Position numbers and translations under genes: made by a program | In this document: positions 1 to 64,000 of the stretch, piece after piece | Position numbering within the stretch: position 1 is the stretch's first letter | Layout: every line of letters begins with the position of its first letter | The notes under the pieces: generated by a model | Told to the model about the DNA's origin: nothing | What the model saw: only the letters and a program-made list of their open reading frames with translations | The model's database searches: none | Source of the DNA: Nitrosarchaeum sp. | GTDB lineage: Archaea > Thermoproteota > Nitrososphaeria > Nitrososphaerales > Nitrosopumilaceae | Reading direction: 5' to 3' | DNA: 64,000 nucleotides | Assembly: GCA_025699025.1 (NCBI GenBank) | Contig: JAILWJ010000003.1 | Location: 278,192 to 342,191 of the forward strand

Positions 1-148
1 GATATGCTTCTGTTGCTTTTTTCACATGCATTGAATTGTAATCTTCATCAGAGTAAACTGCAACGGTTTTGATTCCTAGTCTTTGGCATGTTCTAATGAC
101 ACGTAGTGCGATTTCCCCTCTGTTTGCAATAAGTACTTTTTCTATCAT
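1..148 (-). CDS. accC: Biotin carboxylase subunit of acetyl/propionyl-CoA carboxylase (N-terminus only)
   Basis: The first 49 codons are inside the window; the gene continues past the left edge. The translation starts [19 protein letters not shown], the classic N-terminus of ATP-dependent biotin carboxylases (ANRGEIA motif of the ATP-grasp family). The start is an ATG at 148, five bases after the stop of the carboxyltransferase gene, so the two are one operon. In thaumarchaea this enzyme carboxylates acetyl-CoA and propionyl-CoA in the 3-hydroxypropionate/4-hydroxybutyrate carbon fixation cycle (established for the group; inferred here from context). The biotin carrier subunit would be expected further left. 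Confidence 0.9.
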
Positions 149-153
149 CTTAA

Positions 154-1701
154 TCACAAATTGATATTCCCATGTTTTCTTGGAAGTTGTTTTTCCCTTT
201 TGTTTTGAAGCATTTCAAGTGCTTTAATCAACATTGGTCTGGTCTCTGCGGGATCGATTACATTATCAACAGTCCCATGAGAAGCAGCCACATATGGATT
301 TTCAAATTTTTCGGCAAATTCGTCAATTAGTTTTTTCTTGGTAGATTCAGGATCTGGGGAATCGGCAATTTCTTTTCTTGACATAATTTTTACAGCAGCT
401 TCTGCTCCCAGTACTGCACACCGTGCAGTAGGCCATGCATAATTGATATCAGTTCGAAGATTTTTGCTCCCCATTGCAATATAGGCACCGCCATATGCCT
501 TTCCAATCACGAGGGTGATTCTAGGTACCGTTGCCTCACAATAAGCATAAAGCAGTTTGCTTCCATGTCGAATGATTCCATTATGCTCTTGATTGGAACC
601 TGGCATATAGCCGGGAGTATCCACTAAAGTAATGATTGGAATGTTAAATGCATCACAGAATCTAATGAAGCGTGCTGCCTTGTTGGACGAGTCAATATCA
701 AGTGCGCCAGCAAGATGCAATGGTTGGTTTGCTACAATGCCAACTACTTTGCCATTCATTCTACCATAACCAACTACAATATTGGGTGCAAACAATTCAT
801 GCACTTCAAAAAACTCGTGATTATCTACAATAGAATTAATGATTTCTTTCATATCATAAGGCTGAAGTGGGTTTTCTGGGATAACATTGATAAGGTTATG
901 ATCTAGCCTGTTTGGATCATCATCAGTCAGGATTTTTGGTGGTTCTTCAGCATTGTTTTGTGGTAAAAATGAAATCAATTTTCGGATGTAATCCATGCAT
1001 TGGTATTCATTTTGTGCTACAAAGTGTGCAACACCGCTTTTTGTTCCATGAGTCATAGCACCACCCAAATCATCAAAGGAGATCTCCTCTCCCAATACTG
1101 TCTTTACCACATCAGGACCAGTAACAAACATTGTTCCTGCTTTATCCACCATTATTACAAAATCAGTCATTGCAGGAGAATACACAGAACCCCCTGCAGA
1201 CGGACCAATGCTTGCGGTAATCTGTGGAATCACTCCAGAAGCTAACTGATTATGATAGAAAATATCGGCAAAGCCATCAAGACTCATAATTCCCTCTTGA
1301 ATTCGGGCACCGCCTGAATCCATGATTCCAACAATCGGGCATCCAGTTTTTAGCGCATGATCCATAAGTTTTGTAATTTTTCTGGCTCCCATCTGACTCA
1401 GAGTGCCACCAAGAACGGTAAAATCATATGCGAAAACAAATACTTGTCTGCCGTCTACCTTCCCATATCCTCCAACCACGCCATCAGTATAGAACTTCTT
1501 TTTTTGCATATCATATTCATGATAATGATGGGTTGTCAGTGGATCTACCTCAGTAAAAGTCCCCTCGTCAAGCAAGAGATCTATTCTTTCTCGTGCGGTA
1601 AGCTTTCCTTTATCATGTTGAGCTTTTATTCTATCTTGCCCACCACCTTGTAAGGAAATTTTGCGTTTCTTGGAATATTCCTCAATCTTTTCGGAATGCA
1701 T
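154..1701 (-). CDS. pccB: Acetyl/propionyl-CoA carboxylase carboxyltransferase subunit
   Basis: A 515-aa protein of normal family length. Both halves of the crotonase-like carboxyltransferase fold are visible: the N-terminal part carries SGGARIQEG and [11 protein letters not shown], and the C-terminal part carries [15 protein letters not shown] and [14 protein letters not shown], which bind the CoA ester and carboxybiotin. It transfers CO2 from biotin to acetyl-CoA or propionyl-CoA. The biotin carboxylase gene follows at a 5-base spacing, giving a pccB-accC operon on the minus strand. The two-subunit arrangement with one carboxyltransferase for both substrates is what thaumarchaea and Sulfolobales use for carbon fixation; the substrate choice cannot be read from the sequence. 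Confidence 0.93.
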
Positions 1702-1822
1702 GCCGGCAATTAAGAAAAGGAATGTGCCTATATTAATTTAGTTTGATCAGACATGGTTTAGGATTTCTTTTGTCATGGATATAAAAAAAATCACGAGTTT
1801 TTTAGTAGATCATGCAGATCCG

Positions 1823-2140
1823 CTAAGAATTTAGATTAAGTAGGGAAAATTTCTTCTTGACAGATTTCTGATAAGACTCAAACACGTCATTTGCCTCACT
1901 GCACTTTTTGCAGATGCATAATTGAGACACCTTCTCAATGTTACAATTATCCAGAAATTCACATTGTAAGCACCCTGCAGGACCGCCACACACAATGCAT
2001 GATAATTCGTTTACTTGGGCACACTTTTCGTGCTTGACACCAATACCTTTGGCCCACAAGCCCATCTCGTTGATTTCAATTTTTTCATTGCACACAACAC
2101 ACGTGCCAGGGAATTTCATTGGGATCCTACGCCAGCTCAT
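1823..2140 (-). CDS. Small zinc-ribbon protein downstream of rfcL
   Basis: A 105-aa protein with three cysteine clusters: CVVCNEK near residue 14, CIVCGGPAGCLQC near 48-60, and CICKKC near 75-80. It probably binds two or three zinc ions. The start codon overlaps the rfcL stop by four bases, so it is translationally coupled and likely co-expressed with the clamp loader; an internal Met at residue 8 (MKFPGTC) is an alternative start that would remove the overlap. I do not recognise a named family. A role in replication is only suggested by the operon. Confidence 0.75.
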   Translation of the reverse strand: MSWRRIPMKFPGTCVVCNEKIEINEMGLWAKGIGVKHEKCAQVNELSCIVCGGPAGCLQCEFLDNCNIEKVSQLCICKKCSEANDVFESYQKSVKKKFSLLNLNS

Positions 2141-3294
2141 TTTAGCAACTCAATCTCCTTTTCAATAATGTCGTCAAATTCCGTGTCCAAAACAACTTCC
2201 AGGGTTTTATTTTTTACACAAAATAGCAGATATGGGAGACATATTGTTACAAATGCACTTGATGAGAGATGTAATTTCTTTGCCATCAGTAAAGAAAATG
2301 CCTTAATTTTTCTCCCGTCCCAGCGAATTCGATTCAGTAATGGCCAAGATAAATTATATTGAGAATATCTTATTCTCTCATCATTTTTGTATAGTTTTAT
2401 CAAAATTTCATTAAGATATCGTAACAATCTCCAATTTTGTGTCCTCATAATTTTTCCATAAAGAACATCAGCTTTAGATAGAATGTTCAAAAGATCAGAA
2501 AACGTGTGATTGTCCAAATTGCTTGTAATGACGCTCGAGTAAAAAGCATCAATTTTTTGTCTAGGATCAATTTGCATGGAATACAACACACTTCGTGCTT
2601 CATCAAGAGATTTTGCTTTAAAGAATGCATTAATCCCATCCTCAACATTTACACTTTCAAAAGATTGCTCGGTTTGAGGATTAAATCCTGTGACAAACGA
2701 TTGTGCAAGATTAATCATGGAACGAATGTCACCATGAGATTTGTCAATTACCTTGATTAGTGATCCGGGACTGAGTTTTGCTGCTTCTTTTTTCAAAATA
2801 TTTTGAAGGTATACACGCAAAAGTCTTGGCGGGATTGGTTTAAAGTAAATTGTTTTTACAACCTTTTTGATACTTTTCATTTTTTCAGAAGAGTCTGAAT
2901 TTGCGGCAAGAACAATTGGAACTGTAGGTTCCTTTAAGATTTGAATGAGTGCCTCTGCACCACCATAATCTCCTCTTCCATGAATTCCATCCACCTCATC
3001 TACAAATATCATAGGCGTGCCTAAAACACTCACATTTCCCAAAACAGGGGAGAGAATTTCATTAATTCTAGATTTGCTTCGTACATCACTTGCATTAAGT
3101 CCAATCATATCATATCCAAATTGTTTGGCAGTAAGGTAAGCGATTGTTGTTTTTCCTATGCCAGGAGGCCCAACAAGAAGAATGGGCTTTGTTCCTTTTT
3201 TCCATTTTGCAAACCATTCCATGATTGCTGCGCGCGACTCTTCATTACCTATCATGTCAGAGACATTTTGGGGTCGATGTTTCTCAGACCACAT
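2137..3294 (-). CDS. rfcL: Replication factor C large subunit (clamp loader)
   Basis: AAA+ ATPase that with RfcS opens and loads the PCNA ring. Visible motifs: N-terminal MWSEKHRPQ, Walker A GPPGIGKTT, Walker B FVDEVDGI, and the ANSDS sensor 1 region. The C-terminal collar domain follows. I chose the ATG at 3294 because family members begin with WSEKyRP; a GTG at 3306 that overlaps the upstream stop (GTGA) would add four residues. It is the second gene of a three-gene operon with the 371-aa protein upstream and the zinc-ribbon gene downstream. The partner rfcS is in this window at 42.9 kb. Confidence 0.93.
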   Translation of the reverse strand: MWSEKHRPQNVSDMIGNEESRAAIMEWFAKWKKGTKPILLVGPPGIGKTTIAYLTAKQFGYDMIGLNASDVRSKSRINEILSPVLGNVSVLGTPMIFVDEVDGIHGRGDYGGAEALIQILKEPTVPIVLAANSDSSEKMKSIKKVVKTIYFKPIPPRLLRVYLQNILKKEAAKLSPGSLIKVIDKSHGDIRSMINLAQSFVTGFNPQTEQSFESVNVEDGINAFFKAKSLDEARSVLYSMQIDPRQKIDAFYSSVITSNLDNHTFSDLLNILSKADVLYGKIMRTQNWRLLRYLNEILIKLYKNDERIRYSQYNLSWPLLNRIRWDGRKIKAFSLLMAKKLHLSSSAFVTICLPYLLFCVKNKTLEVVLDTEFDDIIEKEIELLK

Positions 3295-3302
3295 CAATTT
3301 AA

Positions 3303-4418
3303 TCACTTTGGGAGTTTAGATTCAAACTCTGACCATTTGTTTGCTTTCTGTAACTGGTTGTACCAATATTGATTATAGTGTTCAACTGTTAAGAACAAAA
3401 ATTCCAGAAATTCCTTGTGTGAAAATCCTTCAGGCAGTAGTTCAAGTGCCAAACGTGCGTCCTGTAAATACAGATTGCTTTTCTCCAATGTTACTTCAAA
3501 TCCTTTTTTGACATCATTTGAAAGCAGCGTATAATAAAGTGGCCATGACGGAATTTTTACAAACCCATTTTTGATCGAGTCCTCAATTTCGTTTCCACAT
3601 CCTACCCCTTCTGCAGCTCTTGCCATTCCCAGATAGAAGATTTCTGCCAAAGGGCGTTCAGCAAGAGCCATGTTCCTTCCAGCAGTACCCATAACGGCAC
3701 GATATTTTTTGTAAGAGAGATTCATTTCTTCTTCAGTAATTGTTGTAGGTTTTGATTTTAGTTTCTCATCAAGATATTGTCCTACCCTTGCGTCCTTGAA
3801 TCCTTCTTCAAATTCTTTAAGAACTTGCTCTCCGCCTTTGGAAATTTTATCTCGTGCAAGTTTCAGAATATACGGGTTCATTAGTTTGTAATCATCCAGA
3901 TAATCAAGGTCCTCGTCTTTATCTACAATTCTATCCATAGGTTCACTGAGATCAATTGCCAAAATGTGACCCTCCACCATATTTTGTCTTAGTTGAGGAT
4001 CATTTCTGCCGGCATATTCGGCTGCACCATCAAACAATGCATTAAACACTGGAAAAGTCATTTTAACAAAATTAGAATTCAAAATTCTCAAAACCCTGTC
4101 CTTTAAGACATCAGGACTTTCCAACTTTGATTTGATCGGATCAATCTCTGATGCCTGTAAAATTATTTCAGTAGAACCAACCTCATCCCCAAATGCTTGT
4201 TGTGTTGAATTTGGAGATTTGTCAGATTTTATTTCATGCAGCAGTCCTTTTGCAAATCTTTCGGCAAAATTTGGAAATTCTTTTTCTGTTTCTTCTTTGT
4301 ATTTGTTAAATAATTTAAAACCTTTTGATTTAAACAAGCCCTGTTTGATTATTTGTTTGCCAGGTTTAGTGCTCATCAAAGCTTCTTTGCTAACAACAGA
4401 TTGATCTTTTCCACTCAC
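3303..4418 (-). CDS. Conserved-looking 371-aa protein of unknown function, rfcL operon
   Basis: No domain that I recognise. The protein is soluble, mostly helical and charged, with no signal peptide or membrane segment. A glycine/cysteine-containing stretch (AAEGVGCGNEIED) sits near residue 270. The start is a GTG at 4418; a good TATA-like box (cataaatat on the minus strand, about 4438-4447) lies 24 bases before it, which suggests a leaderless transcript beginning at this codon. The stop overlaps the candidate GTG start of rfcL, so the two are tightly coupled. A role in replication or clamp loading is inference from the operon only. Confidence 0.8.
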   Translation of the reverse strand: MSGKDQSVVSKEALMSTKPGKQIIKQGLFKSKGFKLFNKYKEETEKEFPNFAERFAKGLLHEIKSDKSPNSTQQAFGDEVGSTEIILQASEIDPIKSKLESPDVLKDRVLRILNSNFVKMTFPVFNALFDGAAEYAGRNDPQLRQNMVEGHILAIDLSEPMDRIVDKDEDLDYLDDYKLMNPYILKLARDKISKGGEQVLKEFEEGFKDARVGQYLDEKLKSKPTTITEEEMNLSYKKYRAVMGTAGRNMALAERPLAEIFYLGMARAAEGVGCGNEIEDSIKNGFVKIPSWPLYYTLLSNDVKKGFEVTLEKSNLYLQDARLALELLPEGFSHKEFLEFLFLTVEHYNQYWYNQLQKANKWSEFESKLPK

Positions 4419-4503
4419 AAACGAAGAGCTAATTTCTTGATATTTATGCTTTCAAATTTACAAAACATATTTCACTTAAATTACGAGTAAAGAGATTTGG
4501 ATT

Positions 4504-5301
4504 ATGGAAGTAATCGAAATTTTGCGTGAAGCGTCAAAACGAATTTTTGAAAATGTAAAAGAGTTGGCAGGAACAGATGATGCTGCAGGAGATTTTGGCG
4601 TGGGCGCAGGAGGAGACATATCACGAAATATCGATGTTGTTGCTGAAAAAACAGTTTTAGATTATCTCAAGGAAATTAATTTTGAGTGTATCGTACTAGG
4701 TGAGGAATGCGGGAGAGTGGAATTGTCTAAAAATTCAAAAGGGTTTGTAATTATGGATGCAATCGACGGCTCTGCAAATGCAGTAAGAGGAGTACCATTT
4801 TTTTGTAGTTCGCTTGCATTCTCCACAGACAACAGACTAAGCTCAATTACAGACGGAGTAATCACAGACCTTTCAAGTGGAGAAATGTATTGGGCATCCA
4901 AAGGCAAGGGTGCGTTTTTCAATGAATCAAAAATACGGGTTCACGATAGGGAGCCCATATACAAAATAATTGGAATAAACACGTCTGGCGCGTCCAAGGA
5001 TTTGATGAAAAGGCTTTATCCGATATTTGAGCAGTATAATCACATAAGGCATTTAGGTGCAAATGCATTGGAAATGGCATTTTTTGCAAGAGGCCTGATA
5101 GATATTTTTGTTGATTTGCGAAATAAAATCAGGATACAGGATATTGCTGCAGGATACATCATCGTAAAAGAAGCTGGTGGATTGCTTTTAGACTCGGATT
5201 TGAAACCGCTTGATTCAGAACTTAGCTATGAAGCAAGGATTTCATTTGTAGCAGCTGCAAATCAAGAGATTTTGGATGAGATATTTTCCCAAATAAAATA
5301 A
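4504..5301 (+). CDS. Inositol monophosphatase / archaeal fructose-1,6-bisphosphatase family protein
   Basis: A 265-aa lithium-sensitive phosphatase-fold enzyme. The metal-binding motifs are present in order: GEECG near residue 66, DAIDGSANAVRG near 85-96 (the DxIDGT/S signature), and the later IQDIAAGYIIVKEAGG segment near 200. Archaeal members act on inositol-1-phosphate and often fructose-1,6-bisphosphate; NAD kinase-linked phosphatases share the fold, so the substrate is not certain. It is divergent from the rfcL operon and convergent with the flavin reductase that follows. Most archaea need such an enzyme for gluconeogenesis. Confidence 0.85.
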   Translation: MEVIEILREASKRIFENVKELAGTDDAAGDFGVGAGGDISRNIDVVAEKTVLDYLKEINFECIVLGEECGRVELSKNSKGFVIMDAIDGSANAVRGVPFFCSSLAFSTDNRLSSITDGVITDLSSGEMYWASKGKGAFFNESKIRVHDREPIYKIIGINTSGASKDLMKRLYPIFEQYNHIRHLGANALEMAFFARGLIDIFVDLRNKIRIQDIAAGYIIVKEAGGLLLDSDLKPLDSELSYEARISFVAAANQEILDEIFSQIK

Positions 5302-5327
5302 TCCAGGGTACAAACAAAAATTGCAGA

Positions 5328-6167
5328 CTAGCCGTAAGATTCGTACTTTACTTCATATGTGCCATCAGGATGTTTGTTATCCTTTGTAACAAATCCTTTA
5401 TGTTTTAGGTGCTCAATGACACCGTCAATTGTTCCCTGGTATCCGCAAATGTAAACCCGAGTGTTTTGAGGAGTGATTTCTTCTCCTACCAATTCTTCTA
5501 ATGGAGATACACCTTGTTTGTTTGGTTTAAAAAACGATTCAACTCTTCCAACATGACCATTCCATGATCTGTTAAAGAATTCCTTTGGTCTGCTAATTGC
5601 TGCCCTGTAGTAAAAGTCCCATTGATCTCGTCCACGTTCATTGCTTTCGTTTTCAAGATCAGTGAACAGACGCTTGTAGCTTAATTCGTCAACATAGCTT
5701 GCACCATGAAGTACGATGACTTGACGTTTATCACCAGTGTCATGAAGATGCTTTGCAAATGCGACAAACGGTGCAATGCCAGTACCGCCCCCAACACAAA
5801 CAATTCTTCTTGTGTCAGGTTGTCCATTTGGTAACTTGTCTTCGATGAGTAACTCTTGACCAGTTGGAGATCCCAGGTATACCTCATCACCAACACTGGC
5901 ATAAAATAATTCAGTAGTAACTCGGCCAGGTAGAGGTTTTCTAACCCATCTAATTACAAATTCAAAGTAATCACGATTTTCAGGATGAGATGCAATCGAG
6001 TATGCACGTCTCACAATCTTGTGTTCTGAAGGGATTGGAAGACCAATGGTAAGAAATTGTCCTGTCTTATATTGAGGCATGCCAGTTTCAGGCACTATCC
6101 TAATGACTACCAAGTCCTCTTTTAATAATTCCATATAGGTAATCTTGGCCTTGGTTTCAGATACCAT
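5328..6167 (-). CDS. Ferredoxin-NADP reductase-like flavoprotein (copy 1)
   Basis: A 279-aa FNR-family oxidoreductase. FAD binding: RRAYSIASHPENR around residue 55. NAD(P) binding: VGGGTGIAPFVAFAKH around residue 127 and the C-terminal YICGYQGTIDGV segment. There is no 2Fe-2S domain, so electrons probably pass to or from a separate ferredoxin or flavodoxin; both occur at 44-46 kb. A close paralogue (281 aa) lies at 32510-33355 and shares most of its length, including the C-terminal end KYESYG. A 15-bp palindrome lies 70 bases upstream. Direction of electron flow and the natural partner are unknown. Confidence 0.88.
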   Translation of the reverse strand: MVSETKAKITYMELLKEDLVVIRIVPETGMPQYKTGQFLTIGLPIPSEHKIVRRAYSIASHPENRDYFEFVIRWVRKPLPGRVTTELFYASVGDEVYLGSPTGQELLIEDKLPNGQPDTRRIVCVGGGTGIAPFVAFAKHLHDTGDKRQVIVLHGASYVDELSYKRLFTDLENESNERGRDQWDFYYRAAISRPKEFFNRSWNGHVGRVESFFKPNKQGVSPLEELVGEEITPQNTRVYICGYQGTIDGVIEHLKHKGFVTKDNKHPDGTYEVKYESYG

Positions 6168-6235
6168 TCAAACCATTTGATCGTAGTTGAGATAAATGTA
6201 TTTCTCTTGGATCATAATTCAAACAACACAACATC

Positions 6236-6250
6236 TTGAGATCATCTCAA
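6236..6250. promoter_or_regulatory. 15-bp palindrome upstream of flavin reductase copy 1
   Basis: Perfect inverted repeat ttgagat-c-atctcaa in the 183-base gap between the divergent flavin reductase and DUF1059 genes. Its position 70 bases before one start and 100 before the other fits an operator. The upstream region of the paralogue at 32510 has no such site. No regulator is identified. Confidence 0.4.
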
Positions 6251-6350
6251 ATAAAATGCAGATAAAAGAGCAGAATCACCAGACAGTATATTTTGGTCAC
6301 CAAGACAGGATAACCTTTTAATTTTTATATTCAATATTTTGAGGGAGTTT

Positions 6351-6515
6351 GTGGCATTACTAAGATGTAATGATTATGGTTTTGAATGTCCATTTGTATC
6401 AGAGGGCGATATTGAACATGTCATTGAGGAATTTGGAAAACATACAGAAGAAGAGCATGGAATTGACTATTCTAGAGAGGCACTCATGCAATTCATAATG
6501 CGAAAGCAGAATTGA
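6351..6515 (+). CDS. DUF1059-family small protein
   Basis: A 54-aa ORF starting with GTG, preceded by a Shine-Dalgarno-like gaggga at 6341-6346 and a TATA-like cttttaattttta at about 6314-6326. The translation contains CNDYGFECPFVSEG followed by EFGKHTEEEHGID, the cysteine pair and HxxxxHGI pattern typical of DUF1059 proteins. The function of the family is unknown. It reads away from the flavin reductase and ends 21 bases before the end of hemA, which is convergent. Confidence 0.8.
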   Translation: MALLRCNDYGFECPFVSEGDIEHVIEEFGKHTEEEHGIDYSREALMQFIMRKQN

Positions 6516-6536
6516 TTTCAGAATATAGTTGAGAAG

Positions 6537-7607
6537 TTAGATTCTTTTCATTGTTGCAGACAATACAGGAACTTCTTTTGCAATGATTTTTTCGACTGCA
6601 GGTACAATGCCAGATCTGGCTTTGACGCTTTCCTCATAAATTTCTGCAACTTGATCTCGGAAAAGTAATTTTATTCCAGGAAGCGCCGTTATTCCTTCAT
6701 CAACAGCCCTAGGATCTGAGATATCCAAAATTATGGTTCCTTTTTTCTTTTCTTCCATAACTAATTTTATTCTGTCATAAGTGATCAAAAAGTAATCTGC
6801 AGTAGTTGCAACAATTACAATATCATATTTATCAAAGCCTGCCAAAACTTCCTCAAATACAACTGGTTTCCCACCCAAAATCTGCGAAAAATTTGTGGAG
6901 CGTTCAATGGTTCTGCTGGTGACATCAAATGGAATTTTTTTAGTGTTGAGGGTTTTTGCAACCATGGCTGCAGACTCGCCTGTTCCAATCAGCAAAACTT
7001 TCTTTTTTGCATCCAATCCTGCCTTTTCATCGATTAATCTTATGGCCACGTCACCCAGAGATACAACGTCTTTGCTTATTCCAGTAGAGTCTCTAATGGT
7101 GGTTGCAAGCCTAATTACGCTCTCAAATAATTTATTCAGAATCTTTCCTGAAAAACCAGCTTGTTTTGCATTCGCTAAGGAGTCTTTGATTTCATTGAAG
7201 ATTTCTTGTTTTCCCACAACTACAGAGTCAAGACCACATGCCAATCTCAACAAGTGAGTATACACATCGTCGCCTTTGTACACCTCCAGTATCTGATCAA
7301 AGTGATCAATATCGTTTGGTTCCAGAGAAGAATGTTGTTCCCATGTTGCTTTGATCTTGTTTAGGATTAGACTTTTTCCCTCTTCTCTTCTTGCGTCGGG
7401 ACTGTCATCGGTTTCAACATTACTTACAGTAAAAATTTCAACTCTGCTTGCAGTCTGAATTATAATGCATTCATCAACACCTTCAATTTTTTTAAAGGAA
7501 TCACATGCAGCCTTTACATCTTTGAACGCAAATCTGGCTAATGCATGAAGTGGTATGTTTTTGAAAGTGACTCTTGCGTTCAAAACATCAAATTTTATTT
7601 CACTCAT
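6537..7607 (-). CDS. hemA: Divergent glutamyl-tRNA reductase
   Basis: First enzyme of C5 tetrapyrrole synthesis: reduces glutamyl-tRNA to glutamate-1-semialdehyde with NADPH. The three-part layout is recognisable: N-terminal catalytic domain, LACGLDSVVVGKQEI linker region, Rossmann NADPH domain with LLIGTGESAAMVAKTL, and a short helical tail. At 356 aa it is shorter than the usual 400-420. The catalytic motif TCNRxE is TASRVE here: the nucleophilic cysteine is alanine and Asn is Ser; the GExQI motif has Lys for Glu. I checked these codons in the DNA. It may use another residue (a Cys lies five residues upstream) or have a changed role. Start 11 bases after the upstream coiled-coil gene. Confidence 0.8.
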   Translation of the reverse strand: MSEIKFDVLNARVTFKNIPLHALARFAFKDVKAACDSFKKIEGVDECIIIQTASRVEIFTVSNVETDDSPDARREEGKSLILNKIKATWEQHSSLEPNDIDHFDQILEVYKGDDVYTHLLRLACGLDSVVVGKQEIFNEIKDSLANAKQAGFSGKILNKLFESVIRLATTIRDSTGISKDVVSLGDVAIRLIDEKAGLDAKKKVLLIGTGESAAMVAKTLNTKKIPFDVTSRTIERSTNFSQILGGKPVVFEEVLAGFDKYDIVIVATTADYFLITYDRIKLVMEEKKKGTIILDISDPRAVDEGITALPGIKLLFRDQVAEIYEESVKARSGIVPAVEKIIAKEVPVLSATMKRI

Positions 7608-7618
7608 ATCATCACCAT

Positions 7619-8404
7619 CTATGCGTTAATCTTTCTTCGTCCACCTTTGGCTGTGCGGAAAACATTCATTCCAAGATAATAGTTTTCATGTAGCGACTCT
7701 AAATACCTAAGATCATTTTCTGTATCAGTGATTTCCTTTTTCGTTGCATTAGGATCCTTTTTTAATCTTGCAAGTTTTTGTCTTGTTTTATCCAAGAAGT
7801 TGCCAATTCCAGATTCATAGTTTGACACTCCACCAAATTCAGGACTCAGAACATGTTCAGGGGTATACTGGGGAGTATTATCAACAGGAATCTCGGCTTT
7901 TCTTGTGAGTTCTTCTTGCTGTTCTTGAGATAAGATCGGTACAGGGAATCTGTCTTTTTTATCCAGCCAGAATTCGGGTTCGCCCATATCTCTTCTGAAG
8001 ATTTCCTCACTTTGTCTTTGGAAAGTATGATCTGATGCTTTTGCAGCATCTGCTTTTACCTCTTCTGCAATCGCCTTGTATTCTGCTTCTGCTGCCTTTT
8101 CAGCTATAGCCTTTAGTTCTTTGGCTCTCTCAAGTGCGGCTTTTGCAGCAGCTTCTGCTTCCTCTGCGGCTCTTGCAGCAGCTTCTGCTTCCTCTGCGGC
8201 TTTTGAGACAGATGCCGCTTCGGCATGTGCCTTGTCTGCTTCGACTTTGGCCTTCTCAGCTGCCACTTGAGCTATGTTTGCCTCCTCCTTTGCCTTGTCA
8301 GCTGAGGCAATTTTCTCGATAGTTTCTTGTTTCTTTTCCTCTAATGATGCTGAATCCTTTGATGTTGATTGTGCTTCAGTTTCCTTCTTGTCTTCAGACA
8401 TCAA
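7619..8404 (-). CDS. Alanine/glutamate-rich coiled-coil protein upstream of hemA
   Basis: 261 aa. Residues 1-30 are polar and disordered-looking; about 30-125 are a long Ala/Glu/Lys coiled coil with a near-duplicated AAEEAEAAARAAEEAEAAA block; from about 130 on there is a distinct conserved-looking tail with RRDMGEPEFWLDKKDRFPVP and a second helical segment, ending KGGRRKINA. No signal peptide or membrane segment. It starts MM; either Met is possible. It precedes hemA in the same operon (gap 11 bases). I do not recognise a family; a scaffolding or stalk role is a guess. Confidence 0.75.
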   Translation of the reverse strand: MMSEDKKETEAQSTSKDSASLEEKKQETIEKIASADKAKEEANIAQVAAEKAKVEADKAHAEAASVSKAAEEAEAAARAAEEAEAAAKAALERAKELKAIAEKAAEAEYKAIAEEVKADAAKASDHTFQRQSEEIFRRDMGEPEFWLDKKDRFPVPILSQEQQEELTRKAEIPVDNTPQYTPEHVLSPEFGGVSNYESGIGNFLDKTRQKLARLKKDPNATKKEITDTENDLRYLESLHENYYLGMNVFRTAKGGRRKINA

Positions 8405-8586
8405 ATTTTACTAAAATTGCCTGAATTTTAATATTCTCTAGTGATTAATGCCAGTCTACAAATTTCATACGAAGGTTACGCGGTATTTGTTTTTCAAACG
8501 ATTCAGATCGGAGAAATGTCAATTATTGCAATAAACTGGCAAAAAAGCAGGAGATCGGTTAAATTGTTGATTTTAAAATTAAATGG

Positions 8587-8661
8587 CGCCCTCGGCGGGA
8601 TTCGAACACGCGTCTCAGCCGTGACAGGGCCGAATTCTAGACCGGGCTATACTACAAGGGC
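8587..8661 (-). tRNA. tRNA-Asp(GTC)
   Basis: Cloverleaf of 75 nt: acceptor gcccttg pairs with cgagggc (one G-U), anticodon loop ctgtcac with GTC at 8623-8625 on the complementary strand, T loop ttcgaat. CCA is encoded at 8584-8586. No intron. Confidence 0.95.
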
Positions 8662-8758
8662 ACGGATTTTTGAAAGCAAATTGCCTGATTAAAAGTTTCT
8701 GTCAATTCAAAAAAATTTGTAAAAGACTAAATTATACACGTCAAGCATTTTTCGTAAG

Positions 8759-8832
8759 GGGTCTATGGCGCAGCCAGGTAGCGCACCGGACTTTTAATCC
8801 GGTTGTCGTGGGTCCGAATCCCACTAGACCCG
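8759..8832 (+). tRNA. tRNA-Lys(TTT), integration target of the island
   Basis: 74-nt cloverleaf: acceptor gggtcta pairs with tagaccc, anticodon stem ccgga/tccgg, loop cttttaa with anticodon TTT, T stem gtggg/cccac. Discriminator G, then encoded CCA at 8833-8835. Its last 15 bases are repeated at 21544-21558, so the tRNA was kept intact when the element inserted at its 3' end. Confidence 0.96.
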
Positions 8833-8833
8833 C
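8819..8833 (+). repeat. attL: left attachment repeat inside tRNA-Lys
   Basis: 15-bp sequence identical to 21544-21558. It covers the 3' strand of the T stem, the acceptor strand, the discriminator and the first base of CCA. A shorter echo, gacccgcca, recurs at 8857-8865, between the tRNA and the integrase reading frame. Confidence 0.85.
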
Positions 8834-8877
8834 CATCCTTATTGGTCTTAAAATACGACCCGCCACATTATGTATCA

Positions 8878-10278
8878 TTGAAGATAAACTATGATGATAT
8901 CAACAGCAGAAACAATCCATACCAGCTATTCCTAGACAACATCAAGAGTCCAGAGACTGAAAGAAAATACAAAAAGATGCTAGAGAGATTCCTGCTATCC
9001 ATTCCAGATCAGATATATGAAAACAAAAAGATAAAGTCAGACCTCAAAAATATGGTAAAGCATTTTGTTGCCCTTGCAAAAAAGAATCCAGATTTGGCAA
9101 CTGACATCATTGCAACATACATCAAAGAGGAAAAAAAGCTGGTAGAGGCAGGCAAGCTAAGCTCAGGAACACTAGAGAATCATATCAAGCCAATCAAGGT
9201 GCTACTTGATGCAAACAGAATCGCCATACACTGGAAGTCCCTGCACAGATTATACCCAAGAAAGCAGAGCACCACAAATGACAGGGCATACACAAAAACA
9301 GAACTGCAAAAGATGCTAGAGGTTGCACGAGACCTCACAGACAAGGTGATAATTACCGTATTCTCATCAGGGGGATTCAGGCTAGAGGCGTGGAACTATT
9401 TTACATGGAAGGACATCAAGCTATTCAAGAATCAAGACGGTTCCTACAAGGGAGGAGCCTTGTTAGTATACAGTAATGACGAGGAGAGCTACTGGACTCA
9501 CATCACTCCAGAGGCTTGCAAATACGTGGAGATGTACCGAGAAAAATGGAAGTCTGACATTGGGGTTTATCCAAAAGATGATCAGCCGTTTCTAAAGGCA
9601 GTAAAGTATCCCACTATCCACAGGCTGAATTCAACTGGCGTCAAAAAGAGAATCGGAAAAATTGTAAAGGCAATCGGTATGCGAGATTCATTGCCTGAAG
9701 GCAAGAAGAGATACGAGGTTCCACTAGATCACGGGTTTAGAAAATATTTCAACACCATGATGAGGCGTGCCAAGGTAAACTATCTGGACAAAGAGGACAT
9801 GATGGGACACAAGGTAGGATTGGAAAAACACTATGAGCGATATCAGGAAGAGGACTTTGAGCGATTCCCCGAGTATCAAAAGGCAATAGCATTTCTTACC
9901 ATATCAGATGAGGACAGGCTACGCTTTGAGAACCAGCAAAAGCAAGAGATACTAGATGAGGTTACGCAGAAAGACTATCAGATTGAAGACATGTCAGCAA
10001 GACTAAGCGAGGTGGAAAACGAGGTGAAAAACGGGCGGAACACAAGATGGAACTCACTTTTCCAAGAATCTTTCAGACATCAAGACAATGAGAAGGTACA
10101 GCTGATTCTTACCCTGTTGCACATGTGGTTTGAGATGAGGGCAACAGAAGAGGAAAAACAAGCGTTATGGAAGAAGCTCCAAGACGCAAAAAAGGAAGGA
10201 AAACCACTAAACATCATGGATATGTTAGATCCAGACAAGGATGAGCTTAGCTGGAAGAACCTCTACTCCAAAAAGTAA
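8878..10278 (+). CDS. Tyrosine recombinase (integrase) of the island
   Basis: Catalyses site-specific integration and excision at tRNA-Lys. The catalytic set is complete: Arg in GFRLEA, HxxR in HGFRKYF, His in MMGHKVG, and the nucleophile Tyr in LEKHYERY. An N-terminal core-binding domain precedes it and a charged coiled-coil tail of about 140 residues follows. The open frame runs back to a TTG at 8803 inside the tRNA, but residues encoded there are only a reading of tRNA sequence; no ATG is in frame before the domain, so I place the start at TTG 8878 (467 aa), with low certainty. GC content is higher than in the cargo and similar to the terminase genes at 21.7-23.9 kb. Confidence 0.88.
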   Translation: MKINYDDINSRNNPYQLFLDNIKSPETERKYKKMLERFLLSIPDQIYENKKIKSDLKNMVKHFVALAKKNPDLATDIIATYIKEEKKLVEAGKLSSGTLENHIKPIKVLLDANRIAIHWKSLHRLYPRKQSTTNDRAYTKTELQKMLEVARDLTDKVIITVFSSGGFRLEAWNYFTWKDIKLFKNQDGSYKGGALLVYSNDEESYWTHITPEACKYVEMYREKWKSDIGVYPKDDQPFLKAVKYPTIHRLNSTGVKKRIGKIVKAIGMRDSLPEGKKRYEVPLDHGFRKYFNTMMRRAKVNYLDKEDMMGHKVGLEKHYERYQEEDFERFPEYQKAIAFLTISDEDRLRFENQQKQEILDEVTQKDYQIEDMSARLSEVENEVKNGRNTRWNSLFQESFRHQDNEKVQLILTLLHMWFEMRATEEEKQALWKKLQDAKKEGKPLNIMDMLDPDKDELSWKNLYSKK

Positions 10279-10307
10279 ATCCAATCATTCTCTACATCGA
10301 TACAAGT

Positions 10308-10324
10308 CGTTAATCGGATTAACG
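10308..10324. repeat. 17-bp perfect palindrome after the integrase
   Basis: cgttaatc-g-gattaacg, 30 bases past the integrase stop. The half-site core gttaa recurs several times in the next 250 bases. A binding site for an excisionase or replication protein is possible; nothing shows which. Confidence 0.6.
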
Positions 10325-10356
10325 CTACTTCTTACAACCATGCAAGACCCATTTTT

Positions 10357-10591
10357 TGTAGAGGTCGTTAGGCATGACGTGTTAGGCATGAATAGTAGAT
10401 GTAGAGGTCACGAAGTCCAGATGTAGAGATTGTTAAAGATTGTAATGCCTAACGATATGTTAACAGCCGTTAATAGTGCATAGTCGTTAGAGATATCATT
10501 TGTAAGAACATGTAGAAAAATTTGTGCCTAACGTTAATGTATAATGTAAGAAGTGTTAAACCTGACGCCATATCTGACACAATCTGTCAGG
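10357..10591. repeat. Cluster of short direct and inverted repeats (iteron-like), no gene
   Basis: The 678-base gap 10279-10956 has no credible ORF. It holds gttaggcat at 10367-10375 and 10381-10389, its reverse complement atgcctaac at 10445-10453 and a near copy gtgcctaac at 10524-10532; tgtagaggtc at 10357-10366 and 10400-10409; and overlapping hairpins ctgaca/tgtcag (10574-10590) and cctgac/gtcagg (10561-10591). A further gtcagg lies at 10641. Such clusters mark origins, recombination accessory sites or operators of integrative elements. The remaining part to 10956 is AT-rich with nothing I can name. Confidence 0.55.
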
Positions 10592-10956
10592 CTTTACGTA
10601 CAAAATATTGCTATTCTACTATTTCAAAATCTATCTTAGTGTCAGGTCATTACATAGCAGAGAATTAATTTTTTAAGTTTTGATTTGAGTTTTTTATTTT
10701 TGGTATAACCTTGTTTTACAGGGATGTATTCTTTATCACATCTTGTAGATAAATATGCCTTATGTGGATGATTTTATTTCTGATTTGCCCAAAACTTCTT
10801 TTGATAACATGTTATAACTACACATAATCATATAAAATTATGATCAATAACATAATAACCCGATCAAGCATTGTCAATTTTTCAGATGTGATCAATGAAG
10901 AAAAATCAAATATTTTGATTGATCTGTTTTAAATCTCAGAAAAGCCATACAATTTT

Positions 10957-11217
10957 ATGAATAATGGTGCAATAGCCCTTCTTGGCGGTTTGGGATTATT
11001 GGCAGTAGGTGTTTCTGTAAAAAAGAAAATACAATATTTGGAGAATCAGATCAGATTACTCAACTCTCGAATTTCCTCCCTAATCAATGAGAGGGATGAA
11101 TTAACTAAGATCCTTAGAAACAAGGATTCTGAAATTGCAGAAAAAAATACTGAAATTTCTAAGAAAAATCAAGAGATAGAAAATCTCAAAGATCAATTAA
11201 AAAGTAGAGAAAAGTAA
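10957..11217 (+). CDS. Small membrane-anchored coiled-coil protein
   Basis: 86 aa. Residues 5-22 are a glycine/leucine-rich membrane segment (AIALLGGLGLLAVGVSV), followed by KKK and a continuous coiled coil to the end with repeated glutamate/lysine heptads. The positive residues after the helix suggest the coiled coil is cytoplasmic. First cargo gene of the island after the repeat cluster. No family recognised. Confidence 0.65.
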   Translation: MNNGAIALLGGLGLLAVGVSVKKKIQYLENQIRLLNSRISSLINERDELTKILRNKDSEIAEKNTEISKKNQEIENLKDQLKSREK

Positions 11218-11292
11218 TTACTCTGGTTTTGTTATTTAAATCTCTTTGTTACAATTACTCGACAAATACCGGAGTAAACAGAATCAACCAAA

Positions 11293-11712
11293 TCATATTT
11301 TCCATTTTTTCTTTGCTTTGTTAATTAATGTACAAAATACTTTTTTTTCTATCACCTTTCGCCCAATGTTTAACATCATATTCTTTGGAGGATCTATACC
11401 GTCATTCCAATTCTTGGTTACAAGCATAATTTTGAATTTAATTCTGTTTTCCCATAGTGATTTATTAAAAATTTTTTCATCGGGCCACATTATATCATTA
11501 GAAGTAAATTTTTCAGATATTTTTCCAAATCCAATTATTTTTTGAATCGGTTTTGTGGCATAAAATGCTACCAATTCACCCTCCATAATTGTATTCCACA
11601 ATCCAATATTTTTTTTTGAGAATCCCCACTGATTGTATTCTAATGCAGTTTTCCAAGACGTTTCATCTCCAACTAATATGTAATATCGAGGTCGATCTAT
11701 GGATTTATTCAA
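11293..11712 (-). CDS. Stand-alone EVE-domain (PUA-like) protein
   Basis: 139 aa, entirely one EVE domain: YYILVGDETSWKTALEYNQW at the start, then GLWNTIMEGELVAFYATKP and IIGFGKI. EVE domains belong to the PUA-like superfamily and are thought to bind modified DNA or RNA bases; in prokaryotes they are often fused to or beside modification-dependent restriction enzymes. Here it faces away from the type IIG gene that starts 92 bases later. A second EVE domain forms the N-terminus of the 909-aa fusion at 16.6-19.3 kb. Confidence 0.85.
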   Translation of the reverse strand: MNKSIDRPRYYILVGDETSWKTALEYNQWGFSKKNIGLWNTIMEGELVAFYATKPIQKIIGFGKISEKFTSNDIMWPDEKIFNKSLWENRIKFKIMLVTKNWNDGIDPPKNMMLNIGRKVIEKKVFCTLINKAKKKWKI

Positions 11713-11804
11713 TAATGGTTTTTTTTAATACCCATGTTTAACTTTGTCTTATTCCGATTCAATAGATCTTTGAAAATCAATACTTAATACCAGAATGCAA
11801 ATTT

Positions 11805-14800
11805 ATGAGATATACAACTTTGAAAATACTTGAAGATATAGAAAAAGAATTACCAGTGTATACGTCAACTATCAAAGATAAATATTCTGAAAATAGCAAA
11901 GCCATGTATTTTTCTTCTTTTATAACAAAAATGTTCAATGTTGAACCTGCCGAGATCGATATGGAAGTGCCAACAAAATCATTTTTTTTAGGTCTTAGAG
12001 GGAGAATAGATGCTCTTCTTGGTCATTTAATTTTAGAATTCAAGAAAGATCTTAGAAATAGTATAGAAGAGGCAAAAGAAGAATTAATAAAATATCTTCA
12101 GAGCTATCATGAAAAATTTCCAGAGGAGGATTACATAGGAATTGCAACAGATGGAATTCTATTCAAAGTTTTTCAACCCATTTTTGACTTTTCAGAACAT
12201 CATGAAAAAGTAGCGGTAAAAGGTTTAGAAGAAATAGATTCATTAGATTTAGAAATTGAAAGAGAACCTGAGAAGATATTCTTATGGTTTGATTCTTATT
12301 TATTTTCGGCAGACAAAATTACTCCAACTTCACTAGATATTAAAAAAAGATTTGGAGTTCTTAGTCCAACATATGCAAAAGCACATTATGAAATTTTGAA
12401 ACTGTTTGAATCAATTAAGGATACTCTTCCTGTAAATACAAAACTAAAAAACTGGTCAAAGTATCTAGAAGTAGTTTATGGAGACGAAGAAAAAGAAATT
12501 GATCTTTTCTTACGACATACATATCTAGCCACATTAGTTAAATTAATTGTCCACATTAGACTTTCAAAAGGACAAATACCAAATAAAGATGAAATGTGGC
12601 AAATATTACATGGGACAAGGTTCAAAGCATTTGGAGTTTTGAATTTTGTAGAACAGGATTTCTTTACGTGGATTACATATTTTCCAACACAGTATATTTC
12701 AAATCCATTTTTATACAAATTATTAAAAGAATTGATGGTTTATGATCTAGGTAAAATTGATGAAGATGTTTTAAAAGAACTCTATCAGGAACTTGTAGAA
12801 CCAGAATACAGACAACTTTTGGGAGAATTTTACACGCCTGATTGGTTGGCTCAGATGACAATTGAAAAAACTATGGAAGATAATTTCACAGGTAGCGTAT
12901 TAGATCCTTCATGTGGATCAGGTACATTTTTGTTTTTATCAATAAGATACAAAATAAAAAAACTAGAAGGGAAATTAAATCCAAAAGATCTCTTAGAACA
13001 CATATTAAATTCAGTACGTGGTTTTGATATTCACCCACTAGCTGTTACTATCGCAAAAACCAACTATCTTTTGGCATTAGGAGATTTAATTAATTACAAA
13101 TCACATTCGATTGAAATACCTGTTTATCTTTCAGACTCTGTAAAACTGCCATCCCAAAAATCAAACTTGGATAATCCTGAACCATTTTTTGAATTTCAAG
13201 CAGACAATAAAAAAAGTTTCAAATTACCAGTTAATATTACAACAGATAAAAAAGGTTTTGAAGATATTTTAGAAAAATTATCTAGCCATACAGAACCATA
13301 TTCCAATAGCTATTACAGATACAAAGATAATAGCAAGCGCATGAAAGACGTTACACTACATCAAACTAAAATCAATTTACTAGAAAGTTTCAAGAACTAC
13401 ATCAAAGTTTTAAATTCAGAATATGCAAAAGTGTGGCTGGAAAATTACAATACGTTAATTGAATTAATTGATGAAGAAAGAGACTCGATTTGGATTTACA
13501 TAATGAAAAATGGGTATAAACCGATTTCACTTACTCATCAAAAAGTAGATTTCATCGTAGGGAATCCTCCATGGATAACAATGGCAAAAATGAAAAATGA
13601 ACATTACCAAAATTTCTTGAAAAACTCTACTGAATACTATGGTTTAGCAGATCCTAAAAAAACAGAACAGTACCCTCATATGGAATTAGCTAGTTTATTT
13701 TTCTGTATAGTTACAGACATTTATTTGAAATCTGAAGGAAAGATAGGATTTGTCATGCCAAGATCAATTTTAGTAGCATCTCATCATCGGAATTTTATTA
13801 AATTTAATAAACCAAATATGAAATTAGAAAAAATCATAGATTGTGAAAATGTTTCAAACCTATTCAAAGTTCCTTGTTGTTCAATAATTGCATCAAAAGG
13901 AAGTGAAACCAAATATCCTGTCACAAGTATTAATTTAAAAGGTAAAATTTCAAAAAAAAATTCTTCTTTAGAGGAAGCAAATAAAATATTATCTGTAGAC
14001 GTATCAAAATATGAACCATTTTCTTTAGATGTAAAACCAAGTGACTATTATGAGTATTTTTACCAAGGAGCAACCATTGTGCCGAGGAATCTATACTTTG
14101 TACAATTAGTTCAAGATCCATTTATGGGAATAAACCCTCAAACTCCAACTGTAAAAAGTAATGAAAAAAATGTTACTCAACCACCATGGAATAAAATAAC
14201 AATTCAAAGTGCAATAGAATCTAATTTCTTATTTGCTTCTCTATTGGGAGAAGACGTAGTTCCATTTGGACACAAAGAATTCAGATTGGTGGTATTACCA
14301 ATATTAATTGAAAAAGACAAACATATTTTATTAGAGAATCACTCCGAATTTCAACAACGAAGTTTCTTAGCAGCATCAACATATTTTGAAGAAGTGGAAA
14401 CAAAATGGCAAAATAATGCAACAGATAAATCAAAACGAATGACACCTTATCAAAGATTAAATTTTAGAAAGGGTATTACTGGTCAAAACCCTAAGAAAAG
14501 ATTCAAAGTATTATTTGTAGCATCATCAACATATTTAGCTGCATGTATAGTAGATATGGATGAAAATATAATTCATAATGAAAATAATTTTGAAATTAAT
14601 TTGTCGGGGTTTATTGCAGAAAGTAAAACATATTATTTTGAAACAGATGATGAAAATGAAGCCCATTACTTATCAGCGATATTAAATTCAAAGATTTTGG
14701 ATAATCTTATGAAACCATTACAAACAAGAGGCTTATGGGGGGCTAGAGATTTTCATAAACGTCCATTATTAGCTCCAATACCGAAATTTAACAAATTAAA

Positions 14801-15002
14801 TGAAACTCATTTAAAATTAGCAGAAATAGGAATTACATGTTCTAAGAATATTCCAACATTATTAAAAAACTCAAAAATTTCCAATATCGGTCTATTAAGA
14901 AAATATATCAGAAAACAATTAGAAACTGAAATTAAACAAATAGATGAACTGATAAAGATAATTTTTCTAGAACATGATGGAAACATATCAAAATACATTT
15001 GA
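11805..15002 (+). CDS. Type IIG-like restriction-modification protein (nuclease-methyltransferase fusion)
   Basis: 1065 aa. N-terminal PD-(D/E)xK-like nuclease core: Asp69 and EFK at 78-80 (GHLILEFKK). Adenine methyltransferase core: LGEFYTPDWLA, SAM motif LDPSCGSGTFLF near residue 365, and catalytic motif IVGNPPW near residue 585. A long C-terminal part, ending in helices, would be the target recognition region. This is the single-chain layout of type IIG enzymes that cut and methylate with one specificity. No separate S subunit or helicase is near, which argues against type I, BREX and DISARM. Very AT-rich with codon use unlike the core genes, so probably acquired. Confidence 0.88.
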   Translation: MRYTTLKILEDIEKELPVYTSTIKDKYSENSKAMYFSSFITKMFNVEPAEIDMEVPTKSFFLGLRGRIDALLGHLILEFKKDLRNSIEEAKEELIKYLQSYHEKFPEEDYIGIATDGILFKVFQPIFDFSEHHEKVAVKGLEEIDSLDLEIEREPEKIFLWFDSYLFSADKITPTSLDIKKRFGVLSPTYAKAHYEILKLFESIKDTLPVNTKLKNWSKYLEVVYGDEEKEIDLFLRHTYLATLVKLIVHIRLSKGQIPNKDEMWQILHGTRFKAFGVLNFVEQDFFTWITYFPTQYISNPFLYKLLKELMVYDLGKIDEDVLKELYQELVEPEYRQLLGEFYTPDWLAQMTIEKTMEDNFTGSVLDPSCGSGTFLFLSIRYKIKKLEGKLNPKDLLEHILNSVRGFDIHPLAVTIAKTNYLLALGDLINYKSHSIEIPVYLSDSVKLPSQKSNLDNPEPFFEFQADNKKSFKLPVNITTDKKGFEDILEKLSSHTEPYSNSYYRYKDNSKRMKDVTLHQTKINLLESFKNYIKVLNSEYAKVWLENYNTLIELIDEERDSIWIYIMKNGYKPISLTHQKVDFIVGNPPWITMAKMKNEHYQNFLKNSTEYYGLADPKKTEQYPHMELASLFFCIVTDIYLKSEGKIGFVMPRSILVASHHRNFIKFNKPNMKLEKIIDCENVSNLFKVPCCSIIASKGSETKYPVTSINLKGKISKKNSSLEEANKILSVDVSKYEPFSLDVKPSDYYEYFYQGATIVPRNLYFVQLVQDPFMGINPQTPTVKSNEKNVTQPPWNKITIQSAIESNFLFASLLGEDVVPFGHKEFRLVVLPILIEKDKHILLENHSEFQQRSFLAASTYFEEVETKWQNNATDKSKRMTPYQRLNFRKGITGQNPKKRFKVLFVASSTYLAACIVDMDENIIHNENNFEINLSGFIAESKTYYFETDDENEAHYLSAILNSKILDNLMKPLQTRGLWGARDFHKRPLLAPIPKFNKLNETHLKLAEIGITCSKNIPTLLKNSKISNIGLLRKYIRKQLETEIKQIDELIKIIFLEHDGNISKYI

Positions 15003-15098
15003 AATTCAGAAAATATGCTGCATGATAGTTTGTTTGAAACCCGATAAATAGTAAACGTGTCTAATATTTGACCAAAATACAGATTTGTAATAATATAG

Positions 15099-16580
15099 TT
15101 ACAAACTCACTGATTCATGTTGATTCACAGATATTACATTAGTATGCCATTTTTTGTGGTATTCATCATGTTGGGTATGAATCGGGACTAGTTTTTTGGA
15201 GTTTGAGCCCTCAATTACCTTCTTTATCTGAGTGCCATCCCCATGACCAGACACATGAATCTGGTGCCAGTTCTGCTCTTTTTTCAATATGCCAAAGTGC
15301 GTAAACCAGTTTTTTACCTGCTCTTCTTTTAGCTCCATTTCAGTATCAAACGGTTCGGTCAATGAACGGATGTAGGTTGCACCCTCATCAGGTTTGATAT
15401 CGATTAGATCCTGTAGCCTAAAGTCGCTGCAAAAGAATATGAAATCTTTCTGGTTTGCCTTTATTCCTCTATAGTCAATCGCATTTGGATAATCCAAGAA
15501 TTCCCTTTGCCACTCTGCATAATCCATGTATAGCTGTCGTCTGGAGAATTTATCCAGATCTTTATCAATCAATCCCCATGATCCCCTTGGAATGTATATC
15601 TTGATGTTCTTATCCGTTGGGGATGGATAATGCCCTCTCAGATTTTCGGATTCATAAAATAGTTTGAGTAGATATGCTTGCTTCATGTCAATTACCAAAT
15701 CCCTATTGGTTTGTTTTGCAGATTCGTAAAATGACAGCAATCTATCCAAATCTCTAATCGGATAACCACATATTGCCAATCCCTTTGTGTTGTTTACAAT
15801 TTCTGAAACATTGGTCTCTACATCATATTCAGTCAAAGACGGTAGTGCATCAACTCTGGTTCCCTCACAAAGCAAATAATCCAATGACGATTCGCCACAT
15901 CTGTCAACAAATTTTTCAGTGTCTTTGCTTCTTCTCCCATGAAATCTTAAATCAGCAGTATTGCCAATTGAACCTTCAGATGTATGCAGGATGAACGCGT
16001 GAACTCCTGCGATTGAATGATCAACAGGCAACGGTTCCACCTTGATTGAATCTATTGAAAATTCCTTGTTAGATTGAAATATTTTGATTATACGTGGTGC
16101 TAGTACCTTGTCTCCAGTGGCGCGACTGATTTCACCTTTGCTGTTTTGATATACTTGGAATTTTTCTTTTAATGTGAGATATTGATCATTTCCAGTATCA
16201 TCAAAGTTTTGCATGATTAACTTGGATTCCTCAGAGCAGAAAATTGGAATGTCTGCTCTAAGATATGGAATGTATGCGCAATGATCAACATGGGCATGGG
16301 TTAGCAGAATTCCATCTACCTGTGTCTCTTCGTCTCCACCAAAACCCATATGTTTTGCAAAATCTCTGCGATAAAGTCCCTTGATCTTAGGCAGTATTCC
16401 AAGTTCAAAGAGATCAATTAAGCTGTTAGATGCACGGGCATTTAGAAACTGTGAGAAGAATTTTCCTTCATGGGAAAAAGACATTCCAAAATCCATGAAA
16501 ATTGTGGTGTCTTTGTCTTTGACTAGGAATTTGTTTCCTCCAATGTCATTTACTCCTCCATGGAATGTAATGTATGTCAT
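15099..16580 (-). CDS. Beta-CASP metallo-beta-lactamase-fold hydrolase, last gene of the putative defence operon
   Basis: 493 aa. Metal site THAHVDH at about residues 94-100, a second His in LPVDHS, and C-terminal beta-CASP-type motifs VSGHGDG (444-450) and VPIHTQH. This is the architecture of RNase J/CPSF-type nucleases, which cut RNA; some relatives process DNA. It resembles RNase J-like RNA hydrolases more than quorum lactonases. Its ATG overlaps the stop of the 909-aa fusion gene by one base (taatg), so the two are translationally coupled. Being in the island, it is unlikely to be the housekeeping archaeal RNase J. Target unknown. Confidence 0.82.
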   Translation of the reverse strand: MTYITFHGGVNDIGGNKFLVKDKDTTIFMDFGMSFSHEGKFFSQFLNARASNSLIDLFELGILPKIKGLYRRDFAKHMGFGGDEETQVDGILLTHAHVDHCAYIPYLRADIPIFCSEESKLIMQNFDDTGNDQYLTLKEKFQVYQNSKGEISRATGDKVLAPRIIKIFQSNKEFSIDSIKVEPLPVDHSIAGVHAFILHTSEGSIGNTADLRFHGRRSKDTEKFVDRCGESSLDYLLCEGTRVDALPSLTEYDVETNVSEIVNNTKGLAICGYPIRDLDRLLSFYESAKQTNRDLVIDMKQAYLLKLFYESENLRGHYPSPTDKNIKIYIPRGSWGLIDKDLDKFSRRQLYMDYAEWQREFLDYPNAIDYRGIKANQKDFIFFCSDFRLQDLIDIKPDEGATYIRSLTEPFDTEMELKEEQVKNWFTHFGILKKEQNWHQIHVSGHGDGTQIKKVIEGSNSKKLVPIHTQHDEYHKKWHTNVISVNQHESVSL

Positions 16581-19309
16581 TATCTGCTCCAGTGCTCGGA
16601 GATGTAGTTATGAGCTTCTTCCATGTTTAGAGGTTGACAAGTATTATTTGCACGAATAAAGAAGAGTTTCTCATTATTTTTAGAAAGATAAATTGGCCTA
16701 GGTGCTGATTTTATCTTACAGTGACATACTTCACTATTGTTGATGGGTATAAAATTTAATTCAACGTAGGCATTAGCATTTCTATCTAGATATTTGTTTA
16801 TGAGATTAGTAATATGTTGAGCAAATCCATCTGAGCTTTTGTCACGAAATGTAGAATAATCGTTTTCCAAACCAATAGGATTTCCATCGTCATCTACTCC
16901 AATTAACAAATCACCCCCACCTGAATTCATAAAACAACAAATCTCTTTGGCAATGACTTCTTCAAGAGCAGAATTTTGTTGATTTTGTTTTATGTCCCAT
17001 CTCATAGATGATTTGTATTCTAATCTATGAGATTCTTTTTTGTGTAATAAATTTTCAATTACATTTTCTGTTGTTGATTCAATAGGCATGATCAATTTGC
17101 GTAATGTCTCTCGAATTGTCTCTTTTCGTGCCTGAATGAATCCATCAAAGTCATCTCGCAAAAGACAATCAAAGGCAATATCTGAAATCAAATGAGTCTT
17201 TAGTCTTCTTCTTAGAACTGATTCATCAATTGATTGTCCATCAATAATGTCTTGAAGATACTTCATTGGTTTTTTGTCTCTAATGTAGTTTCGATTTGTA
17301 TCACTGCTTAACAAAGTTCTATTTAGAATTGAATGAATGGAAGTTTCACTATGATAATCTTTTTCTTTTGATTTTGGAAATATGTGGTGATCATCTAACG
17401 TGCTATATTCTGGAGGTTCATCTGTAACAAAGTCGCTAGCTCCACTTTTTGAAATTAAGCACATAATGGTTCTATAAACTGAATCATTAGGTCTTGTACT
17501 GTCAAAATTCAAAGAATCAAACTTTTGTCTTTGTTCTAAGACAATTTCTGGTATATCATTATCATCATGAAACCATTGAAGGATTTCACGGTAGTCTTTT
17601 TCAATCTTAGAATCTGTAGAACCTGAATAACTATCAGAAGTTACTGCTGACCAATACCAATTTTGAATCTTGTTCATACATTTTGGTCTGTCATCTCTTT
17701 TCTCAATTTTGTACATTAATGCAGACAGGATTGGAATTATAATGGTGTAGGGAATGATAGAGAATTTTACAGCACCAAATCCAGATTCTCTTTGAGATTC
17801 CAATCTGGAAATTGCCTTTGATGTATATTCGCAGATTTTTAGCCAGTCTTTAAGAAATTCATCTTTTTGGAATTGTTTGAGTTCTGTATATGCAGAATCA
17901 AGTGACAATAGTTCCTTTCTACGAGTGTATCCCTTCTTGAATAGCCCCATTCCCTGAAGAATATATTTTTCAGCGTCTTCAATCACATTGTACATTTTCT
18001 CAATATTATCATAATCAGATTTTGCCCGATCCCAAAGAATTCGCAAATTTACATCATATTTGTTGAATCTTGCATTAAGAAGATCAAACACTCCCAGTCT
18101 AGTGCCTTTACTGTTAATTTTCTCAAATACTTCTGCAACACTATCAAGTGAAAGAGTTTTTGGAAGTTGTACTACGGGAATTTTGTATTGAAACCACACA
18201 TGATCTAAAATGCTTAAAATTTGTCTATAGTAGTTTTCAGATTCTTCATCATCAAAGTCTTCAACCTCTTTAAGATAATTCTTAAATTCATTTATCCATA
18301 ATGTGTAATTTCTATTGTTAAATTCAGTTATTGGAAAGATTTTTTTTGCAAATTGTTTTTCCTTATCCAAATATCCCCATCTTTCAGCTCTGTCAGTACG
18401 TTCAGAAAATACGATATCAGATGAGCTTGCATTTGGATCAAGTAATGCTTTAAGATCAACAAAAAATCGCATAGAACGGTTATCAGGTAATGGAACATTG
18501 GGAGCTGTTACAGCATAAAATAACGAAGTGATACGTTGTTGCCCATCAAGTACAATGTCAGAAGCGTTATTCAGTTCAGGTGCACCATGTACTGGAATTG
18601 TCGCAAAAGGTTCATCTGAATTCCAAGTAAGAATAGAGCCTACAAAGAATCCTTGAAAAATTGATTCCCATAACTCTTCAATTTGTTTCCGCTTCCATGT
18701 ATACTCTCGTTGAAAAATTGGAATTGCATATTTCCCGTTTTTAATATCATTGATTATGTAATCAATGCTTTTCAAATTTGGAGGAGGTAATTCATGTATT
18801 CTTTCTTTAATAAAATTCCAAGAATATACTGGAATAAACTCTTCAATGTCTATTGCATTTTGAGATTTATCTTCATATGGTTTTTCTTGAACCTGTTTTA
18901 GTTCTTCTAATAACACTTGATAATCATGTTCTGAAATTGGTTTAGCAAAGTTTGCAGGGCCATGAGGTGTTCCTCGAATATACAGACCGATATTCTTTTT
19001 GCTTTCTATGAATTCAAGTTTATCAATTAATTTTCTAAGACTGGCATAGCCCAATTGGATTTGTTTTAGATCTATTTCAGATACTGAATCGGCGGGTCTA
19101 TTTTGATCTGGCCATTCTATTGTAGGTGGATGCCAATCACTTGTGACTTCAAAAATTCCTTGGAAATATCGTGATTTGTTAACATAGAAAATTATGTGAT
19201 CTCCTTTTACAACTCTTTCTCCTTTTCCCTTAGTATTTACTGCCCAAACTTTTTTCTCTTTTACAGTAGGCCAATTTTCAGGAGTTACAGGCCATATCCA
19301 GTTTTTCAA
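16580..19309 (-). CDS. EVE-DUF262-HNH(DUF1524)-AlbA_2 fusion, GmrSD-like modification-dependent nuclease
   Basis: 909 aa with four recognisable parts. Residues 1-130: EVE/PUA-like fold (WIWPVTPENW, KGDHIIFYV, FQGIFEV). About 180-420: DUF262, with IPIFQREYTWK and the DGQQR nucleotide-hydrolysis motif at 255-259. About 560-720: DUF1524-type HNH nuclease with DDHHIFPKSK at 639-648 and the later NRTLLSSDTNRNYI. 754-905: AlbA_2/Schlafen-type domain with LEYKSS, MNSGGGDLLIGVDDDGNPIGL. DUF262 plus DUF1524 is the GmrSD type IV restriction core that cuts modified DNA; the EVE domain could read the modification and AlbA_2 domains occur in RNA- or nucleotide-acting defence proteins. The combination is unusual. 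Confidence 0.85.
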   Translation of the reverse strand: MKNWIWPVTPENWPTVKEKKVWAVNTKGKGERVVKGDHIIFYVNKSRYFQGIFEVTSDWHPPTIEWPDQNRPADSVSEIDLKQIQLGYASLRKLIDKLEFIESKKNIGLYIRGTPHGPANFAKPISEHDYQVLLEELKQVQEKPYEDKSQNAIDIEEFIPVYSWNFIKERIHELPPPNLKSIDYIINDIKNGKYAIPIFQREYTWKRKQIEELWESIFQGFFVGSILTWNSDEPFATIPVHGAPELNNASDIVLDGQQRITSLFYAVTAPNVPLPDNRSMRFFVDLKALLDPNASSSDIVFSERTDRAERWGYLDKEKQFAKKIFPITEFNNRNYTLWINEFKNYLKEVEDFDDEESENYYRQILSILDHVWFQYKIPVVQLPKTLSLDSVAEVFEKINSKGTRLGVFDLLNARFNKYDVNLRILWDRAKSDYDNIEKMYNVIEDAEKYILQGMGLFKKGYTRRKELLSLDSAYTELKQFQKDEFLKDWLKICEYTSKAISRLESQRESGFGAVKFSIIPYTIIIPILSALMYKIEKRDDRPKCMNKIQNWYWSAVTSDSYSGSTDSKIEKDYREILQWFHDDNDIPEIVLEQRQKFDSLNFDSTRPNDSVYRTIMCLISKSGASDFVTDEPPEYSTLDDHHIFPKSKEKDYHSETSIHSILNRTLLSSDTNRNYIRDKKPMKYLQDIIDGQSIDESVLRRRLKTHLISDIAFDCLLRDDFDGFIQARKETIRETLRKLIMPIESTTENVIENLLHKKESHRLEYKSSMRWDIKQNQQNSALEEVIAKEICCFMNSGGGDLLIGVDDDGNPIGLENDYSTFRDKSSDGFAQHITNLINKYLDRNANAYVELNFIPINNSEVCHCKIKSAPRPIYLSKNNEKLFFIRANNTCQPLNMEEAHNYISEHWSR

Positions 19310-19394
19310 TAATTATATTTTATGCATGGATAATTAAGTAAATCTCCTAAAATCATAAAATAAGATTTAATTTTTACAATTTTAAAAGATCATC

Positions 19395-19619
19395 TCATTT
19401 TTTAGAATCTTTTAATTTTGAACGTTCTTTTTTTACTACATCAATTGTAAGTCCTGTAATATTTACAGTATCTTCAATTGTAAGTCCTAGATTCTTTAAT
19501 AGGGGAATTTTGTCTTTTGATTCTTTAATTGATGAAGATGCCAAAATTCCAATCACTTTATCTAATTTTAGGCTAATTTCTGATAGTAATTCTTTTTCAG
19601 ATTTTTCTTTTTTTACCAT
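19395..19619 (-). CDS. Small HTH-like protein (pair 1, second gene)
   Basis: 74 aa. N-terminal charged helix (LKLDKVIGILASSS), then LLKNLGLTIEDTVNITGLTIDVVKKER, a sigma-region-4-like helix-turn-helix. It starts one base after the stop of the winged-HTH gene upstream and lies 85 bases before the 909-aa fusion gene. It is the likely counterpart of the 56-aa protein at 20785-20955. Probably a regulator or a DNA-binding partner of its neighbour. Confidence 0.7.
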   Translation of the reverse strand: MVKKEKSEKELLSEISLKLDKVIGILASSSIKESKDKIPLLKNLGLTIEDTVNITGLTIDVVKKERSKLKDSKK

Positions 19620-19620
19620 T

Positions 19621-19905
19621 TTAGATCTTTACATATACTGTTCTTCTGTTCATTATGGCTGATTTTATAATTCCTTTTTTACGTAAATGACTTAATGTGG
19701 ATTCTACGTTATTTCTTTTCTTAGATGTAATTTCCATAATCTCTGTGATTGAGTTTTTACCATTACATAATTTTAAAATTGCTTTTTCTTCAGATCCTAA
19801 TTTTGGAGGTTTAGATAATGTTTTTTGTAAAGAAATCAAAATGGAAAGTTTTCCATCAATATCTTTTAACGTTTTTAACATTTGATCTATTTTTTTGTCA
19901 TTCAT
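19621..19905 (-). CDS. Small winged-HTH protein (pair 1, first gene)
   Basis: 94 aa. An N-terminal helix with alternating hydrophobics (MLKTLKDIDGKLSILISLQ) is followed by a winged helix: EKAILKLCNGKNSITEIMEI, recognition helix NNVESTLSHLRKKGII, and the wing NRRTVYVKI. It overlaps the HEPN gene by eight bases and is followed by the 74-aa HTH gene. The divergent 97-aa protein at 20955 has the same layout. Likely an operon regulator, possibly a partner that restrains the HEPN toxin. Confidence 0.75.
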   Translation of the reverse strand: MNDKKIDQMLKTLKDIDGKLSILISLQKTLSKPPKLGSEEKAILKLCNGKNSITEIMEITSKKRNNVESTLSHLRKKGIIKSAIMNRRTVYVKI

Positions 19906-20695
19906 TTTTTGTATTTCCTAATTTCTTATTTTTAATATTTGGCTGTTTCTCTATTAATGTACAAATATACTTGGTTCGAATTTTAATATTATCTTGTTCT
20001 TCTTTTGATGTTTTAATATTATGTGCTAAAAGATGTCTGATCGGAATACATTCCTCAATCCAAGTTTTTAATTTAGTTAATTCAAAAATATTTTTGAAAT
20101 ATGGATTGTAACTCATTTCAATAATTTTGAGTAAATGTTCTAACCCTACATAGTAAATTGGATGATCTCCTCTTGTATCTAACCACCTGTGTTTTTTTTC
20201 AGCATCCATTATTGTTTGAGCATATTTCTGAATATCTGGTTTTACAATTTTTGTATTTGTCCACCAATTTTTTTCATCTTGGAATTTTTTCAAGATTAGA
20301 TCTCTTAAAGAATTTTCTAAAATATAGACATGTGGGTAAATGTCAGCATTTTGATTTGCATTAGTGATGTATCTCTGCCCATATGAAGTAATAGTTTTTT
20401 TTGCTTTAATTTTTCTATTTGATTGATTTTTTTTAGGCGAAGGTGATAAATCTTTTAGATATTGTAAGCTATTGACATCATCTTTAGATAAATAACGATA
20501 TACACTAATCCCATGATTTTTTCTTGCCCATTCATAAGCTGCTGCACTACTTGTTATCCCATGATTATCTTTTTTAATTTTTGATGCTCCATCTCTGATG
20601 GATTGTTTTTTAATTTTTTTATTTTTTATAATTGTGTGATTCAAAATTTTGTTTAATACAACTTCGTTGATTTTGTCTCTAGCCACAACCATCAT
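19898..20695 (-). CDS. Swt1-like HEPN-domain protein, putative ribonuclease
   Basis: 265 aa. The N-terminal 95 residues are basic and look like a helical or winged-helix DNA-binding region. From about 118 on it follows the Swt1-type HEPN pattern: HVYILENSLRDLI, KNWW, then DHPIYYVGLEHLLKII, and near the end IRHLLAHN, where Arg220 and His225-Asn226 form the RxxxxHN catalytic signature of HEPN RNases. HEPN proteins in defence loci usually cut tRNA or mRNA on infection. It is the first gene of the minus-strand run that ends with the beta-CASP gene. Confidence 0.8.
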   Translation of the reverse strand: MMVVARDKINEVVLNKILNHTIIKNKKIKKQSIRDGASKIKKDNHGITSSAAAYEWARKNHGISVYRYLSKDDVNSLQYLKDLSPSPKKNQSNRKIKAKKTITSYGQRYITNANQNADIYPHVYILENSLRDLILKKFQDEKNWWTNTKIVKPDIQKYAQTIMDAEKKHRWLDTRGDHPIYYVGLEHLLKIIEMSYNPYFKNIFELTKLKTWIEECIPIRHLLAHNIKTSKEEQDNIKIRTKYICTLIEKQPNIKNKKLGNTKNE

Positions 20696-20784
20696 TATTT
20701 GATGACTATAAAATTATTATCATATTCCCATAAAATGATGAAATTTTGAGTAATGTTAATCTAAGTCTAAATTGATTTTCAATT

Positions 20785-20955
20785 ATGGTTGAGAACACTG
20801 ATATAGAAAAAGAAATTGAAAAACTAAAAAAATTACTTGCCTTACTCTTGTATCATAATGATGTACCACCATTAGACATTGCAAAAGCTGCTGAGATAAG
20901 CCCTAATGATCTATACAAATTTGTCACAAAAAAGAAAAAAGGTGTTAAGAAATAA
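20785..20955 (+). CDS. Small HTH-like protein (pair 2, first gene)
   Basis: 56 aa: MVENTDIEKEIEKLKKLLAL, then DVPPLDIAKAAEISPNDLYKF, a helix-turn-helix with sigma-region-4 character, and a lysine-rich tail. Stop and the next start overlap as taatg. Divergent from the HEPN gene across a 89-base gap with TATA-like sequences for both directions. Confidence 0.7.
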   Translation: MVENTDIEKEIEKLKKLLALLLYHNDVPPLDIAKAAEISPNDLYKFVTKKKKGVKK

Positions 20956-21248
20956 TGTCTGATGAAAAGATACTCTACAAATTAGATGTAATTGCAAAAT
21001 TACTCTTTATGCAAACTAAGAATGATTTAGAAAATTTAGAATCTAAATTAATCAAGACTGATAAACAAAAGAAGCTTTACCACTCACTTGATGGACAGAG
21101 AAACATGGAACAACTTCATATGTTGACAGGTATTTCTGTGAAAACTATGGAACCAATCCTTCCAGAATGGGAAAAGAGAGGATTGATACTTTCCTTTGGA
21201 AAAGGAAAAAGTAAACGATATTTGAATATAGAACACCTAGAAATATAA
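20955..21248 (+). CDS. Small winged-HTH protein (pair 2, second gene)
   Basis: 97 aa. Layout as in the 94-aa protein on the other strand: an amphipathic N-terminal helix (ILYKLDVIAKLLFMQTK), a winged helix (QKKLYHSLDGQRNMEQLHML, then SVKTMEPILPEWEKRGLI) and a wing ending SKRYLNIEHLEI. Last gene before the right attachment repeat. It and its 56-aa partner are probable regulators of the island or an accessory part of the neighbouring operon. Confidence 0.72.
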   Translation: MSDEKILYKLDVIAKLLFMQTKNDLENLESKLIKTDKQKKLYHSLDGQRNMEQLHMLTGISVKTMEPILPEWEKRGLILSFGKGKSKRYLNIEHLEI

Positions 21249-21510
21249 TTTTCAAGATATCGTTGATAATTTTTTTCTTGAGCCTCATCAACACTCAGAC
21301 AGTAGTTTATAGTCTGTTTTCAATTCTAGTTTTTTCTAAATAATCACGAAAAAATGACATAATGTAGTACAATAATTCCAAATCCTCAATTTACTACAAA
21401 ATTTGATATCTTAAGAAAAATAGAAGAATATTTTTTCATGCAATAATGAAGTATTGTAAGATTAGGTAATCTCAGTGATTGCAAAAAACAGTGAATTTAG
21501 CCATAAAATC

Positions 21511-21558
21511 GGGTCTGAAATTAGACCCATAAAGGTATATCAGTCCCACTAGACCCGC
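21511..21558. repeat. attR: right attachment repeat with nearby hairpin
   Basis: tcccactagacccgc at 21544-21558 repeats the tRNA-Lys 3' end exactly. Just before it, gggtct at 21511-21516 and agaccc at 21523-21528 form an inverted repeat that mimics the tRNA-Lys acceptor stem. The remaining gap from 21249 to 21674 is AT-rich and has no gene that I can support. Confidence 0.82.
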
Positions 21559-21674
21559 TTCCCTCTAGCATCTTTTCTGAGACTCGTGTAGCATAGTAAT
21601 TCAATGCAAACATCCAACCAGGAAAGGTTCTACCAGAACATAATCAGCATGTACCAAAACATACTACAAAAACA

Positions 21675-23429
21675 CTAGGCCATCTGCCACTCTACATTCT
21701 GCTCGAGTCCCACCATCGCATAGATGATGCTCATCACAGAGTCACGCGGATGGTTGAACTCTTTTCGCACATCTGACTTTTTGGAATTGTCCTTGCCAAT
21801 GTCCTTGCGCGTTATTGATACAAAGTCAGAGACCAACCAATCAGTTTCATGCTCTATCAAAAACGGAATCATAAATCTAGAGCGCTCACACGACTTGTCA
21901 TTCCTTGTCGGGTGCGACTTTGAAGAGTCTAGAAGATCCACAAATCTCTGAATTGACGTTGTCTTGTCAATTGAAAACCTGCCAATCTCGTCTCCGTGCT
22001 CGTCGCGCACATCACTGTACATCTGCATCGGCTTGCTCTCGTTGCTGATAGTCCTGCACCCGTAAAACCTATCGCTGCCAACACCACCAAATATCTTTCC
22101 TGTGCTCCTGTTTGCTCCACCCTCTTGCATCGTCTTTACCGGGATTGCACCATACCCAAGGTCGCCAACGCCAACGTCGCACCGACACGCCTTAAACAGC
22201 CTGCTTATGTACTCAGTTTGATCCAACTGATTCTCTGCTGGTCGCTTGTCAATGTATGCAAGCTGTATCCTATTAGATTTCTTCCAGTGGATTAGAATGG
22301 ATATAACAGTATGCGACGGGTTGCCAGACCCAAAATCAATACCCATTGAGACATTGATGGAATTCTGCATCACATATTTCCACATTGCAATCTCCTTGTA
22401 GCTCATCAACCCCATGTACTTGTACGGGTTCATGCAGCGATACACCATCTGCGGGGTGACCGGTCTCCTCTCTGATCTGTAGAATCGCCCCATGACGTGC
22501 GATGCAAAAAATGCCGCTGTGTTGTTTTTTTTCTGGTATTCGATGGAGTAAAACGGGGCGATATGGTATTTTTGTATGGCATCATTGATTGTAAGCGGAT
22601 GTGTCGCAAAGATTGTCTGTGGTATGTGGTATCCGTGGTATAGTGTGTTTTCAGGTCTTTGCGGAACCCATCTACCCCTTAGCACATCACCAAGGTATGA
22701 ACCCATCACCAGTCCGCCCTCATCAAACTGCAGTCTGTCGCGCCAGTTTGGATCGTCGTAGATCCACTCCCGCTGATCGGATTTTTCCCACAGTTTGTGG
22801 TATGCAGAGCCGGACTCGCCGCCAATCCCAAGTATTGACAGTCTGCCCTTGGTAGCCATCATCGTCTGCCTTATTTTCTCTAAATACTCAATGTCCTGAT
22901 ATTGCGCCTCATCTAGTATGCAGTGGTTTAGGGATTTCCCTTCGACGTGGATGTACTGATTGTTGTCCGTCATGCAATATATCGTACTACCGTTTTTCAG
23001 TGAAATTTCTCCCATGTTTCCCAGTTTGTTGCGAGGAAATTTCGACAGGATTGGATTTTGGCTAAACGTGCCAATCTGCAGTTTCTGCTTTGAAAACCCG
23101 GTAAGATTTGACTGGTTGAAGGTTACATAACCCACTTGCGCCCCCGGTGCAGACGTTGCCTCGTATGCCAAAATGTCTGTGATATATGTGGATTTGAATA
23201 TCTGGCGACCGCCAATTATAATTTTAGAGTGATAGTCATCAAGGTAAATGTCTTTCCAGAACGGTGCCGCAACAAACGTCCTTGCCTTTCCCTCCACTAT
23301 CGGTCGGAATTTTTGTATCCACTCCAGCGGGTCTGACGGTGCAAAATCTAGCGCACATGTTGCAGATTTTTTTATTTGTGCAAGCGCCTTTTTTGCAAGC
23401 CTGTCGTGCTGCAACACCCAATCAGGCAA
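21675..23429 (-). CDS. Phage-type terminase large subunit (TerL)
   Basis: 584 aa. ATPase part: GGRQIFKST at 73-81 (the deviant Walker A of terminases), LDEAQ at 172-176 (Walker B). Nuclease part: MGIDFGSGNPSHT near 362-374 with the first catalytic Asp, VGDLGYG, and the late FNHPRDSVMSI segment. This is the complete packaging motor and headful nuclease of tailed viruses. It follows TerS with an 8-base overlap, the normal gene order. No portal, protease, capsid or tail gene is nearby. GC content is higher than in the island cargo and neighbouring core genes. Confidence 0.87.
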   Translation of the reverse strand: MPDWVLQHDRLAKKALAQIKKSATCALDFAPSDPLEWIQKFRPIVEGKARTFVAAPFWKDIYLDDYHSKIIIGGRQIFKSTYITDILAYEATSAPGAQVGYVTFNQSNLTGFSKQKLQIGTFSQNPILSKFPRNKLGNMGEISLKNGSTIYCMTDNNQYIHVEGKSLNHCILDEAQYQDIEYLEKIRQTMMATKGRLSILGIGGESGSAYHKLWEKSDQREWIYDDPNWRDRLQFDEGGLVMGSYLGDVLRGRWVPQRPENTLYHGYHIPQTIFATHPLTINDAIQKYHIAPFYSIEYQKKNNTAAFFASHVMGRFYRSERRPVTPQMVYRCMNPYKYMGLMSYKEIAMWKYVMQNSINVSMGIDFGSGNPSHTVISILIHWKKSNRIQLAYIDKRPAENQLDQTEYISRLFKACRCDVGVGDLGYGAIPVKTMQEGGANRSTGKIFGGVGSDRFYGCRTISNESKPMQMYSDVRDEHGDEIGRFSIDKTTSIQRFVDLLDSSKSHPTRNDKSCERSRFMIPFLIEHETDWLVSDFVSITRKDIGKDNSKKSDVRKEFNHPRDSVMSIIYAMVGLEQNVEWQMA

Positions 23430-23868
23430 GTGCCCTGCTCTCCTTGAGATACTGTTCCAGCTTTACATCTGCAGTGGGGTTGAGTAACAGGTTTGATTTT
23501 TGCAGCAACAGGTGCGAAATTTTGTCAGACAGGTTAATTGAAATTTTGTAAAGAGGAATCAAATGGCGCATGCTTTGTTGTCTGTCTATATCAGAATTGA
23601 TCTTGTCTTGCAGCTTGTGCAGATGTAACAGCTGGTCATCTATTGCAATCACACACTGCTGGATTGTATTTTTTGAATTTTCCACAAAGTCAGAGCTTGT
23701 AGACATGCGAGTTTGGAGTGAAAACTTGCGGTAATATTTTTTTACGGTGTTGATGTTCAATCCAGTTTTCCTTGATGCAGTGGATGATGATATCATCTTT
23801 GCAAAGTATGGCCACAGTTTTTGCTCGATGTGTATCTGCTCTGACTTGTTAGGGCGTCCGTGGTTCAT
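23422..23868 (-). CDS. Putative terminase small subunit (TerS)
   Basis: 148 aa. N-terminal helix-turn-helix (GRPNKSEQIHIEQKLWPY, then STASRKTGLNINTVKKYYRKF) followed by a long helical oligomerisation region and a hydrophobic C-terminal third. Small terminase subunits have this HTH-plus-helices layout and bind viral DNA. The identification rests mainly on its overlap with terL. A gagg sequence about 10 bases before the ATG gives a plausible ribosome site. Confidence 0.7.
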   Translation of the reverse strand: MNHGRPNKSEQIHIEQKLWPYFAKMISSSTASRKTGLNINTVKKYYRKFSLQTRMSTSSDFVENSKNTIQQCVIAIDDQLLHLHKLQDKINSDIDRQQSMRHLIPLYKISINLSDKISHLLLQKSNLLLNPTADVKLEQYLKESRALA

Positions 23869-24269
23869 GATGAGGTCCTCAAAATTAGAGCTCAGTGTAC
23901 TAAGATATTAGTATTAAATGAACATAGATCGAAAAAATTTCAACTGTCCTGTACCGCAAATCAGGGTACCAAAAAACATGGTTCAACATGTCGCATCAAA
24001 AAAACAAAATGTTCTGATAGACAAATTATTTAACATGATGTTTTGTGCAACATAAGAAACTCATAATTTATGCAACAAGTCACATCACAGCATCTCAGAT
24101 ATATAAACAAAAAATAACTTCCAACTATTTTAGACTATTTTACAGGCATGGACAAGGCATGTTTTTGTGCGTAACAATGAAACCAATTCTGCAAAAGGCT
24201 GACTTCCCAGATTAAACAGGTACAAAAATAGTCAGAAAAAGCCCAAAATGCGTCCCGCGACCCTGATTC
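23869..24269. other. 401-base gap between terS and argH
   Basis: No ORF that I can support. It has a TATA-like gatatataaac near 24097 readable on both strands and a tcccgcgaccc string near 24253 that only weakly resembles the island repeat. It may hold the TerS promoter and the outer boundary of the terminase segment. Confidence 0.4.
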
Positions 24270-25733
24270 TTATTTTGTAACGTCATGAATCTTGCTTGAC
24301 AGATTATCAAACGCCTTGAGAATATCATTTTGTCTTTTTGTGGTAATTATCCTGCAGGAGTTAATCTTCTGTATTCGATCCTCGATCATTCTCTTTTGTT
24401 CCCCATATCCTGATGAACCAAAAGATACTCTGTCTTTAAGAGACGATGTGATTGAAGTGTTTTGAATTATTTCTAGAACCATTTTAGGATCAGTTTTTGT
24501 CCCATCTATTGCCTTGGATATTTCTTTGATGTCAAGTTTGTTTAGAGGCTTTTTAGAGGCATGCGCGATTTGTACCAGGCTGCCTGCAATTTTATGAGTG
24601 GTTCTAAATGGAATTCCTTTTTGAACCAGATGCTCTGCAATGTCCAATGCGATCAAATAGCTAGACTCGGTTGCCTTTTTCATTTGTTTTTCATTAACAT
24701 GCAATGTCAAAAGGATTGATTTTAAAATCAACAGTGCACTGATTGAAATTTTGGATGTGGACCATATTGATGATTTAATTTGTTGTAGATCTCGTCCGTA
24801 CCCGGAAGCCAATCCCTTGATTGTTGTAAGTATTGCAGTAAGATTTCCAATAATTTCTGCAGTCTTCCCCCTAGTCAGTTCCAGAATATCTGGATTTTTC
24901 TTTTGCGGCATGACGCTTGATGGCGAAGTAAACTCGTCTGCCAGTTCAATAAATGAAAATTCAGTAGTTGACCATATCACAAAGTCTTCTGCAATTTTGC
25001 TCAGGTTTGTCATGAGGATTGCTATCATTGATACGTATTCTGCAACAAAATCACGGCTGCTTGTTGCATCAAGTGAGTTTTCAACCAATCCATCAAATCC
25101 CAACATTTCTGCAGTGCTATGTCTATCAATTGGAATGCTTGTACCGCCTACAGGTCCGGCACCCAGCGGACTTTGATTCACATGAGTAAATGTTGTGTAA
25201 AGACGATCAAAGTCCCTAAACAACACATCAGCATGAGCAATAAGATAATGAGAAAAGACGCCGGCTTGGGCTTGTTGTAGATGAGTATAAAGAGGCATTA
25301 TTGTTTTTTGATGGTTTTTTGCAAGAGAGATTATTGCCTCTATAGTATCAAGTAGACAGTTGCATAAAATATTGATGTCATCGCGTATTTTCATTCTAAT
25401 GTCAAGTGCCACCTGATCGTTTCGTGAGCGTGCAGTATGCATCTTGCCGCCGCTGGCCATTCCTGCTTTTTTGATTACCATGGATTCTATTAGCTCGTGA
25501 ATGTCTTCGGCGCCAGATGGCAAATCAAATTTTTCATTTTTTAGTTCTTCTAAAGCAGAAAGAATTTTTTTTGCATCAGTTTTTGTAATGATTTGATTTT
25601 CATGTAACATTAGGACATGAGCTTGACTGCCAAGAATGTCATATAGTGCAATTTCAGAGTCATCATCAAGTGATGAGACATAATCCAAAGTAATATCACT
25701 CAAATCAGTACCAAGACGTGAACGATACATCAC
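24270..25733 (-). CDS. argH: Argininosuccinate lyase
   Basis: 487 aa, normal length. Fumarase/aspartase superfamily signature SSVMPQKKNPD with the catalytic Ser, plus THLQQAQ, HTARSRNDQV and GAGPVGGTSIP segments specific for argininosuccinate lyase. It splits argininosuccinate to arginine and fumarate. The N-terminus MMYRSRL allows either Met. Divergent from the DUF59 gene with only 46 bases between starts. Confidence 0.95.
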   Translation of the reverse strand: MMYRSRLGTDLSDITLDYVSSLDDDSEIALYDILGSQAHVLMLHENQIITKTDAKKILSALEELKNEKFDLPSGAEDIHELIESMVIKKAGMASGGKMHTARSRNDQVALDIRMKIRDDINILCNCLLDTIEAIISLAKNHQKTIMPLYTHLQQAQAGVFSHYLIAHADVLFRDFDRLYTTFTHVNQSPLGAGPVGGTSIPIDRHSTAEMLGFDGLVENSLDATSSRDFVAEYVSMIAILMTNLSKIAEDFVIWSTTEFSFIELADEFTSPSSVMPQKKNPDILELTRGKTAEIIGNLTAILTTIKGLASGYGRDLQQIKSSIWSTSKISISALLILKSILLTLHVNEKQMKKATESSYLIALDIAEHLVQKGIPFRTTHKIAGSLVQIAHASKKPLNKLDIKEISKAIDGTKTDPKMVLEIIQNTSITSSLKDRVSFGSSGYGEQKRMIEDRIQKINSCRIITTKRQNDILKAFDNLSSKIHDVTK

Positions 25734-25751
25734 CTAAGGTTTTAGAATGGT

Positions 25752-25759
25752 TATATATA
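25752..25759 (+). promoter_or_regulatory. TATA box of the DUF59 gene
   Basis: tatatata, 21-28 bases before the ATG at 25780. The spacing fits an archaeal leaderless transcript and argues against the earlier in-frame ATG at 25747, which lies upstream of this box. Confidence 0.7.
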
Positions 25760-25779
25760 GCATCGACGCTTTTGCCGAC

Positions 25780-26103
25780 ATGAGTCAAGATATCAAACAG
25801 CTCAGAGTCAAAATCTTTGATGAATTGTCAAAAATTGTGGATCCTGAAATCAACACATCAATTACAGATTTGGAATTGATTGACGAAGTAGACATTAACA
25901 ATTCAGATGTTAAAGTCGATTTGCATTTGACGAGTCCATTTTGTCCAGCAGTGTTTGGGTTTAAAATTTGCCAGGACATTCATGATAATTTGTTAAAAGT
26001 GGATGGAATTGATGAGGTCAAGGTAAACGTATCAAACCACTTTATGGCCGAACAAATCAACAACCAAGTAAATAACAGTCCAAATCCCAAAAAGAAGAAC
26101 TAG
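25780..26103 (+). CDS. DUF59/MIP18-family protein (iron-sulfur assembly, SufT-like)
   Basis: 107 aa. The pattern VDPEINTSITDLELID followed by HLTSPFCPAVFGFKI with the conserved Cys is typical of the MIP18/DUF59 family, which helps to assemble iron-sulfur clusters. The frame is open back to 25747 but the TATA position favours ATG 25780. The 3' end overlaps that of sdhB by four bases in convergent orientation. It is fitting that iron-sulfur enzymes (SdhB) are next to it, but no operon is formed. Confidence 0.85.
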   Translation: MSQDIKQLRVKIFDELSKIVDPEINTSITDLELIDEVDINNSDVKVDLHLTSPFCPAVFGFKICQDIHDNLLKVDGIDEVKVNVSNHFMAEQINNQVNNSPNPKKKN

Positions 26104-26858
26104 CTTCTAAATCCCAGCATATAGCCTCTGAGAAATTGAATTCCCATTGCGGGATCAACTCCCTTTGGACACACCTGACTGCAAGAGCCGGCAAAATGGC
26201 ATCTCCAAATGCCGTGTGATTCATCAATAATCTTCAGTCTGGTATCTTTTCCTTTATCTCTGCTATCTGCAACATACCTGTATGCCTGAGCCAAAGCCTG
26301 AGGTCCAACAAATGACGAATCAGTAGCCATGGTAGGACATGCGGAGTTACACAACCCACATTTGATACAATTTGAAAACTGGATGAATTGTTCTAATTCT
26401 TCGGGAGATTGTAAGAGTTCTTTAGTAGTGTTTGATGTGATTTCACTATCGTCTCTAATCAGATATGGCTTTACTTTGTGATGTGTGTTAAACAATCTGT
26501 CAAATCGCACTGCCAAGTCTCTAATGATTGGAAAATTATGCATTGGCTCTACAGTCACTGTATCAGAGTTTAGCTCAGATACTTTGGTAAAGCATGCTAA
26601 TCGCGGCTTTCCATTAATAACCATTCCACAAGAACCGCAGGTTGCTTGCCTGCAAGAGTACCTTACCGCAACGGAATGATCAAAGTGTTGCTTTACATCC
26701 AGGATTGCTTCTAGAACAGTAGTCCATTTTTCAACATTAACTGAGAAATCCATAAACGTTGTGTCAGAATCATGTTCAGGGTTAAATCGTGCAATACGCA
26801 ATGTAATGGTCTTGGATGTAGGGGTCTTTTTCTCATCTATTTCATAAGCTTGTGCCAT
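26100..26858 (-). CDS. sdhB: Succinate dehydrogenase iron-sulfur subunit
   Basis: 252 aa. The 2Fe-2S ligands are in SCRQATCGSCGMVI with CF downstream, and the ferredoxin domain has CIKCGLCNSACP and CHFAGSCSQVCPKGVDP for the 4Fe-4S and third cluster. It passes electrons from SdhA to the membrane subunits. Last gene of sdhACDB, starting one base after sdhD. Confidence 0.95.
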   Translation of the reverse strand: MAQAYEIDEKKTPTSKTITLRIARFNPEHDSDTTFMDFSVNVEKWTTVLEAILDVKQHFDHSVAVRYSCRQATCGSCGMVINGKPRLACFTKVSELNSDTVTVEPMHNFPIIRDLAVRFDRLFNTHHKVKPYLIRDDSEITSNTTKELLQSPEELEQFIQFSNCIKCGLCNSACPTMATDSSFVGPQALAQAYRYVADSRDKGKDTRLKIIDESHGIWRCHFAGSCSQVCPKGVDPAMGIQFLRGYMLGFRS

Positions 26859-26859
26859 T

Positions 26860-27216
26860 TTACATCATCCCCATATTCACCATAAAGATTGTTCTTGAAC
26901 CATATGCAATTAATGCAATCATTCCTGCAAGACACCCATAAGACACCGCTTTCTCATATACCCTACCCTGTTTTAATTCTAACAGAATTACTCTCAATCC
27001 ATTAAATCCATGAATGGATAATAGTATCAATATGATTTCCAACAGTCCAGCATAAGGCAAGAACTGATAATTTGCAACTACATTTTCATATTCTAAAGAT
27101 TCGGCAAATCCTTGCGTGAGACGCATGAGAATATGCACGGCAACCAGTCCTACTGCAGCCAAAGCAGTGGCATAGTGAATTTTCATTATATGACTTTCTC
27201 TCATTTTATTCACCAA
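26860..27216 (-). CDS. sdhD: Succinate dehydrogenase membrane anchor subunit D
   Basis: 118 aa with three hydrophobic helices (ATALAAVGLVAVHILM, GLLEIILILLSIHGFNGLRVILLE, AGMIALIAYGSRTIFM). The His and the HGFNGLRV pattern are those of quinone-reducing anchor subunits. It overlaps sdhC by 11 bases. Confidence 0.85.
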   Translation of the reverse strand: MVNKMRESHIMKIHYATALAAVGLVAVHILMRLTQGFAESLEYENVVANYQFLPYAGLLEIILILLSIHGFNGLRVILLELKQGRVYEKAVSYGCLAGMIALIAYGSRTIFMVNMGMM

Positions 27217-27640
27217 ACATTACAGCCATTCCATACATCATAGCAATTGCCGCAAGTACGATTGCAGAGTATATTCCGATTTTGTGTCTTGAATTTTGTG
27301 ATGCGGGAATGTATGGATAGTCTGGCCTTGCAGGTTTACCTACGCCAATTCCACCATGCCCCAGCATTATGCGAATGCCATTAACTGTATGAAATACACA
27401 CATGCCAATTACCAAAGTCATAAAGATGTGTCCTTCAGTTGTTTGGGTCAAGTCTAAAAATTCTTCCCAACCAACACGTCCTCTCAAAATATTACTTGTT
27501 TCATAAATATGAGCAATAAAGTATCCCAATAAACCCAACCCAGTTAATCGCATTAACCAGTAAGCTACACGTTCAATTCCATATCGTCTAGGATTTGCCA
27601 TCCCTCCAATGCCTTCTTTATGTTCATCATGCGGATTCAT
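27206..27640 (-). CDS. sdhC: Succinate dehydrogenase cytochrome b subunit C
   Basis: 144 aa with three membrane helices. The HIYET segment after the first helix and FHTVNGIRIMLGHGG after the second provide the histidines expected for heme b and quinone binding (HxxNGIR pattern). Its ATG directly follows the sdhA stop. Confidence 0.88.
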   Translation of the reverse strand: MNPHDEHKEGIGGMANPRRYGIERVAYWLMRLTGLGLLGYFIAHIYETSNILRGRVGWEEFLDLTQTTEGHIFMTLVIGMCVFHTVNGIRIMLGHGGIGVGKPARPDYPYIPASQNSRHKIGIYSAIVLAAIAMMYGMAVMFGE

Positions 27641-29353
27641 CTAGTATTTTCTCTCCACTGGTTGATATTTTGTAATTGTAACTGGATGTGTTTTCATAAT
27701 TGGCTCTTTTGGATCATAGTATGCTAGTGTATGATGTAGGAAATTTGCATCATCGCGTTTGGCATAGTCAGTTCTTGCATGTGCTCCACGGGATTCTTTT
27801 CTGTTGATTGCGCCAATCAGAACAACTTCTGCAGTCCTAAGCATAGAATCAAGCTCCATTACGTTTGTGAAATTAGTATTGTACTCCTTTGCTTTATCAT
27901 CAACGTGTTTCCATGTTTGTTCTTTTAACTGTCGAATCTTTTTGAGTCCGTCCACAAGATCTGCTTCATTTCTAAAAACATATGCCTTTTCATTCATAGT
28001 ATCAGTCAGTTCTTGACGGATTTCATATGGATTTGCATCGCCATTTCCCCTAAAGATTCCATCATAGATTCTCTTCTCTTCTGCTGCAACCAAGTGATGC
28101 GGCCATGGGTCTTGTGGTACTCCTTTTTCAATGTAATCAACTGCCAATTCGCCGGTAATCTTTCCCCATACAATGCATTCTGATGTGGAATTTGCGCCCA
28201 GTCTGTTAGAACCATGAGTACTATTGCATGCGGCCTCACCTGCAGCCCAAACGCCTTGTAATTCCGTTGCACCATCGATATCAGTATGAATCCCTCCCAT
28301 CATATAGTGACATACTGGTCTGATGTCCATGATTTCTTCTGCAGGATCAACACCAGAGAACTTGATGGAGATCTCTCTAATGCCTCCTAATTTTTCTTTA
28401 ATTTTTTCATCACCTAAATGTCGCAAGTCAAGTTTCATGCAATCAACACCAGTTTCATGTTTGAATCCACGGCCTTCATTGATTTCAGTCATGATTGAAC
28501 GTGAGACAATATCTCTTGGAGCCAATTCCATTTTCCCAGCAGCATAATTTTTCATAAATCGTTCGCCTCTATTGTTTAACAGATACCCTCCTTCGCCTCT
28601 TGCGCCTTCAGTAATTAAAATTCCAGACGGCAATATTCCTGTAGGATGGAATTGAACAAACTCCATATCTTTAAGAGCCATACCAGCTCTGAATGCCATA
28701 TCTAACCCGTCAGGTGTAGAGGACAACGCATATGTTGAAAAGCTATACAACCTTCCAGCTCCACCAGTTGCAATGATGAGCGCCTTTCCTTTTATGGCAT
28801 AAAAAGTTCCTGATGACAATTCAATCGCAGTGATTCCCATGAATCTTTTTCCATCATGTATGATTGAAGTGGCAAACCACTCGTTGAGATATTCAATGTT
28901 TTCATATTTCTGACACGTATCGTAAAGTGTTTGCATTTCAAAAAACCCAACCTTGTCTGATGCGTAAGTCGCTCTTGGAAAGCTATAACCTCCAAACGCC
29001 CTCTGATCAATTCTCCCGTCTTTTCTTCTAGACCATGGCATTCCCCAATGGTCTAATTGATAGACTTGTTTTGGCATTTCATTGCACAGTCTTTCAGCAA
29101 CATCCTGGTCTGCAAGAAAATCGCTGCCTTTGACAGTATCATAAATATGAGATTCGATTGTATCCCCCTCATCTTCAAAAAGAACAGCCGCAGTCCCACC
29201 TTCGGCAGATACTGAATGTGAGCGCATTACTTGTAGTTTTGATACAATACCAATCTTGATCTTGGAGTTTTTTCTAGCAGCCTCTATAGCAGCCCTTAAA
29301 CCAGCCAATCCAGAGCCACAAATAATTAAATCAAATTCAATAGAATCTACCAT
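27641..29353 (-). CDS. sdhA: Succinate dehydrogenase flavoprotein subunit
   Basis: 570 aa, full length. N-terminal FAD-binding ICGSGLAGLRAAIEAA, the flavinylation site region MRSHSVSAEGGTAAV with the His, substrate-binding ATGGAGRLYSFST and the HPTGI motif, and the C-terminal RxSRGAHARTDY arginines. Oxidises succinate to fumarate in the citric acid cycle branch. First gene of a tight sdhACDB operon. The start is 96 bases from the divergent PadR-type gene. Confidence 0.96.
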   Translation of the reverse strand: MVDSIEFDLIICGSGLAGLRAAIEAARKNSKIKIGIVSKLQVMRSHSVSAEGGTAAVLFEDEGDTIESHIYDTVKGSDFLADQDVAERLCNEMPKQVYQLDHWGMPWSRRKDGRIDQRAFGGYSFPRATYASDKVGFFEMQTLYDTCQKYENIEYLNEWFATSIIHDGKRFMGITAIELSSGTFYAIKGKALIIATGGAGRLYSFSTYALSSTPDGLDMAFRAGMALKDMEFVQFHPTGILPSGILITEGARGEGGYLLNNRGERFMKNYAAGKMELAPRDIVSRSIMTEINEGRGFKHETGVDCMKLDLRHLGDEKIKEKLGGIREISIKFSGVDPAEEIMDIRPVCHYMMGGIHTDIDGATELQGVWAAGEAACNSTHGSNRLGANSTSECIVWGKITGELAVDYIEKGVPQDPWPHHLVAAEEKRIYDGIFRGNGDANPYEIRQELTDTMNEKAYVFRNEADLVDGLKKIRQLKEQTWKHVDDKAKEYNTNFTNVMELDSMLRTAEVVLIGAINRKESRGAHARTDYAKRDDANFLHHTLAYYDPKEPIMKTHPVTITKYQPVERKY

Positions 29354-29426
29354 TTTTCAGACAGAGTTCCTAGTTGGTGGGTTAAATATGTAGTAATAAG
29401 CCTCAAATTCCGAAGAATTAATATTT

Positions 29427-29450
29427 ATCACTAGTGATATCGCTAGTGAT
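29427..29450. promoter_or_regulatory. Double palindrome between TATA box and start of the PadR gene
   Basis: Two adjacent 12-bp sites, atcactagtgat (29427-29438, perfect palindrome) and atcgctagtgat (29439-29450, one mismatch). A TATA-like ttaatattta lies just before, at 29418-29427, so a bound protein would block transcription of the PadR gene. The sdhA start is 74 bases away on the other strand. Confidence 0.65.
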
Positions 29451-29958
29451 GATTTCGGAATGGTTTCAGAGGGTAGGAAGTTCTGTGCCTAGGGGATTTT
29501 CAAGATATTTTATTTTGGAATTGTTAAAGAAAAAACCACACACGGGAAAAGAGATCATAGATTATGCAGTTGAGCAAAGTAATGGGATCTGGAAACCGTC
29601 ACCTGGTCTTATCTACCCATTATTGGGAAGATTGCTCGATGAGGGATTAATTGAAGAGACAAAAGACGGAAAATATCAGCTAACAAAGAAAGGAGCAGAT
29701 ACAGCAGCAGACGTTGACAAGGTCAATGATATTGTAAAAAAACAATTGGATGTTCTTTTCAGACTAGGGAACATAGGCAGATTTGTTGCGATGGATTTGC
29801 TGGAAAAGATTGCAACTATGGGTTCTATTCTTAGTTCAAATATGACAAACATGACTGATGAAGAAAATGCAAAATACAGAAAATTTCTTGAAAATGAGCT
29901 AAAGAAAATAGATGAAAAAAATGCAAAGAAAAAAGGAAAAGAGATTAAAATAGAATAA
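29449..29958 (+). CDS. PadR-family transcriptional regulator
   Basis: 169 aa from the ATG at 29449; an upstream in-frame GTG at 29434 lies inside the operator and before the expected transcript start. N-terminal winged helix typical of PadR: FSRYFILELLKKKPHTGKEI, PSPGLIYPLLGRLLDEGLIEE, KYQLTKKG. The C-terminal half is helical and lysine-rich and probably dimerises. It likely regulates itself through the double palindrome; the sdh operon is a possible second target. Effector unknown. Confidence 0.85.
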   Translation: MISEWFQRVGSSVPRGFSRYFILELLKKKPHTGKEIIDYAVEQSNGIWKPSPGLIYPLLGRLLDEGLIEETKDGKYQLTKKGADTAADVDKVNDIVKKQLDVLFRLGNIGRFVAMDLLEKIATMGSILSSNMTNMTDEENAKYRKFLENELKKIDEKNAKKKGKEIKIE

Positions 29959-30478
29959 TGAACTCAGGAAAGAATCAAGCCAGTTTAAAGTCAGCACGGA
30001 TAACCAAACAATAAAAGAAGGATTCTTTGGGTTTGATAATCACTTAAGAGACATTATCAGTCTTTAAATCACAAATGAGATGTAGATTGTTTATCTTGAT
30101 AAATACAGGACATGTCACTTTCAGTAGTGTTAGCTAGACCATAATACAATTAACAATGTCAGTATTTTTTGGATCAGAATTCACATAAAACATTGAATAT
30201 GTATCAATTTGGATTGTCTTATTATAAGTTTGAACTGTTAGACACACATAAGAAACATTTTCAACGAAGACCTGAAAAATGAATTAACATGAGCAAATCC
30301 AAGTCAACAGATACACCAACCACAGATATGATACTCAAATATGATTTTCTAGTTTTAGTAGAGATCGACATACAACCAGACCCGTAATGGTTTGACAGGT
30401 AGAATTAATCATAACACAAATTAATCATGTGTCTCAATAATTTTAAAATCATAAATAATTCAAAGAAAAAGCAGATAC
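29959..30478. other. 520-base gap, no supported gene
   Basis: AT-rich. The only ORF with an ATG worth noting is 30289-30387 (32 aa, MSKSKSTDTPTTDMILKYDF), without clear ribosome site or family. A TATA-like cataaataattc at about 30450-30461 precedes the lyase gene by roughly 25 bases. Confidence 0.4.
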
Positions 30479-31345
30479 ATGAGAAATTTACGTAGTATGA
30501 TAAAAGCAAACAAACCACTAGTTATTCCAGGAGTTTATGATGCGATTGGTGCAAAGATTGCAGAAAAAGTCGGATTTGATGCAATGTTTCAGACAGGGTA
30601 CGGAACTTCAGCAACATTGTTCGGAATGCCAGATTATGGATTTATTGGTGCAACTGAGACAGTTGACAATGCAAGGAGAATTTGCAGAGCAGTTTCTGTT
30701 CCAGTTATTGTTGACTCTGATACAGGGTATGGAAATGCACTGAGTGTTTGGAAACTGGTAAAAGAGTTAGAAGCTTCAGGAGCATCTGGAATTTTTCTTG
30801 AGGATCAAAGATGGCCTAAAAGATGCGGACACATGCAAGGAAAAGAAGTTGTTTCACAAGAAGAATATACAGAAAAACTCGGAGCTGCATTAGATGCAAG
30901 AGAGAGTAAAGATTTCATCATAGTAGCAAGGACAGATGCAAGAGCAACAGAAGGATTAGACGCTGCAATTGAGAGAGGATTGCAAAACAAAAAGACAGGA
31001 GCTGACGCCATATTTGTTGAAGCACCAAGAACAGTTGAAGAGATGAAAAAAATTGGAAAGTCAATTAAAGCACCACTCGTTGCAAACATGATAGAGGGAG
31101 GAGCAACTCCAATTAGTTCAGCCCAAGCATTATACAGAATGGGATTTAAGATAATTTTGTATCCACTTTCAGTATTATTTGCAAACACATATGCTACAAT
31201 GAGCATACTGCAGGAATTAAAAAAGACAGGAACAACTTTGAAAGCCAAACAGAAAGTTGTGAACTTTGATCAATTCAATGAATTGGTGGAATTACAGAAA
31301 TTCAGAAGATTGGAAAAAAAGTATGGCTTCTCAAAAATTGAATAA
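30479..31345 (+). CDS. Isocitrate lyase/PEP mutase-family enzyme
   Basis: 288 aa. Alpha/beta-barrel of this superfamily with DSDTGYGNA near residue 79-87 (metal and substrate binding), FLEDQ, and KRCGHM at 114-119, which is the catalytic KxCGH motif used by isocitrate and methylisocitrate lyases. The length is that of methylisocitrate lyase, carboxyvinyl-phosphonate mutase or oxaloacetate decarboxylase relatives; sequence alone does not settle the substrate. No methylcitrate cycle genes are adjacent. Monocistronic, convergent with alba. Confidence 0.85.
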   Translation: MRNLRSMIKANKPLVIPGVYDAIGAKIAEKVGFDAMFQTGYGTSATLFGMPDYGFIGATETVDNARRICRAVSVPVIVDSDTGYGNALSVWKLVKELEASGASGIFLEDQRWPKRCGHMQGKEVVSQEEYTEKLGAALDARESKDFIIVARTDARATEGLDAAIERGLQNKKTGADAIFVEAPRTVEEMKKIGKSIKAPLVANMIEGGATPISSAQALYRMGFKIILYPLSVLFANTYATMSILQELKKTGTTLKAKQKVVNFDQFNELVELQKFRRLEKKYGFSKIE

Positions 31346-31371
31346 AAGAAAAAATTTCAAGTAAAGTGCAG

Positions 31372-31659
31372 TTATGCTGCGTTTCTCTTTACTTCAATTT
31401 CTATTGTTGAAACGTTTCTTGTTCTACCGTCTTGTGACTCTAGTGACTCGGAGCCAATTCTAATATTTCCGATAGAGTATCCTGCATTTTCTGTTTTGCG
31501 TGCAATGATTTGAGCTACATCTACAGCACGACCAATGCTGAGACCTCTAGCTTTGATGTTGACGGCTGGTAAGTTTGCCAATTGAATTAGCGTTGATGTA
31601 ACATATGCCATCAATGGTTTCTTACCAATGAATATGGTGTCTCTGGCTTCGGTTGACAT
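31372..31659 (-). CDS. albA: Alba DNA/RNA-binding chromatin protein
   Basis: 95 aa. The N-terminal IFIGKKPLMAYVTSTLIQL with the paired lysines that contact nucleic acid, GLSIGRAVDVAQII, and the hairpin ending STIEIEVKR are the Alba signature. A TATA-like tttaaatta about 25-30 bases before the ATG supports the start. A general chromatin and RNA-binding protein of archaea. Confidence 0.95.
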   Translation of the reverse strand: MSTEARDTIFIGKKPLMAYVTSTLIQLANLPAVNIKARGLSIGRAVDVAQIIARKTENAGYSIGNIRIGSESLESQDGRTRNVSTIEIEVKRNAA

Positions 31660-31771
31660 GACGTAAATGGTATTTAAGGATAATTTAAAGCTAAAAGCGG
31701 TTTTTGAATCTAGGAAAAAAATCCTGAAAAAATTGAACTATTATTAATCAGAATAAGGCGTTTGTTATCTA

Positions 31772-32329
31772 GTGAAAAGTGTTATTGAGAAATTAGAGAG
31801 TGGAACGAGTCAAGAAAAAATCAGTGCCTTAGAATCGCTTGCATTTACAGGGGATTTAGAAATGATTAGAAAAATAATTTCCAAACTTGATGACAATGAT
31901 ATTCAGGTAAGAGGAGAAGCGTTTAGTTCTTTGATTCTAAATGAAAATGAAATTTCAGATTTGCTGATAAAAAGTCTAAACTCTGAGAGCAAATATGTAA
32001 GAGGATATGTGGCACTTGTGTTGGCAAATAGAAATGACAGCAATGCAATACCTGAAATAATAAAATTGGCAAACGATAAAAGTTCAATGGTAAGATCATG
32101 TGCTTTAGGTGCTCTTGGTCATTTGAAAGCAAAACAAGCAAAAGAAGTGATAGAAAATTGCCTGACAGACTCAAACCTAGAAGTTAAGAAAAGCGCGTTG
32201 CAGGCTGCAATATTAATTGATGATAAAATATCTGAAAATAGAATTAAAGAAATATCAAAAGAAAAAGATCCAGAACTTGAGAGACTTTTGGTAAATATCA
32301 AAAGAAAGAGTGGACCGGAAGGGATTTGA
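31772..32329 (+). CDS. HEAT-repeat protein
   Basis: 185 aa made of about five helical repeats with alternating patterns such as DDNDIQVRGEAFSSLI, SESKYVRGYVALVLANR, SSMVRSCALGALGHL and SNLEVKKSALQAAIL, typical of PBS-lyase-type HEAT repeats used for protein contacts. The start is a GTG at 31772. The last six codons and stop run into the 3' end of the convergent tRNA-Ala gene (overlap of 19 bases). Confidence 0.82.
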   Translation: MKSVIEKLESGTSQEKISALESLAFTGDLEMIRKIISKLDDNDIQVRGEAFSSLILNENEISDLLIKSLNSESKYVRGYVALVLANRNDSNAIPEIIKLANDKSSMVRSCALGALGHLKAKQAKEVIENCLTDSNLEVKKSALQAAILIDDKISENRIKEISKEKDPELERLLVNIKRKSGPEGI

Positions 32330-32384
32330 ACCCTTGATCCGATGCATGCCATGCACCTATCCTACCAGACTAGACGACCGGCCC
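32311..32384 (-). tRNA. tRNA-Ala(GGC)
   Basis: 74-nt cloverleaf: acceptor gggccgg/ccggtcc with the G3-U70 pair that marks alanine, anticodon stem ggtgc/gcatc with loop atggcat (GGC), T stem aaggg/ccctt. CCA is not encoded. The 3' end overlaps the end of the HEAT gene on the other strand. Confidence 0.94.
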
Positions 32385-32509
32385 AATAATCAGAAAACTG
32401 ATCGAATAACGTTTTTCAAATTGGTTATTAACGTTTAGCGGTTAAAGTGAAAATATAATGTTAAAAGCAGCACAAGATATTTAACCATAATTTTCATTGT
32501 TGAATTGTT

Positions 32510-33355
32510 ATGGTAGTAGATAACAAAGCAACTGTCACATATGTTCAGTTGTTAAAAGAAGATCTTGTAATTATCAGACTAGTTCCAAAGGACGGTCCTG
32601 TACCAGAATACAAAGCTGGCCAGTTTATCACATTAGGATTACCAAACCCAGTAGAAGGTGGAAAAATTGTTAGACGTGCATATTCAATTGCATCACATCC
32701 TGAAAACAGGAAATACATCGAGCTTGTAATTAGATGGGTTAGAAAACCACTTCCAGGCAGATTGACTACACAGATATTCAATCTAAAAGAAGGTGACGAG
32801 ATTTTATGGCTAAAGCCAACAGGCAGAGCACTCTTGATAAATCAAGAAATGCCAAACGGAGAGCCAGACACTAGACGGATAGTTTGCATTGGTGGCGGTA
32901 CAGGTCTTGCACCGTTTGTTAGTTTTGCTCAACACCTACATGACATTGGAGACAAGAGAGAGATTATCGTACTTCATGGTGCAAGCTATGTTGATGAATT
33001 AAGCTACAAAGATCTTTTGACAGGGCTGGAAGATGAAAGCATTGCAAAAGGAAAAGATGTTTGGAATTTTAGATATAGGGCAGCAATAAGTCGACCTCAA
33101 GAATGGTTCAATAGATCATGGGCAGGGCAGGTAGGCAGAGTTGAAACATTTCTCAGACCAAGAGACAACGGATTATCACCATTAGAAGAATTGATCGGGG
33201 ATAAAATAACGAAAGAAAACACAATCTTTTACGTTTGTGGCTGGCAAGGAACAATTGACGGGGTAATGGACTTCCTAAAACCCAAAGGCTTTGTAACAGA
33301 ACACGATAAACGTGAAGACGGAAGCTTTGAAGTCAAGTACGAATCTTACGGATAG
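32510..33355 (+). CDS. Ferredoxin-NADP reductase-like flavoprotein (copy 2)
   Basis: 281 aa, closely related to the product of 5328-6167 over its full length. Same FAD motif RRAYSIASHPENR, NAD(P) motif GGGTGLAPFVSF, and end KYESYG. Differences are spread, so the duplication is not recent. Its upstream region shares no operator with copy 1, which suggests separate regulation. Electron partners may be the zinc ferredoxins and flavodoxin at 44-46 kb. Confidence 0.88.
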   Translation: MVVDNKATVTYVQLLKEDLVIIRLVPKDGPVPEYKAGQFITLGLPNPVEGGKIVRRAYSIASHPENRKYIELVIRWVRKPLPGRLTTQIFNLKEGDEILWLKPTGRALLINQEMPNGEPDTRRIVCIGGGTGLAPFVSFAQHLHDIGDKREIIVLHGASYVDELSYKDLLTGLEDESIAKGKDVWNFRYRAAISRPQEWFNRSWAGQVGRVETFLRPRDNGLSPLEELIGDKITKENTIFYVCGWQGTIDGVMDFLKPKGFVTEHDKREDGSFEVKYESYG

Positions 33356-33398
33356 AAGTTTTTTAAAGAAATAAAATCAGCAGTGTAAAGTTACCTAC

Positions 33399-33472
33399 GG
33401 GGACGTAGGTTAGCTTGGTATACTGCCAGTCTCGGGTGCTGGAGATCATGGGTTCAAGTCCCATCGTCCCCA
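33399..33472 (+). tRNA. tRNA-Pro(CGG)
   Basis: 74-nt cloverleaf: acceptor ggggacg/cgtcccc, anticodon stem ccagt/gctgg, loop ctcgggt with CGG at 33433-33435, T stem atggg/cccat. Discriminator A and encoded CCA at 33473-33475. Confidence 0.94.
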
Positions 33473-33517
33473 CCAAAATTCAATCATTGAAATATGACAG
33501 AATTTAACAGAGCATAA

Positions 33518-34123
33518 TTGAGCACAGCACTCTACCTTGCACACCTAAATCCAGTAACAAACGCCCATATTGAAATCATAAAGGAACTACAAATGAAGGC
33601 AGATACTGTAAAGGTCATGCCAGTGGTATTCAAGACCGAAGACAGAGAAATCAACAGCAAGAGCTTTCCATTTAGTTTTGAGACAAGAAAAAAGATGCTA
33701 GAGTCTGTTTTTGCAGATACTATCACAATTACAGATGACTATGCATTTTTTGCCCCATTCAAAAAATATTTTCCCCCCCTGCTGTCGCCAAAGTCATGGG
33801 AGTTGAGAAAACAAGTGCTCAGAGGAGTTAGTGGTGAGTTTTTTTCATACACAGGAGACAAGGCAGAAGGAATCATGCTGAAAATATACAGATTAAAACC
33901 AAAGATTGGAAAAAGAAAGGCAATTTCTGCAGCATCAGTTAAAGAAAAGATGTATGATGCAGCACTTGGAAACAACGCAGATTGGAAAAGCAATGTGCCT
34001 GAAAGCATATCTAAAATTATTGAAGAAGAGTGGGAGATTGTCAAAAAATTTGCAAAATCTGAGGACATGACAACCAGAGTTGCAGGTATGAAATTCCCTA
34101 AAGAAGGATGGTCTTCCAAATAG
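33518..34123 (+). CDS. Cytidylyltransferase-superfamily nucleotidyltransferase
   Basis: 201 aa. It begins with the Rossmann strand TALYLAHLNPVTNAHIEII, a variant of the GxFxPxHxGH nucleotide-binding motif in which the second histidine is kept. The rest is unlike NMN or pantetheine adenylyltransferases that I know. The codon before the TTG at 33518 is a stop (taa), so TTG is the only start that keeps the first strand. Substrate unknown. It precedes ilvE by 28 bases and may be co-transcribed. Confidence 0.7.
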   Translation: MSTALYLAHLNPVTNAHIEIIKELQMKADTVKVMPVVFKTEDREINSKSFPFSFETRKKMLESVFADTITITDDYAFFAPFKKYFPPLLSPKSWELRKQVLRGVSGEFFSYTGDKAEGIMLKIYRLKPKIGKRKAISAASVKEKMYDAALGNNADWKSNVPESISKIIEEEWEIVKKFAKSEDMTTRVAGMKFPKEGWSSK

Positions 34124-34151
34124 ATTAATACTGAAACAATAAAAAAAAAAT

Positions 34152-35069
34152 GTGAAGCTTCCTCTCTCAAAATATGTTTGGTTTGATGGAAAATACATTC
34201 CAACAGAAAAAGCGCAGATTCCAATCACAACACATGCAATTCATTATGGAACATCAATCTTCGAGGGAATAAGGGCATACTGGAATGGAAAAAATCTTTT
34301 TGTATTTAGGTTAGATGAGCATGTAAAAAGATTCAGACGCTCCGGACAGTTTTATAACATATCATTAAATTTTGCAGACAAGCAAGTAATCGACGCAATA
34401 ATTGGGATTTGTAAGAAAAATAGTTTAAAAAAATCGTGTTACATTAGACCATTTTATTTTGTTGGGGATTATGGAATTAACCTTCATGTTACAGAAAAGG
34501 CTCCTACACATTTTGCAATCTTTACCTTTCCATTCGGAGATCTATTTGACAAAAATGGAATAACTGCAGGAATAGTTTCATGGAGAAAGTTCTCTGATCA
34601 ATCAACCCCACCTCAAGCAAAAATGGGGGGCAACTACCTAAATTCAATCATAGCAACACAAGAGGCAAAAAGAAATGGATTTGACGAGGCAATACTTTTA
34701 GATCACAGCGGAAATGTAAGTGAGGCACCAGGAGAAAATATCTTCATTGTCAGGGATTCAAGGATAATTACGCCACCAATTTCATCATCTGCCCTGGAAG
34801 GAATTACGCGTGATGCGATAATAAAAATTGGAAAAGATCTAGACATGGAGGTGGAAGAAAGAGACATAGCTCGCAGTGAACTAGCAATATCTGATGAGAT
34901 ATTTCTCACCGGTACTGCAGCAGAGATAACCCCCATAATTTCAATAGATGGAAAGAAAATAAACAATGGAAAGCCAGGAGACATAACCCAAAAAATGATG
35001 CAAGAATATACAGACATAGTAATGAACAAAAATGACAATTACTCGTATTGGCTAACAGCGGTGTATTAG
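34152..35069 (+). CDS. ilvE: Branched-chain amino acid aminotransferase
   Basis: 305 aa, PLP fold-type IV. Motifs: YGTSIFEGIRAY near residue 33, the catalytic lysine in QAKMGGNYLNS near 157, DEAILLDHSGNVSEAPGENIF, and GTAAEITPI. It interconverts valine, leucine and isoleucine with their keto acids. The start is GTG at 34152; the overlapping ATG at 34150 is out of frame. The oxidoreductase gene begins immediately after its stop. Confidence 0.92.
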   Translation: MKLPLSKYVWFDGKYIPTEKAQIPITTHAIHYGTSIFEGIRAYWNGKNLFVFRLDEHVKRFRRSGQFYNISLNFADKQVIDAIIGICKKNSLKKSCYIRPFYFVGDYGINLHVTEKAPTHFAIFTFPFGDLFDKNGITAGIVSWRKFSDQSTPPQAKMGGNYLNSIIATQEAKRNGFDEAILLDHSGNVSEAPGENIFIVRDSRIITPPISSSALEGITRDAIIKIGKDLDMEVEERDIARSELAISDEIFLTGTAAEITPIISIDGKKINNGKPGDITQKMMQEYTDIVMNKNDNYSYWLTAVY

Positions 35070-36005
35070 ATGAAGATCGTTCAGATAGGGACCGGTGGAT
35101 GGGGAAAGAACCATACGCGCATTTTATCGCAACTAGGTGTTTTAGTTGCAGTTTGTGATGCTGATGCAGAACGTAGTAGAGAATATGGAGAAAAATATGC
35201 AGTGAATCACTATACATCAATTGATGAGTTACTAGAACACGAAGAGTTTGACGGAGTGTTTGTGGTAACCCCAACATCAACTCACACAGATATTGCCACA
35301 AAGATGATAGAATCTAAAAAACACGTATTTGTAGAAAAACCACTGACATACAAATCTGAAGATGGTGAAAGACTAGTCAAGTTGGCAGAAAAAAACAAAG
35401 TAATTCTCACATGCGGATATATTGAACGGTTCAACCCTGCAGTAGACATTGTAAAAAATTTTCTCAATGAAAAGAAATATGGCGATTTGGTAATGTTAGA
35501 GTTTCACAGAGAAAACAGAATGCCATTACACATTAAAGATGTTGGAATTATTTACGACACTTCAGTGCACGATATTGACACAGCAAATTGGCTTTTTGAC
35601 GACATGCCAGTAGTTGTTTTTGCAAGAGCTGGTCAAATAAATCACGAACATGAAGACTTTGCAAACATAATGTTAGGGTATAAAAACCAAAAAACTGCAA
35701 TAATATCATCAAATTGGATTACGCCAAAAAAAGTCAGAACTTTTAGCGCTGTTTGCACAGAAGCCGTAATCACATCTGATTTTATTTCGCAAGAAGTCAG
35801 AGTTGAGAAAAATCAAGATGCCGAAATTCCTCGAAATGAGAAAAAGGAGCCGCTTTTGCTTGAAATTGAGAGTTTTTTGGGAGCAATAAATGGAAAGAAC
35901 GAATTAGTTGTAAAGCCACAGCAGGCAGTCAATGTTACAAAAATAGCAGAGGCGGCACTTTTATCTAGCCAAAAAGGAGTTCCAATCTATCTGGAGTTAA
36001 AATGA
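35070..36005 (+). CDS. Gfo/Idh/MocA-family NAD(P)-dependent sugar oxidoreductase
   Basis: 311 aa. N-terminal Rossmann fold (IVQIGTGGWGKNHTRILSQL), then VVTPTSTH and the family motif VFVEKPLT with the active-site Lys, and a C-terminal substrate domain with the conserved His in YDTSVHDID. Close in type to the WlbA-like oxidases of nucleotide sugars. Neighbours downstream are a Trm112-like protein (4-base overlap) and a hexapeptide acyltransferase, which suggests synthesis of an acetylated sugar for glycans or the S-layer; that is inference. Confidence 0.85.
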   Translation: MKIVQIGTGGWGKNHTRILSQLGVLVAVCDADAERSREYGEKYAVNHYTSIDELLEHEEFDGVFVVTPTSTHTDIATKMIESKKHVFVEKPLTYKSEDGERLVKLAEKNKVILTCGYIERFNPAVDIVKNFLNEKKYGDLVMLEFHRENRMPLHIKDVGIIYDTSVHDIDTANWLFDDMPVVVFARAGQINHEHEDFANIMLGYKNQKTAIISSNWITPKKVRTFSAVCTEAVITSDFISQEVRVEKNQDAEIPRNEKKEPLLLEIESFLGAINGKNELVVKPQQAVNVTKIAEAALLSSQKGVPIYLELK

Positions 36006-36271
36006 ACAAGACAATGATGGACATTTTGGCATGTCCAATAGACAAGAATCACCCGTTGGAACTATTTGAGATTAGAGGAAAAGGCAATGTTGTGTCCGAA
36101 GGAGCTCTGTTTTGCCCAAAATGCTCAAGGTTTTACCCAATAATCGAAGACATACCAATCATGCTCCCAGATGAATTACGAGATAAAAAACAGGAAATGG
36201 AATTCCTCAAAAACTACAAAGACAAGCTGCCTGAAAAAATTATTACAAAGGCAAATCCATGGCACCTGTGA
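36002..36271 (+). CDS. Trm112-like zinc-ribbon protein
   Basis: 89 aa. ILACPIDKNHPLELF and ALFCPKCSRFYPIIEDIPIMLP are the pattern of the Trm112/UPF0434 family. Trm112 activates several methyltransferases, but members within sugar clusters are also known. Overlaps the oxidoreductase by four bases (atga). Confidence 0.82.
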   Translation: MNKTMMDILACPIDKNHPLELFEIRGKGNVVSEGALFCPKCSRFYPIIEDIPIMLPDELRDKKQEMEFLKNYKDKLPEKIITKANPWHL

Positions 36272-36276
36272 TATAA

Positions 36277-36753
36277 TTGGTTACAAATTTTATTTCAGAC
36301 AAGGCCAAGATTGGAGAAAATACAAAGATATGGCACTTTTCATACATTGGAGACAATGTAGAGATTGGCAAGAATGTGAAGATTGGCTCGCTGGTTCATA
36401 TTGATTACAATGTAAAAATTGGAGACAATACAAAGATAGAGGGTCAAGCATATATCCCTCCACTATCAAGAATTGGAAGCGGGGTGTTCATAGGACCAGC
36501 TGCTGTTCTGACTAATGACCCTTATCCAATGTGTGATAAGATGATAGGGGTCACAATTGAAGATAATGCAATAATCGGCGCACGTGCAGTAATCAAAGCA
36601 GGGGTCACAATCGGTAAAAATAGCGTAGTTTCAATGGGAGCAGTAGTTACAAGAGACGTTCCTGAAAACACAGTTGTGATTGGGGTACCAGCAACAATAA
36701 GGTACACTAGAGAAGAATACGACAAAAAACAAAGACAGTGGAAGGAGAGCTAG
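36277..36753 (+). CDS. Left-handed beta-helix acyltransferase (WbbJ/WlbB-like)
   Basis: 158 aa with hexapeptide repeats throughout (IGENTKIWHFSYIGDNVEIGK, then INVGDNTKIEG-type turns) and the active-site loop GPAAVLTNDPYP, followed by VVTRDVPENTVVIGVPA. Such enzymes acetylate amino sugars on nucleotide carriers. With the oxidoreductase it resembles WlbA-WlbB type pathways; the aminotransferase expected between them is not of the usual DegT type here (ilvE is fold IV). The start is TTG at 36277, just after an in-frame stop. Confidence 0.8.
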   Translation: MVTNFISDKAKIGENTKIWHFSYIGDNVEIGKNVKIGSLVHIDYNVKIGDNTKIEGQAYIPPLSRIGSGVFIGPAAVLTNDPYPMCDKMIGVTIEDNAIIGARAVIKAGVTIGKNSVVSMGAVVTRDVPENTVVIGVPATIRYTREEYDKKQRQWKES

Positions 36754-36980
36754 GGATGTATTTCCTTTCTAAAAATCCAGTTTTTTAGTTTCGACAAGAT
36801 CAATATCCACGTAATTACTAAAATTATCGCAATTACCGCCTTGATGCCAGATGATAAGAGCCAATCCATTTCACCATATCCTGAAATAGAAATTGGCCCC
36901 AATACAACCACAACAATTCCTCCTCCAAGTAGAATCAAAACCCACATGCCAAAAAGAAATCCAAACAGACCTATCCTCAA
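36750..36980 (-). CDS. Small two-helix membrane protein
   Basis: 76 aa. Helix 1 is residues 2-29 (glycine/valine-rich GLFGFLFGMWVLILLGGG), helix 2 about 45-63 (AVIAIILVITWILIL), and the tail is basic (KLKNWIFRK). The start overlaps the glycosyltransferase stop (atga). Perhaps an accessory of the transferase; no family recognised. Confidence 0.65.
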   Translation of the reverse strand: MRIGLFGFLFGMWVLILLGGGIVVVVLGPISISGYGEMDWLLSSGIKAVIAIILVITWILILSKLKNWIFRKEIHP

Positions 36981-37969
36981 ATTTTCACTCCCATCAAAAA
37001 GGCAGTAATTATGGCCAATATGCCTGAAAAAATAGCTAGCTTGAAAATGGCATAACCTACCTGTTTTTCAGTCATTGGCCCCCCTGCAAGAATCAATCTG
37101 ACAAGAGTAACTGGTGCTGTCTTGTCATTAGTTGCGACAAGTCTAAACTCTTTGTCATGCTCTACTGGTTTGCCTTTAATTTGCCTGTGTTCCACTATTC
37201 TTTTTACACTGGATAGAAACAAAAAGGAATTGATTACAGCAGGCAAGAGAGCCACGGCTGCCACAATTTCCACATGCCCTACAATTGCAATTGCACCATA
37301 CATAGCACCCAGGGTCAGTGCCCCTGAATCACCAGGAAAAATCTTACTTGGAATTTTATGAAACTTGTAAAACGCCAATGATACAAACCCCAAAGGAAGG
37401 CTGACAAGGGCTATCTCATAGTTTTGCATGACAAATAATGCAATACTCAATGAGAAACTTGCAATCGTCATAAACCCGCTTGCGACACCATTTAGAACAT
37501 CAATAGAATTTATCGTGTTACCAGTGATTGGAATCATCAATACAACAATTGCAAGATACAGAGCAGGTATTTGCACCGAACCAAACAAGGGAAACGCAAG
37601 ATCAGAACCATATGCACCAAGAGCAATAATTGGGATTGCGGCAAATGCCAGTGCCACTGGCTTGAACCAACCTCCCATGACTTTTCTGTCATCTACGTAT
37701 CCTATCAGAAATCCCAGAAAACTGGTAATAATTACTGCCAGAATCTCGTTTAGTTGAAAGAAGGCATACAAAACAATTTCAGATGTGATGATTCCAAGAA
37801 TTATGGCAGGACCGCCAGGCCTCACAACCATGACTTCCTCTTTTTTGTTCATGTCTTTTACGGTTAGATTCCTATTTTGCAGGTATTTGATTAGGGGCGG
37901 AGTTGCAACATATACTGTAAAAAATGCAATAAAGCACGAGATTATAGCTGGAATTATCAATTCGGTCAA
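36977..37969 (-). CDS. GT4-family glycosyl-1-phosphate transferase (MraY/Alg7-like)
   Basis: 330 aa with about ten membrane helices. Conserved cytoplasmic motifs are visible: VMVVRPGGPAIILG, GFLIGYVDDRKVMGG with the DD pair, NSIDVLNGVASG, and FPGDSGALTLGA with the catalytic Asp. It moves a sugar-1-phosphate from UDP-sugar to a polyprenyl or dolichyl phosphate, the first step of N-glycan or surface-glycan assembly. It begins one base before the end of hel308, so it is co-transcribed with replication genes. Confidence 0.88.
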   Translation of the reverse strand: MTELIIPAIISCFIAFFTVYVATPPLIKYLQNRNLTVKDMNKKEEVMVVRPGGPAIILGIITSEIVLYAFFQLNEILAVIITSFLGFLIGYVDDRKVMGGWFKPVALAFAAIPIIALGAYGSDLAFPLFGSVQIPALYLAIVVLMIPITGNTINSIDVLNGVASGFMTIASFSLSIALFVMQNYEIALVSLPLGFVSLAFYKFHKIPSKIFPGDSGALTLGAMYGAIAIVGHVEIVAAVALLPAVINSFLFLSSVKRIVEHRQIKGKPVEHDKEFRLVATNDKTAPVTLVRLILAGGPMTEKQVGYAIFKLAIFSGILAIITAFLMGVKI

Positions 37970-40093
37970 TTACCTAACCTTTCGTAATTCCGCCTTTATG
38001 TTATCTGCAAGGGTTGAACCTATTTTATCAATCTCTGCTAATTTGTTTACCGGAATCTTTGCTAGATCATCAAGATTCTTTATCCCATGTTTGTATAGCG
38101 CTCTAGCCCTTACTCTTCCAATTCCCTTCACCCTTACCAAATCAAGTAGTTCCTCTCGTATACCATAGGATATTCTTTTTCTAAGGTTTGCAAGTTCTTC
38201 TAGCAAATCCGCGCGCTCTACATGCTTTGAGATCTCCCTTAGGCAGTAGGTTAACCAGTCAGCAGTCTCGACCATCCTGTGCATATCGCCTGATTCTATG
38301 CCTAGATTGTCAGACATGGATAATTCGGAGGATTCCGTAATCCATGACTGTAGTGCCAAAAGACTTCGTGAACAATCGTATTCAGATATTGGTTCTAGCA
38401 ATTCTGATTTGTTGTTTTCAATCATTACGCTTGCAATTTCATAGTCTTTGTTCCTCATTGAAAATTTAGGAAAGAATTCCTCGCAGTTTGAGATCAGATG
38501 TAAGAATCCCAGAGTATGTAACTTGTTATGAGAGACGTTTTCAATTGCATCTCTAAAATAGGTTGCAGTCAATGGATCAATATACAACATAGAGGTCTTT
38601 TTTCCAAATTCTGTTGCAGCGTATCTTTCTCCTTTTTTTATAAGAAGGTATTGTGTGGATAAGAACCTCAGGGATATGTCAATTGCAAATTTAATGGTCG
38701 GTCTTCTAGATTGACGTCCACCAAGCGTCTCTAAAAAAAAATCAAGTATCTCCTCTTTTTTAATTCCTGGATTTGTCACTACAACACTTAGAACGTGTGT
38801 TCGAAGTGATTTGTCATCTGTAATTTTTGAAATAATTGGTTCTGGTTCTCCTTTTATGTAATAGTCAATCAAGTCTTCTGTGTTACCGTTTCCCACAATG
38901 ATGGATTCGCCATAATCATCATACTGTGGTCGTCCTGCTCTTCCACATAGCTGTTTGTATTCCAAGACACTGATAGGTCTGTTTGCTCCAATCTTTGCAT
39001 TGTATCTGTTTATGTTAGATATTACAACACGTCTTGCCGGAAGATTGACACCTGCTGCTAGTGTAGGAGTAGAGGAGAGAAGTTTGATGGTTCCTTTTCT
39101 AAATGCTGTTTCAATTGTTTCCCGACAGTTTTGATTTAGCCCTGCATGATGAAATGCAACTCCTTTTTTTACAAGCATAGCAAGTGTTTTGACTAAATCC
39201 GTATGTTCGTTATTTGCAAGAATTTTTTTTGAAACTTTTTCTAGTTCTTCAATTTCATTTCTATGTAAGAATTGAGATATGGCATCAGATGCCTTTGCTG
39301 CAAGGGATTTTGAGCGTGTTCTAGTTTCTGCAAATACTAGCGACTGACCACCTGTTGCAACGGACTGGACTCCCAGATCTATCGGAGTTCCACGTAAACT
39401 TCGTTCAACTTCAAACGTAGCTCCATCACTCATTACAACTCTGCCTTGGTCACATACTCCTTCTGTTAGTGGAACTGGCCTCCAGTCGTTTTCTACAAGC
39501 TTACAGTCAAGCCATTCAGCAAGTTCCTTAGAGTTTGTAATGGTTGCGCTAAGGCCCACGATCTGCGGTTTGTTATCAAGTTTTAGTTTAGTGAGAATCA
39601 TCTCAAGTGTAGGTCCCCTGCTTTCATCACCAATAAGATGTACCTCATCTGCAATCACAAGACCAATATCATCAAGCCATTCAGTTCCATGGCGAATGAT
39701 CGAGTCCATTTTTTCATTTGTTAAAACTAGAATGTTGCTTTTGGCCAGATTCATTTCAATATTTTCAAAATCACCGGTGGATATACCCACTTTGATCTTT
39801 TTTTTAAAAGGAATTTTTTCTAATTTCTTAAATTCAGTAAATTTTTCAGCCGCTAATGCACGTAGTGGACTGAGATAAACTACCTTTCCGTTGTGTTTTG
39901 ACAGATAACTCATCATGGCCAATATCGCAATCAGTGTCTTTCCGCTTGCGGTAGGAGATGACACAAGAATGCTTTGACCATCAAGCAATCCTGCCTTGAT
40001 ACAGTCTGCCTGCGGGGGGTAAAGTTGCTCAAATCCTTCATCTAAGAGAAAATCAATTGCAGGTTTTAGAAGATCTAATTTTTCTACTTTCAT
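37970..40093 (-). CDS. hel308: Hel308 DNA helicase
   Basis: 707 aa Ski2-type helicase. Motifs in order: SSPTASGKT (Walker A, near 45), ADEVHLIG (DExH), LSATITN, FAETRTRS, TPTLAAGVNLPARR, QLCGRAGRPQYD. A winged helix and ratchet domain follow, and the end has a helix-hairpin-helix (VKGIGRVRARALYKHG). It unwinds forks and recombination intermediates 3'-5'. Its ATG overlaps the mcm stop by four bases. Confidence 0.95.
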   Translation of the reverse strand: MKVEKLDLLKPAIDFLLDEGFEQLYPPQADCIKAGLLDGQSILVSSPTASGKTLIAILAMMSYLSKHNGKVVYLSPLRALAAEKFTEFKKLEKIPFKKKIKVGISTGDFENIEMNLAKSNILVLTNEKMDSIIRHGTEWLDDIGLVIADEVHLIGDESRGPTLEMILTKLKLDNKPQIVGLSATITNSKELAEWLDCKLVENDWRPVPLTEGVCDQGRVVMSDGATFEVERSLRGTPIDLGVQSVATGGQSLVFAETRTRSKSLAAKASDAISQFLHRNEIEELEKVSKKILANNEHTDLVKTLAMLVKKGVAFHHAGLNQNCRETIETAFRKGTIKLLSSTPTLAAGVNLPARRVVISNINRYNAKIGANRPISVLEYKQLCGRAGRPQYDDYGESIIVGNGNTEDLIDYYIKGEPEPIISKITDDKSLRTHVLSVVVTNPGIKKEEILDFFLETLGGRQSRRPTIKFAIDISLRFLSTQYLLIKKGERYAATEFGKKTSMLYIDPLTATYFRDAIENVSHNKLHTLGFLHLISNCEEFFPKFSMRNKDYEIASVMIENNKSELLEPISEYDCSRSLLALQSWITESSELSMSDNLGIESGDMHRMVETADWLTYCLREISKHVERADLLEELANLRKRISYGIREELLDLVRVKGIGRVRARALYKHGIKNLDDLAKIPVNKLAEIDKIGSTLADNIKAELRKVR

Positions 40094-42174
40094 ACTCGGT
40101 TATAATGACCGGGTCTTGATTCATAAATAGATGCTTCGCGGAGCATTCTTCGAATGTAGTTTCTTGCCTCTTCTTCTGTAAACTTTTCAGTTTTTTCAAG
40201 TTCTTTTACAAACTCCCTTTCCTCAACAGCTACCTTGTTGTCACCCTCAAGTGATTTTAGAACGTCCATGAATAACTGCATCTTTGAGACCTCACTTCTT
40301 GGCCTGCCTTGAAGAACTCCGAGATCTACCTTGCCTGTATTGACATCAACGCCTGCATCCTCAAGCATGCTCTGAATTAGAAATATTGCACGTTCTGCAT
40401 CCTCTTCCTCAACCTTGTCTTTCATGAGCAGTCTTGCCCTTGCAGTGGAAAGTCTGATGATTCCACCTAACTGTCTAGGAGTTACAGTGATCATCTCTTC
40501 AGATTCGACATTTCTCATTTTTAGATAATAATCGAGAATTTTTTCTTCTGCTTCTTTTGTCAAATCAGGGGTTCCTTTTTTCGCATATGCCAAATACTTT
40601 GTTAAAAGGTCAACATCAATCACAGAGCGTCTGTCTGCTCCCTGTGGGGTATGAAGTTCTATGATATGTCTTGCAATCTTTTCGTCTTTTTCTCTACCAG
40701 GAATATCCCTTACGACAAAGATCAGATCAAATCTAGTAAGCAACGGAATGGGAAGATTCACGTTTTCAGTGATATTTTTGAAAGGATCGTACTTTCCATA
40801 CATTGGGTTTGCAGCAGCTAAAATAGATGTTCTAGCATTCAGAGTAGCTACAATACCGCCCTTTGCTATGCTTGCAGACTGTTGTTCCATGACTTCATGC
40901 AATGCACTACGATCTTCTGGCTTCATCTTGTCAAATTCATCGATGCACACAAGACCTTGATCTCCCAGTACAACTGCCCCAGCTTCAAGCATCATTATTC
41001 CGGTCTTATCACGAACAACTGCAGCCGTAAGCCCTGCAGCTGTTGAACCTCTGCCAGAGGTGTAAAGGCCTCGTGGTGCAATTCGTGCACAAAACTTTAG
41101 CATCTCACTTTTTGCAGTACCTGGATCACCTACAAGAAAAACGTTAATGTCTCCTCTAATCTTGCTTCCATCGCCCAACGCCCTTTGATTGGATCCTACA
41201 ATCAAAAGCAATATTGCTTCTTTGATCAGGGATTGTCCCTGAATGTGGGGAGCAAACGAGTCAATCAGTCTTTGATAGACGTCATGGCTTTGACCTAGAG
41301 CCCTGATCATCTTCTCATCTTCAGGAGATATCTCTTCTCGCTCTATTTTTCTTGAGGTCTTGTCGCCTCGACCTCCCAAAAATTCTATGTTATTTCCCTC
41401 AATTCGCAGTCTATACAATCCACTGTGACCGCGAGTAATACCTGCAACAGATTCTTGTTCCACCCTTACAATGCCTGTAAGAATAATTCTGTCGCCAGGC
41501 CTGGCATTATCGACCAAATCCTGCCTGATTGTCACATCGATATAGTGCGGAAGTTGTCCTGGAGGTAGATCCTCAGGAAGCTCTTGTAATCGGAGAATCT
41601 GAAAGTCAATAAACTTGCTTGCCTCTGGCTTTAGCTCAAATTCTCTTTGTTTACAGTTTGGATTATCACATACTACTGGAACCTTTACATCCATTCCCTT
41701 TAGTTGAATAACTTTTGTAACATGCTCGTCAGGACAAACAAACACCAACTCTTTTGCAAGAGGTTTCACTTCGGAGGCCCTGACAACCATTCCAGACACG
41801 CTGGTAATTTTTCCAATTGTTTCAGCATTTATCTGCCTAAGACTGCGTTGTAAAGGATAGTTAACTAATCGGACTCGAACTTCATCTTTTATTTTTTCAG
41901 CATAATCAGGAAACCTTGTTTGTAGTGCTTCTTTTATTGCTCGTGAAAATGCATTTAGAATTCTATCTGGATCTTCGGAAAATAAGACCTCAATTGCCGG
42001 CTCTAATACCATATCATTGTAATCCACAAGGATGAACTTTGCACCCTTTGGCATCATCTCGTCAATTGCCTCTACATACTTGTAGCTACCATTCTTGTCC
42101 TTGAACCTAGTAAGAAATTCCTTTACCTTATCAGATAATGCAGATTCAGTGTATGTACTTTGCACTCTACTCAT
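40090..42174 (-). CDS. mcm: Replicative helicase MCM
   Basis: 694 aa. N-terminal OB domain with a zinc site (VCPDEH and CDNPNCKQ; one usual Cys appears replaced by His), AAA+ core with GDPGTAKSEML (Walker A), VCIDEFDKM (Walker B), and the arginine finger LTRFDLIF, and a C-terminal winged helix. No intein. It is the ring helicase of the archaeal CMG complex. The start overlaps the GINS gene by eight bases. Confidence 0.96.
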   Translation of the reverse strand: MSRVQSTYTESALSDKVKEFLTRFKDKNGSYKYVEAIDEMMPKGAKFILVDYNDMVLEPAIEVLFSEDPDRILNAFSRAIKEALQTRFPDYAEKIKDEVRVRLVNYPLQRSLRQINAETIGKITSVSGMVVRASEVKPLAKELVFVCPDEHVTKVIQLKGMDVKVPVVCDNPNCKQREFELKPEASKFIDFQILRLQELPEDLPPGQLPHYIDVTIRQDLVDNARPGDRIILTGIVRVEQESVAGITRGHSGLYRLRIEGNNIEFLGGRGDKTSRKIEREEISPEDEKMIRALGQSHDVYQRLIDSFAPHIQGQSLIKEAILLLIVGSNQRALGDGSKIRGDINVFLVGDPGTAKSEMLKFCARIAPRGLYTSGRGSTAAGLTAAVVRDKTGIMMLEAGAVVLGDQGLVCIDEFDKMKPEDRSALHEVMEQQSASIAKGGIVATLNARTSILAAANPMYGKYDPFKNITENVNLPIPLLTRFDLIFVVRDIPGREKDEKIARHIIELHTPQGADRRSVIDVDLLTKYLAYAKKGTPDLTKEAEEKILDYYLKMRNVESEEMITVTPRQLGGIIRLSTARARLLMKDKVEEEDAERAIFLIQSMLEDAGVDVNTGKVDLGVLQGRPRSEVSKMQLFMDVLKSLEGDNKVAVEEREFVKELEKTEKFTEEEARNYIRRMLREASIYESRPGHYNRV

Positions 42175-42718
42175 TTAGTCTACCTCTGATCTGCCTTTCA
42201 AATTCTTGGCTGTTTTCATATATTGATTTGAAAAATACGGCTTCTTCCACAGTAATCTTGTTGTAAAGCTCTGATGTAAGTTTGATAGAGTCTGCAAGTT
42301 TGACAAGCTTGCCTCGTCTCATTCTAAATAGCTCTAGCATGATACTTTCAACATGATCAAAATCATCCCGCCCCAGCCCTTTCATTGATTGTTTTAGTTT
42401 GATGTAAAAGTGCGGGTCAAGAGTAGACAGCTGATACTCGCCAACCATTTTTTCTTTTGATAGTGCCTGTTTTAGTTCAGTCACCATGTCAGGAATATCA
42501 AGCGTTCCAAGCTTGTTATCGGCCAATGTCTTTCCAATCCAGTATGGTAAGTTTAAAACCTCACCTTGAGTGCCATCAATCTTTACTCCTGCAACATTAA
42601 TCTTGATGTCTTGATTTAGGGTGACCTTGGCATCCTTTAGATTGTATCCAACCGTATGCAGTTTTTCTACTTTGTCTATCTTCATCGTAAGATCACTTTT
42701 TTTCACTAAGATCCACAT
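42167..42718 (-). CDS. GINS subunit, probably Gins23-type
   Basis: Up to 183 aa; a Met at residue 12 (MKIDKVEK) is an alternative start. A small beta-type domain at the N-terminus with EVLNLPYWIGKTLADNKLG resembles the N-terminal B domain of Psf2/Psf3-type GINS, followed by a helical A-like domain (YIKLKQSMKGLGRDDFDH, IMLELFRMRRGKLVKLA). Position before mcm is the one seen for gins genes in other archaea. Identification is by these features together. Confidence 0.75.
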   Translation of the reverse strand: MWILVKKSDLTMKIDKVEKLHTVGYNLKDAKVTLNQDIKINVAGVKIDGTQGEVLNLPYWIGKTLADNKLGTLDIPDMVTELKQALSKEKMVGEYQLSTLDPHFYIKLKQSMKGLGRDDFDHVESIMLELFRMRRGKLVKLADSIKLTSELYNKITVEEAVFFKSIYENSQEFERQIRGRLNE

Positions 42719-42880
42719 GTATCGGATCGATCAATTCTCTTCACAATTTTGTGAGATCAATTGATCCTAATTAATTTCAGGCTGATCGCGCACAAGATTT
42801 AGGCAGAATTAGATTTTAATTTGATGTATATCACAATAACCAATTCGGATTTATTAGTGGGGTTTGAACCTAGAGTACAC

Positions 42881-43831
42881 ATGTTAGCCAGTGGTATGTG
42901 GGTTGAAAAGTATAGGCCTCAGACATTGTCTGAAGTGGTCAACCAGACCGAAATTATTGGAAGTTTGGAGGCACTAATCAAAGATCCAACGGACATGCCA
43001 CATCTGCTATTTTCCGGCTCTGCAGGGGTTGGAAAAACTACGACGGCACTATGCATTGCAAGACAGATCCTCGGAGAATATGTTAGAGACTATACCCTTG
43101 AGCTAAACGCATCAGATGAAAGGGGAATAGGGATGGTTAGGGAGAAAGTGAAGAAATTCTCAAGATATGCCGGAATGGCAGATGTGCCATTTAAGATCAT
43201 TATTTTAGATGAAGCAGATGAAATGACTGCTGATGCTCAGACTGCACTTAGAAGAATAATAGAGGATACTGCAAGATATTGCAGGTTCATCCTCATTGCA
43301 AACAATATTTCAAAGATCATAGATCCTATTCAAAGTAGATGTGCGACCTTCAAATTCACGTCTATACCTCAGGATGACGTAATTAATCATCTGGAAAGCA
43401 TTGCCAAAAAAGAAAAAGTCAAGGCAGACAAGAAGGGCATCCAAGCAATATACGATTATTCAGAGGGAGATCTCAGACACGCCATCAACCTTTTGCAGGC
43501 AACAGCAAGTCTTGGAGCAGTTACAGAGGAGCATGTAAGGGCATCAGCCGGATTGACAAAGACTACGGACGTAGACGAAGTTCTAAAAATTGCACTGGCA
43601 GGAAAAATTACAGATGCAAGAGAGAAGATGATCGAGTTGATCAAAGTTTACGGCATGTCTGAATCGGATTTTCTAAAATACCTAAACTCCGCAGTGTTCA
43701 AGTCAAAACATGAAAAACTGTCAGACATTTTAGAGGTTATCGCAAAGTATGACTACAGAATTCTAGTGGGAGCAAATCCAGAAATTCAGCTATCGGCACT
43801 TTTGGCAGAACTTGGGAAGATAGAAAGTTAA
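42881..43831 (+). CDS. rfcS: Replication factor C small subunit
   Basis: 316 aa. MWVEKYRPQTL, GSAGVGKTTTALCIA (Walker A), IIILDEADEMT (Walker B), the SRC motif in PIQSRCATF, and sensor 2 GDLRHAINLLQ. With RfcL it loads PCNA. The frame is open to 42821 but a TATA-like tttatta at 42849-42855 is 26 bases before the ATG at 42881, which I take as a leaderless start; ATG 42896 (MWVEKYRP) is also possible. Divergent from the GINS-MCM operon. Confidence 0.94.
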   Translation: MLASGMWVEKYRPQTLSEVVNQTEIIGSLEALIKDPTDMPHLLFSGSAGVGKTTTALCIARQILGEYVRDYTLELNASDERGIGMVREKVKKFSRYAGMADVPFKIIILDEADEMTADAQTALRRIIEDTARYCRFILIANNISKIIDPIQSRCATFKFTSIPQDDVINHLESIAKKEKVKADKKGIQAIYDYSEGDLRHAINLLQATASLGAVTEEHVRASAGLTKTTDVDEVLKIALAGKITDAREKMIELIKVYGMSESDFLKYLNSAVFKSKHEKLSDILEVIAKYDYRILVGANPEIQLSALLAELGKIES

Positions 43832-43858
43832 AAGCGCATAGAGCATAAATGGACATTT

Positions 43859-43894
43859 TGTTAACCTACTGCCAAGAGCAGGATAGTGTTAACA
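43859..43894. terminator. Hairpin after rfcS (terminator or small RNA part)
   Basis: Outer arms tgttaac (43859-43865) and gttaaca (43888-43894), inner arms ctgc/gcag closing a five-base loop caaga, with small internal loops. It starts 28 bases after the rfcS stop. No T run follows directly, so it could also be a 3' UTR element. The gap up to 44038 holds no gene. Confidence 0.45.
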
Positions 43895-44038
43895 ACATCA
43901 TCGAATTTGACTTTGTGTTTGGGTCGTACTTGTAACAGTTGAAGATAGCCTCGGTTTCTAGGAGGATGGAAAAATTACAAGCATATCAAATCTATAAAAA
44001 ATAAAAAAATAAAGTTAATTTCTAAAATGGAGTGTTAT

Positions 44039-44653
44039 CTATAATCCCATTTCTGATTTAAGTTGAGTACACCAATTTTTGACTCTTTCATCAGTGAGTT
44101 CACCTTGACTATCCTCATCTACTGGAAGACCACAAAATTTTTCACCATCTTCTGGTTTTGTAATTTCGTTAAGATGAGGGATTAAACATCTTGAAGAAAC
44201 AAATGTATATCCATCAACGGGAACATATCCAACCATTTTTGCACCTGCTTTTTCAAAAGATCTATGTAGTTCTTCCATAGCATCGACAAAATCTTCGCCA
44301 TATCCTACAGAATCACCTAGACCAAATATTGCAACAGGTTTACCCTTAAGATCGAGTTCACCAATTTTTTCTAAGAGATCATCCCAAGCAGTTCCCGATC
44401 TGAGTTCTTCAGCTCCAGTATTCCAAGTAGGAATACCACATATTAGACCATCAAGATTTGGAAAATGTTCTAAATCCCCTTCAGAAACATCAATGGGATC
44501 ACTTACTGAATCACCAAGTTCTCGTTTGATTATTCCACATACTTGTTCTGTTTTACCAGTTTGTGTACCAAAGTATAGTCCTATTTTTGCTGTTGGTGCG
44601 TCAGTTGGTTTAACCTCATGATGAGCATTATCATGATCGTGTGGACCAGCCAT
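44039..44653 (-). CDS. Flavodoxin with a histidine-rich N-terminus
   Basis: 204 aa. The flavodoxin domain begins near residue 25: IGLYFGTQTGKTEQV (phosphate loop), then IPTWNTGAEELRSGTAWDD and FGLGDSVGYGEDFVDAM, which hold the FMN; length is that of long-chain flavodoxins. The first 20 residues are MAGPHDHDNAHHEV, with four His that could bind metal. A one- or two-electron carrier that can replace ferredoxin; the flavin reductases in this window are candidate partners. Confidence 0.9.
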   Translation of the reverse strand: MAGPHDHDNAHHEVKPTDAPTAKIGLYFGTQTGKTEQVCGIIKRELGDSVSDPIDVSEGDLEHFPNLDGLICGIPTWNTGAEELRSGTAWDDLLEKIGELDLKGKPVAIFGLGDSVGYGEDFVDAMEELHRSFEKAGAKMVGYVPVDGYTFVSSRCLIPHLNEITKPEDGEKFCGLPVDEDSQGELTDERVKNWCTQLKSEMGL

Positions 44654-44846
44654 AACATGTACTCATAATGATTCTATTTAATACAACAAATGATTTTAAA
44701 ATCATGTTACAAAGATTTGTTTTAAACTGTTAGAAAAAAATGCTCAGCAGACATATGATAGTATCTTGGATCATACATAAGAACCATTCAAAAATATGAC
44801 AAGAGTAGGCAATTCATCATTTTGCAGACTACGGGTAGCATATAAG

Positions 44847-44930
44847 CGCAGAGAGAGGGATTTGAACCCCCGTATGCTTGCGCACACAGGCTCTCAAGGC
44901 CCGCGCCCTACCGAGCTAGGCGACCTCTGC
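44847..44930 (-). tRNA. tRNA-Ser(TGA)
   Basis: 84-nt class II tRNA: acceptor gcagagg/tctctgc, anticodon stem cgggc/gcctg with loop cttgaga (TGA), long variable arm with stem tgtgc/gcata, T loop ttcaaat, discriminator G as in archaeal tRNA-Ser. CCA is not encoded. Confidence 0.92.
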
Positions 44931-45014
44931 GAAAAGTGTTGGAAAGTAGTGATTAAAATTTGTTGAGATGTATTGGTTTTCTAAATTAAAAAGAAGAAAA
45001 AAGAAAAGATTTCT

Positions 45015-45551
45015 TTAATCGTGTGCGTGTGGGTTTTCTGAACCGCCTTTTAGTGCTACAAAGGTACCGGCTGCTTTTTCATGATATGATTGGTATGATG
45101 GTTCAATCAAGATTGCGTGTGTTGGACAAGCTTCTTGACATGCCATGCATTGTGTACAATCATGTTCTCTGATTGGCATTGATTTGTCTGTGTAGTCTAG
45201 ACGTTCATCTTGTTCAGTCAAACCAGTTCCTTCAAATGTTTTACCGAGGACATCAGCTGCTGGTACGTCTTGTTCGGTTCTATACCATTGGAAGGTTTGT
45301 ACTGGACAGACACTCATGCAAGAACCTGCTGCAACACAAGAATCCCAGTCAACTGCGACTGTTGTTCCGTGGATTCCAAGTGGAACTTGTTTTTCTCCAC
45401 GTGCTTCATATGCTGCCTTGACATCATCGTTAGAAAATGCCTCACCATCAGTTCTGCCTTTACCCCAGATAAAGTGAAAGTGCTCTCCATCTGCGTGCAG
45501 TGTCTTACCAACTACTTCTAGATTTTCGACAAATTTTTCATCTATTGGCAT
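45015..45551 (-). CDS. Zinc-containing dicluster ferredoxin (copy 1)
   Basis: 178 aa. It matches the Sulfolobus zinc ferredoxin plan: an N-terminal extension with histidines (HADGEHFHF), the linker VPLGIHGTTVAVDWD, a first cluster motif CVAAGSCMSVCP and a second CTQCMACQEACP. In the first motif, the aspartate seen in Sulfolobus and in copy 2 (ADG) is Ala, which may change which cluster (3Fe or 4Fe) forms. A C-terminal tail with HAHD follows. A soluble electron carrier; probable partner of the flavin reductases or 2-oxoacid oxidoreductases. Confidence 0.9.
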   Translation of the reverse strand: MPIDEKFVENLEVVGKTLHADGEHFHFIWGKGRTDGEAFSNDDVKAAYEARGEKQVPLGIHGTTVAVDWDSCVAAGSCMSVCPVQTFQWYRTEQDVPAADVLGKTFEGTGLTEQDERLDYTDKSMPIREHDCTQCMACQEACPTHAILIEPSYQSYHEKAAGTFVALKGGSENPHAHD

Positions 45552-45689
45552 GTTTCGGCTATTTCAAAATATTATTTAAATCTAGACAAAATTAGTTGCG
45601 ACTAAATGTGAGTGAGACACATAGTTTCTAAAAATTTCATTAAAAATTACAAAAAATAGTAAAAATAAAATTTCTAATAGAATGTCAGG

Positions 45690-46232
<543 letters not shown>

Positions 46233-46332
46233 TTATTTAAAGCTAGACAATAGTTTTGATGTGGAAATAAGATTTTATGGAAAAACGTAGATTCCTTACG
46301 TTCATAATATTGGACGATCAAGACAGAGTAAA

Positions 46333-46998
46333 ATGGACATTATCAAATACGACGTATACAGAGGACCAAACATCGGTATTTACATCAATGTCAATGATAA
46401 GTATGTCCTAGTTCCAATGGGTTTTGCAGAATCAAAGGCAGAAAAACTTGCAGGATATCTCAAAGCTGAATACATGTACTTGTCAATAGCAAATACAAGA
46501 TTGCTTGGGGCACTAGCTGTAATGAACAACAAGGGAATTCTGTTGCCAAAGACAGCCTATCAAAACGAGTATGACACTCTAAAAAAGCAGACAGATTTGG
46601 AAGTAGGGGTTTTAGATTCAAAATATACCGCACTTGGAAATGTAATATGTGCAAACGACAAAGGTGCTGTTGTGTCACCCTGGCTGTCAAAGGAAGATGT
46701 TTCAACAATAAAAGATGTTTTGGGAGTCGAGGTGATTCAAAAAAGAATTGCAGGGTTTAATCAGACAGGCGCGGTAATGGTTGCAAACAATTCAGGAGCA
46801 GTGATTCATCCTGAGGCAGACGAGGAGGATATGAAGAAATTTTCCAATGTTTTAGGCGTAAAAATTGAGCATTGCACCGTAAACAATGGTATTCCGTATG
46901 TCTCATCAGGAATACTTGCCAACAACAACTGTATTGTGGTTGGAACAATGACTTCGGGTCCTGAAATAATGATGATGACTAGGGCATTTCTAAACTAA
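46333..46998 (+). CDS. Translation initiation factor aIF6
   Basis: 221 aa, one pentein-fold eIF6 domain: MDIIKYDVYRGPNIGIYI, IANTRLLGALAVMNNKGILLP, and repeated IHPEADEEDM-type segments. It binds the large ribosomal subunit and prevents joining of subunits. The 3' end overlaps that of hisS by 20 bases in convergent orientation. Confidence 0.93.
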   Translation: MDIIKYDVYRGPNIGIYINVNDKYVLVPMGFAESKAEKLAGYLKAEYMYLSIANTRLLGALAVMNNKGILLPKTAYQNEYDTLKKQTDLEVGVLDSKYTALGNVICANDKGAVVSPWLSKEDVSTIKDVLGVEVIQKRIAGFNQTGAVMVANNSGAVIHPEADEEDMKKFSNVLGVKIEHCTVNNGIPYVSSGILANNNCIVVGTMTSGPEIMMMTRAFLN

Positions 46999-48262
46999 GA
47001 ATAGATCTTGGATCATCGGTTATAGTTTCAATTTCTACTTGTGTTTCTGTTCCATCTTTCATGTTTCTTAAAACTACTTTACCATTTTCTAGTTCCTTTG
47101 GTGCAACTATGATGCAATATTTAGAATTGGTTGCATTTTCCATCTGTTTTTTTAGGTTCTTTCCTGCCAAGTCTATGTCAGTTGCAATATTGTTTAATCG
47201 AAGCAAGGATGCAATAGACATTGCAACCTTCTGCATTTCATCATTGATGTATAGAACGGATACGCGATTGTGGGAGATCTCTGGAATTATTCCCTGTTCT
47301 TGCATCGTTAGAATGATTCTTTCAACGCCACCTGCTACACCCGTTGCTCCCATATCTTCCCTGCCAAATGCTTTGGTCAGTGTATCATACCGCCCTCCGC
47401 CTGCCAAGGCGCCCAGTGTGGAATTTTTGTCAAATACCTCAAATACCATTCCCGAATAATAGTCAAGACCCCTGACAATTCCAAAATTGATTCGGATGTT
47501 TGAGACGCCCCTATTTTCAAGTGAATCAACAAGTGACTTTATCTCATTCCAGGATTCAATTTGGGTTGTATCAAATCTTTTTTCTACATCATTTATTGTT
47601 CCCTTGATCTGGGAAAACTCTAGAATTTTCTCTAGTTTTGAGGAATCATAGCCTTTTTCTTTGAATTCCTTTAGAATTTCATCTTTTGATTTTTTTGAAA
47701 TTTTATCAATTGCCCTTAAGATATCTCCTACTAATTGAGGATCTTTTGAATCAAATATTTTGTTTATGTATGATTCAACAAGATTCCTGTGATTGATGTC
47801 AATTGTAATGTTTTTGATCAACAACGAATCAAATAGTCGAGATGTAAGCTCGATGATTTCAGCTTCAGATTCAATGCTTGCCTTTCCATAAATTTCAACA
47901 TCCCATTGGTGAAAGTACCTGTATCTGCCCTTTTGTGGCTCATCATACCGAAATACACCTCCAAATGCAGAGACTTTTGCAGGCAGTTTCATTGATTTCT
48001 GGGATGCCACATATCGTGTCAGTCCCATTGTAAAGTCAAATCGTAATGCCACCTCTCTATCCCCCTTGTCCCTAAAATAGTAAATTTCATCTCTTATGGC
48101 AGGTCCTGACTTGGTCTCCAATGTGGATAGTAATTCAATAGGGGAAGGATCCATGAAGGAAAATCCGTAAAGCGAGGACAGTTGTTTGAAATGACTTCTG
48201 ATGTGCTCAATGTTTGCATTTTCAGATCCTTCAAAGTCTTTCATTCCTCGTGGCAGTTCCAA
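46979..48262 (-). CDS. hisS: Histidyl-tRNA synthetase
   Basis: 427 aa class II synthetase. N-terminal LPRGMKDF, motif 2 FRYDEPQKGRYRYFHQWDVEI, HisA motif GLDYYSGMVFEVF, GGGRYDTL, motif 3 GATGVAGGVERI, and a C-terminal anticodon-binding domain. Charges tRNA-His. Confidence 0.96.
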   Translation of the reverse strand: MELPRGMKDFEGSENANIEHIRSHFKQLSSLYGFSFMDPSPIELLSTLETKSGPAIRDEIYYFRDKGDREVALRFDFTMGLTRYVASQKSMKLPAKVSAFGGVFRYDEPQKGRYRYFHQWDVEIYGKASIESEAEIIELTSRLFDSLLIKNITIDINHRNLVESYINKIFDSKDPQLVGDILRAIDKISKKSKDEILKEFKEKGYDSSKLEKILEFSQIKGTINDVEKRFDTTQIESWNEIKSLVDSLENRGVSNIRINFGIVRGLDYYSGMVFEVFDKNSTLGALAGGGRYDTLTKAFGREDMGATGVAGGVERIILTMQEQGIIPEISHNRVSVLYINDEMQKVAMSIASLLRLNNIATDIDLAGKNLKKQMENATNSKYCIIVAPKELENGKVVLRNMKDGTETQVEIETITDDPRSILSLEMP

Positions 48263-48431
48263 GATGATTAGATTGTATCAGGTTGTGATTTAGATATTTC
48301 TCTGGTGTGGATATGGTCAGATAACTATGCAGAACTAGGCAGATTTGGAAATTGGATTGGTTTGGTGTTGACTTTTGGTTAACTTTTAGAAAAGAAAAAA
48401 AGATTGTTAGGTAAAAGATGCAATATCAAGT

Positions 48432-48539
48432 ATGGCTCTGGCTCAGGAAAGAAAAGGCGGTAGATACACAAAAAGAGAGCAGGAGGAAAGGAGGCTGCAG
48501 GTACATGAGATGCATTTTGAGCAGGGCAAGTCTCGATGA
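48432..48539 (+). pseudogene. Possible truncated HTH protein, frame-broken
   Basis: 35-aa ORF MALAQERKGGRYTKREQEE... ending GKSR. The start (GGRYTKREQEERRLQV, then HFEQGKS) looks like the first half of small HTH proteins. After the stop, another frame continues LDENFGGRNHGTF, which would resemble the recognition helix part, so the gene may be broken by a frameshift at about 48535. No other copy is in the window to prove it. The rest of 48263-48881 has nothing I can support. Confidence 0.35.
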
Positions 48540-48881
48540 AAATTTTGGGGGCCGAAATCATGGGACGTTTGTGCAGTTGCCATTGATGTAATTGGACAAA
48601 TTCCGTGTTTTTAAAAAATGAACCTACGGCTTCAAAGATGAATCCAAGGTCAATTTACTGTATGAAATACAAGATGAAACAATAGCCAACACTAATTAGG
48701 AAAAAATCTGTCATGGACTAAATTTTTCTATGTTAACACGAAAGAAGCACTTTTTGACGTAAGTTAACATGTTCAGATTACCACATGGAATAATTGTCCA
48801 TTTTGCACACATGCAACACGAATAATCAGAACATGGATGAATCATTAGTAATTTCTTTAATTAGACGATACAAATCCCTGC

Positions 48882-48974
48882 ATGACAACCAACCCAAAAA
48901 ACATCATTGACAGGATTGAAAGATGGGCCCACCAAATAGGAGTAAATCTGGACCGGGATCCTGAGCAGGTGTAG
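48882..48974 (+). CDS. Tiny ORF, 30 aa, uncertain
   Basis: MTTNPKNIIDRIERWAHQIG then VNLDRDPEQV. Amphipathic helix-like and in good codon context, but no ribosome site and no family. Could be a remnant. Confidence 0.25.
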   Translation: MTTNPKNIIDRIERWAHQIGVNLDRDPEQV

Positions 48975-49020
48975 TTTTTGAACACACATCTTGTCAAATA
49001 AAAAAATTTGGAGATAAATC

Positions 49021-49143
49021 ATGAAATACATAGGTCAAACAAGACTCCTCCCACATGGAATAGTGTATCACTATACATGTACAAACGGAAACATTCAGTC
49101 TTTTTTTGTTGAATACAAAGATACCTCTAGCGGTATGGCTTAA
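49021..49143 (+). CDS. Small protein, 40 aa
   Basis: MKYIGQTRLLPHGIVYHYTC and then NGNIQSFFVEYKDTSSGMA. A purine-rich ggaga lies 8-12 bases before the ATG, a reasonable ribosome site. Unknown function; short beta-rich sequence with two aromatic pairs. Confidence 0.45.
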   Translation: MKYIGQTRLLPHGIVYHYTCTNGNIQSFFVEYKDTSSGMA

Positions 49144-49168
49144 TTAGTTCTGCCTGTTTTTGCCATAC

Positions 49169-49648
49169 ATGCAGCGGCCCCTTGGAATCACAATTCTTGG
49201 AATATTGTACATGCTTGGAGGAATAGTAGGTGTAATTGCTGCCATTGTGTTTGGCGTCTTTTCAACAATAATGGGAGACATGATGATGAGTCCCATGATA
49301 GGAACGGCTGCCATTTTTGGCGGCATCATATCAGCAATATTTGCAGGGGTTGCAGTCTTGGGTTTTCTTATTGCAGGATGCCTCCTTTCAGGGAAAAGTT
49401 GGGCAAGAAAAGCAGTAATAATATTTGTAGTAATTGATTTGGTTTTAGAGTTTGTTTCAGTCTTTGGAGGAAACATGTTTGGAATTCCAATGATGATGCT
49501 GGATTTTTTTGTCTTGTACTACCTTTACAGGCCTCATGTCATGGAATATTTCGGGGATGCGCCATACAAGACCTGCACATATTGCGGGCATATTGCAAAA
49601 GACTACAGGGAGTTGCACAACCACCTAATCTCATGTGAGAAAAAGTGA
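49169..49648 (+). CDS. Membrane protein with C-terminal zinc finger
   Basis: 159 aa from the ATG at 49169 (a TTG at 49160 is in frame). Four hydrophobic segments: ITILGILYMLGGIVGVIAAIVFG, IGTAAIFGGIISAIFAGVAVLGF, AVIIFVVIDLVLEFV, and MMLDFFVLYYLY. Cytoplasmic tail with CTYCGHIAKDYRELHNHLISC, a C2HC-type zinc finger. It overlaps the DNA glycosylase start (gtga). A membrane sensor or anchor role is a guess. Confidence 0.78.
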   Translation: MQRPLGITILGILYMLGGIVGVIAAIVFGVFSTIMGDMMMSPMIGTAAIFGGIISAIFAGVAVLGFLIAGCLLSGKSWARKAVIIFVVIDLVLEFVSVFGGNMFGIPMMMLDFFVLYYLYRPHVMEYFGDAPYKTCTYCGHIAKDYRELHNHLISCEKK

Positions 49649-50310
49649 GCAGGTCAATCACATCGTTGAACAAGAGAATTTCAAGATGTACAAAGTGCCC
49701 AAGGTTGTCATCGTACATCAGAGAGGTTGCAAAAAACAAGGTCAGGCGCCACATGGATGAAAAGTATTATGGCAAACCATTATCAGGATTTGGCGACATT
49801 AATGCCAGACTGTTAATTGTTGGACTGGCGCCTGCAGCACACGGCGGAAACAGGACAGGCAGGATGTTCACAGGCGATTCCTCTGGCGACTGGCTGGCAA
49901 AGGCAATGTACAACCACGGATTTGCCTCAATTCCCACAAGCCAAAACAGAGATGACGGACTGGTTCTGCATGATGCATACATTACAGCTGCAGTCAGATG
50001 CGCCCCGCCTGAAAACAAGCCAACCAAATACGAGATGGAAAACTGCTTTGCATACTTGGAAGATGAGCTGCAAATTCTCAAAAATGTTACAGTGGTTTTA
50101 TGCCTGGGAAAAATTGCGTATGACACTGCATCAAAACTGCTTGGGGTAAAGGCAGAAAAGTTCGGACATGGTAATCTGTTCACGTATAAAAAATACAAAA
50201 TCCTGACTTCATATCATCCCTCAAGACAAAACACGCAGACAGGAAGGCTGACGTGGAAAGAATGGTCTTTGATATTTGCCCGGGCAAAAAAAGTTGTCAG
50301 TAATACTTAG
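49645..50310 (+). CDS. Uracil-DNA glycosylase, family 5 (UdgB-like)
   Basis: 221 aa. N-terminal iron-sulfur-type cysteines (CTKCPRL), motif A GLAPAAHGGNRTGRMFTGD typical of family 5 (Ala in place of the catalytic Asp/Glu of family 4), and the leucine-loop motif SYHPSRQNTQTG. It removes uracil and hypoxanthine-type lesions. The start is GTG, overlapping the preceding stop. Confidence 0.9.
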   Translation: MSRSITSLNKRISRCTKCPRLSSYIREVAKNKVRRHMDEKYYGKPLSGFGDINARLLIVGLAPAAHGGNRTGRMFTGDSSGDWLAKAMYNHGFASIPTSQNRDDGLVLHDAYITAAVRCAPPENKPTKYEMENCFAYLEDELQILKNVTVVLCLGKIAYDTASKLLGVKAEKFGHGNLFTYKKYKILTSYHPSRQNTQTGRLTWKEWSLIFARAKKVVSNT

Positions 50311-50335
50311 ATTTTCATCATGTCTTGGAAAAATA

Positions 50336-50638
50336 ATGAAATCGGACAATATCTCATTTATTGATGTGTCTTATGATGAGTTGAACTCTATGCCATTAAA
50401 AGCATTAGAGGCAAAGATCATCGAGAACATGAAACTATACCATGCAAAGATTTCCAGCATGAGTATAGAGCAGGTAACAAAAATGCGAGAGGACGTAAAG
50501 GAAACAAGAAAGCAAAAGTTTCGCTTCTCACAGGAAACTGCCAACATATCAAAGGATAGAATTCAGATTGCACTGACGCATCTAGCAAAATTGTTTAGAA
50601 AGTTAGATGATCAAATCAAAGATCAAAGAAATGCTTAG
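50336..50638 (+). CDS. Small helical protein of unknown function
   Basis: 100 aa from ATG 50336 (the frame is open to 50276 but those codons lie inside the glycosylase gene). Fully helical, charged, with a coiled-coil end (LTHLAKLFRKLDDQIKDQRN). No family recognised. Confidence 0.6.
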   Translation: MKSDNISFIDVSYDELNSMPLKALEAKIIENMKLYHAKISSMSIEQVTKMREDVKETRKQKFRFSQETANISKDRIQIALTHLAKLFRKLDDQIKDQRNA

Positions 50639-50662
50639 ATGTTGTGATTTTCAACCAGAGTT

Positions 50663-50776
50663 GTGAGTGAGGAGATCAGGCCATGTCCGAAATGTGGAGG
50701 AATCATGTTTAGAGAGCAAGGTGAATCTGTTTCATGGTACTGCCCATCCTGTAATGTAAAATATAGGACAAAATAA
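50663..50776 (+). CDS. 37-aa zinc-ribbon protein
   Basis: Starts GTG: SEEIRPCPKCGGIMFREQG, then SWYCPSCNVKYRTK. Two CxxC knuckles 20 residues apart form a complete rubredoxin-like zinc ribbon. Purines (gagtt) precede the start weakly. Plausible small archaeal protein. Confidence 0.6.
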   Translation: MSEEIRPCPKCGGIMFREQGESVSWYCPSCNVKYRTK

Positions 50777-50819
50777 CGACAGGGAAATACTTGTATTAAT
50801 TGGCATATTCAAATCAGTA

Positions 50820-51068
50820 TTGGAAATTCAAAATATATCTCTGTTTTTTGCAGGAATAATCATAATCATCATAGGTATGCTGATTGTGATTTTTGACTAT
50901 CCACAAATACAATACTTTGAGCAAATGCAGACAGATTCATATCTGATGCTTGAATCGCAAGCTAAAGACATTCATCAAAGACTGCAGGTAGAGTTTATGA
51001 TAGGTTTTATGGTTTTGGCAGCCGGAATAATTTTGACAGTCATTTCAATATTGAAAAAATCATCGTAA
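50820..51068 (+). CDS. Small membrane protein with two helices
   Basis: 82 aa. Helix 1 (LFFAGIIIIIIGMLIVIF) and helix 2 (FMIGFMVLAAGIILTVISIL) flank a 30-residue loop with acidic and Gln residues; KKSS end. The start is TTG at 50820. No family recognised. Confidence 0.62.
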   Translation: MEIQNISLFFAGIIIIIIGMLIVIFDYPQIQYFEQMQTDSYLMLESQAKDIHQRLQVEFMIGFMVLAAGIILTVISILKKSS

Positions 51069-51207
51069 ACATCAATCAGGGCACACTTTTGACAAGATTG
51101 GTCTCAAGTTGCAAGGTTTGCAAATGTAAGATTTTCATTGTGTTTTTTATAAAAATTTACAATATTTTTCCAACATATCTTAAATTTAATGATAATCATA
51201 TTACCAT

Positions 51208-51300
51208 ATGAGCCAAATGCTTGCAAGGCACAGCAAAAGAAACCTGCTGATATTCATAGGAATTATTGTAGTGTTAGCAGGCATTGTGATGTTTTTATGA
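51208..51300 (+). CDS. 30-aa single-helix membrane peptide
   Basis: MSQMLARHSKRNLLIFIGII then VVLAGIVMFL: a short basic N-terminus and one membrane helix to the end. TATA-like taaatttaatg lies about 27 bases before the ATG. Similar tiny membrane proteins are frequent in thaumarchaea. Confidence 0.5.
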   Translation: MSQMLARHSKRNLLIFIGIIVVLAGIVMFL

Positions 51301-51340
51301 TATAGACTAACCTTAATTGTAAAAACAACACAGATTCAGC

Positions 51341-52789
51341 GTGAAAGTATTATTTGCAATTGTTTTATTCTTCATAATTCCACAAGCATTTGCTCAGGAG
51401 TTTCCAGAGTATGGAGTTTCAGTGGAGACAGTAGCAGACAACCTATCTGTTCCATGGAGTATTGATTTTGCAGAGGACGGAAGAATGTTTTTTACTGAAA
51501 GGACTGGAAATGTCCGAGTAATCCAAGACGGGAAATTGCTTTCTCCAATTCTGACATTGGATGTAGCAGGAGGAGAAGGCGGATTGCTGGGCATAAAACT
51601 AGATCCGGATTTCGAGCAAAATAACTACGTCTATCTGTACTATACATACAACGAGTTCTTTGAGACAAAAAACAAAGTTGTAAGATATGTAGAGAATGAC
51701 AATTCACTCAGAGAAGACATGATTCTGCTTGAGCCGTTTGCAGGAGCATCTTACCATGATGGCGGGAGACTTGGATTTGGGCCTGACGGAAAATTGTACA
51801 TCACAACAGGGGATGCAGGGATGCCTGAAATGTCACAGGATCGGAATACGGTTGTTGGAAAGATTCTCAGAATAAACCCAGATGGAACAATTCCAGATGA
51901 CAACCCATATGCAAATGCGGTGTACTCTTTGGGGCACAGAAATCCGCAGGGCATAACATGGGATAAAGATGGAAGGATGTTTGCAACAGAACACGGGCCT
52001 TCAGGATGGAGAGGTTTTGCACATGATGAGATCAACCAGATAATTCCTGGCAAAAACTATGGATGGCCGGAGATCATTGGCGATGAAACAAAAGACGGAA
52101 TGACAAATCCAGTGTTGCATTCAGGGGATGACACATGGGCTCCATCAGGGGCCTCATTTTACTATGGAACAGAGATTCCACAATGGACCGGGAATCTCTT
52201 TGTTGCTACCCTTCGAGGAGAGCACCTTCACATGATATCTTTTGATCAAGACAGGATCAAGTCCCATGAAAAATTGTTTTTTGGAGACTTTGGAAGGCTA
52301 CGAGATGTTGTAGAGGGGCCTGACGGATATCTTTACCTGCTGACAAGCAACAGAGACGGACGGGGCAATCCGACATCAAATGACGACAGGATCCTAAGAA
52401 TCATGCCAATGACTGTTATTTCCAGCTTTGAGCAATGTATGGATGCAGGAAACCCGGTAATGGAGTCGTATCCACGACAATGCAGGACGCATGATGGCAA
52501 ACACTTTGTCGAGGCAGTAACAAAGATTCCCAGATGGGTAAAAGATACCGCAAAGTGGTGGTCACTTGGGCAGATTTCAGACAAGGACTTTACATTGGGG
52601 CTGGAATTCCTAATAATGAAAAACATCATAGTTATTCCAGAAGATACGACACAAGAAGAGAGTTCTGAGAGCCACATTCCTTCATGGCTTAGAGAAAATG
52701 CAAGATGGTGGAGTCAGGGGATACTACCAGATGAAGAGTTTTTGCAAGGCGTACAATGGATGATAGACAACAAATTTATCAAAATCTAG
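51341..52789 (+). CDS. Secreted PQQ-dependent-type sugar dehydrogenase with C-terminal repeats
   Basis: 482 aa. A signal peptide (VLFAIVLFFIIPQAFAQ) is followed by a six-blade glucose/sorbosone dehydrogenase domain to about residue 355: LSVPWSIDFAEDGRMFFTER, SYHDGGRLGFGPDGKLYITTGDAG with the catalytic His, LGHRNPQGI, YGWPEI. After a linker come two copies of a WWS repeat (IPRWVKDTAKWWSLG and IPSWLRENARWWSQG), a module common at the ends of thaumarchaeal exported proteins. The enzyme would oxidise sugars outside the cell; whether PQQ is available is unknown. Start GTG. Confidence 0.87.
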   Translation: MKVLFAIVLFFIIPQAFAQEFPEYGVSVETVADNLSVPWSIDFAEDGRMFFTERTGNVRVIQDGKLLSPILTLDVAGGEGGLLGIKLDPDFEQNNYVYLYYTYNEFFETKNKVVRYVENDNSLREDMILLEPFAGASYHDGGRLGFGPDGKLYITTGDAGMPEMSQDRNTVVGKILRINPDGTIPDDNPYANAVYSLGHRNPQGITWDKDGRMFATEHGPSGWRGFAHDEINQIIPGKNYGWPEIIGDETKDGMTNPVLHSGDDTWAPSGASFYYGTEIPQWTGNLFVATLRGEHLHMISFDQDRIKSHEKLFFGDFGRLRDVVEGPDGYLYLLTSNRDGRGNPTSNDDRILRIMPMTVISSFEQCMDAGNPVMESYPRQCRTHDGKHFVEAVTKIPRWVKDTAKWWSLGQISDKDFTLGLEFLIMKNIIVIPEDTTQEESSESHIPSWLRENARWWSQGILPDEEFLQGVQWMIDNKFIKI

Positions 52790-52791
52790 AT

Positions 52792-52872
52792 CTATTCTGC
52801 GGATAGAGATTTCTTGGCTGTTGGCGGAATTGGAACATAAACAAATTCCCTCTTCTTTCGTAATCGCAACAT
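52792..52872 (-). CDS. Tiny basic ORF, 26 aa, uncertain
   Basis: MLRLRKKREFVYVPIPPTAK then KSLSAE. It lies in the short gap between two convergent genes and has codon use like neighbours, but no clear ribosome site. Might be a real micro-protein. Confidence 0.25.
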   Translation of the reverse strand: MLRLRKKREFVYVPIPPTAKKSLSAE

Positions 52873-52924
52873 GACATCATTGTAGAAATTTTGGATATAA
52901 AGATCAAGTAGAAATTATCTATTA

Positions 52925-53599
52925 TCAGTGAGAAAGTTTTTTCTTTCTGCCAGAGATGATCACTTCAATTGCCAACCCCGCAACAACTACACAAAGTACT
53001 GCCACCACAGACCACAACATGTCAAAAGAGGGCTCACCTGTCGGCATTGGTGCCTGTGCTGGCTGTGACATGAGTTCTTCAGGCATTGCGCTTTTCATTG
53101 CAACACTGTCCTCATCCATAATTGGCCCAGTTGCGGAGATTGACTCATCTGGAACATAATTCCTTGTCTGGAGCAGTTGCGATGAAAACCATGCTGCAAT
53201 GGATACCCCGCCAAGGGTGGCAAGGCGGTGAATTCTATTAAATGAGTTTAGCAGAGACTTGCTCTTTTTTGCAGGCTGCTGCATTTCAGATGGCAGTATA
53301 ACTATCGCGACTTTATCAATGGTGTAAAATTTCACATCATGTGACTTTGTGTTTTTGCCAACATTTGTAATCTTTACTACCCCAGTACTTTGCATCTTTT
53401 TTAGATGATGAATCACTAAAGGCAAAGACATCCCGGTTTTTTGTGCAATCTGGTTTGCAGAAAGCGAATTGTTAAAGAGCAGCTTGAGAATTTGCCTGCT
53501 AGAGTCAGACGAAAGTATCTCGCCAATCTCCTTTAGTTTCTCATCTTCGGTTGACAGAATATCAATTTTATCTGAAACAATTGGATCATCTGAATCCAT
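52925..53599 (-). CDS. Membrane-bound winged-HTH regulator (ArsR-like)
   Basis: 224 aa. Residues 20-110: winged helix with SSDSSRQILKLLFNNSLSANQIAQKTGMS and a recognition helix PLVIHHLKKMQSTGVVKI. After a basic linker there is a hydrophobic stretch (LATLGGVSIAAWFSSQLL), a Pro/Ala-rich loop, and a strong membrane helix (MLWSVVAVLCVVVAGLAIEVII) with a basic end. A membrane-tethered transcription factor type that is common in AOA. It is divergent from the SIMPL gene, a likely target. Confidence 0.82.
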   Translation of the reverse strand: MDSDDPIVSDKIDILSTEDEKLKEIGEILSSDSSRQILKLLFNNSLSANQIAQKTGMSLPLVIHHLKKMQSTGVVKITNVGKNTKSHDVKFYTIDKVAIVILPSEMQQPAKKSKSLLNSFNRIHRLATLGGVSIAAWFSSQLLQTRNYVPDESISATGPIMDEDSVAMKSAMPEELMSQPAQAPMPTGEPSFDMLWSVVAVLCVVVAGLAIEVIISGRKKKLSH

Positions 53600-53692
53600 G
53601 ACAGCTTGAATGCAAGAAATTCTATTATTAAGACTTCTGGTTAAATTCCCATTTAATCAATCCTTATCTTCAAAAGCAATCTTAACCATATT

Positions 53693-54469
53693 ATGAAAAA
53701 TGCAAAACTAGCCATAGTTGCAATGATTGCAGTTTTGGTGGTGTCAGTCTCACTAGGCGCTGCATACAATGAGGCAGACGCCCAAGAGACAACACAGTTT
53801 CCATCAAGGGAAAAGACCATTTCTGTGACAGGAGTTGCAACGGCATCAGTAGAGCCTGATCTTCTAACCGTAAGTTTCGGAACAGAAACCCAAGAAAAGA
53901 CAGCTCAGCTTGCTCTGGCATCCAATTCTGAGATGATGAATAAGGTGATCACTGCTTTGAAGAATGCAGGAATTTCAGAAGACGAGATAAGCACATCGTC
54001 ACTTAACATCTATCAAGTCTATGAGAGCTATCCTGACGAGTTCAAGGTATATCGTTCCGAGCTTGTAGGATACAAGGTATCAAACATCATATCAGTTGAG
54101 ACCAAAAAGCTAGGCTCGGCTGCAGCCATCATCGATGGTGCAGTTTCAGCAGGCGTCAACAGAGTGGATTCAGTGTACTTTTCACTATCCCCTGAAAGGC
54201 ACTCGACACTCAAAGACCAAATGATAGAAGATGCAGTGATTAATGCAAAACAGAAAGCAGAAAACGCACTGGCTCCACTTGATCACCAAGTTATTGGAGT
54301 AAAGAGCGTATCACTTTCAGAGTTTGCAGTGCCATATCCAATGCCAATGTATGCCGGATATGACATGGCAGAATCTTCTGTCAGGATGTCAGCACCAACA
54401 CCAGTGTTCTCCTCTGATCAAGACATTACAACATCAGCAAATGTTGTATTTCTGATCGGTGGGAATTAA
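53693..54469 (+). CDS. Secreted SIMPL-domain (DUF541) protein
   Basis: 258 aa. A signal peptide (LAIVAMIAVLVVSVSLGAA) is followed by the SIMPL/DUF541 domain: ISVTGVATASVEPDLLTVSFG, GISEDEISTSSLNIYQVYE, GYKVSNIISVET and AKQKAENALAPL. The family (BP26/OMP28-like) forms oligomeric envelope rings in bacteria; the role in archaea is unknown. A TATA-like sequence and short gap to the divergent HTH gene suggest joint regulation. Confidence 0.85.
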   Translation: MKNAKLAIVAMIAVLVVSVSLGAAYNEADAQETTQFPSREKTISVTGVATASVEPDLLTVSFGTETQEKTAQLALASNSEMMNKVITALKNAGISEDEISTSSLNIYQVYESYPDEFKVYRSELVGYKVSNIISVETKKLGSAAAIIDGAVSAGVNRVDSVYFSLSPERHSTLKDQMIEDAVINAKQKAENALAPLDHQVIGVKSVSLSEFAVPYPMPMYAGYDMAESSVRMSAPTPVFSSDQDITTSANVVFLIGGN

Positions 54470-54528
54470 CACCTTTTTCTTTTTTAATAATAATGATCTC
54501 CTTTTTATCTGAGATCGACGTATATACA

Positions 54529-54635
54529 GTGAAAGCTGACACAATCTCCTATTGTCTGAAATTTGGCGATTGTTTACCGGTCTGAGCATACATGCAGGGC
54601 TGCGTAAAGGTTGGTCCGCGATAGTCAGCTTTCAT
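54529..54635 (+). ncRNA. Candidate structured RNA with an 11-bp closing stem
   Basis: tgaaagctgac (54530-54540) pairs perfectly with gtcagctttca (54624-54634), plus a G-T pair outside. Inside are a hairpin acaat/attgt (54541-54555) and GC-rich segments. The interval is GC-richer than its surroundings, lies in a gap of 314 bases without ORF, and has a TATA-like tttttaataa about 40 bases upstream. The strand is not settled by the sequence. I cannot match it to RNase P, SRP, 5S or a known riboswitch. Confidence 0.4.
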
Positions 54636-54710
54636 AACGATTAGTTCTTGGTGAATTATTGAATCAAACTAGATGATCCATAACACATAGAATCAGCTTG
54701 TGTTAGATTT

Positions 54711-54732
54711 TGTTTGTTCAAATGAACAAACA
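54711..54732. repeat. Inverted repeat 10-2-10 near the end of the zinc-ribbon operon
   Basis: tgtttgttca-aa-tgaacaaaca, perfect arms, followed by tttt on the plus strand. It lies 50 bases past the end of the zinc-ribbon operon. A terminator or an operator; no gene starts nearby on the plus strand. Confidence 0.5.
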
Positions 54733-54783
54733 TTTTGCCACTACAAGCATATCGTTCAACATATGATAGTAAAAATTAGAGTT

Positions 54784-54957
54784 CTAGGAGCGGGATTTTG
54801 TTCTAAGAACAGCACTGCAGCAGGGACACCTAACAGAATCCACATCCATAAACAATCCACAAAAAGTACATCTTTTTTGTCCTAGCGAGTATCTCAGACC
54901 ATTTCTGACGGATTTGCCCTCAAATTTGTAGCATTGACCCCTGCAACTTCGTGCCAT
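54784..54957 (-). CDS. 57-aa zinc-ribbon protein (third of the tandem trio)
   Basis: MARSCRGQCYKFEGKSVRNG is followed by KRCTFCGLFMDVDSVRCPCC and AVLRTKSRS. Two CxxC pairs form a zinc ribbon and the N-terminal CxxxC may add a site. The frame is open to 54999, but the ATG at 54957 overlaps the stop of the upstream small gene (taatg), which fixes the start. It is similar to that upstream protein, so the pair arose by duplication. Confidence 0.8.
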   Translation of the reverse strand: MARSCRGQCYKFEGKSVRNGLRYSLGQKRCTFCGLFMDVDSVRCPCCSAVLRTKSRS

Positions 54958-55130
54958 TAGACTCTCCCCCTTGATAGCGAGTTGTGGCAGCAGGGACATC
55001 GCTGGTATCTAGATATGAGATACTCGTCACATACTGAACACCATTTTTTGTAAATTGATGTGGTTGACTTTCTAAACGATGCATTTGCATGATAATATCT
55101 GCATATGCTTGAACAAAGATTTGTACTCAT
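54957..55130 (-). CDS. 57-aa zinc-ribbon protein (second of the tandem trio)
   Basis: MSTNLCSSICRYYHANASFR, then KKWCSVCDEYLISRYQRCPCC and HNSLSRGRV. The KxCxxC...RCPCC pattern is shared with the downstream gene. Stop and next start overlap as taatg. It begins 14 bases after the first gene of the trio. Confidence 0.72.
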   Translation of the reverse strand: MSTNLCSSICRYYHANASFRKSTTSIYKKWCSVCDEYLISRYQRCPCCHNSLSRGRV

Positions 55131-55144
55131 TTTCATTTCCTGAC

Positions 55145-55312
55145 TTAGCAGGCACAGACCTCCTCTCGATCAAACTTGGTGTCGCAATCCTTGCAGTATA
55201 TGCCATAGTTGTCAATTTTTACACCAATGTTGCCACATGTGACGCAGATCCTAACTGCATTGTTTACAATCTTTTTTCTCTGCCGATAATCTGACTTTAT
55301 AATGCTGCTCAT
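55145..55312 (-). CDS. 55-aa zinc-ribbon protein (first of the tandem trio)
   Basis: MSSIIKSDYRQRKKIVNNAV, RICVTCGNIGVKIDN, YGIYCKDCDTKF and DREEVCAC. CxxC...CxxC spacing of a zinc ribbon plus two Cys at the end. The ATG is only six bases from the perfect Fur-type palindrome, so the trio is very likely controlled by the divergent Fur-family gene. Confidence 0.75.
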   Translation of the reverse strand: MSSIIKSDYRQRKKIVNNAVRICVTCGNIGVKIDNYGIYCKDCDTKFDREEVCAC

Positions 55313-55317
55313 GTCAC

Positions 55318-55340
55318 TTAATAGGAATTATTCCTATTAA
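55318..55340. promoter_or_regulatory. 23-bp perfect palindrome, probable Fur-family operator
   Basis: Arms ttaataggaat and attcctattaa around one base. It lies in the 102-base gap between the Fur-family gene and the zinc-ribbon trio. A second half-site, attcctattaa at 55364-55374, with an imperfect left arm, lies closer to the fur start. AT-rich palindromes of about this size are typical for Fur/PerR/Zur proteins. Confidence 0.75.
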
Positions 55341-55414
55341 AGTGTTTTTATTTATTGATAATGATTCCTATTAATAATAAATATTAAATAGAGAAAAACA
55401 GTAGAAATAACATA

Positions 55415-55837
55415 ATGCAGTTAGAACAAATTGTGACGTCATTAAGAGATGAGGGGCATAGAATTACCCCACAAAGAATTGCAATAATGGATTATTTGCT
55501 TCATACTGAAGACCATCCAAGTGCAGATCAGGTTCATTCTGTAGTAAAGAAGAGATACCCAATGACAAGTCTCTCTACGGTGTACAAGACACTTGACCTT
55601 CTTAGGGAGAAAAAGCTTGTAAATGAAATAGAAGTGGAGGGAGAAGCAAGGTTTGACGCTCATGTGGATGATCACATTAATCTGGTGTGTCTTAACTGTG
55701 GAAAGATTGAGGATGTTGATGAAAAGGCATTAAAGAACATCCAGGCAAAAATTGCAAAGAAATCAGATTATCTCATCATAAAGGGGAGCTTTGAGATGCA
55801 CGGTTACTGCAGCAAGTGCAAGGCAAGATTCCAATAG
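55415..55837 (+). CDS. Fur-family metalloregulator (PerR/Zur-like)
   Basis: 140 aa. N-terminal winged helix (GHRITPQRIAIMDYLL, HPSADQVHSVVKKRYP, STVYKTLDLLREKKLV), then the metal-binding dimer domain: FDAHVDDHINLVCLNCGKIED with the sensing His/Asp and the first CxxC, and C-terminal GYCSKCKARFQ with the second CxxC for structural zinc. Which metal or peroxide it senses is open. Autoregulation and control of the divergent zinc-ribbon trio through the palindromes is likely. Confidence 0.9.
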   Translation: MQLEQIVTSLRDEGHRITPQRIAIMDYLLHTEDHPSADQVHSVVKKRYPMTSLSTVYKTLDLLREKKLVNEIEVEGEARFDAHVDDHINLVCLNCGKIEDVDEKALKNIQAKIAKKSDYLIIKGSFEMHGYCSKCKARFQ

Positions 55838-55863
55838 GTTTCAGATTTAAGAAAATAGAAAAA

Positions 55864-55956
55864 TTATGTGCCAAAGCAAGTATGGCACATTATCTTTCCG
55901 TCCTGTATGATTATCTCAGTATTGCTAGAATAGCAATTGTGACATAGTCCGTTCAT
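55864..55956 (-). CDS. 30-aa zinc-knuckle peptide after hsp20
   Basis: MNGLCHNCYSSNTEIIIQDG then KIMCHTCFGT: CxxC and CxxC 18 residues apart. A strong Shine-Dalgarno gaggtgat lies 6 bases before this ATG; the ATG two codons earlier is too close to it. Third gene of the hsp20 run. Confidence 0.65.
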   Translation of the reverse strand: MNGLCHNCYSSNTEIIIQDGKIMCHTCFGT

Positions 55957-55966
55957 ACACATCACC

Positions 55967-56098
55967 TCATGGAAAATTTTTTCTCCCTATCTTCCATTTG
56001 TTTATGGCTTCTTCAGGAATTGACGAAATTCTTTTTAAATTCCGCAGAGAGGTTCTCAGAACAGACGTCGATTTGTCAAGGAATATAGAATCTTTCAT
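55967..56098 (-). CDS. 43-aa basic protein after hsp20
   Basis: MKDSIFLDKSTSVLRTSLRN, LKRISSIPEEAINKWKIGRK, NFP. Preceded by gaggtga, an optimal ribosome site, 5 bases before the ATG. It begins ten bases after the hsp20 stop, so co-transcribed. No family recognised. Confidence 0.62.
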   Translation of the reverse strand: MKDSIFLDKSTSVLRTSLRNLKRISSIPEEAINKWKIGRKNFP

Positions 56099-56107
56099 GA
56101 TTTCACC

Positions 56108-56602
56108 TCATTCCACGGACACAAGTTTTCCTTTGGGTTTTTCTTCTGTAAGAGACAGTGTCAGATCTAAAACCCCGTTTGTGTATTTTGCTTTTGCAGA
56201 GTTTTCATCAACTTTGTATTTGAGTGGGATCTTTGTGCCATATTTTCGATCTCCATGTTGTGCAGAGATTGAAACGGTATTATCTGCCACAGTAATCTGG
56301 ATGTCAGATTTTTCTATTCCTGGCATCTCAGATACCAATTTGAGCACCTTTGATTTTTCATCTACAGTTTCATCAACGTATGGTTCTCTAATACCCGAGT
56401 CAGATATTTTCCTTGCAGGCCTTACATTTCCCCATTCTTTGATCAGAGGCTTGCCATCAGAGTCAATTCTCATCTGATAGCCGTAATAGTATGGCCCAAA
56501 CGACTGAACATAGTCATCGGAATAATCGAAGATGTCGCCTGAATTAAAAAAGCGATTCGACAATCTTCGAAATGTATTTTCGAATTGGTCATCAAACCAC
56601 AT
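56108..56602 (-). CDS. Small heat-shock protein Hsp20
   Basis: 164 aa. The alpha-crystallin domain occupies about residues 65-164: VLKLVSEMPGIEKSDIQITV, NTVSISAQHG, and AKYTNGVLDLTLSLTE with the GVL motif. The N-terminal 60 residues are an aromatic/Asp-rich arm (WFDDQFENTFRRLSNRFF) that mediates oligomers. It holds unfolding proteins during heat or oxidative stress. First gene of a run with two tiny genes. Confidence 0.92.
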   Translation of the reverse strand: MWFDDQFENTFRRLSNRFFNSGDIFDYSDDYVQSFGPYYYGYQMRIDSDGKPLIKEWGNVRPARKISDSGIREPYVDETVDEKSKVLKLVSEMPGIEKSDIQITVADNTVSISAQHGDRKYGTKIPLKYKVDENSAKAKYTNGVLDLTLSLTEEKPKGKLVSVE

Positions 56603-56728
56603 TTGTCAATCACCAAATGTGTGTAATACACATTACATAATTTAAGTATTTTGCAGATATCATATATATTTGACTATATGTCATATGCATGACAAGATTA
56701 AAATACCAAATGTACAAGAATCATAAAA

Positions 56729-56941
56729 ATGATGCAGTTAGAACTCCAAACGGAGCAAAAGCAAGTAAGGCCTAGAGATGAAAGACAAATAACATATTTT
56801 TGCAGGCTCTGTCGCGGATATGGAATCAAGACAAGAAAGGCTCATCTTCAAAACTTTCACAATGCTTCAAGAGACACGGTAACCAAAAGAAGCAATAATG
56901 ATCTAGTAGACGTTATCTTTATCGAGTCAAAATCATACTAG
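56729..56941 (+). CDS. Small C2H2-type zinc-finger protein
   Basis: 70 aa. YFCRLCRGYGIKTRKAHLQN then FH gives a C2H2 finger (CxxC-x12-H-x4-H). The start has two Met in a row. The tail is polar. A DNA- or RNA-binding small protein is likely; no family recognised. Confidence 0.65.
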   Translation: MMQLELQTEQKQVRPRDERQITYFCRLCRGYGIKTRKAHLQNFHNASRDTVTKRSNNDLVDVIFIESKSY

Positions 56942-56998
56942 AGATCTTTTCATTTTATATGTTCCAAGTGATTTGAGTTTTTTTGAATCACATGTGTC

Positions 56999-57667
56999 CT
57001 AATTTAGAAAGATTTTGTGGATGCTTTCTTTGGTAATGTGCAGTTTGTAAAGATCATCATTCCTTAGAACAAAAATTCTATCATGCATCATAAAAAGTTC
57101 AATCATGTCTGTAATGTCGGATTTCATCAAGTCTTGTGCTTTGTATGGGCAAAACATCAATCCGGGAAGCCTTGCGCCATCATAAGATCGTTCAAGTTCC
57201 ATTGCCTGGGCAAAGGAGTTGTTTGCAATATCAGTAATAACAAAATCAATGCAGCACAACGGTTTTTTTGTTGATGCCTTTGCAAGATTTTGAATGACCT
57301 GTTGGCAGTATTTGAAACCACCTTGTCCATGCGGGTTGTATGGTTTTATTGTCCCATTAAACCAGTTTAGCTTGGACAATATCTTTTCTGTATGATGTTT
57401 TGGAGGTACTGCAAATGATTTGAACCAGTCAGTATTACTTGTCAACCTGTCAATAGATTTTAGGAAAATATCCATGGATTTTTCATCCGAATAAATCAGC
57501 AGATCATGCACGTGTGGAACGTGAATCTTCTTATCAAGCCACTGCTCTACGGCATCCTTGACAATGGAGTTTATAGATACCCCCATTTGTTCTGCTTTCT
57601 TTCCAAGATCAGAATGAATTGCGTCATCAAAACCACGAACTAGAATGTCTTTTGTCAATGATATCAT
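56999..57667 (-). CDS. Ribbon-helix-helix regulator with a C-terminal effector-like domain
   Basis: 222 aa from ATG 57667; an in-frame TTG/CTG start at 57679 is less likely because a TATA-like aatttatata (minus strand, 57681-57690) directly precedes it. The first 45 residues fit a ribbon-helix-helix domain: ISLTKDILVRGFDDAIHSDL, KKAEQMGVSINSIVKDAVEQ. The rest, about 170 residues, has no family I know (FCPYKAQDLMKSDITDMIEL, then DRIFVLRND). It faces the OsmC gene, with two identical 16-bp palindromes between them. Confidence 0.7.
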   Translation of the reverse strand: MISLTKDILVRGFDDAIHSDLGKKAEQMGVSINSIVKDAVEQWLDKKIHVPHVHDLLIYSDEKSMDIFLKSIDRLTSNTDWFKSFAVPPKHHTEKILSKLNWFNGTIKPYNPHGQGGFKYCQQVIQNLAKASTKKPLCCIDFVITDIANNSFAQAMELERSYDGARLPGLMFCPYKAQDLMKSDITDMIELFMMHDRIFVLRNDDLYKLHITKESIHKIFLN

Positions 57668-57691
57668 TGTATACAGCAATTATATAAATTG

Positions 57692-57707
57692 TGATATCAT
57701 GATATCA
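57692..57707. promoter_or_regulatory. 16-bp operator palindrome, copy 1
   Basis: tgatatcatgatatca, a palindrome built of two tgatatca units. It adjoins the upstream side of the TATA-like box of the ribbon-helix-helix gene, so it would overlap the BRE region. Confidence 0.72.
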
Positions 57708-57728
57708 ACAGAAGCAATATTAATATAA

Positions 57729-57744
57729 TGATATCATGATATCA
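57729..57744. promoter_or_regulatory. 16-bp operator palindrome, copy 2
   Basis: Identical to copy 1, 37 bases away. It lies between the TATA-like aatattaatata (about 57716-57727) and the ATG of the OsmC gene at 57750, a position that would block transcription. Confidence 0.75.
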
Positions 57745-57749
57745 TCTTT

Positions 57750-58316
57750 ATGCAAACACAAACTGAAACAAAAATTGTCAATGGTGTAAATGTCAACCAA
57801 CTTTTTCAAACGATTGACAGCATCAAAGAAAACAAGGATATTGCAAGGTTCAATTTTCGTGCTCATAATAAATGGGTCAACGGAACGGAAAATCACACTA
57901 TTGTAAGTGATTTCTACGGAGCATGCAAGACGAACAAACGAAGCAGGCCTCATACATTTGTCAAAGACGAGCCAGAGATACTATTAGGCAAAGACAAGGG
58001 GGCAAACCCAGTAGAGTACCTTTTGGCAGGACTTGCAGGATGCATTACAACCAGCCTGATTTGTCATGCATCTGCTAGGGGGGTAAATATAGAGTCAGTC
58101 GAATCAACACTGGAAGGGGACATTGATCTTCAGGGATTGCTTCAGATGGACAAAAGTGTAAATCCCGGATATCAGGCAATTAACATCTCTTTCAAGATCA
58201 AATCCGATGCGTCCGATGAAACATTGCAAGATCTAATTGAGCTTGCAAAAAATGCATCACCTGTTGCAAATACAGTATCAAGACCAACCCCAATAAACGT
58301 AAGATTGGAAAAATAG
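57750..58316 (+). CDS. OsmC-family protein
   Basis: 188 aa. OsmC/Ohr fold with GANPVEYLLAGLAGCITTSL carrying the first active Cys and NASPVANTVSRPTPINV at the end, where the second Cys of peroxidase-active Ohr/OsmC is Ser. It thus belongs to the single-Cys group, whose peroxidase activity is less certain. An N-terminal 35-residue extension precedes the domain. Controlled very likely by the divergent ribbon-helix-helix protein. Confidence 0.85.
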   Translation: MQTQTETKIVNGVNVNQLFQTIDSIKENKDIARFNFRAHNKWVNGTENHTIVSDFYGACKTNKRSRPHTFVKDEPEILLGKDKGANPVEYLLAGLAGCITTSLICHASARGVNIESVESTLEGDIDLQGLLQMDKSVNPGYQAINISFKIKSDASDETLQDLIELAKNASPVANTVSRPTPINVRLEK

Positions 58317-58356
58317 GGATTTTTTCCTTATTTTTGCAAAGTAATAATTCAGAGGG

Positions 58357-58647
58357 ATGCGATATAAGAGCATGATCACAGAGCAGGAAATAAAAGAAAT
58401 GTGTGACAAAATAGAAAACTCGCTGGAAAGATACGTGTTAGAACATAGAGGCCAGTTATTAGAGGATGGAAAAATCATCGACGGTGGAATGGAAGGTCAA
58501 ATAAAAAGACAGTATGAATCACGGTTGTCAAGCATGATGCTGGTAAAAGGAGAAAGTATGGAGTCGCTTTCAAAAAGCCAGCAAGAACATATCCAAAAGA
58601 GAATCAAAGACACGCTAGAGTTATCCAAGAACCAATACTATTCATAA
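58357..58647 (+). CDS. Small helical protein of unknown function
   Basis: 96 aa: MITEQEIKEMCDKIENSLER, VLEHRGQLLEDGKIIDGGME, then KGESMESLSKSQQEHIQKRI. Soluble and helical. Two Met are possible (58357 or 58372); cttattttt about 24 bases before 58357 favours the first. No family recognised. Confidence 0.62.
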   Translation: MRYKSMITEQEIKEMCDKIENSLERYVLEHRGQLLEDGKIIDGGMEGQIKRQYESRLSSMMLVKGESMESLSKSQQEHIQKRIKDTLELSKNQYYS

Positions 58648-58710
58648 ATCACGGTAATCATTTCTAAAAGACCAACTAAATTAATAGTCAGAAAAGAATC
58701 CAAATCATAA

Positions 58711-59127
58711 ATGAGCTATAATTTTTTGGATCATGCAACTGATGCAATAATTGAGATAAGAGCAAAGAACCTCAAAGAGGCATTTACCGTAACTGCAAAT
58801 GCAATCATAAACATCACGTTAGACCAAGAAAAAGTCGAAGAGAAGAATCAAAAAGAGATCATGGCAAAAGGCAAAGATCTGAGATACCTTCTTTTTAGCT
58901 GGTTAGAAGAAATTGTATTTGTTCTAATAACTGAGGGATTTGCAATCAAGAGAGTAGAATTGGATGTTTTAGAAGACGGTGACTACACAATTAATGCAAG
59001 GGCTTATGGGGAACCATTAGATTTTTCAAAGCATAATTTCAAAGTAGAGATAAAGGCACCAACATTTTACGACATGGAAATTAAGAAAAATGATGAGATA
59101 TACATGAGATTTTTGCTTGATTTGTAG
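58711..59127 (+). CDS. Archease
   Basis: 138 aa, usual length. NFLDHATDAIIEIRAKNLKE with the metal-binding Asp, LRYLLFSWLEEIVFVL, and the end YDMEIKKNDEIYMRFLLDL are family marks. Archease activates the RNA ligase RtcB in tRNA splicing and repair. rtcB itself is not in the window. Confidence 0.9.
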   Translation: MSYNFLDHATDAIIEIRAKNLKEAFTVTANAIINITLDQEKVEEKNQKEIMAKGKDLRYLLFSWLEEIVFVLITEGFAIKRVELDVLEDGDYTINARAYGEPLDFSKHNFKVEIKAPTFYDMEIKKNDEIYMRFLLDL

Positions 59128-59205
59128 TACAGGTTAACAATTATTTGCAATAAACAAGAAGAAGTTATACGCGTTTTTTAAAAATGAACTCTGTCAAAAG
59201 ATATC

Positions 59206-60852
59206 ATGTATGAAAAACTGGCAATGATTGCAGTATTTTCATTATTTGTAGTAATTGCGCTGCCTGCATATGCAGATGTCACATCAATGAGGCTAGAAAA
59301 GAGCTTTTACACTACTGAGGAGGATTTCAGATTTATCGGAACACAGAGTGGAACTGACACGGTTTTTGTCATAATTCGTGATCCCACTGGACAATTCAAA
59401 GGAATGCTGTCGGATCCAAATCCAGACACTAACAAGTTCTCAGTAATCCCAAGATCCGTAACACAGTTCTTTGCTGTTGAGGGGATTTACAATGCTACAG
59501 CCTTTACTGACGATCAAAAAGAAGATGATGGAATTACAATAAGAATAGAATTTGACGGAAATAAGATATTTGAAGTTCCCGACTTTGTTTTACAGCTAAA
59601 CACAATTTCAGATAAAACAGTGGAAGAGGGAAAGACCCTGACATTTACCCCAACATTAACCGAAACAGTTGAAGGAGTAGTCTTTAGTTTGGAGAAAAAC
59701 CCACCATCAGGAGCTACAATAAATGCAGAGACTGGAAAGTTTGTTTGGACACCAACCGCATCCCAAGGACCAGCATCATACTTGTTTGATATAGTAGTTA
59801 CAAAAGGCGCTCAAGTAGACAGAGAAACAGTAAAAATCACAGTTACAGAAAAGACAGAGCCAGCTCCACAGCCTGAACCAAAGCCAGAACCCGCTCCACA
59901 GCCTGAACCTGAACCAATGGATGAGCCAAAAGAACTAGGAATAGCATCATTTGTGGATCCAACCAGAGATCCTCAGAGTTATGTTGACAGATACAACAAT
60001 GAGGCAAGCTACAAGGAGTGGTTTGATAAAAACTATCCAGAGTATTCATCAATATATGAAGCAGTTGGGCTAGAAAAACCGCTAGAAATTCCTGCATCTT
60101 TTGTGGATCCAACCAGAGATCCTCAGAGTTATGTTGACAGATACAACAATGAGGCAAGCTACAAGGAGTGGTTTGATAAAAACTATCCAGAGTATTCATC
60201 AATATATGAAGCAGTTGGATTAGATGAACCCAAAGAGTTGGCACCGTTTGTGGATCCAACCAGAGATCCTCAGAGTTATGTTGACAGATACAACAATGAG
60301 GCAAGCTACAAGGAGTGGTTTGATAAAAACTATCCAGAGTATTCATCAATATATGAAGCAGTTGGGCTAGATGAACCAAAGAAGCCAGAAGTAAAAGAGC
60401 CAGAGTTTGGAGTGTGCGGTACTGGAACAAAGCTGGTTAATGGAAAATGTACCATTATAGAGAAACCAAAGGAAGGTGGAGGGTGTCTGATTGCTACTGC
60501 AACATACGGTTCAGAGATGGCACCGCAAGTACAATTCCTAAGGGAGATCAGAGATGGCAAAGTAATGACGACTGAGTCCGGAGCTGCATTTATGTCGGGA
60601 TTCAACGAGTTTTACTATTCATTTTCACCATATGTGGCAGACTATGAAAGAGAAAACCCAATATTCAAAGAGATTGTAAAGGTAGGAATCACGCCGATGC
60701 TGTCAAGTTTGTCTGTAATGTCGTTGGCAGACACAGAACAAGAGATTGTAGGATATGGAATTATAGTCATCTTGATGAATCTTGGAATGTATGTTGGAGC
60801 ACCTGCAATGATGGTTTATGGCGCCAGCAGGATAAGAAAGGTTAGGTTTTAA
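59206..60852 (+). CDS. Exported repeat protein with CFI-box C-terminal domain
   Basis: 548 aa. Signal peptide (LAMIAVFSLFVVIALPAYA), an N-terminal beta-domain, a putative Ig-like domain near 130-215 (SDKTVEEGKTLTFTPTLTET), a PEP-rich linker, three copies of a 40-residue unit (FVDPTRDPQSYVDRYNNEAS, YKEWFDKNYPEYSSIYEAVG), then GGGCLIATATYGSEMAPQVQ, the CFI-box-CTERM sorting-type motif, and a final membrane helix near 515-540 with a basic end. Probably cell-surface anchored. The units are identical at DNA level, so copy number may vary between strains. Confidence 0.85.
   Translation: MYEKLAMIAVFSLFVVIALPAYADVTSMRLEKSFYTTEEDFRFIGTQSGTDTVFVIIRDPTGQFKGMLSDPNPDTNKFSVIPRSVTQFFAVEGIYNATAFTDDQKEDDGITIRIEFDGNKIFEVPDFVLQLNTISDKTVEEGKTLTFTPTLTETVEGVVFSLEKNPPSGATINAETGKFVWTPTASQGPASYLFDIVVTKGAQVDRETVKITVTEKTEPAPQPEPKPEPAPQPEPEPMDEPKELGIASFVDPTRDPQSYVDRYNNEASYKEWFDKNYPEYSSIYEAVGLEKPLEIPASFVDPTRDPQSYVDRYNNEASYKEWFDKNYPEYSSIYEAVGLDEPKELAPFVDPTRDPQSYVDRYNNEASYKEWFDKNYPEYSSIYEAVGLDEPKKPEVKEPEFGVCGTGTKLVNGKCTIIEKPKEGGGCLIATATYGSEMAPQVQFLREIRDGKVMTTESGAAFMSGFNEFYYSFSPYVADYERENPIFKEIVKVGITPMLSSLSVMSLADTEQEIVGYGIIVILMNLGMYVGAPAMMVYGASRIRKVRF
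59950..60365 (+). repeat. Three identical 119-bp coding repeats
   Basis: Copies at 59950-60068, 60100-60218 and 60247-60365, no mismatch as read, separated by 31 and 28 non-identical bases. The frame is kept. Perfect identity beside diverged spacers points to recent duplication or gene conversion. Confidence 0.92.
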
Positions 60853-60861
60853 TCATAATGC

Positions 60862-61023
60862 ATGTACTACCGCTTTATGGGCAAGCTGAGCAGAAATCTT
60901 AGGATTTGCGGAGAGTGCGGAATTGCATATACCTCAGTGAGTTTTACAAAGTATATTGACGCATGTCCTATTTGCAAGTCCAGAAGATACGAGTCTGTTC
61001 CCATTAAAACTGAAGGGGATTAG
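60862..61023 (+). CDS. 53-aa zinc-ribbon protein
   Basis: MYYRFMGKLSRNLRICGECG, IAYTSVSFTKYIDACPICKS and RRYESVPIKTEGD. Two CxxC knuckles with usual ribbon spacing. It lies 44 bases before the thioredoxin gene and may share its transcript. Confidence 0.68.
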   Translation: MYYRFMGKLSRNLRICGECGIAYTSVSFTKYIDACPICKSRRYESVPIKTEGD

Positions 61024-61067
61024 TTTTTCAACATAGATTTTTTAATGTAATTAACCAGTTTAGTTTA

Positions 61068-61469
61068 ATGTCTGAAGATCCTGAGATTGAAAAGATCAAG
61101 CAACGAAAATTAGAAGAGATGCTAAGGCAGCAAGATCAGCCAAAAATTCCGTCAGAAATAATAGATCTTGACGTGACCAATTTTGATCAAGTTGTATCAT
61201 CTGATAACCCAACACTTGTGGATTTTTGGGCAGAGTGGTGCGGGCCATGTAAAATGATGCATCCAGTGTTCGAGAGCCTCTCAAAGCAATACAGCAATGT
61301 CAGATTTGCAAGAGTCAATGTAGATCTTAACCAAAACATTGCAATGAGATTTGGCGTTCAGTCAATTCCCACATTCATCATGTTCAGATCAGGACGTATC
61401 GTCGATAAGATGATGGGTGCAGTAGGTGCGCCAGGAATACACATGATCTGCAAAAAACATTCCCAATAA
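61068..61469 (+). CDS. Thioredoxin
   Basis: 133 aa. Active site WCGPCK at 57-62, cis-proline in QSIPTFIMF, and a 30-residue charged N-terminal extension (IEKIKQRKLEEMLRQQDQ) before the fold. A dithiol reductant for cytosolic proteins. TATA-like tttttaatgtaatt precedes the ATG. Confidence 0.93.
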   Translation: MSEDPEIEKIKQRKLEEMLRQQDQPKIPSEIIDLDVTNFDQVVSSDNPTLVDFWAEWCGPCKMMHPVFESLSKQYSNVRFARVNVDLNQNIAMRFGVQSIPTFIMFRSGRIVDKMMGAVGAPGIHMICKKHSQ

Positions 61470-61513
61470 GAGATAAAACAGACAGGTGGTTTTACGACAG
61501 AACCGACATCATA

Positions 61514-63295
61514 TCAGTATGCATATGAAGCATCTTTTTCTCTTTGAATTTCTACAATTTTGTTTAGAACTTGTTGCTCGTCAGGGCTAAGCTTGTGCAT
61601 ATATTTTTTGAGTATTTGTTTTGCTTCATGTGAATGTGGCAGAGTGTAATACACTTCATCCTCAAAGATTTGCCTCCCTATTGTCACATCTTGTACAGAG
61701 CATGCTACTTCTTGTCCCTGCTTTGCAGACGTTACTGTTTTGCCTTCATGCTGTAATTGATGGATCATTCCGACCCTTCTTCCATCCTTGTTCATAAACG
61801 GAATTTTATGCTTTAATGTGCCAACATCAACCCTAATGCCAAACACTGCAGGATTATTGTTTCTGAAAACATATCCTTTCAAGAAAGTGAATTTTGAGAT
61901 GGGTGTAAACTCTGCAAATATGGCGTCTTCCTCGTGAGCGGTGTCCTCTTCGACCCAAGCGTTGTAATTATCAATGAGACTGTAGATCACCCTATCCTCA
62001 AAGAGTCGTATGTGGCTAGATTCAGACTCTTCTTTTGCATCAGGAAGAATCTTTACGTTAAATGCCAAGACAACGCCAAGGTGTCTGTTTTTTTCCTTGA
62101 TTGCCTTTGCCTCCATGATGTCATGTCTGTTTACAGGTCCAATGTCGGCCTTTGCTACTGGGACTTGGGAGCGTCTTAGCATTTCAACTATTGCCTCAAG
62201 GGAGCCAATGGTATCACATTTTAGTATGATTCCATTTGTCTCAGTATCGATAAATACAGACTTCATCTCCGACTCGATTAGTTTTGTATATTTCTCAACA
62301 TCAGATGCATTGGATGCAATGTAGAGAGTGCTTCCAGGCAACACTCCCTCCAGATCAGGCGATGCAATTTTCAAGCCTGCTGCCGCATCTACTTTGTCAA
62401 CTGGCTTGAATTTGTCTCGTGGATCCCTCATCTCATCAAGCGGTTTGGGTAACAGAACGGCTTTTGGTTTTATCACAATTACAGAGTCTCTTTTTGCAAC
62501 TACAATGCTGTCGCCTTTCTTAATAGAGCCGTCAATCAGAATGATGTTTGCAGTCTGCCCAAGACCCACTTCATCATTTACTTCAAGTACGATTCCGCGT
62601 GGATCCTTTTGTTCTTGGTTGAGTCTTTTTTGCAAATATTGTTGAGTCAAGCCGACAAGCACCGCTAAAAGTTCCGGTATACCAACACCAGACCGTGCAG
62701 AAATTGGAACGATTGCAATTTCCTGTTTGAAATCTTTTACTCGGTAAAATGCCTCAGATTGATATCCAAGGATTGAAAGGGTGCCTACAACATCATAGAT
62801 CTTCTGATCAAGATCTGTCTGAATTGATGCATCCTGTTCTTTGATTGCCTTTGAAATAAAGGTAGTCTCGGATTTTCGCCATCCAGAAATCTGATCACAT
62901 TTGTTTAATGCAACGACAAATGGAACTTTTCTGCTCTGCAAAATCTTTAGACTTTCGTTTGTCTGAGGTTGAAAACCGCGATTGACATCAACTACCAAAA
63001 TTGCAATGTCAGCAGCTGAGCCTCCCCGGGCTCTAAGATTAGTAAACACTTCGTGTCCAGGTGTATCAATTACTAGAATTCCAGGTACCTGATTTTCAGA
63101 CTCTTCTAGTTTTTTGTACAATGGACCGCATGTCTTCTTGATGGTATCCGTAGGAAGAAAACTTGCGCCAATATGCTGGGTGATTCCACCAGCTTCCCTG
63201 CCTTGAACGCCGGTGCCTCTGATTCTATCTAGAAGAGATGTCTTGCCAGAGTCTACGTGACCTAAAACTGCCACAATGGGCTGACGAATCTGCAA
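61514..63295 (-). CDS. infB: Translation initiation factor aIF5B (IF-2 homologue)
   Basis: 593 aa. GTPase motifs GHVDSGKTSLLD (G1), GITQHIGA (switch 1), DTPGHEVF (G3), NKCD (G4); then two beta-barrel domains and the IF2-like domain. It joins subunits and positions initiator tRNA. No intein. Last gene of the S28e-L24e-ndk-infB run on the minus strand, six bases after ndk. Confidence 0.96.
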   Translation of the reverse strand: MQIRQPIVAVLGHVDSGKTSLLDRIRGTGVQGREAGGITQHIGASFLPTDTIKKTCGPLYKKLEESENQVPGILVIDTPGHEVFTNLRARGGSAADIAILVVDVNRGFQPQTNESLKILQSRKVPFVVALNKCDQISGWRKSETTFISKAIKEQDASIQTDLDQKIYDVVGTLSILGYQSEAFYRVKDFKQEIAIVPISARSGVGIPELLAVLVGLTQQYLQKRLNQEQKDPRGIVLEVNDEVGLGQTANIILIDGSIKKGDSIVVAKRDSVIVIKPKAVLLPKPLDEMRDPRDKFKPVDKVDAAAGLKIASPDLEGVLPGSTLYIASNASDVEKYTKLIESEMKSVFIDTETNGIILKCDTIGSLEAIVEMLRRSQVPVAKADIGPVNRHDIMEAKAIKEKNRHLGVVLAFNVKILPDAKEESESSHIRLFEDRVIYSLIDNYNAWVEEDTAHEEDAIFAEFTPISKFTFLKGYVFRNNNPAVFGIRVDVGTLKHKIPFMNKDGRRVGMIHQLQHEGKTVTSAKQGQEVACSVQDVTIGRQIFEDEVYYTLPHSHEAKQILKKYMHKLSPDEQQVLNKIVEIQREKDASYAY

Positions 63296-63301
63296 ACCAG
63301 A

Positions 63302-63703
63302 TCACTCAAATGCTACCCTCGATTCGTGTTCAAAACTTTCCTGTGAATCAGATGCATGAATGATATTTTCACTAAAGCCCAATCCAAAGTCGCCCCTAAT
63401 TGAGCCAGGTGCGGCTTCAAATGATTTTGTTGCGCCTATCATGATTCTTGTGGTAGCAATTGCATTATTTCCTTCAATGATTGCAGCAACAACTGGTCCT
63501 GATGTGATAAACGATGTAAGCTCGCCAAAAAATGGCTTGTCTTTGTGAACACCGTAAAAATTTTCCGCTTGTGCCTGAGTAAATGTAAACATCTTTAGTT
63601 TCAAAATTTTGAATCCCTTTCGCTCAAATCTCGAAATTACTTCGCCGATGAGATTTCGAGCTACCGCATCAGGCTTTACGATGAATAGTGATTGTTCAGT
63701 CAA
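63302..63703 (-). CDS. ndk: Nucleoside diphosphate kinase
   Basis: 133 aa. Begins [20 protein letters not shown], with the phosphohistidine in [15 protein letters not shown] near the end. Moves gamma-phosphate from ATP to other NDPs. Two bases separate it from L24e. Confidence 0.95.
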
Positions 63704-63705
63704 TT

Positions 63706-63906
63706 CTACTTCTTTTTAATTCCGCCTTTAACGTATTTTTTGGTCCACTTTAGTTTTCTTGGATCACGTTTTAGGTCAAGTGCGTTTTTCTTGCATTTCG
63801 CTGAGCAGAACCACAACACAGTCCCATCATTTTTTGCAAGCATTGTACCAGACCCTTTGGCGACAGGCCTGTCACAGAAATTACATGGTTTAACTAAAAG
63901 ACTCAT
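63706..63906 (-). CDS. rpl24e: Ribosomal protein L24e
   Basis: 66 aa. [16 protein letters not shown], then [14 protein letters not shown], the C4 zinc ribbon of L24e, and [12 protein letters not shown]. Large-subunit protein. It starts 11 bases after S28e. Confidence 0.95.
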
Positions 63907-63916
63907 CTCAAATCAC

Positions 63917-64000
63917 CTAATGAATTTTCTTTGCTTCTCTTTCTGTTTCCCTCAGCATCAGAATTTCCCCTAATCTGATAGAACCTTTTACGTTTCTTGT
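63917..64000 (-). CDS. rps28e: Ribosomal protein S28e (C-terminus only)
   Basis: The last 27 residues are in the window: NVKGSIRLGEILMLRETERE then AKKIH. The GxIRLGEILMLRETEREA end is the S28e signature. The N-terminus is past the right edge. The order S28e, L24e, ndk, IF5B is a standard archaeal translation operon. Confidence 0.9.
   Translation of the reverse strand, partial: TRNVKGSIRLGEILMLRETEREAKKIH

What the first reader, a model, noticed from the sequence alone, without database searches (positions are those of the whole stretch)
16580..19309. Four-domain GmrSD-like single protein with EVE reader and AlbA_2 end
Typical GmrSD has DUF262 and DUF1524 only. Here an N-terminal EVE domain (1-130) and a C-terminal AlbA_2 domain (754-905) are added. 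The DGQQR and DHHIFPK motifs are intact, so both core activities may work. The EVE domain offers direct sensing of a modified base, and AlbA_2 a third effector.
Basis: partly seen in the sequence, partly recalled or inferred. Interest (0 to 1): 0.7.

Follow-up and report, generated by a model that had tools for sequence, protein, structure and literature searches.

The report
Two-ended GmrSD restriction enzyme, archaeal island
A marine-type ammonia-oxidising archaeon carries, on a mobile DNA island, one protein that appears to join a reader of modified bases, a virus-DNA-cutting enzyme and an RNA-cutting (Schlafen-type) domain, which would let one molecule both recognise invading DNA and shut down the infected cell.

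Summary
ORF 16580-19309(-), 909 aa, TTG start, is intact. Pfam finds EVE (3-135), GmrSD_N/DUF262 (185-415) and Schlafen AlbA_2 (759-895) above gathering scores. The GmrSD_C/DUF1524 model misses the HNH part, but alignment and the BrxU fold match support it. An EVE-only AlphaFold model matches PH1033, YTH and THYN1; the AlbA_2 part matches prokaryotic and animal Schlafens, with the E-E-D triad intact (E759, E764, D807).

The parts are not new singly. EVE-GmrSD fusions are reported as rare (Bell 2020), and I found three Nitrosopumilaceae orthologues at 50% identity without AlbA_2. GmrSD-AlbA_2 fusions, apparently undescribed, recur in haloarchaea, Micrarchaeota, Sinorhizobium and IMG/VR contigs. 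Only the window shows all four domains among the family, class and phylum genomes sampled.

The gene overlaps by 1 nt an RNase-J-like MBL/beta-CASP gene whose family recurs beside Mrr, McrB, type I, IIG and EcoO109I genes. All lie on a 15.4-kb island at tRNA-Lys, absent from three congeneric genomes.

Most likely: a type IV enzyme reading a modified base through EVE, cutting DNA through GmrSD and firing an AlbA_2 RNase. Ligand and activities are untested. Verdict: new variant of a known kind.

The parts
16580..19309 (-). EVE-GmrSD(DUF262-HNH)-AlbA_2 protein, 909 aa, TTG start
   Evidence: TTG start shared with EVE-GmrSD orthologues L003, L105, L106, L107, L125
18905..19303 (-). EVE domain, residues 3-135; possible base-binding aromatics W22 and W66
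   Evidence: Pfam PF01878 2.5e-7; profile vs PH1033 1.5e-20; Foldseek 2hd9 E 1.5e-9; alignment to CPSF30 YTH
18065..18757 (-). GmrSD_N / DUF262 (ParB/Srx-like NTPase), residues 185-415, QR at 200-201 and DGQQR at 255-259
   Evidence: Pfam 4e-36; BrxU and DndI fold matches
17090..17512 (-). GmrSD_C / DUF1524-type HNH region, about residues 600-740, DDHHIFPK 639-646, N663, N672
   Evidence: alignment A1, BrxU fold match; Pfam PF07510 itself not reached
16625..17035 (-). Schlafen AlbA_2 domain, residues 759-895; predicted catalytic E759, E764, D807
   Evidence: Pfam PF04326 9.3e-19; profile vs SLFN13/SLFN14; Foldseek 3lmm, 5yd0
15099..16580 (-). MBL/beta-CASP RNase-J-like protein, 493 aa, ATG overlaps the GmrSD stop by 1 nt (TAATG); HAHVDH motif at residue 95
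19395..19619 (-). small 74-aa ORF upstream, function unknown
19621..19905 (-). 94-aa winged-HTH protein
   Evidence: weak HTH hits
19898..20695 (-). HEPN_Swt1 protein (PADLOC candidate PDC-M34B), RHLLAH motif at residue 220
11805..15002 (+). type IIG restriction enzyme-methyltransferase (Eco57I/MmeI-like)
8834..24267 (.). genomic island inserted at the 3' end of tRNA-Lys, holding all of the above
   Evidence: window 8833 and 24268 are contiguous in congeneric genome L166; L165 and L167 agree
8803..10278 (+). tyrosine recombinase (XerA/integrase type)

Best explanation
It is a type IV (modification-dependent) restriction enzyme of the GmrSD/BrxU lineage with a sensor added in front and a second effector behind. 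Inferred working: the EVE domain holds a flipped-out modified base of invading viral DNA in an aromatic pocket (W22 and W66 as candidates); this places the GmrSD core on that DNA, where DUF262 (DGQQR) uses a nucleotide to control a BrxU-like dimer and the HNH site cuts DNA. The same activation frees or pairs the C-terminal AlbA_2 domains, whose Schlafen E-E-D site (E759, E764, D807) cuts tRNA or other RNA and stops translation if cutting the DNA is not enough. The translationally coupled MBL/beta-CASP protein is probably an exonuclease that degrades the products. Shown here: domains, folds, intact motifs, overlap with the MBL gene, mobile island. Inferred: ligand, substrate, order of events, RNase activity.
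For: Pfam domains and fold matches at the core and both ends; E-E-D alignment to SLFN13 and conservation of E, E, K in all eight aligned AlbA_2 domains, D in seven with E in the eighth; EVE 59-62% identical between window and the three orthologues while the core is 48%, as expected for a conserved reader; AlbA_2 attached to several separate GmrSD lineages, in one case as an adjacent separate gene (L071, 32 bp) and in one in an overlapping frame (L113): repeated linkage suggests joint function; partner MBL family recurs beside restriction genes but not for the housekeeping RNase-J group; location in a mobile island with other defence genes. EVE-HNH endonuclease VcaM4I restricts 5hmC/5mC DNA and GmrSD/BrxU act on modified cytosines (PMC12707154); bacterial Schlafens in anti-phage defence (preprint cited in PMC12839542).
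Against: No ligand or activity shown. EVE model confidence is moderate and the residue mapping to the YTH cage covers two of three positions. A single AlbA_2 domain is half of an animal Schlafen core, so activity would need dimerisation. Relatives of this AlbA_2 also occur in non-defence surroundings, e.g. beside an RND efflux operon. PF07510 not reached.
Confidence: 0.5

Rival explanations
1. RNA-directed system: the EVE domain, which models closest to archaeal EVE proteins and then YTH m6A readers, recognises modified RNA (or RNA-DNA hybrid), and AlbA_2 and the RNase-J-like partner are the main effectors; the GmrSD core is a nucleotide-driven scaffold.
For: Two of three associated nuclease families (AlbA_2, RNase-J-like MBL) are RNases in their best-known members; Foldseek ranks YTH RNA readers right after EVE proteins; type IV systems predicted to target RNA exist (CoCoNuTs, PMC11090510, abstract only).
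Against: HNH motif intact and the GmrSD family acts on DNA; the beta-CASP family also contains DNases; EVE-GmrSD orthologues keep the core without AlbA_2 or MBL.
Confidence: 0.2
2. AlbA_2 is not catalytic here but a nucleic-acid-binding or dimerisation module that strengthens DNA binding of an ordinary EVE-GmrSD enzyme.
For: AlbA_2 is absent from close orthologues that keep everything else, so it is dispensable for the core function; many prokaryotic AlbA_2 proteins have no shown nuclease role (own knowledge).
Against: E-E-D triad and the lysine after it are kept in the window and nearly all fused relatives, which a pure binding module would not need.
Confidence: 0.2
3. Sensing is by the DUF262 core (as for phosphorothioate sensing by SspE and DndI) and EVE only gates or autoinhibits the enzyme, for example by binding the host's own modification.
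For: DndI is the second-best fold match of the core and PADLOC SspE models hit the DGQQR region; the island also encodes an N6-adenine-type IIG methylase, so a host mark may exist that a reader could recognise.
Against: The core is closest to BrxU, not to SspE/DndI; no dnd/ssp genes were seen among the island ORFs examined.
Confidence: 0.1

Closest known systems
BrxU (GmrSD-family type IV enzyme, PDB 7P9K/7P9M) and GmrSD/Eco94GmrSD
   Same: DUF262 with DGQQR plus C-terminal HNH; best fold match of the core, E 2.4e-14
   Different: No EVE and no AlbA_2; BrxU has a DH-type HNH motif, here HH; BrxU sits beside BREX genes, this one overlaps an MBL gene
EVE-GmrSD fusions (Bell et al. 2020, PMC7641849, 'rare fusions')
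   Same: EVE fused to a GmrSD homologue; three Nitrosopumilaceae orthologues at 50% identity found here
   Different: No AlbA_2 in those orthologues, no coupled MBL gene
GmrSD-AlbA_2 fusions (found here: L032 Haloquadratum, L034, L033 Sinorhizobium, L089, L108 Micrarchaeota, IMG/VR L136, L137, L139)
   Same: AlbA_2 directly after the GmrSD C-terminal end
   Different: No EVE; L108 has a different N-terminal part instead; cores only about 22-30% identical to the window
Bacterial/animal Schlafen RNases (SLFN13, SLFN14; prokaryotic AlbA_2)
   Same: AlbA_2 fold and E-E-D triad
   Different: One AlbA_2 copy instead of the pseudo-dimer, fused to a restriction enzyme
VcaM4I and other EVE-HNH type IV enzymes
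   Same: EVE reader joined to an HNH nuclease (PMC12707154)
   Different: HNH here sits in a GmrSD core with an NTPase, plus AlbA_2
MBL nuclease accessories of Hachiman/AVAST/Lamassu (PMC12799240)
   Same: An MBL-fold nuclease gene repeatedly picked up by unrelated defence systems
   Different: Those are DNA-uptake-type MBL pro-nucleases activated by a protease; the one here is RNase-J/beta-CASP type, no protease seen

Membership tests
GmrSD / type IV restriction family | DUF262 (PF03235) with QR and DGQQR motifs | tested here: met
   (125.4 bits vs 33.2)
GmrSD / type IV restriction family | DUF1524/GmrSD_C domain by Pfam model PF07510 | tested here: not met
   No hit at E 0.1; the closest orthologue L003 and other members of this subfamily are missed as well, so the model is narrow
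GmrSD / type IV restriction family | HNH catalytic residues (H, N, N) in a BrxU-like fold | tested here: met
   H642, N663, N672 invariant; BrxU fold match over about 640 columns
GmrSD / type IV restriction family | NTP-dependent cleavage of DNA bearing modified bases | not testable with these tools
   needs biochemistry
EVE domain (PF01878) | Sequence above curated cut-off and PUA-like EVE fold | tested here: met
   31.2 vs 23 bits; 2hd9 match
EVE domain (PF01878) | Binds a modified base | not testable with these tools
   W22/W66 aligned with YTH positions only
Schlafen AlbA_2 (PF04326) | Sequence above curated cut-off and fold | tested here: met
   68.5 vs 25.3 bits; 3lmm and SLFN matches
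Schlafen AlbA_2 (PF04326) | E-E-D catalytic triad of SLFN13-type RNases | tested here: met
   E759, E764, D807 by alignment; numbering of the SLFN13 triad from own knowledge
Schlafen AlbA_2 (PF04326) | tRNA/rRNA cleavage | not testable with these tools
   needs biochemistry
SspE / DndI (phosphorothioate-sensing DUF262) | Encoded with dnd/ssp modification genes | tested here: not met
   No such genes among the island ORFs examined; the rest of the genome was not checked
RNase J / beta-CASP (partner gene) | HxHxDH motif and RMMBL C-terminal region | tested here: met
   NCBIfam RNase J models hit far below cut-off, so RNase-J-like, not RNase J itself

The most novel reading that the evidence does not exclude
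A single polypeptide couples modification sensing to two different effectors, DNA cleavage by GmrSD and RNA cleavage by a Schlafen domain, with a coupled RNase-J-like nuclease as a third; and that nuclease belongs to a family that archaeal restriction systems of types I, II and IV pick up repeatedly as a shared clean-up or fail-safe nuclease.
Probability: 0.3. Interest if true: 0.75.

Novelty: new variant of a known kind. Interest (0 to 1): 0.5.

Why it matters
Restriction enzymes are usually thought of as one sensor plus one DNA cutter. If the AlbA_2 end is an active RNase, restriction and programmed translation arrest would be wired into one molecule, a direct form of the long-proposed coupling of immunity to suicide or dormancy. 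The repeated GmrSD-AlbA_2 fusions in archaea, bacteria and IMG/VR contigs make this testable in easy bacterial hosts. The recurrent RNase-J-like companion of unrelated archaeal restriction enzymes points to a shared accessory that, as far as the open literature searched here shows, has not been described.

Tried and rejected
Assembly or annotation artefact: rejected, one open frame, motifs intact, orthologues share frame and TTG start. Chance domain hits: rejected, all above Pfam cut-offs and supported by folds. Widespread four-domain family: not supported, only the window among 250 family genomes and the class and phylum samples; viral contigs gave no full-length relative, plasmids only three-domain ones. 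EVE in plasmids: none. EVE patterns in viral contigs gave no usable EVE domain. Conserved coupling of MBL to EVE-GmrSD: rejected, orthologues L105-L107 lack it. Origin of the window's AlbA_2: the AlbA_2 tree is unresolved. The first full-length AlphaFold model did not resolve EVE, so it was modelled alone. Bacterial-type promoter and terminator scans: no more than shuffles, not meaningful in archaea. The right flank 21560-24060 as a search probe found nothing in congeners, because it is itself part of the insertion.
Full report
What is there. The open frame 16580-19309 (-) codes for 909 residues from a TTG start. A stop codon lies in frame just upstream, so TTG is the only usual start that keeps the EVE domain, and the EVE-GmrSD orthologues L003, L105, L106, L107 and L125 have TTG at the same place. 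Pfam places EVE at 3-135, GmrSD_N at 185-415 and SLFN_AlbA_2 at 759-895, all above the curated cut-offs. The GmrSD_C model is not reached, neither here nor in the closest orthologue, yet H642, F644, P645, K646, N663 and N672 are invariant in the alignment of the subfamily, and DGQQR is at 255-259.

Folds. A full-length AlphaFold model from 15 sequences resolves the GmrSD core and most of AlbA_2 but not EVE. Foldseek against the PDB gives BrxU (E 2.4e-14), DndI (4.5e-6), the AlbA_2 protein 3lmm (1.2e-3) and Schlafen 13 (probability 0.98). A separate model of residues 1-172 (pLDDT 62, pTM 0.64) matches the EVE proteins PH1033 (E 1.5e-9, TM 0.72) and MJECL36, then YTH readers of m6A, and THYN1 bound to 5mC DNA. 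A profile of seven EVE domains finds PH1033 at 1.5e-20 and the YTH domain of plant CPSF30 at 5.5e-5; in that alignment W22 and W66 fall on Trp residues of CPSF30 that, from my knowledge of YTH structures, belong to its cage. The AlbA_2 profile finds Schlafens 5, 8/13, 11, 12 and 14; the Glu-Glu-Asp triad of SLFN13 (residue numbers from my own knowledge) aligns with E759, E764 and D807.

Relatives. In the class sample of 400 genomes the best matches are two EVE-GmrSD proteins at 50% identity that end before AlbA_2; a third came with the full family of 250 genomes, and the named versions are Nitrosopumilus and marine group I genomes. EVE is better conserved (59-62%) than the core (48%) between these and the window. 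Two other relatives carry a different N-terminal part and a C-terminal end that I read as PLD-like from its sequence, without a Pfam hit; a Micrarchaeota protein has another N-terminal part, then GmrSD and AlbA_2. GmrSD-AlbA_2 without EVE occurs in Haloquadratum, haloarchaeon DL31, Sinorhizobium, a Nitrosopumilaceae genome and three IMG/VR contigs, one of them a 748-residue frame with DUF262, HNH and AlbA_2. In L113 the AlbA_2 part follows in an overlapping frame, and in L071 GmrSD and an AlbA_2 protein are neighbours 32 bp apart. In a core tree the window groups with the EVE-GmrSD orthologues (100/99), and AlbA_2-bearing cores sit on several separate branches; deep branches are long and partly open, and the AlbA_2 tree is unresolved. 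No other four-domain protein was seen in the family, class or phylum samples, so the complete architecture is so far a single case.

Partner gene. The stop TAA and the ATG of the next gene overlap by one base. That gene (15099-16580) is an MBL/beta-CASP protein, closest in the PDB to EF2904 (3.9e-22) and RNase J, with HAHVDH intact. Homologues at about 50-85% identity sit beside Mrr (8-nt overlap; that MBL is 81% identical to the window's) and HsdM, a McrB-like ATPase, type IIG enzymes, an EcoO109I-type enzyme and an SNF2 helicase; a more distant group sits beside an AlbA_2 protein (1 bp) and a GmrSD gene. Six of 25 close-group loci have such a same-strand neighbour shown by direct scan; not all neighbours could be scanned one by one. 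The neighbours of 16 RNase-J-like homologues of the housekeeping kind gave TldD, HAD and metabolic families and only four PADLOC families, against 517 PADLOC families among 83 neighbours of the window kind and the more distant group. I found no description of this in the papers searched; the nearest parallel is the MBL nuclease picked up by Hachiman, AVAST and Lamassu.

Mobile island. The three congeneric genomes run without a break from the end of tRNA-Lys (window 8833) to window 24268-24350, so 8834 to about 24267 is an insertion. It holds a tyrosine recombinase, a type IIG enzyme, the pair described here, a HEPN protein with an HTH gene, and at its right end a terminase large subunit. G+C is 0.31 from 10.3 to 21.5 kb against 0.38-0.39 outside. 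A 15-bp copy of the tRNA end lies at 21544-21558, perhaps an inner att site. Thaumarchaeal elements with an integrase, a restriction enzyme and a terminase relic are known (PMC6563490).

Judgement. The combination is new among the genomes searched and built from parts each already seen in pairs, hence a new variant of a known kind. The most interesting open points are whether AlbA_2 is an active RNase on a restriction enzyme, and why an RNase-J-like gene accompanies so many unrelated restriction enzymes in these archaea.

Noticed in passing
window 15099-16580 and L065, L073, L077, L078, L080, L082, L083, L090: RNase-J-like MBL/beta-CASP family recurs directly beside restriction genes of types I, IIG, IIP and IV in Nitrosopumilales; possibly a shared accessory nuclease of archaeal restriction systems.
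   Followed up: partly
window 21675-23868: Terminase large subunit (phrog_675, 3e-38) and a small neighbour at the right end of the island, G+C 0.44: probably a provirus relic, separated from the defence genes by a 15-bp copy of the tRNA-Lys end (21544-21558).
   Followed up: partly
window 19395-20695: HEPN_Swt1 protein (RxxxxH motif), winged-HTH protein and 74-aa ORF in one run upstream of the GmrSD gene; PADLOC candidate PDC-M34B.
   Followed up: no
window 11293-11712 and L090:1699-2127: Small EVE-like protein beside a type IIG/N6-methylase gene, with an MBL gene and a GmrSD gene following, in the window and in genome G241 (46% identical EVE-like protein): a similar set of four genes although the methylases are only distantly related.
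   Followed up: partly
L005, L006, L110: GmrSD proteins of about 1000 aa with an unknown N-terminal part and a PLD-like-looking C-terminal end in Nitrosopumilaceae and Woesearchaeota; no Pfam hit for either end in L005 and L006.
   Followed up: no
L127:1150-3471: 773-aa protein with HTH-like repeats and the same type of C-terminal AlbA_2 domain, next to a type I HsdR-like gene, on an IMG/VR contig.
   Followed up: no
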